Shown: piece by piece, positions 1 to 64,000 of the stretch
How positions within the stretch are numbered: position 1 is the first letter of the stretch
How the letters are laid out: each line of letters begins with the position of its first letter
Program-made: the position numbers and the translations under genes
Notes under the pieces: generated by a model
The model's database searches: none
Seen by the model: only the letters and a program-made list of their open reading frames with translations
What the model was told of the DNA's origin: nothing
Source: Chaetoderma sp. LZ-2023a
Taxonomy: Eukaryota > Mollusca > Caudofoveata > Chaetodermatida > Chaetodermatidae
Length of the DNA: 64,000 bases
Reading direction: 5' to 3'
Assembly: GCA_034401795.1 (NCBI GenBank)
Contig: CM067369.1
Span: forward strand, 93,747,712 to 93,811,711

Positions 1-370
1 ACGCATATTTCTAGCTAAGCTCCACCCCTTTTTTGCGTGTTGGAATCGATGTATATAGACGCTGTATAATGAATTCCCAGACTTCCAATTTCAAGTTAAC
101 TATACAGGTAAGCTGATGACTATTTTGAAACTAATTTGACTGGTTGCTTTTAAAGGTTTGCTGCCTCTGGCCGCAACAATGCCAGGTCAAATTAGTTTAA
201 AATATTCAACAGCATGTTGATTAAATAGTAAAGACGTGCAATTCGCATACTTGACTGGCTATTCAATGTTCCTGGTGGAGCTAGATACGTCATTCATTAC
301 ACATTTTGATTGTGACGTCCAGCTACATCTGACCTAAATAATTATGACGTCATATACAGAAAAATCCATT
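1..370 (-). repeat. Dispersed hairpin repeat, family 1 (partial copy)
   Basis: The core at 121-210 is an imperfect palindrome whose arms read ATTTTGAAACTAATTTGACTGG and its complement around a ~40-base loop. The flanks (GC-rich 'aagctccaccc' side, TGACGTCA-rich side near 340) match those of copies at 37.9 and 60.5 kb in reverse orientation. No coding capacity is visible. It is probably a non-autonomous DNA element; the outer end lies at or beyond the window edge. Confidence 0.7.
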
Positions 371-391
371 ATCATAGAAAATGTCCTATGT

Positions 392-560
392 CTAATTGCC
401 GTCCAAGAGACCATTGTGGTTTTTCTTTTGCAATTTACTACTGGAATTATAGGATCGGTTAACCAACCAGTCTTTCCAGTGGTAAACTTTCAAAACAAGT
501 TCCCCGGCGAGTAGCAAATGCAAATGGACATTTCTCACGATCACCGCAAGAAGCCATTTG
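392..560. repeat. Dispersed palindromic repeat, family 2 (degenerate copy)
   Basis: It contains 'tactactggaat ... tttccagtggtaaa' arms around a short AT-rich centre, followed by 'gcaaatggacattt'. These are the signatures of the TTAA-flanked palindromic family best preserved at 59881-60111. The copy is degenerate and its termini are unclear. Confidence 0.5.
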
Positions 561-1054
561 TGGTCAGTTTGATAGAGTGCTAAAGTGGACATATAAGAGA
601 CGCCGCGAGTGAGCGTGTGCTTGAGTACTTTCATCTGCAGAAGGAATGATAAACATGTTTTGTAAGCAGTCCTCCAGCAACAGAAGAGTACTTATTTAGA
701 GTAGTTATTTGTGGAGTTCCGTTGGCTGTTTATTAAAATAATTAAGTGGTCATCGTCGCCCAAACTCTATTACAGTCGGACCAGAACAAATAAGAGAACT
801 CGCCATGAATCGCGCGCATGAAGATAATAATCATGAGATCTCCAGCAATCTAAAAATAGAGCCGTGTCTTCGCGCCGAGAATTATTAGATCTCGTGTTAA
901 TGGAGATCTCACGAGACACAGCCCCACAAACCCCTGCGCGAAATGGCCGCGCCTATAGGCAATTCTAGACAGCAATAAATAGATGTATTGTATCATTTGT
1001 TCTTTTCTCTTTTTTCTATGTCTACTTAACTCAGTACCGCATCTGTACATCACA

Positions 1055-1222
<168 letters not shown>

Positions 1223-1252
1223 TTTAATATTAGGTGTCCGCCTTCACTCTAG

Positions 1253-1950
1253 GCAACAAAGTCATTCGCAAGCACTTTTTCGCTAACAGAGTGGTACCAC
1301 AGTGGAATTCACTACCAGCTACAATAGTCGAAGCAACAATACTTGAATTATTCAAAAGCAAACTATAGATATCTACTTCAAAGAAAGCTCATTTGAATTC
1401 GACTGAACAGGCATATGTATACCAGCCCAACACAAAGTCATACTGAAATTGTTCCAATACAGTGGACCTGTCTTGGAGTAGGCTGTGCATCAACAATAAC
1501 TTGCTCTGTAGCGATTTCAATTATCGATAGATTAGTCTCTGCTTCCACGTCCGCATGTTGTGGTAGCATGACGATCTGCATGACCTGATTATATTGGCAG
1601 GGCATCGTTCTGGGCCTCTGATTAATGTAAACACCTTTCTACCTCGAACCAACCCAGATAGCATATGTAGACGTTGGGCCAATGTTGAGAATTTTACAGT
1701 AAATCAACCAAAATCATATACCTATCTACAAAGCATGAAACTAAAGGATATTACGACTCACTCAGTGGCGGTGAACCATGGAGGAAAAGTTAAATCCTGG
1801 GCTCACTGCTTTGGAGTACTGCTGACATTGTTGCATGCTGCACCATGGGGAACATAGCTTTCCAGTCCTTACGTTTCCATACTCCAGATGCGGGCGTACC
1901 AGGCTTTTATAGGATACTTAAATAAATAAAGAATTGAGTAGAAGACATGA
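1253..1950 (+). repeat. Chimeric LINE-derived unit, copy A
   Basis: Near-identical to the reverse complement of 7862-9297, minus about 745 bases. Bases 1285-1368 encode the C-terminus of a CR1/L2/Jockey-group reverse transcriptase (NRVVPQWNSLPATIVEAT), ending in a stop, followed by 3' untranslated sequence. From about 1735 comes a second, frameshifted LINE segment. The last part (about 1883-1910) encodes the LVRPHLEYGN motif of a third segment on the opposite strand. The shared junctions show the chimera was copied as a unit. Confidence 0.8.
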
Positions 1951-2050
1951 TTGTGTGTGCGTGTGCGTGTGCGTGTGCGTGTGCGTGTGCGTGTGCGCGT
2001 GCGCGTGCGTGTGCGTGTGCGTGGGTGGGTGGGTGGGTGGGTGGGTGTGT
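1951..2050. repeat. (GTGTGC)n / (GGGT)n compound microsatellite
   Basis: Alternating GTGTGC units pass into GGGT units. The inverted copy B of the chimeric LINE unit is also bordered by a CA/ACGCAC microsatellite (7775-7861), so the simple repeat may travel with the unit. Confidence 0.95.
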
Positions 2051-2108
2051 GTTTAATATTAGGTGTCCGCCACCACTCTAGGAAATTCCTTCGGCGGACA
2101 CCCTGTAT
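2050..2108. repeat. Small inverted repeat with mariner-like end
   Basis: GGTGTCCGCC at 2062-2071 is the exact complement of GGCGGACACC at 2093-2102, with a 21-base spacer, followed by CTGTA. Read from the right, the end is CAGGGTGTCCGCCGAAGG. It resembles mariner-type termini, which often begin CAGGGTGTCC next to TA. The left half recurs as a direct repeat at 1221-1253. Confidence 0.6.
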
Positions 2109-5100
2109 TGAAAGTATGTACATGGAATCTTGAATTTTGATAGGTTTTGTTGTATTATATTTACATACATTTCCTTGTCCACCAGTGATTTTGTTTGAGA
2201 GATTTGGACTTATGTTAATAAAATGTTCATCGAAACCGTTTGCAATTTCGTAGTTATCTGTGAGTGCCTTATTGTTATAGAGAAACTGGGTCTGGTATGC
2301 CAGATAATCCTCCTTGGAAGAGTGGCTTCTGTCATGACTACACTAAACTGTCATATGTACACTTATAATATGACACTTGATTGGAATATGATCAAAACTG
2401 TTTCTGGGAACAACACAGCATCGCTTGCACTCAGACAACCTGCTAACTCTGTCATTCGATGTAAACATAACGTCTATTCGAGTAGCATCATAGCCATTCG
2501 GGTGGATAACGGTTGCCTCAGCTAGATAACCTTGTCATAATCATGTCAGAGTATCAGATAATCACGTCTGAATATCGGAAACTGGGAACACAGGAATGTG
2601 AAACATATACAAAAGTCGAGGCGGACATAGAGTAATAGCTTGAGTGCACAGTTCAATCCTAGGAAGTACTAAGAATGATGATGATGATGTACTCCGCCAG
2701 CAACGAATTCACCCCAGCCCTAGTGTTGACAACACTAGTCCAATCGAAAGAGCCCATTGAGAAGATATGCAGCTGCTTTAAACAACTTGGCCTCGAAAAC
2801 AGTTGAAGAAAACTGCACACAGGCGATCCTGGATCCCAGTAAGCTTGTTACGTATGAGGCTCCATCAAAGAAGTTATTTAAGTTTGAGAGATTGTCCAGA
2901 GTTATGTTATGTACTTCACCAATGACGAGCTGCAAAAATAATGATGAGTTCAAACGGTGTGAAACAATCCATGGCGATTGGAATTATGGGAGAAATTGTT
3001 CCGGACGAACAGTCAAAGGTGCGAAACAACTTGGCATGGGAACGGGAATCGCGGCGAAATAACCAGGATTCGTTCAAACAAGCCATTGAGCTAAAGTAAC
3101 ACCACCGTATTAACAATATTGACATTACCAATTGTAGCTCGCCGGGTAGTGTCGGTCTGGTCCGGTGTATCATGTCAACTAGCTGTACCACAAGGGCACG
3201 ACGAGTGATGGCGCTGGTTAGCATCCAGTCTCGGGGTGACAGACCTTGCACGAAACTGCCCTGCGGGAAACAAAAAATGGCTCCTAAGGCCGGTGGAACT
3301 CAATCGCTCCGGTGGGGCCATGTGACCATCATCGCGAACATTAAACACAACTGTCTCATCCCAAGAATGTGTGTCACCAGTATGCCTGTCCATAGCAATT
3401 TCGTAATCTTTGGACTTAAAATATAAGTCTATACAATGATTTTACCTAAACAATTATAAATATGCTAGATAAAACTACAGTAAAAGCATACGAAAATACG
3501 AGACATAGAGACAGGTAGATGAACTTTTAAACAGGGGTTCCCGGAGGTACCACACAGACTTGTAGGTCCGCAGAGGAATCCTCGCACGGGAGGCTCCCGT
3601 ACACGAGACTTAACTAATTAACTTAATATAAGTTAGTATACCTCTAAGCTGAAAGAAAGAAGGTTATCACGGACGAAAAGTTATGTGTCTCACGCGGGCA
3701 CTACTCCTAGTGCTAGTTTGTGTGAGGAGTGTTATCCTCGCGTGGACCATCGTCGCTGAATCCTTGCGAGAGGCAAGTGCCTCGCACGGGCCTCCATCTT
3801 GGGAAGGTGTCGCCACTGCTTAAAGCGGGAGAAGAGTAGTAGGCAAAGATGGGCTCACTCTAATATTTCAACCAAAGAAAATGCTTGAGAAAGAAAAGAC
3901 CATACCTAGTGAGATTATGACTATAGGGGTGCGTGCTGTTTTACGTGAAGATGGGGCGGGCGATTCCTGATGGATTCCCTCGTCACCGTCTTATGTGATT
4001 CCTAGTATGCTGAATTAGTAGTTGCTGCTTTATTTATGCAGGCCTTCTGCTTTGCTTAATTAGCTTTTAGTTGTTTTCAAAACAATAACTGTTTTTGGCC
4101 GCAACTGGCTGGTATCTACCTAGCTATTAGACACGGCTGTCACTGAGAACAGATGCCCTAAGACAGCAATACTGAAGACAGCGCTCATACATGTTACTTA
4201 GTAAGATCTCCAAACTGGGTAAGAATCCGGTCATCCCACTCTGTAACCACATAAAACGTTACAAGACATAGGTTACTTTTCACGAAAGCATTATTAGACC
4301 ATTGTTCTGTCGTTATGGTGGGGGTGAGAGAGACGAATACCCACCGTAAATGTCCTTCCCGCAAGGGCGTGGCAGATCTAAATATCATGCCCCAGACATT
4401 CTGCTGGATTTTGGTGGTGGTACGTATCTCGCCCATCACCGGGTCCTATGGAACTAACCGTTTAACCTGTCATTAGGTTTATCTACAAGTTGCCCTGTTT
4501 TGCACTGCGGTGCGGGAGGTTGGTTCAGTAAATAAAATAATAATTAATATATGTTTTCGCAGTGCTTTCCTACATTGGCTAAAGAGCTAACTACTAAGTA
4601 TCCAAAGATACACGGGAATGTGTGTGATACCACACCCTGGCCATTACTACTCGGAAACGCTAACAGTTTCCTAGAGTCGGATCAGCCCATGGTGCGGATG
4701 GGGACATCCAAACAATTAAGAAGCCACTAGGCTGAGTGGAACATGAAGAGAGACAAAATCTTGGAGTTATGAATCTTACCGGAGGGCGGGGCTAAATTAT
4801 CGCACTGCCGGAGGAGAAGAGTATATTACAGAGTATGTAATGAAGAAAGTGTCTCTAATCATTTTGAACATATCCTATCGAGCTGAATAGAAAAGGTTTA
4901 GTCGGTAGCATGCCGGGCTAAACAGAGTTGTAGCACGGACAGTGACCTCAGTGAAAAATTGTTGGTGGCGGGAGAAAGTGCTGCATATATAAGTGTTGCT
5001 GTATAGTGTTTCCTACGTGCACTGCAGTCCTATATTTTCTATAGATAAGCAAAACATATGAACGGATGGCCACTGGCCATATATATACATAATCTAACCA

Positions 5101-5540
5101 GAACAATTAATACGGTATTAAATGATCAAGGTATACATATCAGTACAGGTTAACGACCCTACTATAGTGCAGTTAGCAACACATTGAGGAAAATGAGAAT
5201 AACTATAAACAAATACAGAAATGATAACTAGCGGTCCTAAGACCGTTACGGTTCCTTTTAGTCATCGGGACTGTTCTTACGGATACAATATAATTAATGA
5301 AACACCTATAGAGAAATAATTGAACTGTGAAGTATAGTTACTTGAATACTCGGAAGTCATTCTTCAGTTAGGCTACCGTGTTACTGAAATTGATACGTCA
5401 TTCCGTAGTCGACGTGAGATTATGCGCTCTCCGGAGGTTGGAAAGTTCCCGCAGGTTGGTTCCCGCAAGCTGTTTTCTGCAAACAAGATTCCCGCAAGAA
5501 CACTTATGATGGGAGGGGCACATCGCTCAGCACTGTAAGC
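2109..5540. other. Region without recognisable genes
   Basis: Only short open frames (the longest about 111 codons, with both strands open in places) occur, none with a recognisable domain. A short (GAT)n tract lies near 2680. GC-richer patches at 3.6-3.85 and 4.3-4.45 kb were examined for rRNA or tRNA and not recognised. Confidence 0.6.
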
Positions 5541-5548
5541 CTAATAGG

Positions 5549-5938
5549 ATGTCTAACGAGCAGTCAGCAAAAGATACGATAGTACTACTTGGTGAAGAAC
5601 GTTCCCATACACCGATGGCACAGATGGAAGGTGTAAACAACCCCATCACAAGCGGGGGGGGGGGGGGCGTTGTCAGAGGCAAACGAAGATTCAAAACAAA
5701 GCTTCACGGTGCTGGGTACGTCATCCAGCTCTTAAAACACACCGGGCAGAGTTCACTTGTTGTGGTCGAAAGTCAGAAGAACCTACATGATATTAGTGCG
5801 GGGACGGTTGAAATACCTCTTTTAGGCATGGCAGGTAGATCCAGTGAGTCATCCATCAAAGAACATCCTGCCTCTACATCTGTAGACTCACATATTCAGG
5901 CCGTAAAGGCCTCACCGCAAATTTGTGTTCCGAAGTAG
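5549..5938 (+). CDS. Hypothetical open frame, 129 codons, doubtful
   Basis: Starts MSNEQSAKDT and ends QICVPK. It has no domain I recognise, and a run of G (12 bases) near 5656 interrupts its middle as a poly-glycine stretch. No splice sites or clear promoter accompany it, and it lies in repeat-rich DNA downstream and antisense of the heat-shock-type promoter module. It may be chance coding. Confidence 0.15.
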   Translation: MSNEQSAKDTIVLLGEERSHTPMAQMEGVNNPITSGGGGGVVRGKRRFKTKLHGAGYVIQLLKHTGQSSLVVVESQKNLHDISAGTVEIPLLGMAGRSSESSIKEHPASTSVDSHIQAVKASPQICVPK

Positions 5939-6154
5939 ATATTGATATTCGTGAACAATAATCAGAAGTTCCAAATTACTCGGTTATTATTATTAGGTAG
6001 AGAGTTACAAAATTGTTTTAGTGCGGTGGATTGGGCAACTGCCAGCTACGGGATAAAACCCCGACACATAGCGAAGTAAAACGCGTATTGTCTGTCGCGC
6101 TGATAGTAGCTGGTACAGATCCAACCTGTTCGGCCCCTGGCCGAGGCCGCGTCT

Positions 6155-6263
6155 CCTTTTATACTCCTCGTGACATTACAGTCGCAGGCTCCAACCAAAC
6201 ATCGTTCGAGCAACAGCCAATCAGCGCGTAGCTAATAATGTTCTAGAACATTTTAGAAGTTCT
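6155..6263 (-). promoter_or_regulatory. Heat-shock-type promoter module (HSE, CCAAT, TATA)
   Basis: Bases 6241-6263 contain five alternating TTC/GAA pentamer units at exact 5-bp spacing (TTC, GAA, TTt, GAA, TTC; one mismatch), which is a heat-shock-factor binding array. A CCAAT pentamer lies at 6217-6221. The minus strand carries TATAAAAGG at 6163-6155, about 78 bp from the array, as in hsp70-type promoters. A palindromic CRE, TGACGTCA, is at 6279-6286. No heat-shock protein frame is recognisable downstream (below 6150). It could drive a non-coding RNA, be the remnant of a duplicated gene, or belong to an LTR. Confidence 0.6.
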
Positions 6264-6299
6264 GCGTCCACGTGGTTATGACGTCACGGCAATATCTTG

Positions 6300-7120
6300 A
6301 AGATAATCAAGAAGGGTTTTCCGTGGATAACTCAGCCATTTCTAAACCGATTTTGAAATGGTTTACAGATTTATAAAGCCCGTTGAATTCTGTTCTTAAT
6401 CAATGCCAGATTTAACGGGAACAGGCAATCAATAATGATTACAGGGTACTAAAAGCGCCATCCTATCTTGGTCGTAACTACGCGCTCCATCAAAAACACC
6501 ATCTTGGCGCACGCATGCGCGTCATACGTTTTAACGAACTTAGTCGGTTTCGCAACCCGATCTCTCCCATAGGCCTATACACGCTTATGGCTCTACCCAG
6601 GGGGGGGGGGCGTGTTCAGGAAACGAATCCGGGACTGGCTGGGCGTACCCAGCTTAGCTGTTACGGCCGGTATCCGACCGGGTGATCCGAACTACACCAA
6701 TGCACCAATGAACTTGTACACACGACAAGCGACTATTAATGAAACTATTTAACGATACGCTGATAAACATTTACACAAACAATTTGTTTCTATTTTTTGT
6801 AGCACATTTTAGATAAATATATATGTGTTGTAAACAGCATGCATGCTATAGTACATTTATTATATGTTAGAATGACTATTTTCCTACAGCGTATGCTGAT
6901 CTACAGACCTAGGAATTTGGTAAATTGAATATATAGGATTAGGAATCCGATTCCGAAATTTTTAATTTTCATATTCAATTAAAAGATGATCTGATGTTTC
7001 ATTTGTCGGAAAGTTCGGTGGAGGATGTTGCTGTTGTAGGCAGCAACATCATCAACCAAACTATTGAAAAATGTACACCAGTTTCTTTGTTATTTACACA
7101 GCAAACGATAGAATATTGAC
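6300..7120. other. Region without recognisable genes
   Basis: AT-rich DNA with a poly-G run near 6601. I see no coding frame, tRNA or complete repeat here. Confidence 0.6.
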
Positions 7121-7124
7121 ATCA

Positions 7125-7297
7125 GAGTGGTATGGGTTAAACTCTTAAATCTAACGGTTTCGATGAGAGTTAATTAATCAACAACAGTCAAATCATTCAA
7201 GAACAAACTTGATATAAAAAAAGAACTTGAATTGGACTGAGCAAGCCATACTACAACAAAAACACCGAGGCAATAACAAGCCAATGGCTTATGCCTC

Positions 7298-7357
<60 letters not shown>
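7125..7357 (+). repeat. LINE 3' end relic with (TTA)n tail
   Basis: A short frame ending at about 7239 (SFKNKLDIKKELELD, then stop) matches the usual C-terminus of CR1/L2-type LINE polymerases. It is followed by a short 3' untranslated region and a TTA microsatellite (7299-7357), the kind of simple-repeat tail these LINEs end in. It is 5'-truncated, as is typical of dead LINE copies. Confidence 0.55.
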
Positions 7358-7360
<3 letters not shown>

Positions 7361-7774
7361 CCCCTATGGATAAAACTGGCAAACTATAGGTCTGCTCTCC
7401 ATTAAAACGTCTAATAAGTTTTCTGCACTTTTATTCACACTCTTTCAATATACTTAACTGAAAACTGTTACACTAATTAGTGTATATAAGGTACTCTTTA
7501 TTCGCTCCCATCAACATCATTAGTCAGATCACTTGAAAATATCTTGAGTTTCTCAGTAAATTGATAGTGTTCAAGGACCACGGTTTAAGGGGAAAAATCC
7601 ATAAACAGGTATTCACAATGATGTCTTCTATCATCTCCGAGGGCCTCGTCATCACATGGTAAAAAGTATGCCTACAAATCCTCTTACCGCAGGTATACAC
7701 TGAATATAGCAATTTAACCAGACAACACTGCATAAACACACATATTGCACTCAGTACGCCTTACAGAAGAGCCC

Positions 7775-7822
7775 ACCACCACATGCACACGCACACGCAA
7801 ACGCACACGCACACGCACACGC

Positions 7823-7861
<39 letters not shown>
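7775..7861. repeat. (ACGC/CA)n microsatellite
   Basis: CACACG units pass into pure CA. It abuts copy B of the chimeric LINE unit, mirroring the GT-rich tract beside copy A. Confidence 0.95.
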
Positions 7862-7864
<3 letters not shown>

Positions 7865-9297
7865 ATGTCGTCTACTCAATTCTTTATTTATTTAAGTATT
7901 GTATAAAAGCCTGGTACGCCCGCATCTGGAGTATGGAAACGTAAGGACTGGAAAGCTATGTTTCCAATGGTGCAGCATGCAACAATGTCAGCAGTACTGC
8001 AAAGCAGTGAGCCCAGGATTTTACTTTTCCTCCTTAGTTCACCGCCACTGAGTGAGTCGTCATATCGTTTAGTTTCATGCTTTGTAGATAGGTATATGTG
8101 GGTGAACTCTGTTTTGGATTCATTCATAAAGAGATTCTCAATTTTTAGTTTGCTTGCAGCTATTGGGAGAAGTTCGTCAAGGGGTTTCATTTCCTCATCT
8201 ATAAAGTCCACATTGTCAGCATATTCCATCTCTAGCGGCATGCCCAGTATTGACACTGGGGGGGGGGGGTCTTGTGGAATTTTCCCACACGGATTTCAAT
8301 GCAGCAGCCAGGTAACAGGTGAAAAGCACAGGGGATAGACCATCTCTCTGTGGGGAGCCGATTGATGTCTCAAACTCTACAGATTTCACTGACTTGACTC
8401 GTACTCTCAGCGTGGTGTCTGCAAGCAGTAGTCTCACTAGTCACAGCTCATCTTCATTGCAACTGGCCTGGCATAGTAGGGGGGGCCTACATCTAGGATC
8501 TTTGAGTGCTTAATTGTGTCAAAGGCTCGGCAATTGTCAATGCCCATTTTGTGGAAATCCCAGTGTTTTGACATGACTTCCGAAACAAGTATGCGTAAAT
8601 ATAGATTGATAAAATGCTTGAAATAGTAAAAAGCATTGACCCAGAATTGGAATACGTACGGTGGGATTGACTAATCCTGGCAGTAATCGCCCACTGCAGG
8701 TACAGAGTAAGGATGTGATCTGGTTGCTAGGTTAGAAAAAGGATTAGGTTTGGCACTTTCGACCCTCTGTCCCATTCCATAGTAGTAGTACAGGTCTCAA
8801 AATTGGGCATAAACAAACCAATAGTTCCTGTGTGATTTTGGTTGATTTACTGTAAAATTTTCAACATTGGCCCAACGTCTACATATGCTATCTGGGTTGG
8901 TTCGAGGTAGAAAGGTGTTTACATTAATCAAAGGCCCAGAACGATGCCCTGCCAATATAATCAGGTCATGTAGATCGTCATGCTACCACAACATGCGGAT
9001 GTGGAAGCAGAGACTTATCTATCGATAATTGAAATCGCTACAGAGCAAGTTATTGTTGATGCACAGCCTACTCCAAGACATGTCCACTGTATTGGAAGAA
9101 TTTCAGTATGACTTTGTGTTGGGCTGGTATACATATACCTGTTCAGTCGAATTCAAATGAGCTTTCTTTGAAGTAGATATCTATAGTTTACTTTTGAATA
9201 ATTCAAGTATTGTTGCTTCGACTATTGTAGCTGGCAGTGAATTCCACTGTGGTACCACTCTGTTAGCGAAAAGGTGCTTGCGAATGACTTTGTTGCT
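7862..9297 (-). repeat. Chimeric LINE-derived unit, copy B
   Basis: Inverted relative to copy A (1253-1950). On the plus strand, 7898-7946 encodes LYKSLVRPHLEYGNV, a CR1-group motif, joined head-to-head to a minus-strand polymerase fragment. Copy A lacks about 745 bases present here (roughly 8095-8840), apparently by one simple deletion. Confidence 0.8.
7947..8560 (-). pseudogene. LINE reverse transcriptase palm fragment
   Basis: Minus-strand motifs in order: AFDTIKHSKIL (palm motif A) near 8520, GSPQRDGLSPVLFTCYL (motif B) near 8370, YADNVDFIDE (motif C position, where YADD is expected) near 8215, then KSKILGSLLCSTADI, the conserved region after the palm of CR1-group enzymes. The frame shifts at a run of ten G near 8260 and again before 8480. 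Motif C reads ADN rather than ADD, so the enzyme would be inactive even without the shifts. Confidence 0.8.
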
Positions 9298-9513
9298 GCG
9301 CTTTATGTTAAGCTTGAACCTATGTCCTCTGGTCTGTGTAATACTGGATGGCTCGAAAAAGTAGTTCTTATCAATATTATATAGATCCCTGATGCGCTTG
9401 AATGTTTCAATTAAATCTCGGAATCGTATATATTTTAGTGACATTAGATTTAGGGCGTCAAGTCGTTCCATGTAGCTATACTCTTTGATTTGATCTTAAA
9501 GACTACTAGTCCA
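9181..9513 (-). pseudogene. LINE reverse transcriptase C-terminus fragment
   Basis: Open from about 9505: DQIKEYSYMERLDALNLMSL, then RDLIETFKRI and RGHRFKLN, then NRVVPQWNSLPATIVEAT. This is the C-terminal region of CR1/L2-type LINE polymerases after the thumb. It stops at 9181. The 6.2-kb TIR element begins at 9517, immediately upstream of this coding sequence, and may have inserted into the LINE. Confidence 0.75.
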
Positions 9514-9516
9514 GTA

Positions 9517-9640
9517 AGAAATGACAATGGACCCGGACATTTTAAGTAACAACCAGATTTTTGCCCAGAACTCTTCCATTGTATCTAAATTAAGACCACA
9601 AAAAATTCCCCATGAATCCCAATTGGGGGAAATGATTTTT
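9517..9640. repeat. Left terminal inverted repeat of the 6.2-kb element
   Basis: Matches the reverse complement of 15575-15709, with a small gap after GACA and several substitutions. The strongest blocks are the first 14 bases, the 22-base GGACATTTTAAG region, and the inner AATTCCCCAT block near 9604. Confidence 0.75.
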
Positions 9641-9646
9641 TTTTAG

Positions 9647-10010
9647 CAAAATGGCCGCCAAAATGGCTGAAAATTATACATTTCTAGATAGTTCAGTTAC
9701 TATATAAGCTAGAGTGGCGATTAAAACCTCTAAAGTTAATGTTTTGGGGTCAAGGAATTGAATTCTGATATTATTTCTACAGAATAACACATGCTAATTA
9801 TAGTAATTTATTCAAAATGGCGGAAAACGTCAAAATGGCCGCCAAAATGGCCGAAAATTATACATTTCTAGATAGTTCATTTACCATATAAGCTAGAGTG
9901 GCGATTGAAGCCTCTAAAGTTAATGTTTTGGGGTCAAGGAATTGAATTCTGATATTATTTTTACAGAATAATACATGCTTATTATGGTAATTTATTCATC
10001 ATAATTCACC
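9647..10010. repeat. Two-unit 184-bp tandem repeat
   Basis: AAAATGGCCGCCAAAATGGC occurs at 9649 and 9833, and the following ~150 bases are near-identical (TTAATGTTTTGGGGTCAAGG in both). It lies just inside the left terminal repeat, 3' of the gene, where transposons often carry subterminal binding repeats. Confidence 0.85.
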
Positions 10011-10093
10011 TGTCAGGATGGCAGATATAACTAAAATTATGCATGGTGCATAGAGTCAGCAAATTACGGCTGGCTCCACCAAGTAATATTCTG

Positions 10094-13000
10094 CTAAAGT
10101 TCAATGTGCGAATTTATACATTGCCCCTCGCATTTGCAGTGTATGCTGCATGGAATTCCTCTCTTGGCACAAGTACAAGATACACAACGCTCGCTCTTAC
10201 AGGAGCATCTGATCTCTGCCAATATATCTGCTGGTGCTGCTGCTTTATCAGTGATTACCGGCACTACGACACCACCTTCAATCTTGTATCCGAACTCTTC
10301 CTTTTGGAGAATCGTTTGAAGATGATGCCATGTGCCTACTTGGTGATGTACACGTAGCGAGTGATAGTACATAGCTCTGCTGGTAGGTGGCATTCTCTCA
10401 AAAGGTACATATTTGGATGCTACCACATTTAAATAGCGCAGTTCATCGAGTCCTTCAGCATTGGTTCCCCATATGTACAAATTCTTTGCAAAGTTTTCTC
10501 CTACCTTTAGAAGCACTTCATTAGGTGTTTCTGTGTCACCAAAGACCAGCGCATCTGCGCATAACTGCTGTGATGACTGGAGCAATTTCATGAGCTTCAG
10601 TTTCCCCACGCCATACATTCCAGATGTTGTATCACAGCCTGACATAGCATGAGCAAATGGCAAACACATATACATCTCTCTCCCTAACACCTCCTTTGCA
10701 ACTTCAATGGCAATGGTATGTTGTCTGGTCTGCATATAAACATGTTTCCCATAATTTGTGTGTTGGATCAACATTATCAGAATTTCTGTATCATCAACAA
10801 CAACAACAACAACAAGAATATTTTCATATGTTTTTGCCAATTCCATTGTCTTCTTAACTATGTAGACATCAGCAACACCCTCTTCACCAGCATGCTCTAC
10901 ATGGATGCCTGCCTTCTGAAGGTGCTGAGATAATAATTTGATCAAACCCAGCTTGTTCTTTTTGTTTCCAAGAAATGCCTTCTTGTCTCCAGGTATTGGT
11001 GTTTTCATCTCCACAACAACATCTGGGGAACATTTTCTCCTTTCGCCGTCGCTTTGTTCCTGATCTTTTGTTGTTGCCACTTCATAGCTGTCAAACTCTA
11101 CACAAAGAGGAAGACCATATGAAGAATGGGAGACAACAGAGGACACATATGCATCACAAACATCCTCCATAGTGCCAGTCTTGGCCCAAACCAGTTTGTG
11201 CAAAAGAGCACATCCATCAAGCACTTTAGCTGCTGGTCCAACTGTCTCTGATGTGATTTCTGTATCCATCTCAAGCATACATTTAGCCGGATCCGCCTTA
11301 TTTGCTTTCCTCATACTCCCGTCATCTTCGAACAGTGCAGGCGATACAGTTGCAAGTTCATGTGAAAACACACTTTTGTCAGGAGGGCAACCATTGACAT
11401 ATGACATGGACACAAATCGATGGTACAGCGCCTGTGATGACATTCGGACTTCATCACCAGATATTTTGAGGGGCTTTCGCACGGCAGCAAATGTTTTAGC
11501 TTGTTCTACCCTCTTAAACTTTACACCGCCAAATTTCTTCTCATTCAGTTTTTCTTGGATTGTGGTCCCAATTTGTAGGGCATTATCTACATTGACGCGC
11601 TCATCAGCTACTACTCCAGTTGCAATGTTCCTTAGCTCACTGTCTTGGCCAGATCTGAATGGGTTGTTCCTTAAAAGGAATTGCTTGAAGGTTTCCATGT
11701 CTTCCAAATCCTTTCTAATGTTTCCTGGATGCATCTCTTTATGTTGTTCTGACCAGGACCCAGTAAACTTACTGGCAAGGCAACGTAGAGCATCAGTGTA
11801 CATAGCAACAACATGTGCAGTGAGTAACCAAATGTTTCTTGCAGAGTCTTTGTGGGTAATATTGATGAGTCCACCTACAGTCTTCCCTGATCTCATCAGT
11901 GATTGTTCTATGGTCATATCTGACCAGGTTCCACTCCAGAATCGGGGTTTCTTCCTTCTTATCGCAAATTCTCCATTTTGTATTGGTTCTTCCAAACATT
12001 CACATAAATTCTGACAATCTTGAAGATACAACTGGCAACATTTTGCATAGTTGTTGTGACCTGCATCTGCTAGGAAAGGTAACATTCTCTCTATAGCCAA
12101 AAGATGTAACTTCCAGCAACCCGTTCTTTCAGCTCTAATGAAAAGCATTGTAATTTCAACCATGCCCATAAACATTAGCCATAGCTTTGTCGTTCAGTTG
12201 GATTCGTGAGATTCTTTTTTTCTAATCACTTCTTCATGCAGCTGAATCAGATCTTTATTTGCAGTTATTTCATCAAAGCAGATTTCACCAGCTAATACGG
12301 AGCTGTAGAATGTTTTCAAACGTGACAAAATGTTATCACTTTCCACAGGTTCCTCATTAACAGTATATTGATCTTCACAACCACTACCTGACATAGGAGT
12401 TGTTTGGAAATTGCTTTCACTATTCTGATTTCTATTTGACATATTAACCTGATGATGATCATCATCATTGTTAGTCATGCCCATACAATCTGATGCTTCA
12501 TTATCAGTGTCCATACGGCAGTCTACATCTACATTCTGAACACCACTGCTCGATTGTTCTGCTAGTTCTTCTGACAAGTCAGTGTCCACAGCATCGCTAA
12601 CTTCAGGCTCAAACAATAATAGATGAAGTGCTGCATTTGTTAAAAGGCATGCTCTTAGCGTCTTAGTATAAGATTTGCCCTCCATCATTTTAGGTAAGGA
12701 GTTTTTGGCATACACTGTACCCCACTACTCTTCAATACCACTGTCCTCCATTAGTTTACACCCTGCACCAACGAAAGACATAAGTAAATGGAATCCTCCC
12801 AGCCACAAGAACATGTTCTTAAATTCATTCTGATTGTCTTGCTTGATTTTGCAAGCACTCATATACAATGGTTGGTCAAAGATAAGTGTTACACAGCACA
12901 TTCTGACTTTCATAGCATGCTGTTTCACATATACCATAGTACTATAAACAGCTTCATCTGTTAAAGGGTTCAAAGGTACCATAGTGTTGAACACCACATT

Positions 13001-14737
13001 TGTGCAGCAGTACTCTCCTTTGCTTATGTCGGACATGAACCCCTGCCAGGTTGGTGGACTCAGTGAAAGCCTACTCGATAACAGCCACAGGGTATCCATT
13101 ATTTTGACATTTACGTGTGGAAATGTCTGTAGTGCTAAGAGTTCCTATCTTAACATCAGACATGCATGATTTCAAAGGACGCTTGTGGCATTTGATGATT
13201 GAACTGAAGTTCCCATCTTGCATTATATCTGCTGAAGAAGGATTCTGTCTAACAACTGGTTCCAGTGTACGCTCACATGAAGTCTCAGTTTGACATGCAA
13301 TTATACCCATTACATGTGTGGTATCATGCCCTGATTTGGTATCTTCATTATAGTCAAAGTTGTCAGCTACCCACTGACAGAAACCGCCCCTTTGCTGACT
13401 TCAACTAAACCGGATATTAATGAATCCAGTCGCTTTCCAACAGCTGCACTCTTTTCAAACTGCAGAATCTGAGTATATGATATACATAGACCTAAGGATG
13501 ACAGAACATCAATGAGCACCCTTGATCGTGTTGTCTGCTTGATAAAGAGGCCAACTGATAACATAAGAGGTGATATGTATGATTGTTGGCCTGTTGCCTG
13601 CATGAGGATGTGGCACAATGAAGTTATCAGAAGTTGCTTCTTCATGTTGGCTGATTCACTTCTTGATTCTGAGAAAAGGTTAGCAACAAGGGTGTGGAGT
13701 GAGTCTGGAATGGACTTTTCTAATTCTCTCAATTCAAATTCTGATGGACTTGGATAAGTGTCATTATCAGGTTCTATATTCAAGATATCTTCTCTAATTT
13801 TTGCACCTATCAGTTTTGTCTGTTTTAGGGTTTCTTCACTGTCTCCTAGGTTGTCTGCATCAATATATGACTGATGTAAAATGTTATCTGCAGCAGCTCT
13901 GAATGTAAGTATGTTAATTTTCCCTTCATTTTGCGCAACGCATACACATTCACCAAACTGCTTCACAAGGCGACGTTTCAGATGCTTCTCTGTGTATGGC
14001 GGAACACCTTCTGGCAAGTATGTTGCGAGCTGATCTCTCAGATCCTGAAGGGAGAATTGACCCTGCATTTGCTCTGTTTGTTGTAACCAGTAACACAACT
14101 TGTTGAAAGCACAATCATTAATTGTGTCAAGGTTTCTAGAATTGCCACATGTTATGTCAACACAATTTTTGCACCCTGGAACACCTTTTCCTAGCAAAAA
14201 TAAGGTCATACAAGTTCGGTGATAATGAGCCTCTACTGCACGGAGATCTCCCGAAAAATGTATTCGTGCTTTTACATTTACTGCTAGATTGTCGTGGCTA
14301 TTGTCACATTTTTTCATTAGTGACTCTTGGATGAGACTTCTTTTTTCTTTGCTTGATACAATCTCCACACTAGACATCTGAGATGCTCGGTCTGGATGGC
14401 GCTTGACATCATCAAAGTCAAGTTCCTTTGTACATATCAAGCAATGTGTTGGATAATCAAAAGGTTTGCTTTTCGTTTTCAAGCGTGGTGTAACACCAGA
14501 ACAATCTGGATCACTGGAAGTTCTATTTGGTTGTTTTCCTTTTGAATAATTTTTATAGCAATTTTCATGAACATATCTCTTCTCAGTGGAAGATGTTTTC
14601 AAATGTATGTCATCACCTCGTTTCAATGAAACTTCATTTAGGGTTTGTGTCCCTTTAGCACCAAGTTCTCCTCCATTGACATGTATCTGTACATCTACAT
14701 CGCAAATGATACAGGGCGTGTTCAGCCCGGCCATCAC
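10094..14737 (-). pseudogene. Broken ~1,550-codon gene: zinc modules, FEN1/PIN-like nuclease, CXC domain
   Basis: Read from 14737 downwards. Residues 1-200 hold two Cys/His modules (CIICDVD...VHENCYKNY; CLICTKEL...AHYHRTCM). The middle (DQPLYMSACKI, LGGFHLLMSFVG) is not assignable. The last ~690 codons show VLDGCALLHK, VEFDSYE...TTKD...RRK, HAGEEGVADVYIV, DDTEILIMLI and GCDTTSGMYGVGK. Their order and spacing recall the acidic motifs of the PIN/FEN1 fold (DG, FDG, GEAD, DTD, GCD with helix-two-turn-helix). The end, CSCKSERCVSC...CSIHCKCEGQC, resembles a CXC domain. It is broken by frameshifts near 13383 and 13100 and by in-frame stops TAG at 12725-12727 and TGA at 12194-12196. The same architecture recurs, as I recall, among uncharacterised invertebrate proteins. 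The nuclease reading is inference. Confidence 0.75.
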
Positions 14738-14739
14738 TG

Positions 14740-15574
14740 TTTAGCCCGCACAAGCTTCACATTCAAATTAGCAAGCCAAAGCGGGTGAATAGAAAATAAC
14801 ACACAGGCTATAAGATCAACAATGCGAGAATGAAAAGAAATCAAAGGTCATACAGTGTAAATCGTGAAATTGGAGAAAGTATGAGCATGAAAAAAGAACA
14901 AGTGCAATCTGTGCTTGATCCGAGCAAAATCCGAGTTTAACTTCGTCTCGCAACTAGACAGCACGGACAATAATACCGAAATATATCAAACATGCAATAT
15001 AAACATGAGGGAAAGGAAAGGGATATTAAATCAGGCGCAACCTGGGGTTCATATGGCATATATTCAACTTTTACTATGTCTAACAAGCAGACGACAAACA
15101 AATTCAACCGTATAAAATATGTGGTTTATATAATTTACTTAAATTGCCGATTTCTAAAATTACCCCGGAACCTATATTTCTCAAACGATATGTATTTAAC
15201 AATATGCTAGAAAAGGGTGCAGAAAGTTATCCACTATGACCGTGGCATTTGACCGTTTGACTCCAAATTTTGGAGACATGAATATGACTATGTGGACAAC
15301 AATCAAGCAATGATTCATCGAGGTATTCCCAGTGAGACGTGAGTAAGCAAATTTTGAAAAATGCTGCCAAAAATGCTTCAAAAAGAGATTTTAGGTCGCT
15401 GTGACCTTGACCTTTGGCCTTTTCACGAAAAATGTGGCACATATGTTCGGAACATAACTGCTAACCTCCCACCAAATTTGGTTAAGATACTAGCAGTAGA
15501 ACCAGAGTTATTAAAAGAATAGCTTATGCACCAACAAAAATCTAGAGGTCACCTCTCTGACCTTGAAATAACCT
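14740..15574. other. 5' region of the 6.2-kb element
   Basis: About 830 bases between the gene start and the right terminal repeat, without a credible open frame. It should contain the promoter. An in-frame TAA lies just upstream of the ATG at 14737, supporting that start. Confidence 0.5.
15402..15419 (-). promoter_or_regulatory. Nuclear-receptor-type sites (TCAAGGTCA)
   Basis: The minus strand reads GGCCAAAGGTCAAGGTCA: two AGGTCA half-sites abutting, containing TCAAGGTCA, the monomer site of ERR/FTZ-F1-type receptors. A further TCAAGGTCAG lies at 15558-15567. They sit in the presumed 5' region of the element's gene. Function is not shown. Confidence 0.35.
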
Positions 15575-15709
15575 ACTTTCCCCATGTGGGAATCGTGGGG
15601 AATTTTTCTGCAGGCACTATGGTATATATAGGCAACTTTGAAACATAAATTTGCTTGTTACTTAAAATGTCCGGGTTCGACCAAAATCATGTCAATTCTT
15701 ACTGGACTA
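15575..15709. repeat. Right terminal inverted repeat of the 6.2-kb element
   Basis: The reverse complement starts TAGTCCAGTAAGAATTGACA and continues through ACCCGGACATTTTAAGTAAC to an AAAATTCCCCACGA block, paralleling the left end at 9517-9640. Confidence 0.75.
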
Positions 15710-16308
15710 TACTGATCCGATTGGCCTAAAATACCAACACAAGAGGTTCTTGCGGTTTAGTTCAAGTTCAGGTTCAAGATTATTTATTGGCGGTGGACCC
15801 CTACATATAACATATAACAACAATATAGGACATGAGAATACTGAATAGATAAGGTTAACATGTTATAGTCCTATATATACATATAGTTAACTGTCTCGCT
15901 GCCAAGCTTCTGCAGTCTACATTTTCCATGGAGCCTAACTCAGGGTATGCTGAGTACCTCTAAAAAAATTAATTTGACCGAACGTTGTCGGTGGCTAAGC
16001 CACAACCAACTTTCAGTCAAATTTTTCTAAAATACTCAGCCAATCCAGAGTCATTGCCAATTGGAATTATTGTCCGTTTCCAGCAGTCCAACAGTTAATA
16101 GACGTATGACAATTTACATTTTTACAGGGAAAGACATGATAGAGGGATGTGTGCTTATCTTGCTTAAGTTAATAATTCTATATTACATATTCTTATTATC
16201 AATGACAAAGTATTAATTTATTTTTTATTTTTTTAGGCTGTGATGGTAGAGGTAGTTGTTTGGTAGTTACCATTATGACAGATATTCTTATTCTTAATAT
16301 TACTATTA

Positions 16309-16309
16309 A

Positions 16310-16376
<67 letters not shown>
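16309..16376. repeat. (TTA)n microsatellite in LINE 3' region
   Basis: About 22 uninterrupted TTA units lying 3' of the LINE gene. Confidence 0.97.
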
Positions 16377-16439
16377 TGTTCTGGCGACTGGGTGCAAGTA
16401 TGAGAATAGCATGCCATGATGGTGAGTGTTTTCCAGAGT

Positions 16440-19400
16440 CTAGTAGGTTTCTATAATCTTCTTTTTGATATTCTGCTTAAAGTACTGTAGCTTTATGATG
16501 TCTGTGCGTGTGCTTGTGTCTGTATTATTCCATAACTGAATTGCTTTGTATGAGGGGTTTTGTTGTGCTGCTTTTGTTTGGTGGTGTGTTGAATGGAGGT
16601 TATTTCTTGTTCTTGTGTTGTGAGAATGCAATTGTGTATTGAGCATAAAAATGTTAGATAAGGATGAGGGTAAGTTGCCATTGTGGAAGTCCCTTAAGAT
16701 TGTGCATAGTTGGAGCCCTCCTATGTCCTCAAGTGTTAAGACCTTTTCTGATTTAAAGATATCCTGGCCACCTGCTGTTTGTGAAAATAGTTTAATAGAT
16801 TGCTTTTGCAGAGATTTTAGTTTTTTTAGTCTAGCTTGAGATGTATTAGTCCAGATAGCATTGCAGTAGGTGATGTGAGGAAGTATCATTGTGCAGTACA
16901 GGTTTTTTTTAATAATATTAGGTGTTAGATAGGGTTTTAGTCTGCGAATGATGCCAATGCTTTTTGCTACCCTGGTAGTAATAATTTCAATATGCTTCTC
17001 CCATGTTAAATTTTTCTCCAGATATACTCCTAAAAACTTAGCATATGGTGCTTCTTGAATTATCTGGTTGTCGATATAGAGGTTTGGGAGAGCTATTTCT
17101 TTTAGTTTCTTAGATTTTGTGAATAGTATATAATTAGTTTTTGATACATTTAAGGACAATTTGTTTACTTTAAACCAGTCTATTAATTTCGCCATTTCAT
17201 TATTAACATTTTTGTATAGAATTTCTATATCCTTATGGCTGCAGAAAGCATTTGTGTCATCTGCAAAAAGTATTAGTGAGAGATGTTTGCAGACTTTGGG
17301 TATGTCATTCATATATAGGAGAAACAGCAGGGGCCCAAGAACTGAACCTTGGGGAACACCACAAACTATATTTTTGTATTCAGAGATAGCCCCATTCAAT
17401 TGTACACACTGTTCCCTATTTGACAGGTAACTCTGTATCCAGTTCAATGCAGTACCTCTTATTCCATAGTATGCAAGCTTTTGCAGTAGAGTTGTATGGT
17501 CAATTGTATCGAAGGCTTTGGAAAGATCCAAGAATACACCTAGCGTACGTTCATTATTCTCAAGGGAGGTTGATAATTTGTCTATCATATCTACAATGGC
17601 AAGCATAGTAGAGTGTTTTTCTCTGAAACCATATTGAGAAGGACATATGATTGAGTTTTTGTTTAGATATTTAGTAATTCTACTAAAATACAGCTTTTCT
17701 AAGAGTTTTGAGAAAAGTGGAAGTACCGAGACTGGCCGATAATTAGTAAAGTCAGATACATCTTTAGCTTTGTATATGGGTGTCACACGTGCAACCTTTA
17801 ATCTTGATGGAAATACTCCCTGTGTAAGTGAGAGATTACAGATATGGTCCAACGGTGTTAGTATTTCTGTTACACAGTGTTTAAAAAATGTCCATTTGAA
17901 ATTATCGATTCCAGCACTTTTAGCTGTGTTAATTTGCATTAGTATTTTGTAGATTTCGTGAGTATCTGTTGGATTTAGGAAAATAGAGTGTTGATAACTA
18001 CCTGTTAGAAAGTCCTTTATATGTATGTTCGAGCTGGGTTGAATTTTTTGTGATAAATTAGGACCAATGTTAGTAAAATACTCATTAAATTTGTCTGCTA
18101 TTTCTTTTTTGTCGTTAATGACTCTATTATTATAAATAAACCGTGATGCTTCAGTATTGTTTTTTTCCTTATTTAGTAATGATTTAATCAGTTTCCATGT
18201 TTCCTTTATATTATCTTTTTGTTCATCAAATTTATTATGAAAATAATTTATTTTTGCTGTCCTAATTATCTGATTTAGCCTGTTTCTATATTTCCTGAAC
18301 TGTGAGTCATTATACTTTGTCGGATATTTAATAAAATTCAGATATAACTTGTTTTTCTTGTGACAGGCAGCTATCACTCCTCTTGTAATCCAGGGTTTAG
18401 TAGGATTTTGTTTAAATTTCTTAATATTTTTAAGTGGAAAGGCGGATTCATAGATGTTAGAGCATATAGTGTGGAAGGTGTCGTAGGCATCTTCACATGA
18501 CTGTGATTCAATTACCTGGTTCCAGTTTATGTTAGCCATATTGTTTTTGAACATTTCTATATTTTCCTTTTTGAAGTCTCTACAAGTTACTGCTTCTTTT
18601 ACAAATGATTTTCCTTTTTTGTTTTCTTTTTCTATATAGAAAATAGGTAAATGGCCTGAAATATCTACAACAAAGATACCTGTTTGATTCTTGGCACTTA
18701 CAGCATTATTCGAGATGATGTTGTCAATAACAGTAGCCGAGAATTCTGTAATTCTTGTTGGTTTCGTTATAAATGGATAAAAGCCAGATACTTTTAATAA
18801 ATTTAATAGGTCTTGAGTGTAGAAGCTATGTTGTTTTAACAAATCAATATTAAAGTCACCTAATATATAAGCAGATTTCTTTTCATTTTGTATGGTATTT
18901 AGAATTTTTTCGAATGATTTCATAAATTTGTCGTTGTCACTTCCAGGAGGTCTGTATGTGACACCGACAAGTTTATTTTTAGTTTTTTCATTGGGAATTT
19001 CAATAAAAATAGTTTCAATAAATTCTTCATTCATTGACAGGTCATCTCTCAAATTATACTGTAAACTGTCCTTTATGTAGATGCCTACACCACCACCTTT
19101 TTTAGTTGGCCTGTGTTTTTCAATGAATTTGTAATTTTGAATATTAATTAAGTCCAGTGGTGAGTCAGGTTTCAACCATGTCTCGGTAATTCCTATGACG
19201 CTAAATGCATGTGAGCTGGAATCCATAAAGTTATTAAATTTATCAAATTTTTTTAGCGGCGATCTAATGTTAATATGAATCATTGAAAAGGTGATAACAT
19301 CAGTACTCTTGATAATATTATCATTAAATTCTTTCTGAAGTATATAGTCACAGAGTGGAAAATTCATACCTTCATTATCAATATCTGTTTCAGAGAAATT

Positions 19401-19730
19401 TGTGTATTCATTGCCCTGGTTAGAAGTATTTAGCTTGAATGGGTTTACAAGTATGTTTGCATTTATATATGTACTGTAGTCATATTTGGCACCTAGGATA
19501 TTAAGCAGAAATTCGGTATCGTTTTCATAGTGATTAAAAGGAATATTAGTTTGGTTACATTGAAAACATCACCATGGCTCATCAGAACTCTGGAGTTCTT
19601 CATAATCTGTGATAGTTAGCCCGTGGGAGCATCTTAAATGCACCCAATCACCACAACAGTCACATAGAATTGCATGCTGATTAGATTTGACAGGTTTGTT
19701 GCAGGATAAGCACGGGAACCGGACATGCAT
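16440..19730 (-). pseudogene. LINE polyprotein: PHD finger, AP endonuclease, reverse transcriptase (one stop)
   Basis: From ATG at 19730 the frame runs through a PHD-type finger (CLSC...CDCC...HLRC...CFQC), interrupted by a single TGA at 19571-19569 after 'DEPW'. It is then open for 975 codons from ATG 19367. The endonuclease shows IHINIRSP, ITETWL, YRPPGSDN and LGDFNIDL. The polymerase shows YRPVSVLP, FLDLSKAFDTIDH (motif A), GVPQGSVLGPLLFLLY (motif B) and LILFADDTNAF (catalytic ADD). About 1,096 codons in all. Apart from the TGA all catalytic motifs are present, so this copy is young. If translation starts at 19367, only the PHD finger is lost. Confidence 0.9.
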
Positions 19731-19847
19731 GGACAGCAAAAAATGGGGTGGCTAAAGGCTATTGCTGGCTACTGTGATGGAGAGATAGTGTTTATCTAAT
19801 AAAATGAGATTATATATAATGTTAATGGATTAGATGGACATAGTTAT

Positions 19848-22800
19848 GATATTGTCTGACAGTAAGAGAAGATCTATTGTTGGAGTTTGATAGATCACAA
19901 GTAAAGCGAGGCGACATATATGGGTAGCGGTGAGCATTTATGTAACCATAAGTTATGCCAGTTAGGCCATAGACAGATATGAGCGAAGGTAAGGCCAGGT
20001 GACATGTATTTTCGGAGAGTGACGAGTATTCAGATCACAGGTTAGACAAGCCTATAGGCATTGGGATCGTAGCTACATTTATGGATACTCACGTAACAAT
20101 CACTTAAGTCATTGAAGATAGAACAGCTTAGCCCTTACATTGAGAAGTTTCAAAGAAAGTAGAATCTTTGTGATAGCGAACGTATACTGTTGTGTCTTTT
20201 GAAGTCAACCTGACTGGGAACCATTGCTGCCTAAGACAGCAATGGCTTCCAGACAAATTTAACCGAAAATATTCAACAATTTACCAAAGTGGTGACGTTG
20301 AAAATGAGATATATGGGAAGTTCATCGTTGAAAGTGTTGGGTAACGGTTTCAGGCATATAAGCATTGTTGTTACTTCACCTACTTAGGTAATTGGTAGAA
20401 CAGACAGATATACATTTGGACTACATTTAGCATATACAATATAACAGTATGTACAACACCACTTACCAAAACAGACAGACAACAGATAACACATAGTGGT
20501 TTGTGTACTAAATATTACCGTGTTGAGGATTTGCTTGGTGTCACAGTTTGCCAACTATTCTATGTGGATTCAAGTGATATCATCAGCTCTAGAATAATAA
20601 TGTGAAAGATTAGAACATTACATACATTTAACCCTTTCACGACAGGCCAGCCTCTGCAGTGGCCTTGAGGAACTTCAATTTTTTCCAGACCAAGAGAATG
20701 CCATTTTTGAAATGTTAACACTAGAATGACTGACTCGATAGCGGAGCCCTTCATTCAAGTGGTAAACCCTGGAAAAATAATCTCTTGGCTTGCAAAGGGC
20801 ATTCAGGATATTTTTATTTTCTTGACCATATTAGCCATTACAGGGTTAAATAAATACATATGCATCCATACATACCATTTATACACACTTGGAAACACAT
20901 AGTCATGATATTGTCTAGCAGTAAGAGACGATCTATTATTGGAGTTTGATCACAAGTAAAGCGAGGCGACATAATTTTTATATGGGTAGCGGTGAGCATT
21001 TATACAACCATACATTATGTCAGTTACGTCATGGGCAGATATGAGCGAAGGTAAGGCCAGGTGACATGTATCTTCGGAGTTTGACAAGCATTCAAATCAC
21101 GAGTTAGACAAGCAGATAGGCATTGTGAATGTAACTTCATTTATCGATATTCAGGTAACAATCATTTGGGTCATTGAAGCTAGAACAGCTTAACCATTGC
21201 ATTGAGAAGTTTCAGAAAAAGTAAAATCTTTGTGTTATCGGACATATACTGTTGTGTCTTTTGAGATCAACCTGACTGGGAACCATTGCTGCCTAAGACT
21301 GCAATGGTTTCCAGACAGATTTAACTGATAATATTCAGCAGTTTTCCGAAGTGGTGACGTTGAAACTGAGATATATGGGTAGTTCATTGGTGAAAGTGTT
21401 GGGTAATGGTTTCAGGCATTTAAACATTATTGTTACTTCACGTACTTAGGTAATCGGTAGGACAGACAAATATACATTTGGACTACATTTAGCACATACA
21501 GTTTAACAGTATGTACAACACCATTTACCAAAGCAGACAGACAACAGATAACACATAGTGGTTTGTGTACTATATATTACTGTGTTGAAGATTTGCCTGG
21601 TGTCACAATTTGCAAACTATTCTGTGTGGCTTCAAGTGTTATCATCATCTGTAAAATAATAATATGAAAAATTAGAATATTATATACATTTAACCCTTTC
21701 GCGACAGGCCAGCCTCTGCCGAGCCCTTCATTCAAGTGGTAAACCCTGGAAAAAATAATCTTCTCTTGGCTTGCAAAGGGCATTCAGGATATTTTGATTT
21801 TGTTGACCAGATTACAGGGTTAAATAGATATATGTGCGTCTATACATACTCTTTATACATATTTGGGAACACATAGTCTTGATACTGTCCAACAGTAAGA
21901 GAAAATTTGTTGTATATTATATACATTTAATCCTTACACGACAGGCCGGCCTCTTCAGTAGCCTTGGGGGGACCTACATTTTTCCCAGACCAGGAGAGTA
22001 GCATCTTTGAGATTTTAACACTGGAATGACTGGCTCAGTAGTCGAGCCTTTCATTCCAGGGGTAAACCCTGAAAAATAATCTTATCTTGGCTTGCCAAAG
22101 GGCATTCAGGATATTTTGATTTTATTGACCAGATTAGGGTTAAATAGATATATGTGCATCTATACATACTATTTATACACATATGAAAACACATAGTCTT
22201 GATATTGTCCAACAGTAAGAGAAAATCTATTGTTGGAGTTTGATAGATCACAAGTAAAGCGAGGCGACATATATGGGTAATGGTGAGCATTTATATAACC
22301 ATATGACGAGTATTAAGATCATGGGTTAGACAAGCATATAGGGATTGGGATCGTAATTACATTTATGGATATTCAGACAACAATCATTTAAGTCATTGAG
22401 GCTAGAACAGCTTAACCCCTTCCTTGAGAAGTTCCAGAAAAAGTTGAATCTTTGTGATATCGAACGTATACTGTTGTCTTTTGAAATCAACCTGACTGGG
22501 AATCATTGCTGCCTAAGACAGCAATGGCTTCCAGACAAATTTAAACGTTGAAAATGAGATATATGGGGAGATCATCATTGAAAGTGTTGGGTATCGGTTT
22601 CAGGCATATAAACATTATTATTACTCCCCATACTTAGGTAATTGGGAGGACAGACAATTAGACATTTGGACTACTTTTAGCACATACAATTTAATAGTAT
22701 GTACAGCACCACTTACCAAAGCAGACAGACAACAGATAACACATAGTGGTTTGTGTACTATATATTACCGTGTTGACCATTTTCCTGGTGTCACAATTTT

Positions 22801-22900
22801 GCTAACTGTTCTAGATGGATTCAGGTGCTATCATCATCGGTAAAATAATAATATTAAAGATTACAATATGAAAGATTAGAATATTATATACATATAATTT
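19848..22900. repeat. Tandem array, ~1-kb units, four copies
   Basis: The block 'gatattgtc...cagtaagag' starts at 19848, 20907, 21881 and 22201, giving unit lengths of about 1059, 974 and 320, plus an open last unit. The phrase 'ggtgtcaca.tttg' recurs near 20536, 21599 and 22785. Each full unit carries degenerate family-1 hairpin sequence ('cctgactgggaaccattgctgccta') and a TTAA-flanked family-2 insertion. Unit 2 has a partial deletion inside that insertion; unit 3 is almost entirely deleted. No coding frame is evident. Confidence 0.85.
20642..20845. mobile_element. TTAA-flanked family-2 MITE inside the tandem array
   Basis: Bounded by TTAA at 20638-20641 and 20846-20849. It starts CCCTTTCACGACAGG and ends CATTACAGGG. 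The interior has 'actagaatgactgactcgatagcggagcccttcattcaagtggtaaa', the family-2 palindrome core. Related shorter versions lie at about 21693-21820 and 21930-22138 in the next units. Confidence 0.7.
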
Positions 22901-23529
22901 CACGGCAAGACGACCTATGTCAGCTATGTAAGGTGGCCATCACATTATAGGACATTATAGGACCTGCCATCGATGGATATTCTGCTTTGATTGTATATAT
23001 TGAACAGTTTATATTGAAATTAAAACTACTTTGACTTTGATGATGATGATGATGATGATGACGAACTCCAGAAGATTTTCATCTGAAGGGCCTGCTGTCA
23101 AATAGACGGGATTTACTCAACACAGCAACAACAACAACAAGATCTCCAATGTTTTAAAAGTATTACGCCGTAGCATTTAATGGAAGTATGCGTACGTATA
23201 AGTACACTCTGGTATGATTGTTTTGTAAATGTATTAATGGCTTGTTTAAGCATAGGAAAGCCACATAATACACAATTATACTTTATTGAGGTTGTCTTAT
23301 GAATCCGTGATTGTTAAAGGTAAAGACATATTGATGCAAGGCATCAATGGTAAATAGCGTGCCCGGAGGTTATTATAATTCTGAGAATAAACTCAACTGT
23401 TTCATGAAAAAATGAAGTTATATAAAGGCATACAAGCCACTCATGACAAAAATATAAGCTGACAATACCACAAAAGAAGGAATATTTCTTGCAAAAAGAT
23501 ATGGGCAGATTAGCTATGGGCTAGGAAAA
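22901..23529. other. Region without recognisable genes
   Basis: Holds a GAT microsatellite (about 23035-23061) following 'actactttgactttg', which may be a LINE tail, and a short CAA tract near 23122. Nothing else is recognisable. Confidence 0.5.
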
Positions 23530-23612
23530 GGGTGTATGACGAAAATGACCGCCAGCTAAAATGACCGCGCCCGGGACAAGAATGACCGCTATTATGGCGA
23601 TAATGACCGCCA
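23530..23612 (+). repeat. AATGACCGC-rich repeat, left end of an 11-kb inverted pair
   Basis: Four AATGACCGC motifs at 15-30-base spacing. The sequence AGCTAAAATGACCGCG followed by GGGAC and AATGACCGCTAT recurs inverted at 34606-34662. Confidence 0.7.
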
Positions 23613-23818
23613 CTGCGAATCTATATTTTGACTTCTATTACCCGTTATAATATAGTGTATATAAATATAATATGTTATTTTTGTGGGAAGCGGACAACCA
23701 CAATGCACGAACTGCGCTGTAACGACTTTTTTGTAGGTGATCATTGTCTCGTTTTAATAATACCATAGATATAGATATTCATAGATCTAACTGTTGGATA
23801 TAATAATACCATAGATAT

Positions 23819-25677
23819 TAGAGCTGGGCGGTTTCCCGATAAAACCGGGAAAATCGCGATATTATTGTTATCGTTATCGTCTCATTTCTAAAAACCGGCA
23901 ATATCGCCAAATACCGTCAGTGACGGTATTGACAATTCATATATTGTATATTTTGATAATAAAGCATTTCATGCGAATTTGACGAGTCTGGTCTCTTCAT
24001 TTCCGTATTCATGGTAGTCAAAAGCAATCATTTTCGGCACTATTATTGCAGTAAATATATGTCCATGTGTTATATACATAGCCCTACTGTTCTTAGTATA
24101 GTTATCCTTCCATGCTCAATTAAATGTTGTTCCAATGAAGTTAAATCCGAAAATCATAGTTGCTGACAACGTTGAATACGCAAAATAGCAGCCATTTTTA
24201 AAACACAAATAAACTTAACTCAGCCTCGTTTTGATTATATTATTGGAATACCACCTTCGCTTTCCATAGCTGATGGCGCGATTGACGTCATTACAAGGGA
24301 ATACATAAAACATCGACCATCCAAATATCCTAGCGGGATAAATTCACTCGCTAACTATGACGATAAATTCAAGCGATCTAACTAAACTGGTGAAGCCTCT
24401 ATACCAGTAATACCATTGATATGCTGAATGCGCTAAAGGCAGCCGCAATATGAATGAAACAAGCCCGGCTGATCATGACAATAATTTCCAATCAAATTGT
24501 CTCCAAAATATTTAGCTAAAATCGGACAAATTATTAATAACTAATAACGTCTTAGATCATCTTTTCTAGAAGACAGCAGATCTTATAGCGTGGAATGTGT
24601 TGTATTCACTAATTTCGCGCGTTCTGGGTCATTGGCTCAGGCGACTATTGCGCCATCGATCTATAGGGCTATGATCTAACCACTTTCAAGACGAATGCAG
24701 AGGCTTTATGGAAATATAATTTAAAGGAAATAATAAATAAAGAGCTGATTAGTTTGAAAACCTTATGACCCAAAAGTTGTTACTGACATCGACAGCAACA
24801 ACTTTGAGTCAAATTGTTTTAAAATAATCTGTATAAATAGCTGATGATTATTTATTTTCACACACTCCGATAAGTCCAGTTTATAGGATGAAGTGTGTGA
24901 TTGACTTTCCTGCCGGTCGACAATGTTCTAAAGGGGTGGAATGGGGGCTGGGCGGACAGGTGGGGTTGATTAGTCAATTCCTTATAAAACTTGACCATTT
25001 TCAATAATTAACCATTCAGTACATGAATTTTGCACGTCAAGTATAATAATTTAATCAGTGCTCGACGATTCTTATCTACAATTCTACATTCTCTATTTTA
25101 TTGCTAAAAAAAATTCAGGTCATTTTGTTATCTTTATACACGCATACACGCGCGCAGCTGATCACGTCTTCAGACCTGGTTTGTCCATTAATTGATCATG
25201 TGCCTAATCGCGTGGTCTTTCTCGCGGAGCATTCATTATAAGCTTTCAATAGTAATAATAAAAACAGCTGATCGTGAATGCTTCACTAAACACTGCACCC
25301 GATTATGACCTGGTTAAAACCAATGAAAGATACTTGATGTTTTTAACCAATCAGATTAGACCCTTGGGATTTCCCTTGGAGATTCCTGCGCACACAGTGA
25401 CGGAGTTAAGGCCACTTATGTGCATCTTCCTCTTCACAATGACAAAGTAAAACGCAAAAAGGCGAGAAAAAAATATTTTATTTGGTGCTGAAACAAATAT
25501 AATACAAAGTGTAGGCTTTGTTTGTTTATACATCTAAAAAGGATGCCTATTCATAGATTGGCCATATTAACCCTATCATATCCAAAATTATTCCAAATAC
25601 CGCGATATTAGTAGTTATCGCGGTATTTTTCACAGATACCGTTATCGTCATCCCAATGACAATACCGCCCAGCTCTA
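23819..25677. mobile_element. Non-autonomous hAT-type element, 1.86 kb
   Basis: Ends are TAGAGCTGGGCGG and its exact complement. The element is flanked by a perfect 8-bp direct repeat, ATAGATAT (23811-23818 and 25678-25685), the target-duplication length of hAT transposons. Both ends carry cytosine/guanine-rich subterminal palindromic motifs of the ACCGCGATAT type. No transposase frame exists inside; a degenerate family-1-like hairpin occurs at about 24750-24832. It would depend on an autonomous hAT in trans. Confidence 0.85.
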
Positions 25678-26169
25678 ATAGATATAGATATTCATAGATC
25701 TAACTGTTGGATATTTAAATAATTGGTTAACTGGTTAACCTGCCATGCGTTTGATTTTTATACTATTTTATTTATGTTTTAGATGTAAGGTGGTCATAGA
25801 ATCTCCGTTTATTACTGGAATCATGCTAATAAGCAGGCTAGTTGGTTTCATCGAATATGCATACCTATATATGTATGCATATTGATTACTCACGACTCAC
25901 CACGAGAAGGTCAGCCTGATTGAGAGCCAGGTTAGTATAAACACGTGAATGTGCATGCAAAATAGAAATGGGTGAAATCAATTGAGTATTATTATTATTA
26001 TTATTACAGTAAAAAGTAATCATGATTGCCTGTTTACAAAACAAGAGAAAACGGTGTTCTAGTAAGTTATCTCTTATCTGCAACTGGACATTATCTATGT
26101 GGAAACGTCGTCATCATGACTGACACGTGAACTGCTTCTAATGTGTGTGTGTGTGTGCGTGCGTGTGTG

Positions 26170-26321
26170 TGTGTGACGTGCGCTGTCATTTCAATACACT
26201 TATGAATGATACGGTGTAAACTCGTCATAAAGCCGGAATAGTCTGTCAGTTACACGAATTTAATAAACAATATAATAAATATTCTGTTGGGTCCTTTGGG
26301 ACTAATTTGACTGAAAGCGGT
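26170..26321 (+). repeat. Left half of a family-1 hairpin element split by DIRS copy 1
   Basis: Ends in 'ggactaatttgactgaaagcggttt', the left arm of the family-1 palindrome. The right arm resumes at 33071 after the DIRS-like element, so that retroelement landed in the hairpin loop. Confidence 0.75.
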
Positions 26322-26333
26322 TTCTACTTCGAA

Positions 26334-26492
26334 TAATACTTACCAGATGTACTATTATGATAATATCTATTATCTAGTCTAGCTCAAAATAAACAATTAA
26401 AACTCCGCACTCTCCTGGTCCTGCCCATACTGTGTCCGGGAATACCATAGCCGCAGGTACCGAGTCAATTCCCAATCACAGTCAGATTCGTC
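26334..26492. repeat. Left inverted terminal repeat of DIRS copy 1
   Basis: From AATACTTACCAGATG to CAGATTCGTC, near-identical to the reverse complement of 32878-33035. The outermost ~12 bases at each end differ, as expected for DIRS ends copied from the internal complementary region. Confidence 0.9.
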
Positions 26493-26796
26493 TATTTTGC
26501 GCTTTTGAAAAGTCGCGGTTTTCTAGAGCTAATTAATTGAGCAATTAAGGAGTTTAGCGAGCGTATTTTACGTGGTTATCGGTGAACTCATGGAGGAATT
26601 GGGAAAATCATCACAGGGGCAGGTTGTATCAATCTAGAATTTATACATTCGTGCCATAATGACTGTTTGAAATTTCCTTAAATTGGCACATTGTTTTAAA
26701 ATGTTAGCCATTGTTGGAGTCGCTTCTGTGCCCGTTAACTTTTAGTTTAATTCGGGTACTCGGTTAATTTTCTCTTGCGACTCGGTTCCTCTAAAT

Positions 26797-29110
26797 ATGG
26801 ATGCGCCCTTAGCCAAGATGGCGGCGCCCATGTATTATGTCGTTCTTGGATTGGTGTGTCTATGCACTCTGTTTATCGCCGATATTAGCTTTCGCTTCAT
26901 TGTCAAAGGTGTTTGTAGCGATTGGCGATGTAGCCTTGGTTATTTAACGTTAGTTAAAGGCTGAGTTGTGTGTTTTAAAAATTTTTCACTAAAAAAAGTT
27001 TCAAATATCTCCTGCCTAAGAATTTGATAATCATTAATTTAAGAGAAAGTTAATGTGTTTAAGAAATCTTAACTATCAAGTCGATTGTGCGTATTGCTCG
27101 TCATCATTTGTCATGTGCAGCGTTTTAATTTTTCTCTGTGTTCGCAGAAACCTAAGAATCCGGATACGTTGTGCCAAAAGTGCAACCGATTCATGAAACG
27201 GAAGTATTTGGGACATCACTGCGTGGCGTGCGCCCAGTGTAAGGTCGGGAGCCCTTGTGATGTGTGTGTGAAGTGGTCGTCGGCAATGGTGGCAGAGTTC
27301 GACAGGGATCGGCGTGCGAGACTGGAGAGGATCGCGAAGGATAAGGCAGCGAAGTAGCAGCAGGCGTCGTTGATGGGACTGGAAGGTCGGCTGAATGACA
27401 GGATGGATTCAACCCTGGGCGTATGGGCAGCCCAGTTCAAGGCAATGTTTGAATCATTGCAGTCCACAGTCCCGGTGACGCAAGCTGGTGCAGGACAACC
27501 ATTAGGTGGTCCGGCTAGTTCTGCTGAGGGTCATGCACCTGCCCCTTCTCTGTCCTTGGCTCAAGAGCCGACGATAGAGGAGGAAGATTTGTTGCTGATG
27601 GAAGATTCCGGCATGCCAGATATTTCTAAGACGGCAATGCCCGGTACGTCCCAGGGGTCGCTCTCGGGATTAGTACGGGTTTGCCAAGCGGACGGTGATG
27701 TCGACGTTCCGTCGGGCATTTTCCATCCGCTATTTGTGCAACCGGAGGGGTCGGCAGAGCCGTGTTTTGCGGTTCCTGCTGGTATTCCGGCGGCGTTAGG
27801 TGCGGCTCCTATCGGAATGCCGTCACCTGCCATAAGCAAAGCGGTCGTGGTCCCGACTCCCGTGCTGGAGCCGATGGACTGCAGAGAATCCGGGTCTGGC
27901 GATTCGTTAGACACCGGTGCCGCTGGTAGTCGCGCTATGGATGCGCTCTGTCTTGGCAGAGAGGTGTCCCATAGCGCTCAGCATGGATCGTCGGTGGCCC
28001 TCTCATCTAAGGGAGAGAGGGAGGATGAAAACGGCAGTTCGTTGATGGACGAGTCCGTTTTCTGCACCGAAGCTGAGTGGGTGCAGGTCCTCGGATGGAT
28101 GACCAATCGTCTCGGGTTGGCATCTGATCTGGGATCTCAGCGCGATCCGGCGATGGAGCGGATGTCAGAGCGAGCGGCTAGCGCTCTGTCAAGTGGCTCT
28201 TCTGTCATGCCAGCACTCCCGTTGGACACGCAGACTTCCGACATGCTGGAAGTTGCGGCATACCGTCTGGTTCAGCCAGACTATGCATTGCCAAAGGCCC
28301 CGAGGGGGATAAGGAGTAGGGTCCGTTTTCCGGAGCTGACCTACCATCAGTACGCCCGTGTTCCACGGCTTTCCGTTGCGGAACGAGAGGCTCTGAATAG
28401 GCCGTTGGCTGGGAAGGCTAAGGGGCGGTCGCATCCCTTGGTTTCCCAGACCAACAAAGACCCGTTCAATGAGCTCATGCTCATTGGGGATGCGGCGAGG
28501 GCAGCCATGGCTGCGCTGTCGCACGGGTGTACCGTCTTGCAGGGTATGCTGGACTGCACGGCGGATGGTGAACAGGTGCCAGAGGCTGCTCCCGGCGTTG
28601 TTCGGGACACCATGCGCCAGTCTCAGGATTGCCTGGCCAGGGTGATCACTAGGACATTGGCAGAGCCAGGATTGTGTAGAACCAGGACCAGAGATGAGGG
28701 CTGCATTATCTTCTGCACCTTTCATAGGTCCAGGCTTGTTCGGCGGCTCGGCACGACAAGCACTCTCCAAGGTCGCGTCAATGGTTGCAGAGCAGGAGGT
28801 AGTCGGCAAGTCGTGGAAGTCGACTAAGAGGACACAGCCGCAGCAGTCCTACAGGCAACATCGCCAGGAGCAGCAGCGACAGCGTCCTAGATTGCCCTTC
28901 CGTCCTTCTGGCCGTGATGCCCATAGGCCATCCGGATCACAAGGACCTGGCCGTTCATCCTCATACAAGTCCTCTAATAAGAGGCCGTATGAGGAAGACA
29001 GGAAGGGTGGCGGTTCGGGCCGTGGCGGCTACCGTAAGGATGGCCGTGGCGGCGGTTCCGGACCGTCGTACTACAAGAAGCCGAGGGGCAGCCGTGGGGC
29101 TCGTTCCTGA
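26797..29110 (+). pseudogene. DIRS copy 1 gag-like gene with 5' intron (broken)
   Basis: Proposed exon 1 is 26797-26838 (MDAPLAK...) and exon 2 starts at 27148 after a pyrimidine-rich TTCGCAG acceptor. The intron (26839-27147, 309 nt) is inferred from copy 2, where the donor is clearer. Exon 2 opens with a Cys/His cluster (CQKCNRF...HHCVACAQCKVGSPCDVC). An in-frame TAG occurs at 27355-27357, then the frame is open from 27358 to 28827. A shift near 28700 leads to the C-terminal part 'FIGPGLFGG' and an Arg/Gly/Ser-rich basic tail ending at 29110. The protein presumably packages element RNA; two lesions make it non-functional as read. Confidence 0.7.
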
Positions 29111-31256
29111 CGGGTTTCCGGCGGACCCAGTACTGGTGGCTTTGGAGGCGAATGGAGTCGAGAATCTTCACCCAAGCGATTTAGCGTCTTATCGGCCAAT
29201 CTTGATTCCTTCCGTCGGAGGCAGACTTCAGTTGTTCCTAAGCCAATGGGAACAGGTCGTGCGCGACTGTTTAGTTTGTCAGTGGATAAGAAACGGCTAC
29301 AATCCGGACTGGCTCATCCATCAATCGTTAGTTCCGTTAACTTCGACTCCAATATGGACTCCTGTTCCAAGGGAATCAGATCGTCTAGACGCCATTCGGT
29401 CAGAAATAGAGTCTCTTCATCAGAAGAAGGCGATTCATCTAGTCAAAGATCAGTCTTCACTGGGCTTCTATTCGATCATGTTCCTCGTTCCGAAGCGTAC
29501 TGGAGGATGGAGACCAATTCTCAATCTCAAACCGTTGAACAAATTTATTCTTTCTCCCAAATTTCAGATGGAGACGGTGGCAGCGGTAATGACAGGGCTG
29601 AGGAAAGGCATGTGGGGAGTGTCGATAGATCTGAAGGATGCATATTTTCATATTCCAATGTCAATTCCTTTTCAGAAGTACCTTCGTTTTGCATTCCAAG
29701 ACAATGTTTGGGAATTCAATGCTCTCCCGTTCGGCCTGACGACAGCTCCGAGGGTCTTCACCAAGGTGGTTCTCGCCATGACTTCTTTACTTCGCAGGAG
29801 AAACATAGCTGTTCACACGTACATAGACGACTGGCTGCTAAAGGCGGGGAATCCAGTCACTCTGCGCAGCAATCTGCAGGTAGTCCTAGCCTTATTAAAG
29901 GATCTAGGGTGGATTGTGAATCTAGAGAAATCAGAACTGACTCCATCCCAGGAGTTTGTTTATCTGGGAATCTTTTTCAATCTCAGGGACGGCGTAGCTT
30001 TTCCGGCGGAGAGCAGAGTCAAAAGCCTGATTGCAGTTTTGGAGTCGGTTTCTCTAGGAGCCTATCTGACGGCGCGCCAGTTTCTCAGGATACTGGGGTT
30101 ACTAGTATCGTTAGAGAAGGTGGTTCCATATGCGGCACTCAGGCGCAGGCCAATTCAGATGTATCTAATGTCATTCTGGTCTCAGAAAACGGATCCGTTA
30201 TCTCTGAGGATACCAGTCAAAGAACCATTGATATTCCACCTTCAGTGGTGGTTATCCGAACAGAATCTCCTGCGAGGTGTTCCTCTACAACCTCCTCAAC
30301 CTCAGATGTCCATCTTCATGGATGCATCGTTGACGGGTTGGGGAGCGGTATTGGACAATCAGTCAGGGGAATGGGATCGGACCAATGCGCAGAAACATAT
30401 CAATGTGCTCGAACTATTAGCAGTGGTATTTGCACTTCGAAAGTTCGAGAGTCTAATTCAAGACAAAGTTGTCCTAATAAGGACAGACAACTCAACAGTG
30501 GTGTCTTATTTGAACCGCCAGGGCGGGACGAGATCACCAGAGTTGTGTATGATGGTTTGGAACCTTCTGCTGTGGTGCCAAGAGAGGAATATTATTCTTC
30601 GGGCAGCACACATTCCAGGAAGATTGAACATCCTAGCGGATGCTCTCAGTCGAAGGACGGTTTGTCGTCCGACGGAATGGCAGCTCAACCAATCGGTAGC
30701 GGAGGTTCTATTCAAATAATGGGGCAAGCCAAATGTCGACCTGTTTGCAATGAATCAAAACGCAAAGATGGTCACTTACGTGTCACCGATCCCGGACCCA
30801 CTAGCCTTAGCAGTAGACGCACTGGCGATAAGTTGGGAGGGAATGTACGCGTATGCGTACCCTCCAACAATTCTCATCCCGAAAGTTCTGGCAAAGATAA
30901 GAGAGGGGATGTGCCAAGTACTACTGATCGCCCTGTATTGGCCAGGCCGATCATGGTTTACGGATCTGCTGGACCTTCTGGTCTGCAATCCAATCTCTCT
31001 GCCAGACGCAAGAGATCTAATCTCTCAGAACAAGGGTCTGTACCTTCACGACAGACCAGAAATGTTCAGATTGACTGCATGGATGTTATCAAGCAGCGTG
31101 CAATTGAGGGTGGCTTTTCTGAGCAAGCAGCGAAGTTTGTTGCTTCAGCCAGAAGAGTTTCAACCACAAAGACATATAATTATAGAATCAACAAATTTGC
31201 ACAGTGGTGTGAGAGAGGAGATATTGATCCCTTTTCTGCATCTGTTCAACACGTAG
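28914..31256 (+). pseudogene. DIRS copy 1 reverse transcriptase-RNase H-methyltransferase-like gene (one stop)
   Basis: Overlaps the gag tail in another frame. The polymerase has WRPILNLKPLNKFI, SIDLKDAYFHIP (motif A Asp), ALPFGLTTAPRVFTK (motif B) and HTYIDDWLLKA (catalytic IDD). RNase H follows: IFMDASLTGWGA, LELLAVVFAL, IRTDNSTVVSYL, HIPGRLNILADALSR. A TAA at 30717-30719 then interrupts the frame, which continues in register through a domain with NVDLFAMN and YAYPPTILIPKV to 31256. I place that last domain as the Dam-like region DIRS elements carry. Copy 2 reads through at the equivalent stop position. The polymerase and RNase H motifs are intact. Confidence 0.9.
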
Positions 31257-32104
31257 CAGATTTTATCTGTCATTTATACGAAGTTGACAAACTTGTACCT
31301 TCTACCCTAGCAGCATATAAGTCTGCATTAGCTTCAGTCATTCCCAGTCTCACGATTGGAGGAGTGGAGAATGACACCTTGAATGAAGTTATCAAAGGAA
31401 TGAGCAATCTGCGACCTAGACAGCCAATTCCTATTCCATCTTGGAATCTATATCTTGTTCTACAGGTTTTAGGACAGGCTCCTTTTGAACCGATTCGATC
31501 TATTGATATTAAACTGTTAACTATTAAATCAGTTTTCTTGGTTGCAGCAGCGTCGGCGAGAAGGAGAAGCGAAATACATGCGCTTTCTGCCGAACAAGAC
31601 CGTTTTGTCGTCACGGGTGAAGGTTTAATACTACTTCCACGTCTTTGTTTCCTGGCAAAGAATCAGTCACTTAAATATCCAGGACAGCCGATCAATTTGC
31701 CAAGTTTAACTAGACATGACCCAAACTCTTCTGTTTGGTGTCCTGTCAGATGTCTTAAAATGTATAAGAAACGTACTAATGAGTGGAGAGACGACCCGAA
31801 ATCTCTGTGGTTATGTCTCAAAGCTCCCCATTTACGTGCCTCGAAAGATACTATTTCTCGTTGGATAGTTGACGCTATTAAGATGTCGCACAAAATCGCT
31901 ACAGGAAAGCAGATTGATCGTGCGAATGCCCATGAGGTCCGAGCACTAGCAGCATCATCGGCCCTTTATACGGGTGTCTCATTAGAGGAGGTGATGTCTG
32001 TAGCACAATGGCATGCCGAGTCGTCATTCACTGATTTCTACCTTCGCGACATCTCCAGCGCACTTAATCCGGTAGCCGTCGCCAATCTGTCGAATCTAAA
32101 CTAA
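31079..32104 (+). CDS. DIRS copy 1 tyrosine recombinase
   Basis: About 341 residues from ATG 31079, overlapping the end of the polymerase frame by ~180 nt in another frame. The N-terminal part has the SAM-like DNA-binding region (YNYRINKFAQWC, LAAYKSALASVIP). The catalytic domain shows ASARRRSEIHAL (first Arg), HEVRALA (His-x-x-Arg), AQWHAESSFTDFYLRD (Trp/His and the nucleophile Tyr). It would integrate circular DNA at short homologous sites. The frame also stays open far upstream, but that part is only the shadow of the polymerase gene. No stop or shift is seen. Confidence 0.92.
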   Translation: MDVIKQRAIEGGFSEQAAKFVASARRVSTTKTYNYRINKFAQWCERGDIDPFSASVQHVADFICHLYEVDKLVPSTLAAYKSALASVIPSLTIGGVENDTLNEVIKGMSNLRPRQPIPIPSWNLYLVLQVLGQAPFEPIRSIDIKLLTIKSVFLVAAASARRRSEIHALSAEQDRFVVTGEGLILLPRLCFLAKNQSLKYPGQPINLPSLTRHDPNSSVWCPVRCLKMYKKRTNEWRDDPKSLWLCLKAPHLRASKDTISRWIVDAIKMSHKIATGKQIDRANAHEVRALAASSALYTGVSLEEVMSVAQWHAESSFTDFYLRDISSALNPVAVANLSNLN

Positions 32105-32711
32105 GCCACTTCCGACCACTACTTCGCACACATCACTAAAGTCTTCCGCCTACACTGAACAAACGCTATGCACATGACTGAGTACGACCGTGGATTGGGC
32201 CGAGCTCCTGTGATGATCAAGAAAAGATCAAGCACTCAAAATGGTGAGTGTGTACATTAATTAAGTGACTATAAATATGTTTACTTACAGTCGAAATACC
32301 AGACTGCTTAGGTAAATAGTCTGGTACAAGAGTATTCTTATCCAATCAACCAGACATTAGACTCATTCCAATTTGAAAATCTAGTCGATATACTGACATT
32401 TTTTCAAAGTTAGAAGTTGTAGTAGCTTCTTTGCACTCTACTGGACTGCCCTAGCTGAGACTTCGGGCTGACACGGGTCTGGTGGGTGTTGCATCCCCAG
32501 TGACAGCCCTCTGAATTTTGTGCGGACAAAAGAGGGGGGGAGCGCGGTCTAGACCATGGAAGTTTAGCACTCTATGAGTCAGATAGCAGAACCCAAGCAT
32601 ATGCCAGGGTTCTAGTCTCTTCACAACCTTCTCTGTTGGATGGTAGTTGAGTGCTGGTTCGAGCCTCACCTCCTCCCACCGGCATTTTCTGGCTGTCGAA
32701 ATCCGGAGTTT

Positions 32712-32811
32712 ATCATAATAGTACATCTGGTAAGTATTATTCGAAGTGGAATAAAAAAAGCATCTGCTTTTGTTTCTACGAGAATTCTTAATACTTACCA
32801 GATGTACTATG
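32712..32811. repeat. Internal complementary region of DIRS copy 1
   Basis: The first half is the complement of the left outer end (GTAAGTATTATTCGAAGT) and the second half the complement of the right outer end (GCATCTGCTTTTGTTTCTAC, AGAATTCTTAATACTTACC). It represents the circle junction used to regenerate both ends during reverse transcription. Confidence 0.9.
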
Positions 32812-32877
32812 GCCCTGCCTCAGCCGCCCCGCTGAGGTGAGGCTGAGCTGCTTTCGCATTTTGCCAAGGCAAACATA

Positions 32878-33035
32878 AGACGAATCTGACTGATTTGGAA
32901 TTGACTCGGTACCTGCGGCTATGGTATTCCCGGACACAGTATGGGCAGGACCAGGAGAGTGCGGAGTTTTAATTGTTTATTTTGAGCTAGACTAGATAAT
33001 AGATATTATCATAATAGTACATCTGGTAAGTATTA
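32878..33035. repeat. Right inverted terminal repeat of DIRS copy 1
   Basis: Inverted counterpart of 26334-26492, from AGACGAATCTGAC to CTGGTAAGTATT. The unique outer end continues to about 33070 (GCGGATGCTTTTTT). Confidence 0.9.
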
Positions 33036-33070
33036 AGAATTCTCGTAGAAACAAAAGCGGATGCTTTTTT

Positions 33071-33240
33071 GATGCTGTCAAAGGCAGCAACAGTAACCAG
33101 TGAAATTAGTTTCAAAATAGTCAATAGGATAGCTGGATAGCTACCACGAAATTGGAATTCTGGATTAAAATGATATAAATCGATCCCAACATGCGCTGAG
33201 TATGGGCGGCGGGCCGGTTCCAACAGCTATCGGGGTCAGC
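33071..33240 (+). repeat. Right half of the split family-1 hairpin element
   Basis: Begins in the loop ('gatgctgtcaaaggcagc'), then the right arm 'ccagtgaaattagtttcaaaatagtcaat' and the usual family-1 right flank ('aaattggaattctgg', 'tcgatcccaacatgcg', 'tatgggcgg'). Confidence 0.75.
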
Positions 33241-33398
33241 GAAATAGGATTCAAAATGTTCAATGGTTTTCCAGTAGGCCTATATCTGTCTTGCTATATA
33301 GTGTTCTTGCTGTATGACACCGCAACGAGCCGTGTAACATGTTTTCGATGATCAGAAATGTAATCTTATTTATGATTCATATTAATGTATTAAATATT

Positions 33399-33694
33399 GT
33401 TGATTATTTTAAAACTAATCTGACTGTCATCGGCAGCCGGGACAGCAGTAGGTTCCAGCGAAATAGATTTCAAATTTTTATCTGTCTATATATATGGGCA
33501 ATATTATTTCAATAAACTCATGCATAAGAAATATATGGTGTAGGTGTAACGTGTTTTCACGTGTCAAAATTTAGGATAAAAGACAACCATTTATTTAACA
33601 GGTAATATGTGGCGAATATTTTGAACAAAATTTGACTAGGACTGGCAGACTGACAGCAATATGTTCCAGTGAAATATGTTTCAAAATATTCAGC
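33399..33694. repeat. Two degenerate family-1 hairpins
   Basis: Palindromes at 33399-33478 (AAACTAATCTGACTG...AGATTTCAAATTTTT) and 33613-33694 (ATTTTGAACAAAATTTGACTAGG...TTTCAAAATATTCAG). Both retain the arms and a 'ggcag...acagca' loop but have many mismatches. Confidence 0.65.
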
Positions 33695-33699
33695 ATTGT

Positions 33700-34600
33700 G
33701 TATTTCAATCCTTCGCGGAAAGTACTGCATACTTATGCATAAAAGTTAGCTCCAATCTGACGCTGAAAGTAGTTGCTGTCAGCATTAATTGGTTTAGGGA
33801 TTTATTTGTATGAAGAAATTGTACAACTTTAGCAATTTTGGCATTAAAATCACAGCAGGATTTGTAGGAGTGTATGCATTGTTATCTCGCCCACCCAGTC
33901 CCCCTGCTTGCATAACATGTACGCTAATTGCAGGAAACCATTAAAATGGTAGCCTATGTCCGCCTGAATACACATCTAAGACTAGACATATAATAAAACA
34001 AAATGGTGATTCCTCTGTCCAATGAACTATCAGTAACGATTGCAACGAATCAGAATGCACATGTATTTATCAGATTCAAGTAGCAGATCAGTCTGTAATA
34101 AACTTTTGACCCTTACAGACTCAAAAAATTTCACAAATTTCTTTGCGTATTAGACATTCTTGTTTCAAAGATTTCCGTACCTCTTGAGAAACTCATTTGT
34201 AGTGAAAATAATCAAACTTGCGAAATTTTTCAATTTTATTTATTTGCTAATTGATAATTTCAAAATTCAGCGTATCATACACAAATATAAATTGTTAAAA
34301 TCTTATACTTTTAGAGGCTTCAATTGTAGCACTAAACTTCTTCTAAATATCTTTGAGCACTCTAAGCATTATCTAGCAGACGTACAGTGTTCACTTTTTA
34401 AATTGTTACTTCCGGAATTTTCGTTCCCTTCTTTAGGCACAGTCTACGCGACGGTACCTGAAAAAAACCCACACAAATTTTATATAAGTTAAATTAGATA
34501 GGAACTCGTAGTAGGAAACATATAATATATATTGTAACTTATATACGCATATAGAATATTCATTCGTAGCGGATAGTAGTTATTGTTAGGCTTATTAGGA
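33700..34600. other. Region without recognisable genes
   Basis: An AT-rich open frame of 110 codons (34160-34492, +) has no recognisable motif and biased Phe/Lys/Ile/Leu content typical of chance frames in AT-rich DNA. Nothing else is seen. Confidence 0.5.
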
Positions 34601-34605
34601 ATACT

Positions 34606-34662
34606 ATAGCGGTCATTTTCGTCCCTACCGCGGTCATTTTAGCTCGCGTCATTATGGACTGA
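34606..34662 (-). repeat. AATGACCGC-rich repeat, right end of the 11-kb inverted pair
   Basis: The reverse complement reads AGCTAAAATGACCGCG, then GGGACGAAAATGACCGCTAT, aligning over about 55 bases with 23540-23590. It closes an 11.1-kb interval containing the hAT-type element and DIRS copy 1. Confidence 0.7.
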
Positions 34663-35204
34663 GATCAGGAAAAGCAGCTTATATTTTTGGTCAGTCCAAC
34701 AATTTTTCCATCCATCCTTTTTCTCCAGGCCAAACTCCTTAACAGAGAGAGGAACAGACAAAACTAAGTACATAAACGATATCTTTACTGGAAACAGTGA
34801 CAAACTATTAAATCAAATATTTTTGCTCGACAAAAAAGGCCAAAATCGGCCTCAACCGTTGTAATGATGATGACCTTGTTGACCATATGTACAAATGTTA
34901 GGGTATTAGCCTGATAAGTCAGGTTCTACCAGTACATGCGACTAATAATATGGGATATATAGAACTATTTTCACATTACTATAATAAATATTTGGTGGTA
35001 GAATTATTACAATATTTCGCACAGCACGAGAACATAGTGACTTCTACATGGCCTTATGTTCGAAAACTGGCTACAAGGCATGTAGAGATATTCTGGTACT
35101 GAATATAGTACATTATTGGAATTTGCTAAAAATACTAAATTTCATATGACGAAATTACTGTATAGTACACATTTTTTAAACCTTTGATACTTTATTAGTA
35201 TTTA

Positions 35205-35390
35205 TTTTATTGGCGCACTGCCAACGCGCGACTTCAATTTCCACATGCTAACCAGCCGACAGTCATGCACCCATTAGTTTAATTTGTTGATCACCATCTC
35301 CCCGGTCGAGGATCGAACAATCATACTGCAACTCCACATGGCATCAGCAACCAGACTTCTTTCCACTCGACCACCGCGCCAAGACAAAAA
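35205..35390 (-). mobile_element. tRNA-derived SINE
   Basis: The minus strand starts near 35388 with TGGCGCGGTGGTCGAGTGG, a pol III A-box region as in Leu/Ser tRNAs, and has GTTCGATCC, a B box, at about 35320-35312, ~55 bases downstream. An unrelated tail extends to AATAAAATAAATAC. A second, truncated copy of the 5' part lies at 40490-40548. Confidence 0.75.
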
Positions 35391-36180
35391 GTCTAGGTTT
35401 AGCCGACCAGCTTTCACATGTCTAATATACTGACATCCTGAATGTAAGAATACAGATAAGGACGACGTGCGAGATAGCGGTTTTCCATTATATCACAAGG
35501 GAGACGATCGTCGACAAGCTCCAGACATAAGCAGAGCTAACTCCCTTTAGCAGTGAAAAAGCTATCTCGAGCAATCGCCAGAGAACGAGCGTGCATGTTG
35601 CCAAAACATGTAATGCTCTATTATTTGTTCCCATGTTCACAAACCATTTTCATCCAGATCTAGATAGCTTAAATAAAGCTAAGGGTAATATTACATCATA
35701 GGTTTCAGGGTCATGGGTCTGCACATCTTAACCCTTTAATTAGCAAGCAAGTAAAAATATTAACTCGCCTGTCATCTTGGAGTGTCCATTTGCAGGCTAA
35801 GATACTAATAAAGTAGCCGTCTATTAGACTGCAAATGGACAATAATTTGGAAAATTCTGATTAATGGTCACGCCAGATGAAAAACTGCAGCTGCAATGGT
35901 CACAAGATGTATCCAATTGAGTTTCAAATGACATGTAGCAAATTACTACATTATACACTGGCACAGACTACCTATAGCCTTGTGATCCTGAACACGTGAT
36001 CCATGGTCAAATAATTGCCATTAAACATATCCAGAGCCAAAAATCGGACACCAATGACGAATTTCAAATCAGTTTTTCAGCTAAGAAAGTCTTACATAAA
36101 AAAGACATCTGGGGCATCAGATCATATTAACCAGTCAGATTCAAAATACAATCTGCCCATCAGTTACAAATTATTCACAG
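35391..36180. other. Non-coding region with a family-2 fragment
   Basis: Bases 35786-35852 contain 'gtccatttgcaggcta...gactgcaaatggac', the outer arms of the family-2 palindrome without its core. No gene is visible. Confidence 0.5.
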
Positions 36181-36185
36181 CTTAA

Positions 36186-36534
36186 AGATGCATCTTCACA
36201 CAAAAAATGCTTTGAAATAAAATTGTTTAAATCGAATAATTTAAAATGCTTAAATTGTGTAGGTCTACATCAAAGTAATGAACTGAAATAAGCCTTAGCA
36301 TATGATGATTTCATTCCATATAAATTATTTTTTAAATTTTGGTTGTTAAGTTGAATTAGGCTCATGTGGCTAATTCAATTTCACAACTGAAAAAATTATA
36401 TTAATTTATGCGTAATGAAATTATTGAATGCTAAGATTTATTTTGTTTCATTACATCTAGTCACACAATTTAAGCCTTTAAAATTATTAAATTTGAACAC
36501 ATATTTTAAAGCATTTTAGTGTGAATATGCACCT
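36186..36534. mobile_element. Foldback MITE, arms ~170 bp, TTAA-flanked
   Basis: The two halves are imperfect inverted repeats throughout: left AGATGCATCTTCACAC ... AATGCTTAAATTGTGT; right complement AGGTGCATATTCACAC ... AAGGCTTAAATTGTGT. They meet near 36360 at 'ttaattag/gctcatgtggctaattc'. TTAA flanks both ends (36182-36185, 36535-36538). There is no coding sequence. Confidence 0.8.
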
Positions 36535-36628
36535 TTAACGAATATTATCTTGAATGTTTTAAAATAATTTGAATGGAGACATGTAGCTTCAAAATATTAG
36601 CCACAGTAGGTGGCAGGCTGTGCCATGA

Positions 36629-36650
36629 GAGGCGAGCGATCGCTCGCCTC
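36629..36650. repeat. 22-bp perfect palindrome
   Basis: GAGGCGAGCGA followed directly by its reverse complement TCGCTCGCCTC, centred on GCGATCGC with no loop. It lies within otherwise AT-rich DNA. Confidence 0.9.
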
Positions 36651-37189
36651 CACACACGCCTGGGTGATTTCAGATGACCTGTCAGTCGCTCGTCATAAAA
36701 TCGGTTGATCAGTATATAATTTTTTTATATACATTTGCTGATAACTAATGTGAGTGACCACTAACATGGGCATTGCTAGTTAACCCCCAACAGAAATAGA
36801 TGAAATTAATAATAATTCTGATTTTAACAACGTATTATAACGTAATGGTTTTCATTTTGTCCTAGAATTGCTATTATCTAGAAACATTGTCGTGTCAAAA
36901 TTAGTAATGCCTATATCGGCCGTTCAGCGGCAAATGCGATGATAAAATGTATTAAATTATCACTAAGCTACTAGTAGAACATCGTGAGCGTGCTTTCTAG
37001 ACAATACAACACAATATTGAATCATTTCACGGCTTGAATTGGAAAGTTTTTAAGGATAAAATGGCGGCGATAGTCAGAACTGAGAAAAATATATTGTTAC
37101 ACATGCTCCAATTCGGTGACCGACCATGTAAGAGCCTGTTTTAGATAAACTACCACAGCGCGTAATGGGTACATGGTGTATAACGCTGT

Positions 37190-37232
37190 GTAGCCTGGTT
37201 CCCAAATAAATGACCCGGGAACCAAGCTACCA
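37190..37232. repeat. Short hairpin repeat
   Basis: GTAGCCTGGTTCCC and GGGAACCAAGCTAC form a stem with one mismatch around a 14-base loop. Outer bases ('gtacatggtgta...tatggtgtacc') do not continue the pairing clearly. Confidence 0.6.
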
Positions 37233-37861
37233 TAACGGGTATGGTGTACCTACAGTTCTGACTGCATTAACTTCCTGGTTAATGCGCCATAAAAATATGC
37301 GCATGCGTGTCAAGATATTGCCATGGCTTGCAAAATAGTACCGCAATTTGGACAGTTATATGCTAATTCTTTTTAGATGTACGAAAATGTATGATCATGG
37401 CGCGTATTCTTTAAGATGTACGACGCATTAATCCTGTATTACACTCACAAATTTAACGAGAAAATCGTATTTAACCTTGACTGCGCAAATGTATTCATAT
37501 GGGTGATTTGCTGATTACTGGAACTACACAGCAAATTACACGTGGTGCCTGGTTCCCCGTACAATACAATACAATATTATAGCGCTAAAAGAATTGCTAA
37601 TTATGTCATATACATGTACCATATATATGACAATTTATACTGTAGCAGTTGCGAGCACCACATGGCTCTCCTTAAATTTTCCAGGCGAGTTATACGAGAC
37701 TTCCCTACAACTCGTCTGACCAGTTTCGGGTGAGCTATTTGCAGCTCACCTGCTATTTACTCATGGCAAAGCCTCATTTCACATCTGGAAACTCCATTTT
37801 GCTGAAACATGATTAGAACTGTCACATCTGATGTTTTATACTTTTATCCGTATACCAATTC

Positions 37862-38192
37862 ACCTTTCCAGTTTATCCATCCATCCATCATATGATGTCA
37901 AAATGACGTTATGAATGATTCGAATAGTCTTACACGTTGTACGAATTGTATGTCTGCTATTTAGTAAACATGCTGTTGAATATTTTGAAACTAATTTGAC
38001 TGGGAGCTCTTACTGCAATAGGTTGCAACAGCACCCAGTCAAATTAATTTCAAAATATTCAGCAGCTTACCTACATAGTTTTCTGGAAATTGATAGTCAG
38101 GGAGTTCAGCGATCGATCGATCCCAATATAAGCGTGGTGTGGGTGGAGCTTAGTTAGAGATGGGCGGGGCATAGCTAAGACTAGAACAGTCC
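37862..38192 (+). mobile_element. Family-1 hairpin element, complete copy
   Basis: Terminal similarity: left ACCTTTCCAGTTTATCC; the right end complement reads GGACTGTTCTAGTCTTAGC, corresponding to GGACCTTTCCAGTTTTAGC in the copy at 60.8 kb. The central palindrome 37975-38066 has near-perfect arms (TGAATATTTTGAAACTAATT and its complement). It contains no coding sequence. Confidence 0.75.
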
Positions 38193-38869
38193 ATTGAAAT
38201 TTGAACTAAATGTGTCAAGATATTTTCTGGTGATACACTGAAAACCATATTCTCAATGTATTTCAGGTTTTTTATGGGGGGGGGGGGGGGATAACTATGG
38301 GCAATAGACAGAGTTTGCTAAAACTAGACATTGACCCCTGCATAGGTGTAGTAACATGGGGGTGGTGGTGGAGAGTTGACAAGCACCATCACACAATATG
38401 ACCTACATTGCATCTGGATAAAAATCTGTTCAAATTTAATAGATATTATGTTGAATATTTTCCAGCGTATTTGAGTAGAAGCTGTTACTGCCATAAGCAT
38501 CAGGATCCAGTAGAATTGGTCTCAAATATATTCTGCATAGCTATCATGAAATTGAGCCATTAGAATTCCAAGGGCTAATTGGTTAGCTGCATGATGTGTC
38601 ATTGTCTTGAAATATATATATATATATATACTGGGATTTAAGTATTCAAAGGTTTTATATTACACGACTTAGCATGGCATATGATGTGCACGAAATGCTA
38701 AAATATAAAACCCGCTTAATAGTTTCAAAACTATTTTATTTGCTTAGTGCAAGACAGCAATTACTAAAAAGTGCATAGAGAATGTTTCAAGTATGTTGTA
38801 TGTCAGTAGGTGTAATCAGGTAAAATGTCCATTCACAGAGATCTAAAGCACTCCACGCATGCTAAGTAT

Positions 38870-39345
38870 AACAAAGCGATCATCTGCCCAAGTCCCGGCT
38901 GGTGAGTTTGTGAATGAGATGCAGCAGGACAAGTGTCCAGTCGAATTGCAACCTGGTACCATCCATGTCCTTTGAATATCTGATTCTGAAATATAAGCAC
39001 ACAGATGCGAGATATTAGGCATGAAATATTTACACCAAAGTGTGGGTGAGAGAAAAATTCTCATGGACCGCAAGACAACATTTTTATTAGGCTCCAGTGG
39101 GTGGGTGAGGGAGGGATCACCTTTGGGGGGGGGGGTCAGAAAGGTATATCAGTTACCCATATGATTGCTGACTGGGAGACAATATTTACATTAGACCCAC
39201 ACCTAGGATGACGGGAGGGGGCTGGGGTTGAGGCAGTGGGGACAGGATGGCAAAGTTGGTGGAATTTTGAAACCAAATTTGCTTTGTGGGTTATTATGAA
39301 TATGATTGGAGATTGCGAGATCTTTGCATTAGGTTCTGCATTAGG
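38870..39345. repeat. Tandem-like ~140-bp repeat (CATATGATTG family)
   Basis: Successive segments carry 'accgcaagacaacatttttattaggctc', 'catatgattgctgactgggagacaatatttacattag' and 'atatgattggagattgcgagatctttgcattagg'. The same series recurs at 44280-44625. It is non-coding. Confidence 0.6.
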
Positions 39346-39699
39346 TCGAGGTACAGAACGTTGTCAAAGTTGACGAAAGCATGTGGGATTGTGACCATGG
39401 TGTACCATCGACTGCACATTCTAGTGTGAGGATGATGATGATGTACTGTATATGGTAATATTTGATCAATCGCTCTTGCCTGTGCAACTATAATTGCTTC
39501 TTGATAATATTTGGATATTTCTTGGCCCACTCAATAGTCCAGTTTTCAACCCACAATGCAGCAATGACAGTAAATTTCAAGGAAGCTGGGTGGTGTGTAC
39601 GAATGATTTCAACCACACAACTTGAATAATTAACACCGTAGTGTCCAAGAAAAGCTAAGAATTGCCTGAGAAAATGTCCATTTGCAGACCAAGAAGCCA

Positions 39700-40340
39700 T
39701 TTTTTTTTACCACTGGAATGACGGCTTCGTTTATCGAGCCAGTCAATCCAGACATACAATTTTTAAAAACATTGATTTTTGACTCTCAAAAGAACATTTC
39801 TCAAGATCACTGCAAATGTCAGTTTGATCATTAAAGATTTCATATAATTCATGCATTGTTTATCAAGTTAGTCCAAACATGTATTGAGAATGAGATATCA
39901 TTATATTCATGTCATTTATAGAAGAATGTAATGACTTCTCAGTACATGCTTGGAATAGCCTAGTGCATTGTCATAAATGACATTTCTGGATATGCAGCTT
40001 TTTTAATAGGCATACACATATTTTGTTCTTAAGATAATGGCCTTTGTAACCATATTACTTTGACCACATGAATAACATATTAATATATAGAAATAGGACA
40101 TTTTGATTAATGTGACAATAAATTTAAGAAAAATTGCATTTCTTTGCATGGGCCTTTACAGAGAAAATTGGCATAGTCTAACATTACAGATGCTACATTA
40201 AGTCGGTCATGGTTTATACTTTAAGCTACATGGGATGAAATGTAAAACACTGTAGAATTTTTTATGTACCAGGAATTTCTTAACTTTAACTATTTTCCTA
40301 CTAATTCGCATCTCCTCTGTTGTGATAAATAAACAGCTAA
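39700..40340. other. Non-coding region with a family-2 fragment
   Basis: 'taccactggaatgacggcttcgtttatcgagccagtcaatccag' at about 39709-39752 is a damaged family-2 palindrome core. No gene is visible. Confidence 0.5.
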
Positions 40341-40348
40341 TCGTTTAG

Positions 40349-40571
40349 ACGTGTATATTATGAATTATTACCTCATGAAGACTCTCAGTTGGATTCTAGC
40401 GAAAACGTAATTATCCAACAGGAGGATTCCCACTCAACTGTCACATTTCCAACAGCTGCTGACATGCGCAGTGTCCAATCTGTGGATATCTATGGCATCA
40501 GCAACCAGACATCTTTCCACTGGACCACCGTGCAAAGACAGAAAATCCTCAATCTGACAGAATTTGAACCA
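40349..40571 (+). CDS. Candidate host exon (uncertain end)
   Basis: After an acceptor-like 'taatcgtttag' the sequence is open from 40349 as RVYYELLPHEDSQLDSSENV and onward to DMRSVQSVDIYG, with an acidic, Ser/Thr-rich composition unlike nearby chance frames. Possible donors are GTAATT after 40407 (phase 0, matching the exon at 42467) or GTATGG near 40579. The 3' part (40490-40548) is a fragment of the tRNA-derived SINE, so it would be exonised if included. Product unknown. Confidence 0.3.
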
Positions 40572-40689
40572 AATTTTCGGTATGGAATTGTGTACTATCT
40601 ATGAAGTTACGTTCCTGTAGATTTTTTTTTAATTCGGAATACAACTAGCGTATTTCCTATAAGTATTTGTGGGTGAAATTCTGGGGCTG

Positions 40690-41279
40690 AACGTATTGCA
40701 ATGAAAACCATGAATTAGCCTAAGTTTGAGCTTATTTACGTTACAAAATTTTTAAATCTCACTACGTCGTAAGCTTATGCCTATACCTATCTAAACATAT
40801 GGGTGATATTCTGGGCCGAACCCATTATGAGCGATATGTCAGGACATATCGACACCTCTCTGAATGTGGTGAATGTGAACCAACCATATTACAATGGGGC
40901 CATATGGCGAATATGTAACTACATATTACCAAATTACTTGATGGTAGAATCGTCCAAAAGCAGTAGTACATACATGTGTTCAGTTATATACAGCTTTATG
41001 TAAAAAAATGGTTACAAACCGAGAAGTGAGATTCTAATACCGAATATAGTAAATTGCAAGGGTCTACAATCTATGATTGGCCTTGTTAAAATATGTGACC
41101 TATAAATATGGGTGGTCTCTTAAAACAAGTGGTCCATATTGTGTGGACCACGCATTAACATGTGGTATTAGCCCTGTAATGCTCAATTTGCTCATGCCAA
41201 TTTCAAAAGAGGGATCCATTTCTAGGTATGCCACGCCTATTTTTAGTTAAGCGCCACCGCTTTTTTGCATGTTGGAATC

Positions 41280-41350
<71 letters not shown>

Positions 41351-41695
41351 GCTGAATAATGAATTCCCAGACTTCCAATTTCAAGGTAACTATACAGGTA
41401 AGCTGATGACTATTTTGAAACTAATTTGACTGGGTGCAACGAAAACCGTGAATCGGCCTAAGTTTGAGCCGAAATTATTTCGTGGTAGATAGTTTTAAAT
41501 CTCACTACTCCGCAAGCGTATACCTATCTAAACATATGGGTGACATTCTGGGGCTGAACCCATTATGAGCAATATGCCAGGACATACCGACACCTATCTG
41601 AATGTGGTGAATGGGAACCAAGCATATTACAATGGGGCCATACGGCGAATATGTAACTACCTACGATGAGATTACTTGATGGTAGAATTGTCCAA
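40690..41695. repeat. Direct repeat pair (~265 bp) with (TA)n between
   Basis: About 40695-40960 and 41436-41695 are diverged direct copies ('aacccattatgagc.atatg.caggacat', 'attacaatggggccata.ggcgaatatgtaactac'). The second copy follows the left arm of a family-1 hairpin (41399-41430) whose right arm is missing. A TA microsatellite occupies 41281-41346. Confidence 0.75.
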
Positions 41696-42169
41696 TATAG
41701 GCCGTATCATTAGTATGTTGTTAGTACCCTTTATCATGTCACCACACATTCTGCGGTGTGCTAGTGTAGGTAGTTTAAGGATACGCAGCCATTCATGATA
41801 AGGCAGGTTACAGAGCCCTGGAACAGGGGCAAAATTTGGAACTTTGGTAAATGCTATCAGTACCACCAGGCATCCGAAGATGTGCAATGCTTAGAAATAA
41901 TACTTGTAGACTTTGTTTTGACAGCGGTTTATAAATATAGCTAAGCAGGACAGGCCATCGGTAATGTGATTCAAATATTAAACTGTAATTTATCAGTGTC
42001 TCCGGATATGAACTTCATATTCAACAGCTTTCATTTGTAGTTACTCTGACATTTAGACTCTGTGAATTCAGGTTTCAAACTTTCAAATTTATTCCAACAC
42101 ATAAAAAGTGGGCAGAGGTTAGCTAGATGTGGGCGGGGCTTAGCTGGAACATGGATCCCTATATTGCCG

Positions 42170-42375
42170 TAACCCTTTAATACGCATATCATCCAAAAAC
42201 GGTTGCTGCAGTGATCTTGAGAAATGTCCATCTGCAGACCGAGAGAAGACTATTTTTTTTTAATTTACCACTGGAATGACTGGCTCGATAATCGAGCCAG
42301 TTATTCCAGTGGTAAATTAAAAAAAATATTCTCTTGGGCTGCAAATGAATATTTTCTATGAGAAATTTTAAATTT
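42170..42375. mobile_element. Family-2 palindromic MITE (right end decayed)
   Basis: Starts AACCCTTTAATACG. The core 42262-42321 is a long near-perfect palindrome (TACCACTGGAATGACTGGCT, CGATAATCG, then the complement), with outer arms 'atgtccatctgcagacc' and 'ggctgcaaatgaatat'. The expected AGGGTTAA right end is not found. Confidence 0.7.
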
Positions 42376-42466
42376 TCTTAAACAAATTCAAGTGATAAGG
42401 TGTATGTAGTGTGTGCTCCTGTTTAACCAGGCTAATGAGATTCTCTGCATTGCACTTTATTTACAG

Positions 42467-42568
42467 ACAGACATGGATACCAATGATTTTTCGACTGACT
42501 TGATGCCCATTGAAAAAGAGATATCTCAGCGACATGTGTCTCCAGAGCCTTTGTCAAAATCTACTGAG
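42467..42568 (+). CDS. Exon of an unidentified host gene (phase 0-0)
   Basis: The acceptor 'tgcactttatttacag' precedes ACAGACATGG and the donor GAG|GTATTT follows. It encodes 34 residues beginning TDMDTNDFSTDLMPIEKEIS and ending SPEPLSKSTE. It joins in phase to 54072-54259 across an 11.5-kb intron containing DIRS copy 2. The composition (acidic, Ser/Pro) suggests a disordered region of a regulatory protein. I do not recognise the family. Confidence 0.55.
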
Positions 42569-42719
42569 GTATTTGTTTGTGAATTATAGTCTTCGTAGTC
42601 CACTCAGATCACTCGCTATAATGACTGCTGTGCTCATGAGTGAAGCATCCATGAGGGATGTACTGGTACATTAAGACAAGGATGAGAGGGTATTGCCCAA
42701 TGTTACGTGCTAACCCTTT

Positions 42720-43055
42720 AATTTCACTTAAGTTGGTCAAAAATGGCTTCCGCAATTGTATTTAGAGATGTCCATTTACAGAAGTCTAAGAGAAGAGTAT
42801 TTTTGAAAATTTCTCCAAAGGACTGACAGTACTGGCTCAACAAATTGTCAAAAATAATATCTTGGTCTGTTAGTGAACATTTTCTATTAGAAAATTTGAA
42901 TACTCCAGAACAGATTTTTTGATGTCTAACCCTTTAACCCTCAAATTTTCTCACAGAAAAAGTCCATTTGTAGAGCAATAGATTATTTTTGAAAATTTAC
43001 CACTGATATGACGGCTGATGGTGTTTTAGGGTTAATTACGCTCATGTATGGCACA

Positions 43056-43097
<42 letters not shown>

Positions 43098-43130
43098 CGT
43101 GCGTGTGTGTGTCTGCATCTCGAAAACTAG
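42720..43130. other. Intronic repeats: family-2 fragments and (GT)n
   Basis: Two damaged family-2 copies (about 42714-42910 and 42930-43040, each with 'aaccctttaa' and 'gtccattt.cag') and a GT microsatellite at 43060-43111. Confidence 0.6.
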
Positions 43131-43133
43131 TTA

Positions 43134-43847
43134 CAGGGTTTGTACTGGTCCTGGAAAGTCATGGAATTTGAAAATTTAAATTCCAGGCCTGAAAAGTCAT
43201 GGAAAAAATCAGCATTTTTTGTCATAGGTCATGGAAAATTAAAATCATGAAAAATAAAAGAAGTATGTTGGCATTAATAACGGCCTTCACCTCTATGCAA
43301 TAAAGATTATGAGGACAGCTTATCAAAACAAGGCTTTGGCTTTGGTTGCAAGACGCAATATTCAGACATTTTTAGAATAACTTGGATCGTAATTTATGTA
43401 GCTACGTGTATGTCATAAACACAGATCTTCTAGATATTAATGGACCTTTCCATTTTTATCTATGCCCCGCCAATCACTAGCTACGCTCAACCCACACCTC
43501 GCCGTGTTGTGATTGATCGATCCCCAAATGCCCTAGCTATCAATTACTTGAAAACTATACAGGGAAGCTGTTCAAAATATTCAACAGAATATTTATTAAA
43601 TAGTAAAAGCAAACAATTTGAACAACAACGCATAGACCATCTTCAAATATGCGTTCGTGACGTACTTATTGACGTCATTCATGACGTCTTTCATTATGAT
43701 GTCATTCTACACATCACGCTGTTCATTATGACGTCATATGATGGGTGGGTGCTCTGGAAAGGTAAGTCATGGAATTTGTTATTTTTGGTTATGAAAATTC
43801 ATGGAAAAGTCATGGCATTTCAAACATAAAAAAGTATACAAACCCTG
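43134..43847. mobile_element. hAT-like MITE carrying a nested family-1 element
   Basis: The left end CAGGGTTTGTACTGG and the right end complement CAGGGTTTGTATAC are inverted, and both subterminal regions repeat 'gtcatggaattt'-like motifs. The ends look hAT-like, but the flanking 8-mers (ACTAGTTA, TACTTAGC) do not match. Within it, 43440-43762 is a family-1 element in reverse orientation (TGGACCTTTCCATTTTTATC ... GCTCTGGAAAGG). Confidence 0.65.
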
Positions 43848-44204
43848 TACTTAGCTGATTTGGCTCCAATTTTAATGTAAATAATATTAACTACCATGTT
43901 AGAGAATATTCAGATGTTGATCTGGACACAAATCCTGATTAATCCTCGTCAGATCAAATTCAGGATCGCCGCTAATCTCGAACACTACATAGGGTCCAAT
44001 TTTGCTCAAATCCTAACACTGGAAATGGTGTGATGGTGTTCTAGGATTCAATGACTGATCATGGACTGCACAAATCTGGCATATCTGAAAAAATCCAAAT
44101 ATACATGTACATTTTGTACAGGTATGTTTTACAATGTGACAAAACGTGAGGACAAGTTTCTTCAATCTCTGGTTGTTCTTGTTATCATCATACTACTTGA
44201 GAAA

Positions 44205-44640
44205 GACTGGATTTTGCAATCATCTCCTGTCTGTCCATCCTGTTATCTTCTCCGAAACCATTTGGTGGAATTGAATCAAATTTGTTTGAGTTATGCATAT
44301 GATTGGGGACCGCAAGACATCATTTACATTAGGCTCAACTTCCAGTTTGGGGACAGGGTGGAGGTGGCGGCAGAAGGGCAAAGTTGGCAGTATTCAACCA
44401 AATTTGATATATGAGTTGCACATTGACATTTGATTGCAGATTGTGTGGCAATATTTACATTAGGCACTGCCCTGAGTGGCATTGGGCTGAGACTAAGGGT
44501 GTAGGTGGTGGTGGTGAAGAAAGTCAATGATAGAGGAATTCAACCAAGTTTGTTTATGTGGCATACCCATATGTTTGTGGATAGTGAGATGACATTTACT
44601 TTAAGCTCTGCTCCCCCCCACTCTCTCACACAGTGGTGAA
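44205..44640. repeat. Tandem-like ~140-bp repeat, second location
   Basis: The 'catatgattggggaccgcaagacatcatttacattaggctc' type segment recurs three times with decay, each preceded by 'attcaaccaa.tttg'. It is related to 38870-39345. Confidence 0.6.
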
Positions 44641-44783
44641 GGTGTGTGGTGAGGTTGGTAGTGTAGAACAGCAAAGTTTTGGATTTACGATGGTGTGACA
44701 TGGCATTCTAGTTTCTTTTGTAATGGTCTAGATCAGAGCTTACAATCTCTATGCAGGTCATTGTTCTTTTCACTTCAAGAGTA

Positions 44784-44960
44784 TACTTACCTCCCTAATA
44801 CTTATTGATATTGCTAAATATCGGCTTTCACTCAATAAACACTCAGATTAAAACAGTTAGGTGCCCCTACTGGGCAGGGAGTCAGAGTGTAGTCTGGCGG
44901 ATGCCAGCCCCACCACCGCGCATGCGCAGACTAGCACTTACTCTTTGCTAATTTATTGGC
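44784..44960. repeat. Left inverted terminal repeat of DIRS copy 2
   Basis: From TACTTACCTCCCTAATAC to AATTTATTGGC, the inverse of 51571-51746 with one short indel. Confidence 0.9.
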
Positions 44961-45052
44961 AGAGAGTCTACACATGTTTTTGTGCTAGAGCTTTTCTAAA
45001 CTCTTTTCAAAGTCTTTTGAGTGTTATTTAGAAGTGATAACCCCTGATTAAG

Positions 45053-47910
45053 ATGGCAGGAAGGAATTCTTCGCCAGTGGAGGGCCCAGGACCTATATAT
45101 CAGGTGACTTCTAGTAAAATTAGCGAGTTTTTTCCCGGTGTAATGTGTTTCCGGGACTCGCATTTACCGTGATAAGCGCCGTGTTTAGTTGGTTTATTTC
45201 AACTAGGTGCTATATAATACTAATCTCTCTTTGTGTTTATGTCCATAGGTCTATGTGAGGATATGTAATGGACATCACAGCATCAGAGAGTTTGTTTTTC
45301 TCCACCTTGGTTCCATTTCCTACTAATACTGTTAGGTTATCTAACCAAAAAGTCTATGTCCAGTGAGTCGGAGGCCTAGTATAAAGGTCTTCTCACTATG
45401 CCCTCTTGATCCAACTCCTTCCCCTAAGGTGGAGAGTGTTAGGAGGCGTAGTCTTGGTGGAGTGCTCCAGGTCATCTCGTTGAATGGTTTGTCTATACAA
45501 GGTGTCAGGTATCTAATTATTGATATGAGGTGATGTTAATTATTTTAGAGAAAATTAACTGTATTTACCATTGTTATCAGTATTTATCTGATGGGTGTGT
45601 AGTCGGAATGTCCATTCTGTACATGTTCTGGTTATGGATACAATTCGTCCTTGCACTTGGATGTTTGTTATGGATCGATTTTTTCCTGTCATAGGATTAA
45701 TGACGTCATAATCAGCCTTGCTCTTTATTAACAATTAAAGTTTTGTCCAACGCTGGTTTCAGATGATTATTGATCTTTATGATCATTTTCCCTCTCTTTG
45801 AGTTGGTTTAAGTTTCTAAGCTTAACTAAGTTGCTCATTGCCCTCGTCCTTTTCCCTGTTTCAGAGACCTGGTTGCTCGTCCTGTGGACGTTTCTTGGAG
45901 GAGAGGTTTCTTCCTCATCTCTGCTATCAGTGTAGCCCCTGTGGTCCCTTGATTAATTGCGAGATATGTAAGCACTGGGGGGGCGAACTAATGTCCGAAT
46001 TCTTGTGCTTACAGGCGACGGACAAGGTGGTGGAGGAGGAGAAGAAGAAGCAGAAAAGAGAGGGTGTGAGTAAGAAGGGTAAGAGGAAGGCCTCGTCCGC
46101 GGTGGATATGGAGGCCTTCCGGACCGAGATGTTGGGAGAGATGAAGAGGACAATAAAGGATTTGGTTCCAGAGTTGCTTCGTGGCATGCTTCCTGGACCA
46201 AATCCTTTGTTGGCCTCATCATCTGCTTCGGAGCAGGTAATCCCCACCTCTGAATCACCTGTCCGTAGGCCGTTTCTGTTGTTCGTAGACTCAGAGGTGG
46301 CCCCATTAGAGGGGGCGTTCCACGACCCTGGCAGCAGGCTTGGTGCCGCGCCGAGGGGTCGTGGACGGCTGACGCTGGAACCCGCGGGCTGCTTATCAGT
46401 CCAGGGGTATCCGCACGCCGCGGGTGCCAGTACCTCCTATGGCACCTTTCCTGGCCAGTCCGGGTTAGCTCTCTTTGCTGACCCGGAGTCTAATCTTTCT
46501 GGCCAGGAGGAAGAAGATTACCTGTTAGGGTCGCCGTCTGAGGACGTGACCATGGATTATGACGTCTGTGCACCCCTCGCGGGGAATACAGGCGACATAG
46601 TCCATGGCTCTACTCACGCAGGAGTAGAGTTCACGGTTCAGAAGGTGGGACTGGGCGCTGCTGATGGCCAGCGTTACCGCATACCTCGGCTTGCCGAGAG
46701 TGTCGCTGGTGCTGGCCAGGGCCGTGGTGGGGCGGTATCTGCCCCGCGCTCTACCATGGCGCCTGCTCCTGGTCAGGCCAGTGAGATTAGCATGCCTGTT
46801 CTTTCGGGCCCGCATGCTTTCCCTGGCTGGCCAGGGGTATCAGCAGATCCGCCGTCAAGCTCTTGCTTGCGCTCAGGAGGAAGACGAAGGCCCCCGTCTT
46901 GTAGAGCGCTCGCAGCTAGCCACGGAAGAGGATTGGTCTGACGCTTGCCAGTGGCTGGTAAGTGTTAGGCCAGGTCTGCCCGTGGAGCAGTCGGCTAGCC
47001 AGCGTGACCACAGGCCGTGATTAGCTGGTAAGGCTACTGCTAACGCGATGCCATCTCTGCCGCTGGCAGAGCATGTCGTTGACATGTTCGAGGCGGCGGA
47101 GACGTCCATTAAGGCGAATGGGCGTCTCGCGAAGGCCCCTCGCGAGCTGGCCCGGCGTTGCCGCATCGTGCCCCTGGATTACCAGAGGTACGGTGTGGTA
47201 CCCAAGCCGAGCATGGATGACCGCACGGCTTTGGGTGAGGATGCGCGGCCAGGCTCCCGTTCTGACACGGGAGTCTTGTGTTCGAACGCGTTGTGTTCGA
47301 ACGCGTTGTGTTCGAACGCGTTGCGTTCGGCAAATGCCGCGTTGCGTGATGCGGAGGAGAGTGGGAGAGCTTCGATTGCCGCTCTGTCCCACGTCTCCCA
47401 GCTGTTACAGGGGGTAGTAACGGCATCCGCATCGCGCCAGCCGAGCCCGGTCACAGTCCAGAGAGCCATCCAGGATGGTATCAACCTGGCTCTGGACTGC
47501 ATGACTCGGGCGGTGACTAGGAGTGTCCGGGCAAGGCGCTTTACAATAGGCTACTGCGTACGCCTATGACAGGTCCTGGTCTCTTTGGAGGTGAGGGATG
47601 TAGACACCTCCAGGAGACGGTTACTCTGGTCAATAACCAGAGGGCGCTGCGCGAGCAGTTTGAAGTGCTCCGTCGGGAGCGCGTTCGCGCCGCACCCCCT
47701 GCGTATCGTCCCCTGCAGGCTCGAGGTGGAGGTGGCCAGGTCAGAGGCCAACCACCATCGCAGCGTCGGCCTCGGCCGCGTGCGATTCGGCCTGCAGTGA
47801 GGGGGGCGCAGGCTCCTCAGGCACAGTCAGCCAGGCAGCCACCCGCGCACCGAGGTGCGCGCGGTGCTGGGCGTGGCGTGCAAGGATCTGGTCATGGTAA
47901 TCGTGCCTGA
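45053..47910 (+). pseudogene. DIRS copy 2 gag-like gene with 5' intron (broken)
   Basis: Exon 1 is 45053-45103 (MAGRNSSPVEGPGPIYQ) with donor CAG|GTGACT. The intron 45104-45864 (761 nt) ends in a polypyrimidine tract and TTTCAG; exon 2 continues in phase 0 with a Cys/His cluster (CSSCGRF...LCYQCSPC...CEICKHW) matching copy 1. The frame holds to 46941, then shifts; a middle part 47048-47569 and a basic C-terminal part with 'TGPGLFGG' to 47910 lie in other frames. The middle part contains an in-frame 15-bp tandem repeat giving LCSNA units (about 47274-47321). Confidence 0.75.
47274..47321. repeat. In-frame 15-bp tandem repeat in gag
   Basis: Three copies of TTGTGTTCGAACGCG-type units plus a partial one, encoding LCSNA repeats. 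They are absent from the copy 1 protein. The unit contains the palindrome TTCGAA. Confidence 0.9.
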
Positions 47911-50030
47911 TGGGCCGGTTACCGCGGTGAGAACCACTCCGGTGTTTCTGGCAAAGGAGACAGTGCCACTCTTGCACTACTTATGTCCACCTCTCTCCCT
48001 AGGTGGACAGGTGGGAGGCCGGCTAGCCGACCACAAGCAAGAGTGGGAACGGTTGACTCGTTTAGTCTTGCGATGGCTTTCAGTCGGGTATCATCCCGAT
48101 TGGATGACAGGCCCGCCATCGCGAGTGTCTCTAGTGCCAATCTGGACTCCGAATCCGAGAGATCCAGAGCAAAGGTTGTGTATCGAGGAGGAGATAAATT
48201 CCCTCATACTAAAAGGAGCTATTCAGCCGGCACAAAAGTGTCCGGGCTTCTATTCAACCGTGTTCTTGGTAACAAAAAACACCGGAGGTTGGAGACCAAT
48301 TCTCAACCTCAAGCCGTTGAACAAGTTCATAGAGACGCCCAGTTTCAAGATGGAGACTGTGCGCTCGGTGTTGGCGTGGTTAGAGAGGGGAATGTGGACA
48401 GCTTCAATAGATTTGAAGCATGCTTATTTCCACATTCCCATAGCGAGGAGTTTCCGTCGCTTCCTGAGATTTGCATTCCAGGGCAGACAGTGGGAATTCA
48501 GGGTGTTACCCTTCGGAATTTCCACCGCTCCTCGGGTTTTCACCCGTGTGGTTCTTGCGATCACAGCATACCTCCGCAGGAGAAGCATAGCAGTCCACAC
48601 GTACTGGCTGTTAAAAGCACGCACCCAGGAAAGTTTATCGACCAATCTGGAGATTGTTTTGAAAACGCTCACGGATTTAGGCTGGATGAAAAATTTTCTA
48701 AAATCAGAGCTGACTCCATCCCAGAAGTTTGTTTACCTGGGGATGTTCTTCGATCTAGAGACAGGATATGTTTATCCTACTCAGGAGAGAGTTCAGAAAC
48801 TCATCTCAGTAGTTCAGTCAGTGTGCAACAGTCGTCATGTCCTGGCACAGGTTTACTTGAGAATGCTGGGGTTGATGGTTTCGTTGGAACCAGTCATTCC
48901 TCAGGCCGCCTTACGCAGGCGGCCGATCCAGTTTTTTTCTCATGACACAATGGACCCAGAGTACAGGTTCACTGGACCCGAATGTGTCAGTGTTGGTGCC
49001 TCTAATTCACCACCTGCAATGGTGGTTGAAGACAGAGAATCTCCTGTTGGGGGTTTTGCTAACCCCTCCCCACCCTCAGGTGACTGTGTATACAGATGCA
49101 TCGATGGATGGTTGGGGAGCTTGCCTGGAAGAGTCCACAATATCAGGGCTGTGGGATCTGGATCAGTCAAAGGAACATATCAATCTACTGGAACTAAGAG
49201 CAGTAGTCCTGGGCCTGGAACATTTCTTATGGAAAGTTCAGGGCAAGATTGTTCTTATTCGTTCAGACAACTCAACTGTAGTGACTTACATAAACCGCCA
49301 GGGCGGAACGAAGTCGCCCAGTCTCTGTATGATGACATGGAGACTGCTTTGTTGGTGCCTGGATCACAGGATTACCTTGAAAGCAGTTCATATTCCGGGA
49401 AGGTTAAATCTGCTAGCAGACTCATTGAGCCGAAGGATGGGTGTTTTACCCACGGAATGGCAACTAAATCAATGTGTGGCGGATCGTCTGTTCGACCATT
49501 GTGGGAAGCCCAACATCGATTTGTTCGCAACGAAGAGGAATGCAAAGATGACGACGTACGTCTCTCCGATTCCAGATCCAAGCGCTTTCGCAACAGATGC
49601 GTTAGCTATCAGCTGGGCGGGAATGTATGCATACGCATTCCCTCCAGCAATCCTGATTCCAAAAGTTCTTCAGAAAATCCGGCAGGAGGAGTGCCAAGTG
49701 CTCCTGATCGCCCCGGATTGGCCAAGCCGATCGTGGTATACGGATCTGCTGGACCTTCTGGTCTGCACTCCGGTTCCTCTGCCTCTGATGGACGACATTA
49801 TCTTCCAGGGCAAGGCCCTTCACAACAATCCGTCAATGTTCCGATTGACTGCGTGGATGTTGTCAAGGAATCTAGAATTAAGGAGGGCTTTTCTGAGCAA
49901 GCAGCCATGTTTATGGCCAAAGCCAGGAGGGGGTCAACCTCCAGAGCATATAATTATAAAATCAACAGATTTGCAGAGTGGTGCTCAAAAAGATGTATTG
50001 ATCCAATGGATTCATCTATTCAGGAAGTAG
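47855..50030 (+). pseudogene. DIRS copy 2 reverse transcriptase-RNase H gene lacking the catalytic IDD
   Basis: 47855-48930 encodes the polymerase: WRPILNLKPLNKFI, SIDLKHAYFHIP, VLPFGISTAPRVFTR. At motif C the sequence reads HTY|WLLKA, with the three codons I-D-D deleted exactly (between 48604 and 48605). A run of seven T at 48932-48938 gives a +1 shift. RNase H (VYTDASMDGWGA, LELRAVVLGL, IRSDNSTVVTYI, HIPGRLNLLADSLSR) and the Dam-like domain (NIDLFATK, YAFPPAILIPKV) follow in the new frame to 50030, with no stop where copy 1 has TAA. It is enzymatically dead as a polymerase. Confidence 0.9.
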
Positions 50031-50866
50031 CTGATTTCCTCTGTCACCTGTATGATGCCTATAGCCTCAAGCCTAACTCTATTGCTGGTTATAAGTCAGC
50101 TTTAATGTCTGTTATTCCTTGCTTGGCTAAGAGGGGAAGTGATGAAGTAAGTACATTAAATGTATTAATTAAAGGCATGGGCAATCTAAGACCAAGGAAT
50201 CCCCCGGTGATTCCGTCTTGGAGTTTATCGCTTGTGCTTCAAGTACTAGGTGATAAGCCTTTTGAACCACTTAGTTCCATTTCTATGAAACTATTAACTC
50301 TTAAAACTGTATTTTTAATTGCTGCGGCCTCGGCTAGGCGTAGGAGTGAAATTCATGCCTTATCAGCCGAGGATGACCGTTTTGTGGTTACAGGGGAAGG
50401 CCTTAAGCTGCTACCTAGGATTAATTTCTTGGCTAAGAATCAGTCTTTGAAATATCCAGGTCAACCTATTGTTTTGCCAGCTTTAACTAGATATGATCCT
50501 AATTCTAAAGCATGGTGTCCCGTCCGGGCGCTGCTCCGGTACAAACAACGTACATCGGAGTGGCGCACCGACCAGTCAGCGTTATGGTTGTCATATATTG
50601 AACCCCATGGCAGGGCGTCGAAGGACACCATTTCCAGGTGGATTGTAGAATGTATTCAGTTTTGTCATAAATCCGCCACCGGGAAGCAGGTTGACGTGGC
50701 CAAGGCTCACAGTGTCCGCGGCGTAGTGACATCCACTGCCCTATTTAATGGGGTCCCTGTGGATGACATTATGTCGGTTGCTCAGTGGCACTGTGAGTCA
50801 AGTTTTACAGACCATTATCTCCGTGACACCTCTAATCCTCTCGCCTTGTCGATTTTGAAAAAATAA
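49853..50866 (+). CDS. DIRS copy 2 tyrosine recombinase
   Basis: About 337 residues; the position homologous to the copy 1 ATG is GTG (49853), so the start is uncertain. It has the same core as copy 1: YNYKINRFAEWC, ASARRRSEIHAL, then HSVRGVV (His-x-x-Arg) and AQWHCESSFTDHYLRD with the nucleophile Tyr. The frame is undamaged and overlaps the polymerase frame by ~180 nt. Its upstream continuation in the same frame is a by-product of the polymerase frameshift. Confidence 0.9.
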   Translation: MDVVKESRIKEGFSEQAAMFMAKARRGSTSRAYNYKINRFAEWCSKRCIDPMDSSIQEVADFLCHLYDAYSLKPNSIAGYKSALMSVIPCLAKRGSDEVSTLNVLIKGMGNLRPRNPPVIPSWSLSLVLQVLGDKPFEPLSSISMKLLTLKTVFLIAAASARRRSEIHALSAEDDRFVVTGEGLKLLPRINFLAKNQSLKYPGQPIVLPALTRYDPNSKAWCPVRALLRYKQRTSEWRTDQSALWLSYIEPHGRASKDTISRWIVECIQFCHKSATGKQVDVAKAHSVRGVVTSTALFNGVPVDDIMSVAQWHCESSFTDHYLRDTSNPLALSILKK

Positions 50867-51401
50867 CTAGGTGTACATTATTTGATGAGGTTTCCTCATT
50901 GCTTATATATTTCACAATTAATTATTGGAAACAACCACTTTTTTGGCACTGCATCAGTCTTCACCACTGGGAAGATGATGTCAGCACCCAAATTCAACAA
51001 GGTCAGTCTTGTTCATGTGTTGTCCATTGTTGATTGTATTGTCACGTTATCCGTTGTTATTAGCATGATGATGGTTTGTGTGTTTATGTGGTTCATTATT
51101 GAGAGTATACGAAAATGGAGTTTTTTCGTCTCTGTCCTGTAGTACATGGCACTTGTACGTAGAGAGCGTATGGGACATTGAGGTCATTCGAGTCTTCCTC
51201 CCAGGAGGGGTGGTGGGGGAGCGCATATGACATTCGGTCATCTCTCTTACATCGGTTGTGTTATCCGATGGTTGGTCAAATCCTGACTGTGTTTTCACAC
51301 AGTTTCAGAAGTTTAAGTGCCTTAGATGCAGAAAAGCGTATAGGGATGAGCTGGTCTTTTGACCTCGCCTCCCTCCCGCCGAATTCCCTGTCGAATTCTG
51401 G

Positions 51402-51500
51402 CAATATCAATAAGTATTAGGGAGGTAAGTATACTCTTGAAGTGAAATAAACGAAATCTAGGATTTCTTTTTTCACGAGAGAGTTGATACTTACCTCCCT
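51402..51500. repeat. Internal complementary region of DIRS copy 2
   Basis: 'ggaggtaagtatactcttgaagtgaaa' complements the left outer end and 'ataaacgaaatctaggatttc...gagttgatacttacc' complements the right outer end, fused directly. Confidence 0.9.
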
Positions 51501-51570
51501 AGATACAGACCTGGCCTCTCCACCCCACAGAGGCTCGGTCTTCAGGCTCTTAATAGTTGCATGTGTGTCA

Positions 51571-51746
51571 GCCAATAAATTAGTCAGAGGAAGTGCTAGT
51601 CTGCGCATGCGCGGTGGTGGGGCTGGCATCCGCCAGACTACACTCTGACTCCCTGCCCAGTAGGGGCACCTAACTGTTTTAATCTGAGTGTTTATTTAGT
51701 GAAAGCCGATATTTAGCAATATCAATAAGTATTAGGGAGGTAAGTA
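51571..51746. repeat. Right inverted terminal repeat of DIRS copy 2
   Basis: From GCCAATAAATTAG to GGAGGTAAGTA; the unique outer end runs to about 51787 (CTAGATTTCGTTTAT). Confidence 0.9.
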
Positions 51747-51789
51747 TCAACTCTCTCGTGAAAAAAGAAATCCTAGATTTCGTTTATTC

Positions 51790-54060
51790 TCAGAATTGTG
51801 ACTATTATTTTTAATTTAGTGGTTGAAGCCTGTGGCGGAACTGGTGCTGTGTTTGGAATCAATCTTAGCCCTTTCATTGATAAATTCCCATATCTCATTT
51901 TCAAGGCAACCACACATGTTAATTATGTATGTATATCAGTTAATTTTTCTTATCTGAAAGTGTCAGTCACAGCAATGTGAACAAATAATATTGTTATCCC
52001 CACATTTAAAAAGAATGTTATGGATATTGCAATCTCCTCTGCCTGTCTGTCACGCTATCTCCTCCCAAGCCATTGGGTGGAATTCAACAAATTGAAATTG
52101 ACCCATCAAGTATTAAGTTTGTAACTCTAGTAGTTTTAACATAATTGTAATCACAAGTGGGTCTGAAAATTTGTCACTGAATAAATTTTCATTTTTAATG
52201 TTACCTAGGTTACCAACACGAGCACAAAGATTATTATGCCCTGCATATTTCAAGAGGGTACCTACATGTGACCAAGCACTGACAGTTTTATTGGAATTGG
52301 ATGTCAGGTTAAGAATTTGCAGAGCCTTAAAAATGCTACAAAATAACAATTGCTTCACATGTCGTGGATCCCCTTGCTGTTCTAGCGGCCATATCTCCAA
52401 AAATATTGAGATTTGAGAGATAAAGTTTTGCAGGATTTCCTAAAATGTACTAGTAATACATTAGAGAGAGAATTATGATACTCTGAATCGGTCATGCAAC
52501 AAGATTTCTGAAAATTGGTTGTCTTGACACGGAATGACCCATACTGGACAACTCAAAACTTGAATATTTGAAATTAATTTGACTGGAAGCCTTTGCTGCC
52601 CTAGACAGCAACGGCTTCCAATCAAATTAATTTCAAAATATTCAACAGAATAAGTTTTATATTGTAAAGAATTTACTTTTTCAGGGATTTGTCGATGATA
52701 GGGTTAACCCTTTTACCAATGCATAATCCTCATATATCATTTCCAAGGCAACCAACCATACAGGAAAAATGTAGACTATTTTGAAATTAGGCAACAACAT
52801 CTTTCAGTCAAATTAATTTCAAACTATTCAATAGAATATACTTTTTCTGGAATTGGTTGGTTAAACGGTTAATGCAGTCTGTCATAGATAGCAACACGTC
52901 AGCAACCTTACTCCTTTACTGGTTAAGTTTAGAATCTAAATATTGGTATGTCCATTTGCAGGCCAATGGCAGAATTTTTTTTCCGTTATTAAGCCATCAT
53001 AGAAGAAATATAGATTTTCAAATTAGTCAATCTTACCTTGAACCCGCAGAGTTAACGTCATGTAAAATTCACTGCTGGCAAATCAAATCATATTTGCCAA
53101 GTGTAGGCCTGGGTGATATACTGGTTTTTGTATCGTGTGACATTTGGAATCCTAATTAAACATAGTACAAACTCGAATTGACAAAAGGATTATTTGTTGC
53201 AAAGAGGAAATTTAGATTTTCAAATTATTCAATGTTACCTTGAACCCGCATAGCTTACGTCATGTAAAATTCATTGCGGGCAAATCAAATCAAAATAGCC
53301 GAATGTCGTCCTCGGCCGATTTGTTAGGATTTCACCAACACCCTTGCTTTCCCACGGCTAATAGTTATAGATGACTGTATTTTATGGCCACTATTAGCAA
53401 ATGGTTACCCACTAGATGATAATATTACACTCAAGTCAAGAACAAACTAGTTTAGGACAGTCACCAGCTTTTGCGCAATGGCGATCTTACGGATGGTTTT
53501 TCGGTTTTTAAATTTTTGTAATGATTTATAAACCGTCGTCATAAAAAACTGAGACGGTGTGAAACCAGTATACTGCCCAGCCCTAGAGCCATGCATTTCA
53601 ATGGTATGTTTAAAAAAATAGTCTCCATGATCAGCAAATTAATGGACATTTGGCTAGACGCCTGGAGAAGCCAGTTTTGGACAACTTAGCTACAGAAAAT
53701 GTCCATTTGCAGACCATGAGAAAACAATTGTTTTAAATCTCACACTGGAATGGCTAGCTCTGTGATTGAGCTAGTTATTCCATTGGGAAATTTTCCAAAA
53801 ATTTTCTCTTTAGGTGTACAAATGGACATTCTTCAAGACCACTGCAAAGTCTGGTTTCAGCCGACTTCATTGACCATTAAATGGTTAATCTGTTTTAGTG
53901 TATTTTAAATTTTTTAACTTGTGCATTTATAACCATTCTTCTTCTTCTTCTTCTTCTTCTTCTTCTTCTTCTTCTTCTTTTCGTTCGCTGATCATACCGC
54001 CAGTCCTGTAAGTGACTATCGACATGATCATTAACGCTTATAACCATTTAAACTAGGATT
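51790..54060. other. Intronic region with palindromic repeats, no gene
   Basis: Contains a near-perfect family-1 hairpin (52561-52644), a right-arm fragment (52785-52835), a diverged ~95-bp direct repeat (53004-53100 and 53207-53305), a family-2 copy (about 53690-53840) and a TTC microsatellite (53938-53979). A 95-codon minus-strand frame at 52113-52400 has no recognisable motif. Confidence 0.6.
53104..53585. mobile_element. Short hAT-like MITE
   Basis: The left end TAGGCCTGGGTGATATACTGG and the right end complement TAGGGCTGGGCAGTATACTGG are inverted and resemble the TAGAGCTGGGCGG ends of the element at 23819. It has no coding capacity. Flanking 8-mers do not match, so the boundary may be off or the duplication decayed. 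Confidence 0.6.
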
Positions 54061-54071
54061 CTTCAAAACAG

Positions 54072-54259
54072 GTGGTGCAATGGCAGCCAATGCAATCATC
54101 TGTGGTGCTTCAGCAGCCTTCCTCATACTTGCCAGTCAACTTTCTGCAAATGAATACAAATCTGAACCTACCACCGCCTAACTGGCTTCGTGCTACTTCG
54201 AAAGTGGAGGAATCAATACAACCGTATGCTTGGACAAAGGAGCGCTCAGATTTTGCCAG
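54072..54259 (+). CDS. Exon of an unidentified host gene (phase 0-2)
   Basis: The acceptor 'tcttcaaaacag' precedes GTGGTGCAATGG; the donor is GCCAG|GTTAAG. It encodes VVQWQPMQSSVVLQQPSSYL, then NFLQMNTNLNLPPPNWLRAT and SIQPYAWTKERSDFA. The Gln/Pro-rich then mixed composition is coding-like and distinct from the surrounding AT-rich repeats. It joins in phase both upstream (42568) and downstream (60250). Family not recognised; a nuclear regulatory protein is a guess. Confidence 0.6.
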
Positions 54260-54338
54260 GTTAAGAAAGACAATGTATTAACACTTTCACCGACAAATCC
54301 CTGGAATGTGAATAGTCTTTACGATATAAAACTTATTC

Positions 54339-54411
54339 TGTTGAATATTTTGAACTTAATTTAACTGGAAGCCATTGCTGCCTAAGGTCACATCAAGTTC
54401 AAAATATTCAG
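54339..54411. repeat. Family-1 hairpin core
   Basis: Arms TTGAATATTTTGAACTTAAT and the complement CAAGTTCAAAATATTCA around 'ggaagccattgctgcc'. Part of the 3' arm is deleted. Confidence 0.7.
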
Positions 54412-54539
54412 CAGTTTTACTGTATGGTAGTGTTGAAAATGAGATGTGAGGAATTCATCAGTGAGCTGGTTAAATATGTCAGTTCATAACAATCCTTGAT
54501 AGTCACTAGCCGTTTAACCCTCAGCTTTATTAAAGAATA

Positions 54540-54765
54540 TTCTAATATTCTAATTTTCTCATAGACAATGTACATATTTGCAGACTAAGGGACTATTTTT
54601 TAAATTTTACCACTGGAATGAATGGCTGAATGGCTTGTTTATCAAGCCAGTCATTCCATTTGAAAATTTTGAAAATAACCTTTTATTCAGCAATTGAACG
54701 TTTCTCCAAGACATGCAGAAACGGTTTCTGGTTGGCTTGAGTGTTACAGGGCTTTAAAGTGCTTG
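54540..54765. repeat. Family-2 palindromic MITE (partial)
   Basis: Core 'taccactggaatgaatggctgaatggcttgtttatcaagccagtcattccatttga', with 'tttgcagactaag' on the left. The ends are decayed ('cgtttaaccctcagc' near 54510; 'tgagtgttacagggcttt' near 54740-54757). Confidence 0.6.
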
Positions 54766-54954
54766 ATTGCAGAATTTGTATATTCAAAGCCTTTAAAACT
54801 GCTTTTTGCACATTGACTAGAAAATGCTTAACAAAGAACAAAAATCTCTGAAAAATTTGGTATATATATTATCATGAAATGTTTATTTCTGGTATATTAA
54901 GAGAACACAATGCCCTTTAACCCTTTACTGGTCACATCGGCCAAAACCGGCCGC

Positions 54955-55560
54955 TGAAGACAAGTGATCATCTTAAATTTTCCAAAAAATGTAGGGAAAT
55001 CATTTAAAACGCTACTCCTCATTAAATGCTTTGGCAATTTCAAACATACTTGTCTGGAAGGATGCTATGCTTGTAGGTTTCAGAACAGGTATACAGAATT
55101 TTGATTGGTCAATTTTTCCATTGGCCATCTTGGATTTTCTGAAAATTTTGGGAAATCAATTTGAAGGCTATTCCTCATTAACCTCTTGAATGATTTCAAG
55201 CAAACTGTTGGAAGGACCCTAGAGTGGTGGGCTTCAGAGCATGTATGTACAATTTTAATTGGTCAGTTTGTTCGATGGCCATCTTGAATTTTCCGAAAAA
55301 CGGCTTGAAATCGTTTAAAATGCTACTCCTCATTAACTGCTTGTTTCAGTGGTCATCTTAATTGTTCTCCAAAAGGACATCTCAGGAACTGCTGTATGGA
55401 CCAGGCTGAAACTCATTAGATTTAATTTCAGTGATAACTCATTTTGATTAAATTTTCTTCAAGAGAATTTGATCCTTGATAAATCATGGTTGTAATGGAC
55501 CAATCAAAATTTCTGGTTTGATGGCCATATTGGATTTTTTTATTGGCTGGATGGAACCTA
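54955..55560. repeat. ~155-bp tandem repeat array, first block
   Basis: Units begin 'gctactcctcattaa' at 55011, 55167 and 55322, and contain 'acagaattttgattggtcaatttttc' and 'ggccatcttggattttctg'. Followed at 55698-55742 by three copies of AAATGCTAATGGTTC. Confidence 0.8.
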
Positions 55561-56780
55561 TGGTTCAATCTGATTGTGGTCAGCGTTTATCAGTAATTTC
55601 CCACTAAATATTGATTGGACTGAATGAATTCTCAATTTTCTATTTTATGTCTTGTTATCAGTATCAGTTACTGCTGAATTTAAAGTATTATGTCTGTTCA
55701 AATGCTAATGGTTCAAATGCTAATGGTTCAAATGCTAATGGTCCAGCTGAGCATTAAGGTAGGCTTGCGCGATTTTTGCTTTGAAACATCGCGATTGATT
55801 TTGTAAAAAAAATTGTGATTTTTTATTAAGTCATACGCGGTAGGTCTAAATTCCCAAAAGTATAAACCAGGGTGATGTGACAAGTCACGAAAACTGGGAC
55901 TTGGAATTTCTAGAAAAAGTTGAAATAAATGATAGAAAAAATATCACGAAAATATAGTGCAATTTCATGCAACAAATCCTTACCATCCTATGTCTATGCT
56001 TAATTTATACCTTATATCCATCATCGAGGGAGTGAAATTATTAATTGGGACCGCCTAAATATTGCGTATAGTTTAATAGACATCGTTTATTTCATCAAAA
56101 TTTGTCATAAAATGTAGTCGAGAAAAAATATAAATCATGTGATGTATCAGCTTCCACTTTTAACCTCCCTTTGTATGACGAGTTTAGGCCATTACCCGAG
56201 TAGCACAAAGATGCTAATATTAGTACCCGGGGAGATACTGCACAATCCACATACATAGGACGGTAGCCTCGATTAGCAACAAGTGAGACGGCGTAAACTC
56301 GTCCTATAGTGAAGTTTATAGTTGCTTTCAGAATGTACGATTTATATTTAAGGGTAGTCTTTAATTAGACATAACACCCAAATTAAAAAGGAAAAATTAT
56401 AGCACCGCCTGACCTTGTTATTAATTGAAATTGCTAACTCTAGAATTAAAAATAATTGTGTTCACTGATTATTGCCTAACACTCTGTAACTAAGTATATA
56501 CTTGGTTTTTCATGACAGACTGCAGCAAAAGAAAGAAAATTATATGGTGATTCGACGGAGTAACTAGCTGTTTTTCTCAATGACAAAGGTGATACCCCAC
56601 TAGGCTCGCTATTGTTAGCTTGTTTATCGTAGTGCTTTGTGTTGTCATTAGTAATTATTTGACATATGCATGGCACGGCGGGATATAAACACAATGAACA
56701 CAGGCATGAATCGATTGTACTCGTGTACTGGTAAAATGTGACGGAAAAGTACACACTCTTTTGACGTTTTTCCTCAATTA

Positions 56781-58441
56781 TACACCTGTGCAAAAGTTAA
56801 GCACCAGCAAAAACAATAGAACGTAGAAACATGATGGTACAACTAGGCTGCCATACTTTTTGTCCCCGCGTTAGCTGACATAATTCCAAGTATGAGATGC
56901 ACATGCATGCATGACTTCACGCCGCTTGATGTCCGTGCGTGGTGGGAAACAGCACACGTGTTCAGTTATGTAAAAGTCCAGTTTGAGGTGTAGAACATTA
57001 CATACAGATTTAGGCGACAAGATTAGGAATTTTGTGTTCATGACCGTGGTTTATTTGTACAGAGAGAATTAGCTCTTGATTGTGAACCGCTATGGCAAGA
57101 CGAAGGTTAAGTGATCGTGTGAAATGGCAAATCATAGGCATGCATACCACTGGTATGTCATGCAGAGAGATTGGCAGACAGCTGAACATTAACCATACTG
57201 TAATCAGTCGTTTGATTGCAAAACATGGGCAAACTAACGAGGTGAAGGACAGGCCTAGATCTGGAAGACCTAAGAAGACTACTGCCCGTGATGTTCGAGC
57301 CCTAGTACGCCTTGTTAGGAGATATCCATTCACCAACAGCAGAGTGCTCAGCCAGCAATGGGAAACGCGCAATAGAGTGTCAATGTCTACCGTCAAAAGG
57401 AGACTGTATGCTGCTGGCATGAAAGCTAGGAGACCTGTCAGACGTCCTCTCCTCACTGCACACCACAAAGAGGAGCGTCTGAGGTGGTGCAACGAAAGAA
57501 GACACTGGAACATGAGATCCTGGAGACGGGTACACTGGTCCGATGAAAGTCGGTTCCTACTTCATGCCACAGATGGTCGAACTCTTGTATGGAGGTCCAG
57601 ACGCACGGCGTACGACCAACGTAACATCATGGAAGAAGTTCCATTTGGTGGAGGTTCCGTTATGATATGGGGGTGCATCTCATTTGATTGTAAGCTGGAT
57701 CTGTTGACTGTACCTGGAACACTAAATGGACAAAGATATCAAGATTCCATACTGGATAGAGTTGTGGTCCCTCATTTTGTAAATCATGCACCTGGAACCC
57801 ACCCTATATTCATGGATGACAACGCCCGACCACATCGTGCTAGAGCTGTGCATGAATACCTCCGCCAGAATGCCATCGAAACCCTACCATGGCCAGCAAG
57901 GAGCCCTGACATGAACCCTATTGAGCATATCTGGGACATTCTGGGAAACATGGTGAGAAGGAGGGATCCTCCTGTGCAGAACCTACAGGAATTAGCAGAC
58001 GCACTCCATCTTGAATGGCAACGAATACCACAATGGCGTATCAGTCGGTTGGTGACCAGCATGAGACGTCGTGTCCAGGCCGTCATCCAGGCACAAGGTG
58101 GATATACCCGGTATTAATAATGACAGTCTCAAACTCGTGCACAGATGTTAAACTTCGTTTTCAGACACCATTAATGACAATCTAGCCACATGTGTCAACT
58201 GTAGGGCAATAGTTGTCAGTTGTGTCAACGTAACCATATTCAGGCCTCGTTTTCAAGTTCAAACAAAAACATACAGTGTTTCCCCACCATCATAATCAGC
58301 ATTCCTCTAGTTGCATTATTACCTCTTGCACTAAGATGGATGGGTACATAAATGTTTATGCTATTGCTTTCTTCATAGCACATGAATATACCCTCGCATG
58401 TGCGTAAAAATAGGGTGGTGCTTAACTTTTGCACAGGTGTA
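56781..58441 (+). mobile_element. Tc1-like transposon, apparently intact
   Basis: 1661 bp. Terminal inverted repeats TACACCTGTGCAAAAGTTAA followed by GCACCA at both ends, flanked by TA at 56779-56780 and 58442-58443, the Tc1/mariner target duplication. It encodes a full-length transposase. The absence of damage suggests recent insertion. Confidence 0.93.
57092..58117 (+). CDS. Tc1-like transposase (DD34E), 341 aa
   Basis: The N-terminus has paired helix-turn-helix DNA-binding regions (MARRRLSDRVKWQIIGMHTT, SCREIGRQLNINHTVISRLI) separated by a GRPKK hook-like motif. The DDE domain has the first Asp in HWSDESRF, the second in MDDNARPH and Glu in SPDMNPIEHIWD, with exactly 34 residues between second Asp and Glu. 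The length equals the usual Tc1 transposase length, and there are no stops or shifts. It acts in the nucleus, cutting at the TIRs and inserting at TA. The ATG chosen gives the canonical N-terminus. Confidence 0.95.
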   Translation: MARRRLSDRVKWQIIGMHTTGMSCREIGRQLNINHTVISRLIAKHGQTNEVKDRPRSGRPKKTTARDVRALVRLVRRYPFTNSRVLSQQWETRNRVSMSTVKRRLYAAGMKARRPVRRPLLTAHHKEERLRWCNERRHWNMRSWRRVHWSDESRFLLHATDGRTLVWRSRRTAYDQRNIMEEVPFGGGSVMIWGCISFDCKLDLLTVPGTLNGQRYQDSILDRVVVPHFVNHAPGTHPIFMDDNARPHRARAVHEYLRQNAIETLPWPARSPDMNPIEHIWDILGNMVRRRDPPVQNLQELADALHLEWQRIPQWRISRLVTSMRRRVQAVIQAQGGYTRY

Positions 58442-58599
58442 TATATTGTAAAATTGCAATTTTTAAATAACTCAAACTTCATGATTAAATCTATAAATCA
58501 TGCAAGCCTATGCCAAGGCCTTTGGGCCCCTTGTTAGTTCACCAGAATGGCCAAGTGAGCTTATGTCATGGCGACCACCCATCTGCCCATCAACTTTTG

Positions 58600-59480
58600 A
58601 TTTAAAATGCTACTCCTCGTTAACTGCTTGCAGATTTCAAGCCAATTTGACTTGAAGGACCATATGTGGTTAAGCTTCAGAACATGTATGTACAGAATTT
58701 TGATTGTTCAATTTTTGGGTGGCGATCTTAGATTTTATGAAAAGTTACCGGAAATCGTCAAAACGCTACTTCTCATTAACTGCTGGGCAGATTTCAACCT
58801 AATTTGTCTGGACAGACACTATGGCTCTAGGCTTCTACAGAATTTTGATTGGTCAATTTCTTGTGTGAAAATCTTAGATTTTATTAAAAATTTACTGGAA
58901 ATTGTCAAAACGCTACTCATTAACCACTTGACTGATTTCAACTTAACTCTGCTGAAAGGACCCTATCGGGCTACTATTCAGAAACTGTATACATAATTCT
59001 GATTGGTGAATTTTTTTTGGTGCCCATCTTGAATTTTCTGAAAAATGGTGGGAAATCATTTGAAACTCTACTCATTAACTGCTTGACCGATTTCAACCAG
59101 ACTTGGCTGAAATCACCCTATAGTGTTAAGCCTAAGAACATATACAGAATTTTGATTGGTCATTTTTTTCCAGCGGACATCTTGGATTTTCCAGAAATCA
59201 TTTAAAAACCTACGCTTCCTTAATCGATGGTCCGATTTCAATGAAACTTGCGTGGAATGATACTATGGTGATAGGTATGAGAATTTTGATTGGTCAATTC
59301 TTTTGTCAACCATCTTGGATTTTCCAAAATTTTGTGCGAATGCTTTAAAACACTACTCGTGAACCAATGGTCGGGTTTAAATGAAACCTGGCTGGAAGTA
59401 TCCTATGTCATATGCTTCCGAACTTGTATACAGGAATAAGATTAGTTAATTTTTTCGAGGGCCATGGATTTTCCCCAAAA
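58600..59480. repeat. ~148-bp tandem repeat array, second block
   Basis: Six decayed units start near 58619, 58765, 58912, 59066, 59209 and 59351 ('gctact.ctcattaactgc...atttcaa'), each with 'cagaattttgattggtcaattttt' and 'catcttggattttc'. Same family as 54955-55560. Confidence 0.8.
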
Positions 59481-59880
59481 ATTTCCAGAAGCCTTTAAAT
59501 GACTGCTACTACTACTTTATACTGGACAAATAACACAAGAGTTGGATACATGTATATTTCTAAATTTATTAACATATTTACTTTGGGAACAAAGGACAGA
59601 CTCAGCTTGACTATTTAGCACTCGCTCTCACTCAGTTGTAGTAGATTGATCTTTTGAGTAAGTTTGAGTTTTTGAATGCCACAAAAACTGAGAATCTGTA
59701 CTAAATCTAACATTTCTTATTCATGTCAGAACCTCATCCTTGGTTAGCAGCAGACCATAATTGCAGTTAGAAAAGTTTATTTAAATGCAAGTGGTTCAGA
59801 TGCTAATGGTCCAGGTGAGCGCCACAGGCCCATGGACCTCTTGTTATCAAAAACACAAGCATGGCTACCACAACCTTTAA

Positions 59881-60111
59881 CCCTTTAACACTTAAATTTG
59901 TTTTAAAAAAATCGATTTTCTAATAGAAAATGTCCATTTGCAGATCAAGAGAAGACAATTTTTGAAAATGTACGACTGGAATGACTGGTTCGATTATCGA
60001 GCCAGTCATTCCAGTGGTTAATTTTCAAAAATAGACTTCTATTCGTCTGCAAATGGGCATTTCTCAAGGCCACTGCTGAAGCCATTTTTGGCTTATATGA
60101 GTGTTAAAGGG
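59881..60111. mobile_element. Family-2 MITE, best-preserved copy, TTAA target
   Basis: Flanked by TTAA (59877-59880 and 60112-60115). Ends CCCTTTAACACTTAAATTTG and AGTGTTAAAGGG are inverted. The whole 231 bp is one imperfect palindrome: 'gtccatttgcagatcaagag' pairs with 'ttctattcgtctgcaaatgggc', and 'actggaatgactggttcga' with 'tcgagccagtcattccagt'. TTAA targets plus CCC...GGG ends are the signature of piggyBac-type transposons, so a non-autonomous piggyBac-like element is inferred. Confidence 0.75.
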
Positions 60112-60249
60112 TTAATCTATAAATATTTCATAAAACAGAAACATGTTTCACCTCCATAGTCTAATGTACTGGTGCCTATAAAATTTGATAGGTACTTTAG
60201 ACTAAATATGCCACCACTTGACAAATGTTATCATTCCTATTATTTTCAG

Positions 60250-60313
60250 CTTTAATATGGCACATGGATTTCCAGATGATGTCGGTGAGGTGGATGTCAT
60301 TTCTGATGCTGAG
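60250..60313 (+). CDS. Exon of an unidentified host gene (phase 2-0)
   Basis: The acceptor 'cctattattttcag' precedes CTTTAATATGG; the donor is GAG|GTAATT. The 64 nt begin with the single base needed to complete the codon left by 54259, then encode FNMAHGFPDDVGEVDVISDA plus E. The short acidic exon fits an internal exon of the same gene. The next exon is not found; the following intron contains the hAT transposon at the window end. Confidence 0.5.
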
Positions 60314-60456
60314 GTAATTAGTGAGAATATTATAAACATCAAAGTTTTCTTGTCCGTGCCAGATTTCTAAGAATTTAGAACGTACCCTTACAATTATTTT
60401 TCAGTACAAAAAGTTGTGTGGAGACACAGTGTCATGATATTGTTTTCAAAGCAAAT

Positions 60457-60824
60457 GGAGCGTTCCAGTTTATCCATCCAACATATGATGTCATAATCAA
60501 CTAAGTGACGTGTAGGATTAATATGGTATGAATGACTTGATTTAGTCTGTCTTTAACGCTTAATAGTCTGACACGTTGTACGAATTGTCGGTCTTTACTA
60601 TTTAATAAACATTCTGTTGAATATTTAGAAACTAATTTTACGAGGCACTGTTGCTGCCATAACAGCGCAGTCAAATTAGTTTGAAAATATTCAATAGCTT
60701 ACCTGTATAGTTTTCTGGAAATTGATAGTCAGGGAGTTCAGGGATCAATCGATCCCAACACGAGTGAGGTATGGGTGGAGCTTATCTAGAGATGGGCGTG
60801 GCTTAGCTAAAACTGGAAAGGTCC
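60457..60824 (+). mobile_element. Family-1 hairpin element, complete copy
   Basis: The left end GGAGCGTTCCAGTTTATCC and the right end complement GGACCTTTCCAGTTTTAGC are inverted. The hairpin core is 60618-60693. Flanks carry 'gatgtcataatca' on the left and 'gatcaatcgatcccaa' on the right, as in the copy at 37862. Confidence 0.75.
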
Positions 60825-61384
60825 ATCCCTTTGATATCTACCAGACTTATGTGTACATGTATAATTCATAACAATTATGGTTTTCTCTAGTTTGCTTTAA
60901 AATGCCCAAACATATTCAGTTAAAATTTGATATGAATACCATGTAAGCCAGAGCACCTCACATGTAACCATGTTTTAGTAAAACCTATGAAAACTTAAAA
61001 ATTTATCTACAGTTTTCTTGTCCATGCCAGATCTCGGCATTTTACAGTACAGCTCATAAATAAGTTAAAATGTTCCCAAAACAAAAGCGAGTTAGCTAGT
61101 ACAATTTTAAACATACTGTAAGAAATATGTCTTTCATTTGCAATTATGGTTAAAATAATCAACAGTATGTTTTATGTTGCTTGGAAACATGTTTGGTTAT
61201 TTCTGAGCTTTAATTGCTTTACACTTGATATTCTTCTCAGTGGAGGTATTAGGGGAAGATGCATGGGTCATTGATTTTGTTCTTTATTATCTGAATAACT
61301 TTTCTACAGTCTTGTCGTTTGATATTAACCCTTTCACTGTCCAATCCCTGAAACAGTAAATTCTTTACGATATAAAACCTATTC

Positions 61385-61460
61385 TGTTGAATATTTCGAA
61401 ATTAGTTTGACTGGAAACCACAGCAATGGCTTCCAGTCAAATTAATTTCAAAATATTCAA
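61385..61460. repeat. Family-1 hairpin core
   Basis: TTGAATATTTCGAAATTAGT and CTGGAAACC pair with GGCTTCCAG and AATTAATTTCAAAATATTCAA around a short CAGCAAT loop. This is one of the most regular copies. Confidence 0.8.
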
Positions 61461-61987
61461 CCGTTTTCTTGTATGGTAGCATTGAAAATGAAGGGTTAAT
61501 GATATGTCAACTCTTCATATGTGGTTATCTGAAATATTTGGGTCCACGGGTCGGGTGCAGAGATGCCAACTGTTACGATTTTCGCGTAATGGTTACGCTT
61601 TTTGCATTGCCATTACGCGGTTACGACAACAGCCGCCGTCGTTACGTTTTTCGTGATTCTCATACATTTTGCATTTTATAAATACGCAGTTCGCTAGACA
61701 GAGCCTTCGTCCAATGAAAATAGCGCTCACATCCACTCTCGGACTCGCAAGAATACATTGTACACTATGGTAGATGAAATTCCGAGCGAAGTATGTGTCC
61801 TTGATTCTCATTGGTTGAAATCTGGTTACCTATCTAATGTGGACGAATTTTGACCAATGAAAGTTATCCCGGGTATTTACATTACATAGAAGCCACTGCT
61901 GGGAAGTAAAGTAATGTGTGTGAAATTTTTGTCAACGAAATAAAGCATTTTACAGTTAAATCTCGCGGTGTTTTGATGTGTTTGGCG

Positions 61988-62129
61988 ATGTTTACTAAAC
62001 ACGGGCGCGATAGTGACAGCGGTAGCGACAGCGAAAACGAAAAACCCGGACCGGCGAAGAAACGAAAACCGGGAACTCAAAATTACAGACCAGAGTTGAG
62101 AGTACAGCCGACTCTGGCCGTGTTTGAAG
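61988..62129 (+). CDS. hAT transposase exon 1 (candidate)
   Basis: ATG 61988 opens MFTKHGRDSDSGSDSENEKP followed by a Lys/Arg-rich stretch (KKRKPG) and ELRVQPTLAVFE. An acidic-then-basic N-terminus precedes the zinc finger in related transposases. The best donor, GAAG|GTTTGT, leaves phase 1, which does not match the phase-0 start of exon 2, so the boundary or the copy is imperfect. An in-frame ATG at 61976 is also possible. Confidence 0.5.
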
Positions 62130-62139
62130 GTTTGTAATA

Positions 62140-63082
62140 AAAAAAATTTTTATTTCAATACTGATAAAGATTTCAAGATACCCGCTGCTAGTAATGGTTG
62201 TATTGTTGACTTTTTCGTTTTGTTCGCAAGGTCGGTAATTGGGCAAATTTGTATTTTTGAAAACTTCACAGTTAGAGCTAATCATATATGTGAAAAGTTT
62301 TCAAAAATAAATTTTTCGCTTGTAAGAGCGTATTTTCTTAAACCCTTGTCTACTTTGATCACTAAATGGTTCAAATACATTACAGTAAACCAGTGAAATT
62401 TATAGCTCACTTGTCAGGTTATATGACGAGATTGTTGTTGGTTAATGATCAGTCATAGGGCCCTCGTGAAGAACTGATATTTGAGTGAAATTCAATTCCA
62501 AAGTACATAATTCTAAAATGTTCCGGTGGATAATGACGCACCAATTTAAAGGAAGGCCCTCCCAATCTCACTATTTCAGTTTTTGGCAGTTAAGATCTGT
62601 TGGTGGGAGGGGGGGGGGGGCGGGGGTTGAAGGGAGGGGGCTATGTGAAGTTATTGGTAGTGGGCTGGGGTGTGGTGGCATAAAATTAGGGGACTTGAGG
62701 GTGTGTGGACAATGGCTTTGCTTAGCAATAAGGGACGGGGTGTGGTGTGGTTGCTGTTGGTTATTAATGACAGCATCAGAATTGTAAAAGCAAGAAACAA
62801 GAGATCTGTTGAATATATTAAAAATATATAGTTGACATGAAGTGGGTGCTTTTTGTTGACTTACTTTCAAAAATATTTAATAGATTGTGTTGACTCGCTT
62901 ATAATAAGGCATTGTATGGTGAGGGTGGGTGAGGACTCAATGTGAAATTTTCAGATTCATTGCATTAACAACTGTTAGAGGGAGGTGTGATACTACCACA
63001 AAACAATTTTTTCTTGAAAATTCAATATTTTATACATAAATAAAATCTATATCTAATTAACAATTAGTATTTTTAATTCCAG
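62140..63082. other. Presumed hAT intron
   Basis: AT-rich, with a poly-G tract near 62610. It ends in the acceptor 'tatttttaattccag' at 63082. No other feature is seen. Confidence 0.5.
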
Positions 63083-64000
63083 GTGAGTAAACTCGCAACC
63101 ACCTCAGCATTTTGTGACATCTGCCGATGTGATTTCTCAATTGGGCATGGTGGAAGGGATGATTGCCAACGTCACATAAATACAAAGAAACACCAGTCGT
63201 ATGCTAAGTGCAAATCCCAAACAGCTTCCATTGCAACTGTGTTTGGTAGTCCCACAACTGATCACGACTTAGACATTATTCGGGCTGAAACTCTATTCAC
63301 GGGATTCATAGTTGAGCATAGCCTTCCAATTGCAGTGGCTGATCATGCCTCGCGGTTATTTCCGAAGATGTTTCCGGACTCTAAAATTGCAACCAAATAT
63401 AGCTGTGCACGGACAAAGACATCAGCTATCATCACAGCCACTGCTAAGGAGACCATGATCACAATCGCTGGAAAGATATCTACATCTGCATTCTCGATCG
63501 CAACGGATGGCAGCAATGACATGGGTGAATGTAACTTATATCCAATTGTTGTTCGCTATTTCGATAATGAATTGGGCAAAGTTGTTTCTGTACTGTTATC
63601 ATTACCTGCATGTCACAAGGCATCGACAGGTGAAAACATATTTAATCTGCTTGATGAAGAGTTACATAAAAAGAGCGTGTCATGGGAAAACTGTATTTGT
63701 TTCGGATGTGATAATGCCAGTGTAATGACCGGTATCTATAAAGGTGTTGCTGCTTTTGTGAAGAAAAAACAGGCTTCAGTATATATTCAAGGCTGTGCGT
63801 GTCACTTGATTCATATTGCAGCCGGAAATGCTGCTCACAATTTGCCTATTTCTGTGGAAGATTTGCTAATTGACATTTTCTACTTTCTTGAAAAGAGTTC
63901 CAAGAGGCATCAGGAGCTTCGACAGTGTCAACAGGCATTGGGTGTACCTCTCCATAAAGTGTTAAAACATGTCAGTACACGATGGCTCTCATTGGAAACC
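63083..64000 (+). CDS. hAT transposase exon 2, runs off the window
   Basis: Open for all 306 codons from GTG after the AG at 63081-63082 to the window end. It starts with a zinc-finger region (FCDICRCDF...CQRHINTKKHQ, BED/TTF-like). The hAT catalytic core follows: IRAETLFTGF, VADHASRLFPKMFPDS, ARTKTSAI, IATDGSND (first catalytic Asp), FGCDNASVMTG (second Asp), QGCACHLIHIAA (Cys-x-x-His region) and HVSTRWLSLE (conserved Arg-Trp). The third acidic residue and the dimerisation tail lie beyond. No lesion is present. Confidence 0.9.
   Translation, partial: MSKLATTSAFCDICRCDFSIGHGGRDDCQRHINTKKHQSYAKCKSQTASIATVFGSPTTDHDLDIIRAETLFTGFIVEHSLPIAVADHASRLFPKMFPDSKIATKYSCARTKTSAIITATAKETMITIAGKISTSAFSIATDGSNDMGECNLYPIVVRYFDNELGKVVSVLLSLPACHKASTGENIFNLLDEELHKKSVSWENCICFGCDNASVMTGIYKGVAAFVKKKQASVYIQGCACHLIHIAAGNAAHNLPISVEDLLIDIFYFLEKSSKRHQELRQCQQALGVPLHKVLKHVSTRWLSLET

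Follow-up and report, generated by a model that had tools for sequence, protein, structure and literature searches.

A probable AcademX-type transposon of Chaetoderma sp. with a predicted DDE transposase and a FEN1/EXO1-like nuclease in one protein

A stretch of 64,000 nucleotides from Chaetoderma sp. LZ-2023a (contig CM067369.1; hereafter the window) contains an element bounded by terminal inverted repeats (TIRs), whose gene had been read, from its letters alone, as encoding a flap-endonuclease-like enzyme in place of a recognisable transposase. The question raised by this locus is whether such an element is driven by a FEN1-like nuclease, as a transposon class of its own, or carries one. The sequence-only reading had placed the element at 9517..15709; the right end stood, whereas the left end lies 10 bp further out, and the element as read in the window spans 9507 to 15709 with TAC abutting both outer ends. 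The window sequence and a comparison of flanks across copies identified these triplets, at 9504-9506 and 15710-15712, as the two copies of the suspected target site duplication (TSD). Under strict scoring, the left TIR comprises 9507-9632 (plus strand) and the right TIR 15577-15709 (minus strand, aligned as reverse complement); both are imperfect and about 130 bp long, as had been described, and each starts with TAGTCCAGTAAGAA, the left terminus recurring in other genomic copies. A looser scoring, used for the shuffle control, extends the alignment to 9641 and 15566 and gave a score of 57.5, compared to at most 21.5 for 300 mononucleotide shuffles of the left arm. A subterminal tandem repeat (9647-9998, plus strand; 1.9 copies of a 184-bp unit) belongs to the element, its unit having 1 to 3 matches in each of 21 element copies.

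We searched the element's own genome (2.44 Gb) with a 21-mer of the inner TIR, allowing up to two mismatches, and obtained 330 matches (163 forward and 167 reverse), compared to three (two forward and one reverse) for the reversed pattern. Further copies sharing the TIRs, for which a search had been proposed, were found in this genome: among the first 100 matches listed, all of them exact, 23 pairs (the window copy included) converge at a distance below 10 kb. The flanks of the window copy and of 22 other fetched copies (20, then 2 more) were then compared. Identical 3-bp flanks were present in 20 of these 23 copies (19/21 plus 1/2), a fraction that applies to copies selected by exact TIR words at both ends and is not representative of all copies; the exceptions were L011, in which one end is truncated, L024 (CGT versus TGT) and L044. 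As controls, cross-paired flanks were equal in 13 of 420 cases, offsets of 3, 6 and 9 bp left 0, 0 and 1 of 21 copies with equal triplets, and identity over 4 bp occurred in 0/21. In their best-aligned pieces, 20 copies share 94.6 to 96.6% identity with the window copy, and both halves of the encoded protein, whole or partial, were present in every copy examined. The anticipated 3-bp duplication thus recurs across copies, and the element is confirmed as a real mobile unit bounded by its TIRs.

For the empty-site search, the two flanks of each of 20 copies were joined and aligned against the window's own 64 kb. Matches across the join at E 1e-20 or better were obtained for four of them, without a gap at the join for L024, L026 and L009 and with a 3-base gap there for L022. 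The joined flanks of L024 and L026, for example, match window positions 60549-60825, where a single TGT is found at 60704-60706. Since these matches are 72 to 83% identical, they represent element-free copies of related repeats and not the same site. L024 and L026 are 95% identical in their elements but 77% identical in their flanks, which suggests that the two were inserted independently into copies of a single repeat. The suggested check thus yielded related empty sites, and no exact empty site of the window insertion was found among the best 40 matches scored for the window's joined flanks, 38 other scored matches covering the left part only. A domesticated host gene or a chance inverted repeat, as might be proposed from the single long gene with decayed frames in the window copy, has a negligible probability, refuted as it is by the copies: the TIR is matched hundreds of times, the duplications agree, and element-free relatives of insertion sites exist. 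The left flank at 9406-9492 is itself part of a dispersed repeat, whose similarity at 38 other places among the 40 scored matches ends about 15 bp before the element; an ORF at 9181-9495 is presumably similar to the 3'-terminal part of a non-LTR retrotransposon ORF.

Between the TIRs lies, as had been noticed, one long gene, though in pieces. ORF coordinates and homologue alignment place it on the minus strand from 14734 to 10094 (4,641 bp) and reveal two in-frame stops and two frameshifts. The window gene aligns to 1484 residues of homologue P0027, whose total length is 1505, and full-length relatives encode a single protein of some 1,500 residues. On the minus strand, conserved columns delimit an N-terminal zinc-ligand region with conserved Cys/His pairs (14186-14734; hand-counted, approximate extent), followed by a predicted RNase H-like DDE transposase domain with a long helical insertion (11870-13420; approximate extent from conservation and fold prediction), a FEN1/EXO1-like nuclease domain (10259-11299; approximate extent from profile, motifs and fold) and a C-terminal cysteine-rich motif defined by conserved Cys columns (10102-10198), which we take to be CXC-like and for which a Pfam search of the window ORFs gave no match. 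The window copy retains D459, D462, D621 and E897, and two conserved acidic positions of the nuclease are altered; judged by its sequence, it is an inactive, old and broken member of a transposon family.

The claim that the gene encodes no recognisable transposase was not supported by its N-terminal half. In the homologue alignment, this half contains near-invariant D, D and E residues in RNase H order, for which the hand-counted candidate catalytic codons on the minus strand of the window are D at 13362-13364 (or 13353-13355), D at 12875-12877 and E at 11906-11908. Among solved structures, the best alignments are to DDE transposases, namely those of the P element and of Hermes (hAT), with which the predicted structure shares its overall shape and a helical insertion ahead of the last acidic residue; the window family differs from both by its 3-bp TSD, its fused nuclease and the lack of a transposase profile hit. 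This half is predicted to be a DDE transposase with a shape like that of the P-element and hAT enzymes. Foldseek alone gave no significant match for this half, sequence-profile searches of solved structures hit no transposase, and Pfam and NCBIfam scans of the window ORFs and relatives returned no transposase family. Pfam DUF6589 was matched weakly in 13 of 40 relatives (best E 2.2e-6), and a literature search for this family found no paper. The glutamate of an SGLEE stretch was at first a candidate for the third catalytic residue but was discarded, as it is not conserved.

The C-terminal half is EXO1/FEN1-like both by sequence profile and by predicted fold. It shares with FEN1, EXO1 and XPG (the Rad2 family) the profile, the order of acidic motifs and a predicted PIN/FEN fold, and differs from them in that the putative nuclease is fused behind a transposase domain in a mobile element. 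The FEN1-like domain of the sequence-only reading, and the structural comparison to FEN1/XPG that it had suggested, were thus borne out for this half; the opinion that the motifs fit a flap endonuclease and not a DDE enzyme holds for the DG/FDG/GEAD/DDT/GCD series located here and is not supported by the N-terminal half. An alignment profile was needed for this result, as a phmmer search of the PDB with the C-terminal ORF of the window alone gave no match; Pfam XPG_N was matched in one of 40 relatives, and a scan of viral contigs with P0005 gave no match. No enzyme in the protein is easier to recognise than the nuclease, and most copies retain the acidic positions of the nuclease, from which one could argue that it is itself the transposase and that the N-terminal half only binds DNA. 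We regard this as very improbable in view of the near-invariant D, D, E series and the DDE transposases that align best to the N-terminal half. In addition, DDE strand transfer normally results in TIRs with a target duplication of fixed length, and strand joining is not known from FEN1-family enzymes. Given the predicted DDE transposase in the N-terminal half, there is no need to invoke a class of transposons that a FEN1-like nuclease would drive.

A second family of the same transposon type was found in this genome, represented by eight fetched copies (L029-L030 and L036-L041) with related termini, TAGTMCAGTAGAAAT. The C-terminal halves of L029 and L030, which have lost part of the N-terminal half of the gene, are 57% identical to that of the window at the protein level, and L036-L041 have the termini of these two copies. 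This family is more uniform than the first, L036 being 97-98% identical to the other five, L037-L041, in best-aligned pieces. Matching 3-bp flanks were present in six of the eight fetched copies and in all six with both ends (L029 TGA, L036 AAT, L037 TGT, L038 TTA, L040 TAA and L041 ATT), one recognisable end being missing in L030 and L039. Pooled codon ratios within families ranged from 0.72 to 0.99 (dN/dS about 0.7 to 1.0), which at the codon level shows mostly neutral decay after insertion and is alone no proof of selection. Between the two families, pS was 0.77-0.80 and pN 0.32-0.38, with similar values for the zinc, DDE and nuclease regions, so that all three were conserved in the active lineages.

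With regard to classification, a DDE transposon with a fused nuclease could also constitute an unnamed superfamily of its own, closer to P or hAT than to Academ. The best fold matches, P element and Hermes, and the Pfam results, with DUF6589 in a third of the relatives and no transposase family, would agree with this; we consider it unlikely, since P and hAT transposons produce 8-bp target duplications, compared to 3 bp here. In addition, a nuclease together with duplications of 3-4 bp matches AcademX as described in PMC10045372. There, the AcademX lineage is attributed to Kojima 2020, duplications in the Academ superfamily are given as 9-10 bp for AcademH and 3-4 bp for AcademX, and this difference seems tied to the encoded helicase and nuclease; PMC9587614 lists Academ among the DDD/E transposase superfamilies. 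A literature search, judged by titles and abstract openings, found no description of the AcademX protein. The X of this name is said to stand for XPG. The window family has TIRs bounding a many-copy unit, 3-bp TSDs, a nuclease and, by prediction only, a DDD/E transposase. As a DDE transposase, a nuclease and 3-bp duplications together point to AcademX, the element is most probably an inactive AcademX-type cut-and-paste DNA transposon, placed by published description and not by Academ reference sequences, and its family is very probably a member of this known kind and not of a nuclease-driven class. The likeness to AcademX (TIRs, DDD/E transposase, encoded nuclease and 3-4 bp duplications) is one of description only, the TAGTCCAGTAAGAA termini and the 184-bp subterminal repeat of the family being described here from this genome. 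That the element carries a nuclease, the other half of the initial proposal, was correct and is already described for AcademX (PMC10045372). AcademH, by hypothesis of the same superfamily, likewise combines a large DDE transposase with an accessory enzyme, but has a helicase and 9-10 bp duplications, whereas the window family has 3-bp duplications and a nuclease; a Pfam search of 40 relatives at E 0.01 found no helicase family. KolobokE, KolobokD and KolobokP are also DDE transposons with accessory nucleases, of lambda-exonuclease-like, DEDDh or His-Me finger type according to PMC9587614 and thus different from the FEN1-like type.

Regarding the mechanism of this probable AcademX member, the N-terminal zinc modules would probably bind the TIRs, and the RNase H-like DDE domain, to which we assign strand transfer by inference, would cut and join the 3' ends with a 3-bp stagger, giving rise to the 3-bp target duplication. 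The nuclease would most likely cut or trim the 5' strands, i.e. the non-transferred strand or 5' flaps after strand transfer; this role is inferred from what FEN1-family enzymes are known to act on and from the conservation of the domain. It is possible, though rather doubtful, that the nuclease step is obligatory, the DDE domain performing only 3' cuts and joining, with the nuclease acting on the 5' side, either on the non-transferred strand or on the flap in the strand-transfer intermediate, and helping to set the 3-bp duplication. If true, eukaryotes would have, in one protein, a counterpart of the two-nuclease scheme of Tn7, TnsA and TnsB, as outlined in PMC3627910 or PMC10799480. The analysis removes the proposed new class, and the known, little-studied AcademX gains a better-resolved picture, in which a predicted P/hAT-like DDE transposase and a FEN1/EXO1-like nuclease are joined in one protein. 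With hundreds of ends in the host genome, the family is amenable to study, and the question which strand the fused nuclease cuts becomes testable.

Other mobile elements were seen in the window. A 1,042-aa frame at 16440-19568 (minus strand) with endonuclease and reverse transcriptase is an apparently uninterrupted non-LTR retrotransposon ORF, and an uninterrupted 343-aa ORF at 57086-58117 (plus strand) encodes a Tc1/mariner-type transposase (HTH_Tnp_Tc3_2, DDE_3). Two retroelements at 28803-32104 and 47801-50866 (both plus strand) contain reverse transcriptase, with RNase H seen in the first, and a weak match to a phage-integrase-type domain downstream; we take them to be DIRS-type elements with a tyrosine recombinase. 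In the assembly, only two COX1-family matches were found, both on contig C18 at 3.29 and 4.65 Mb (L042 and L043), with long uninterrupted frames of 690 and 708 aa, and this contig looks more like a bacterial one (symbiont or contaminant) than a mitochondrial one.
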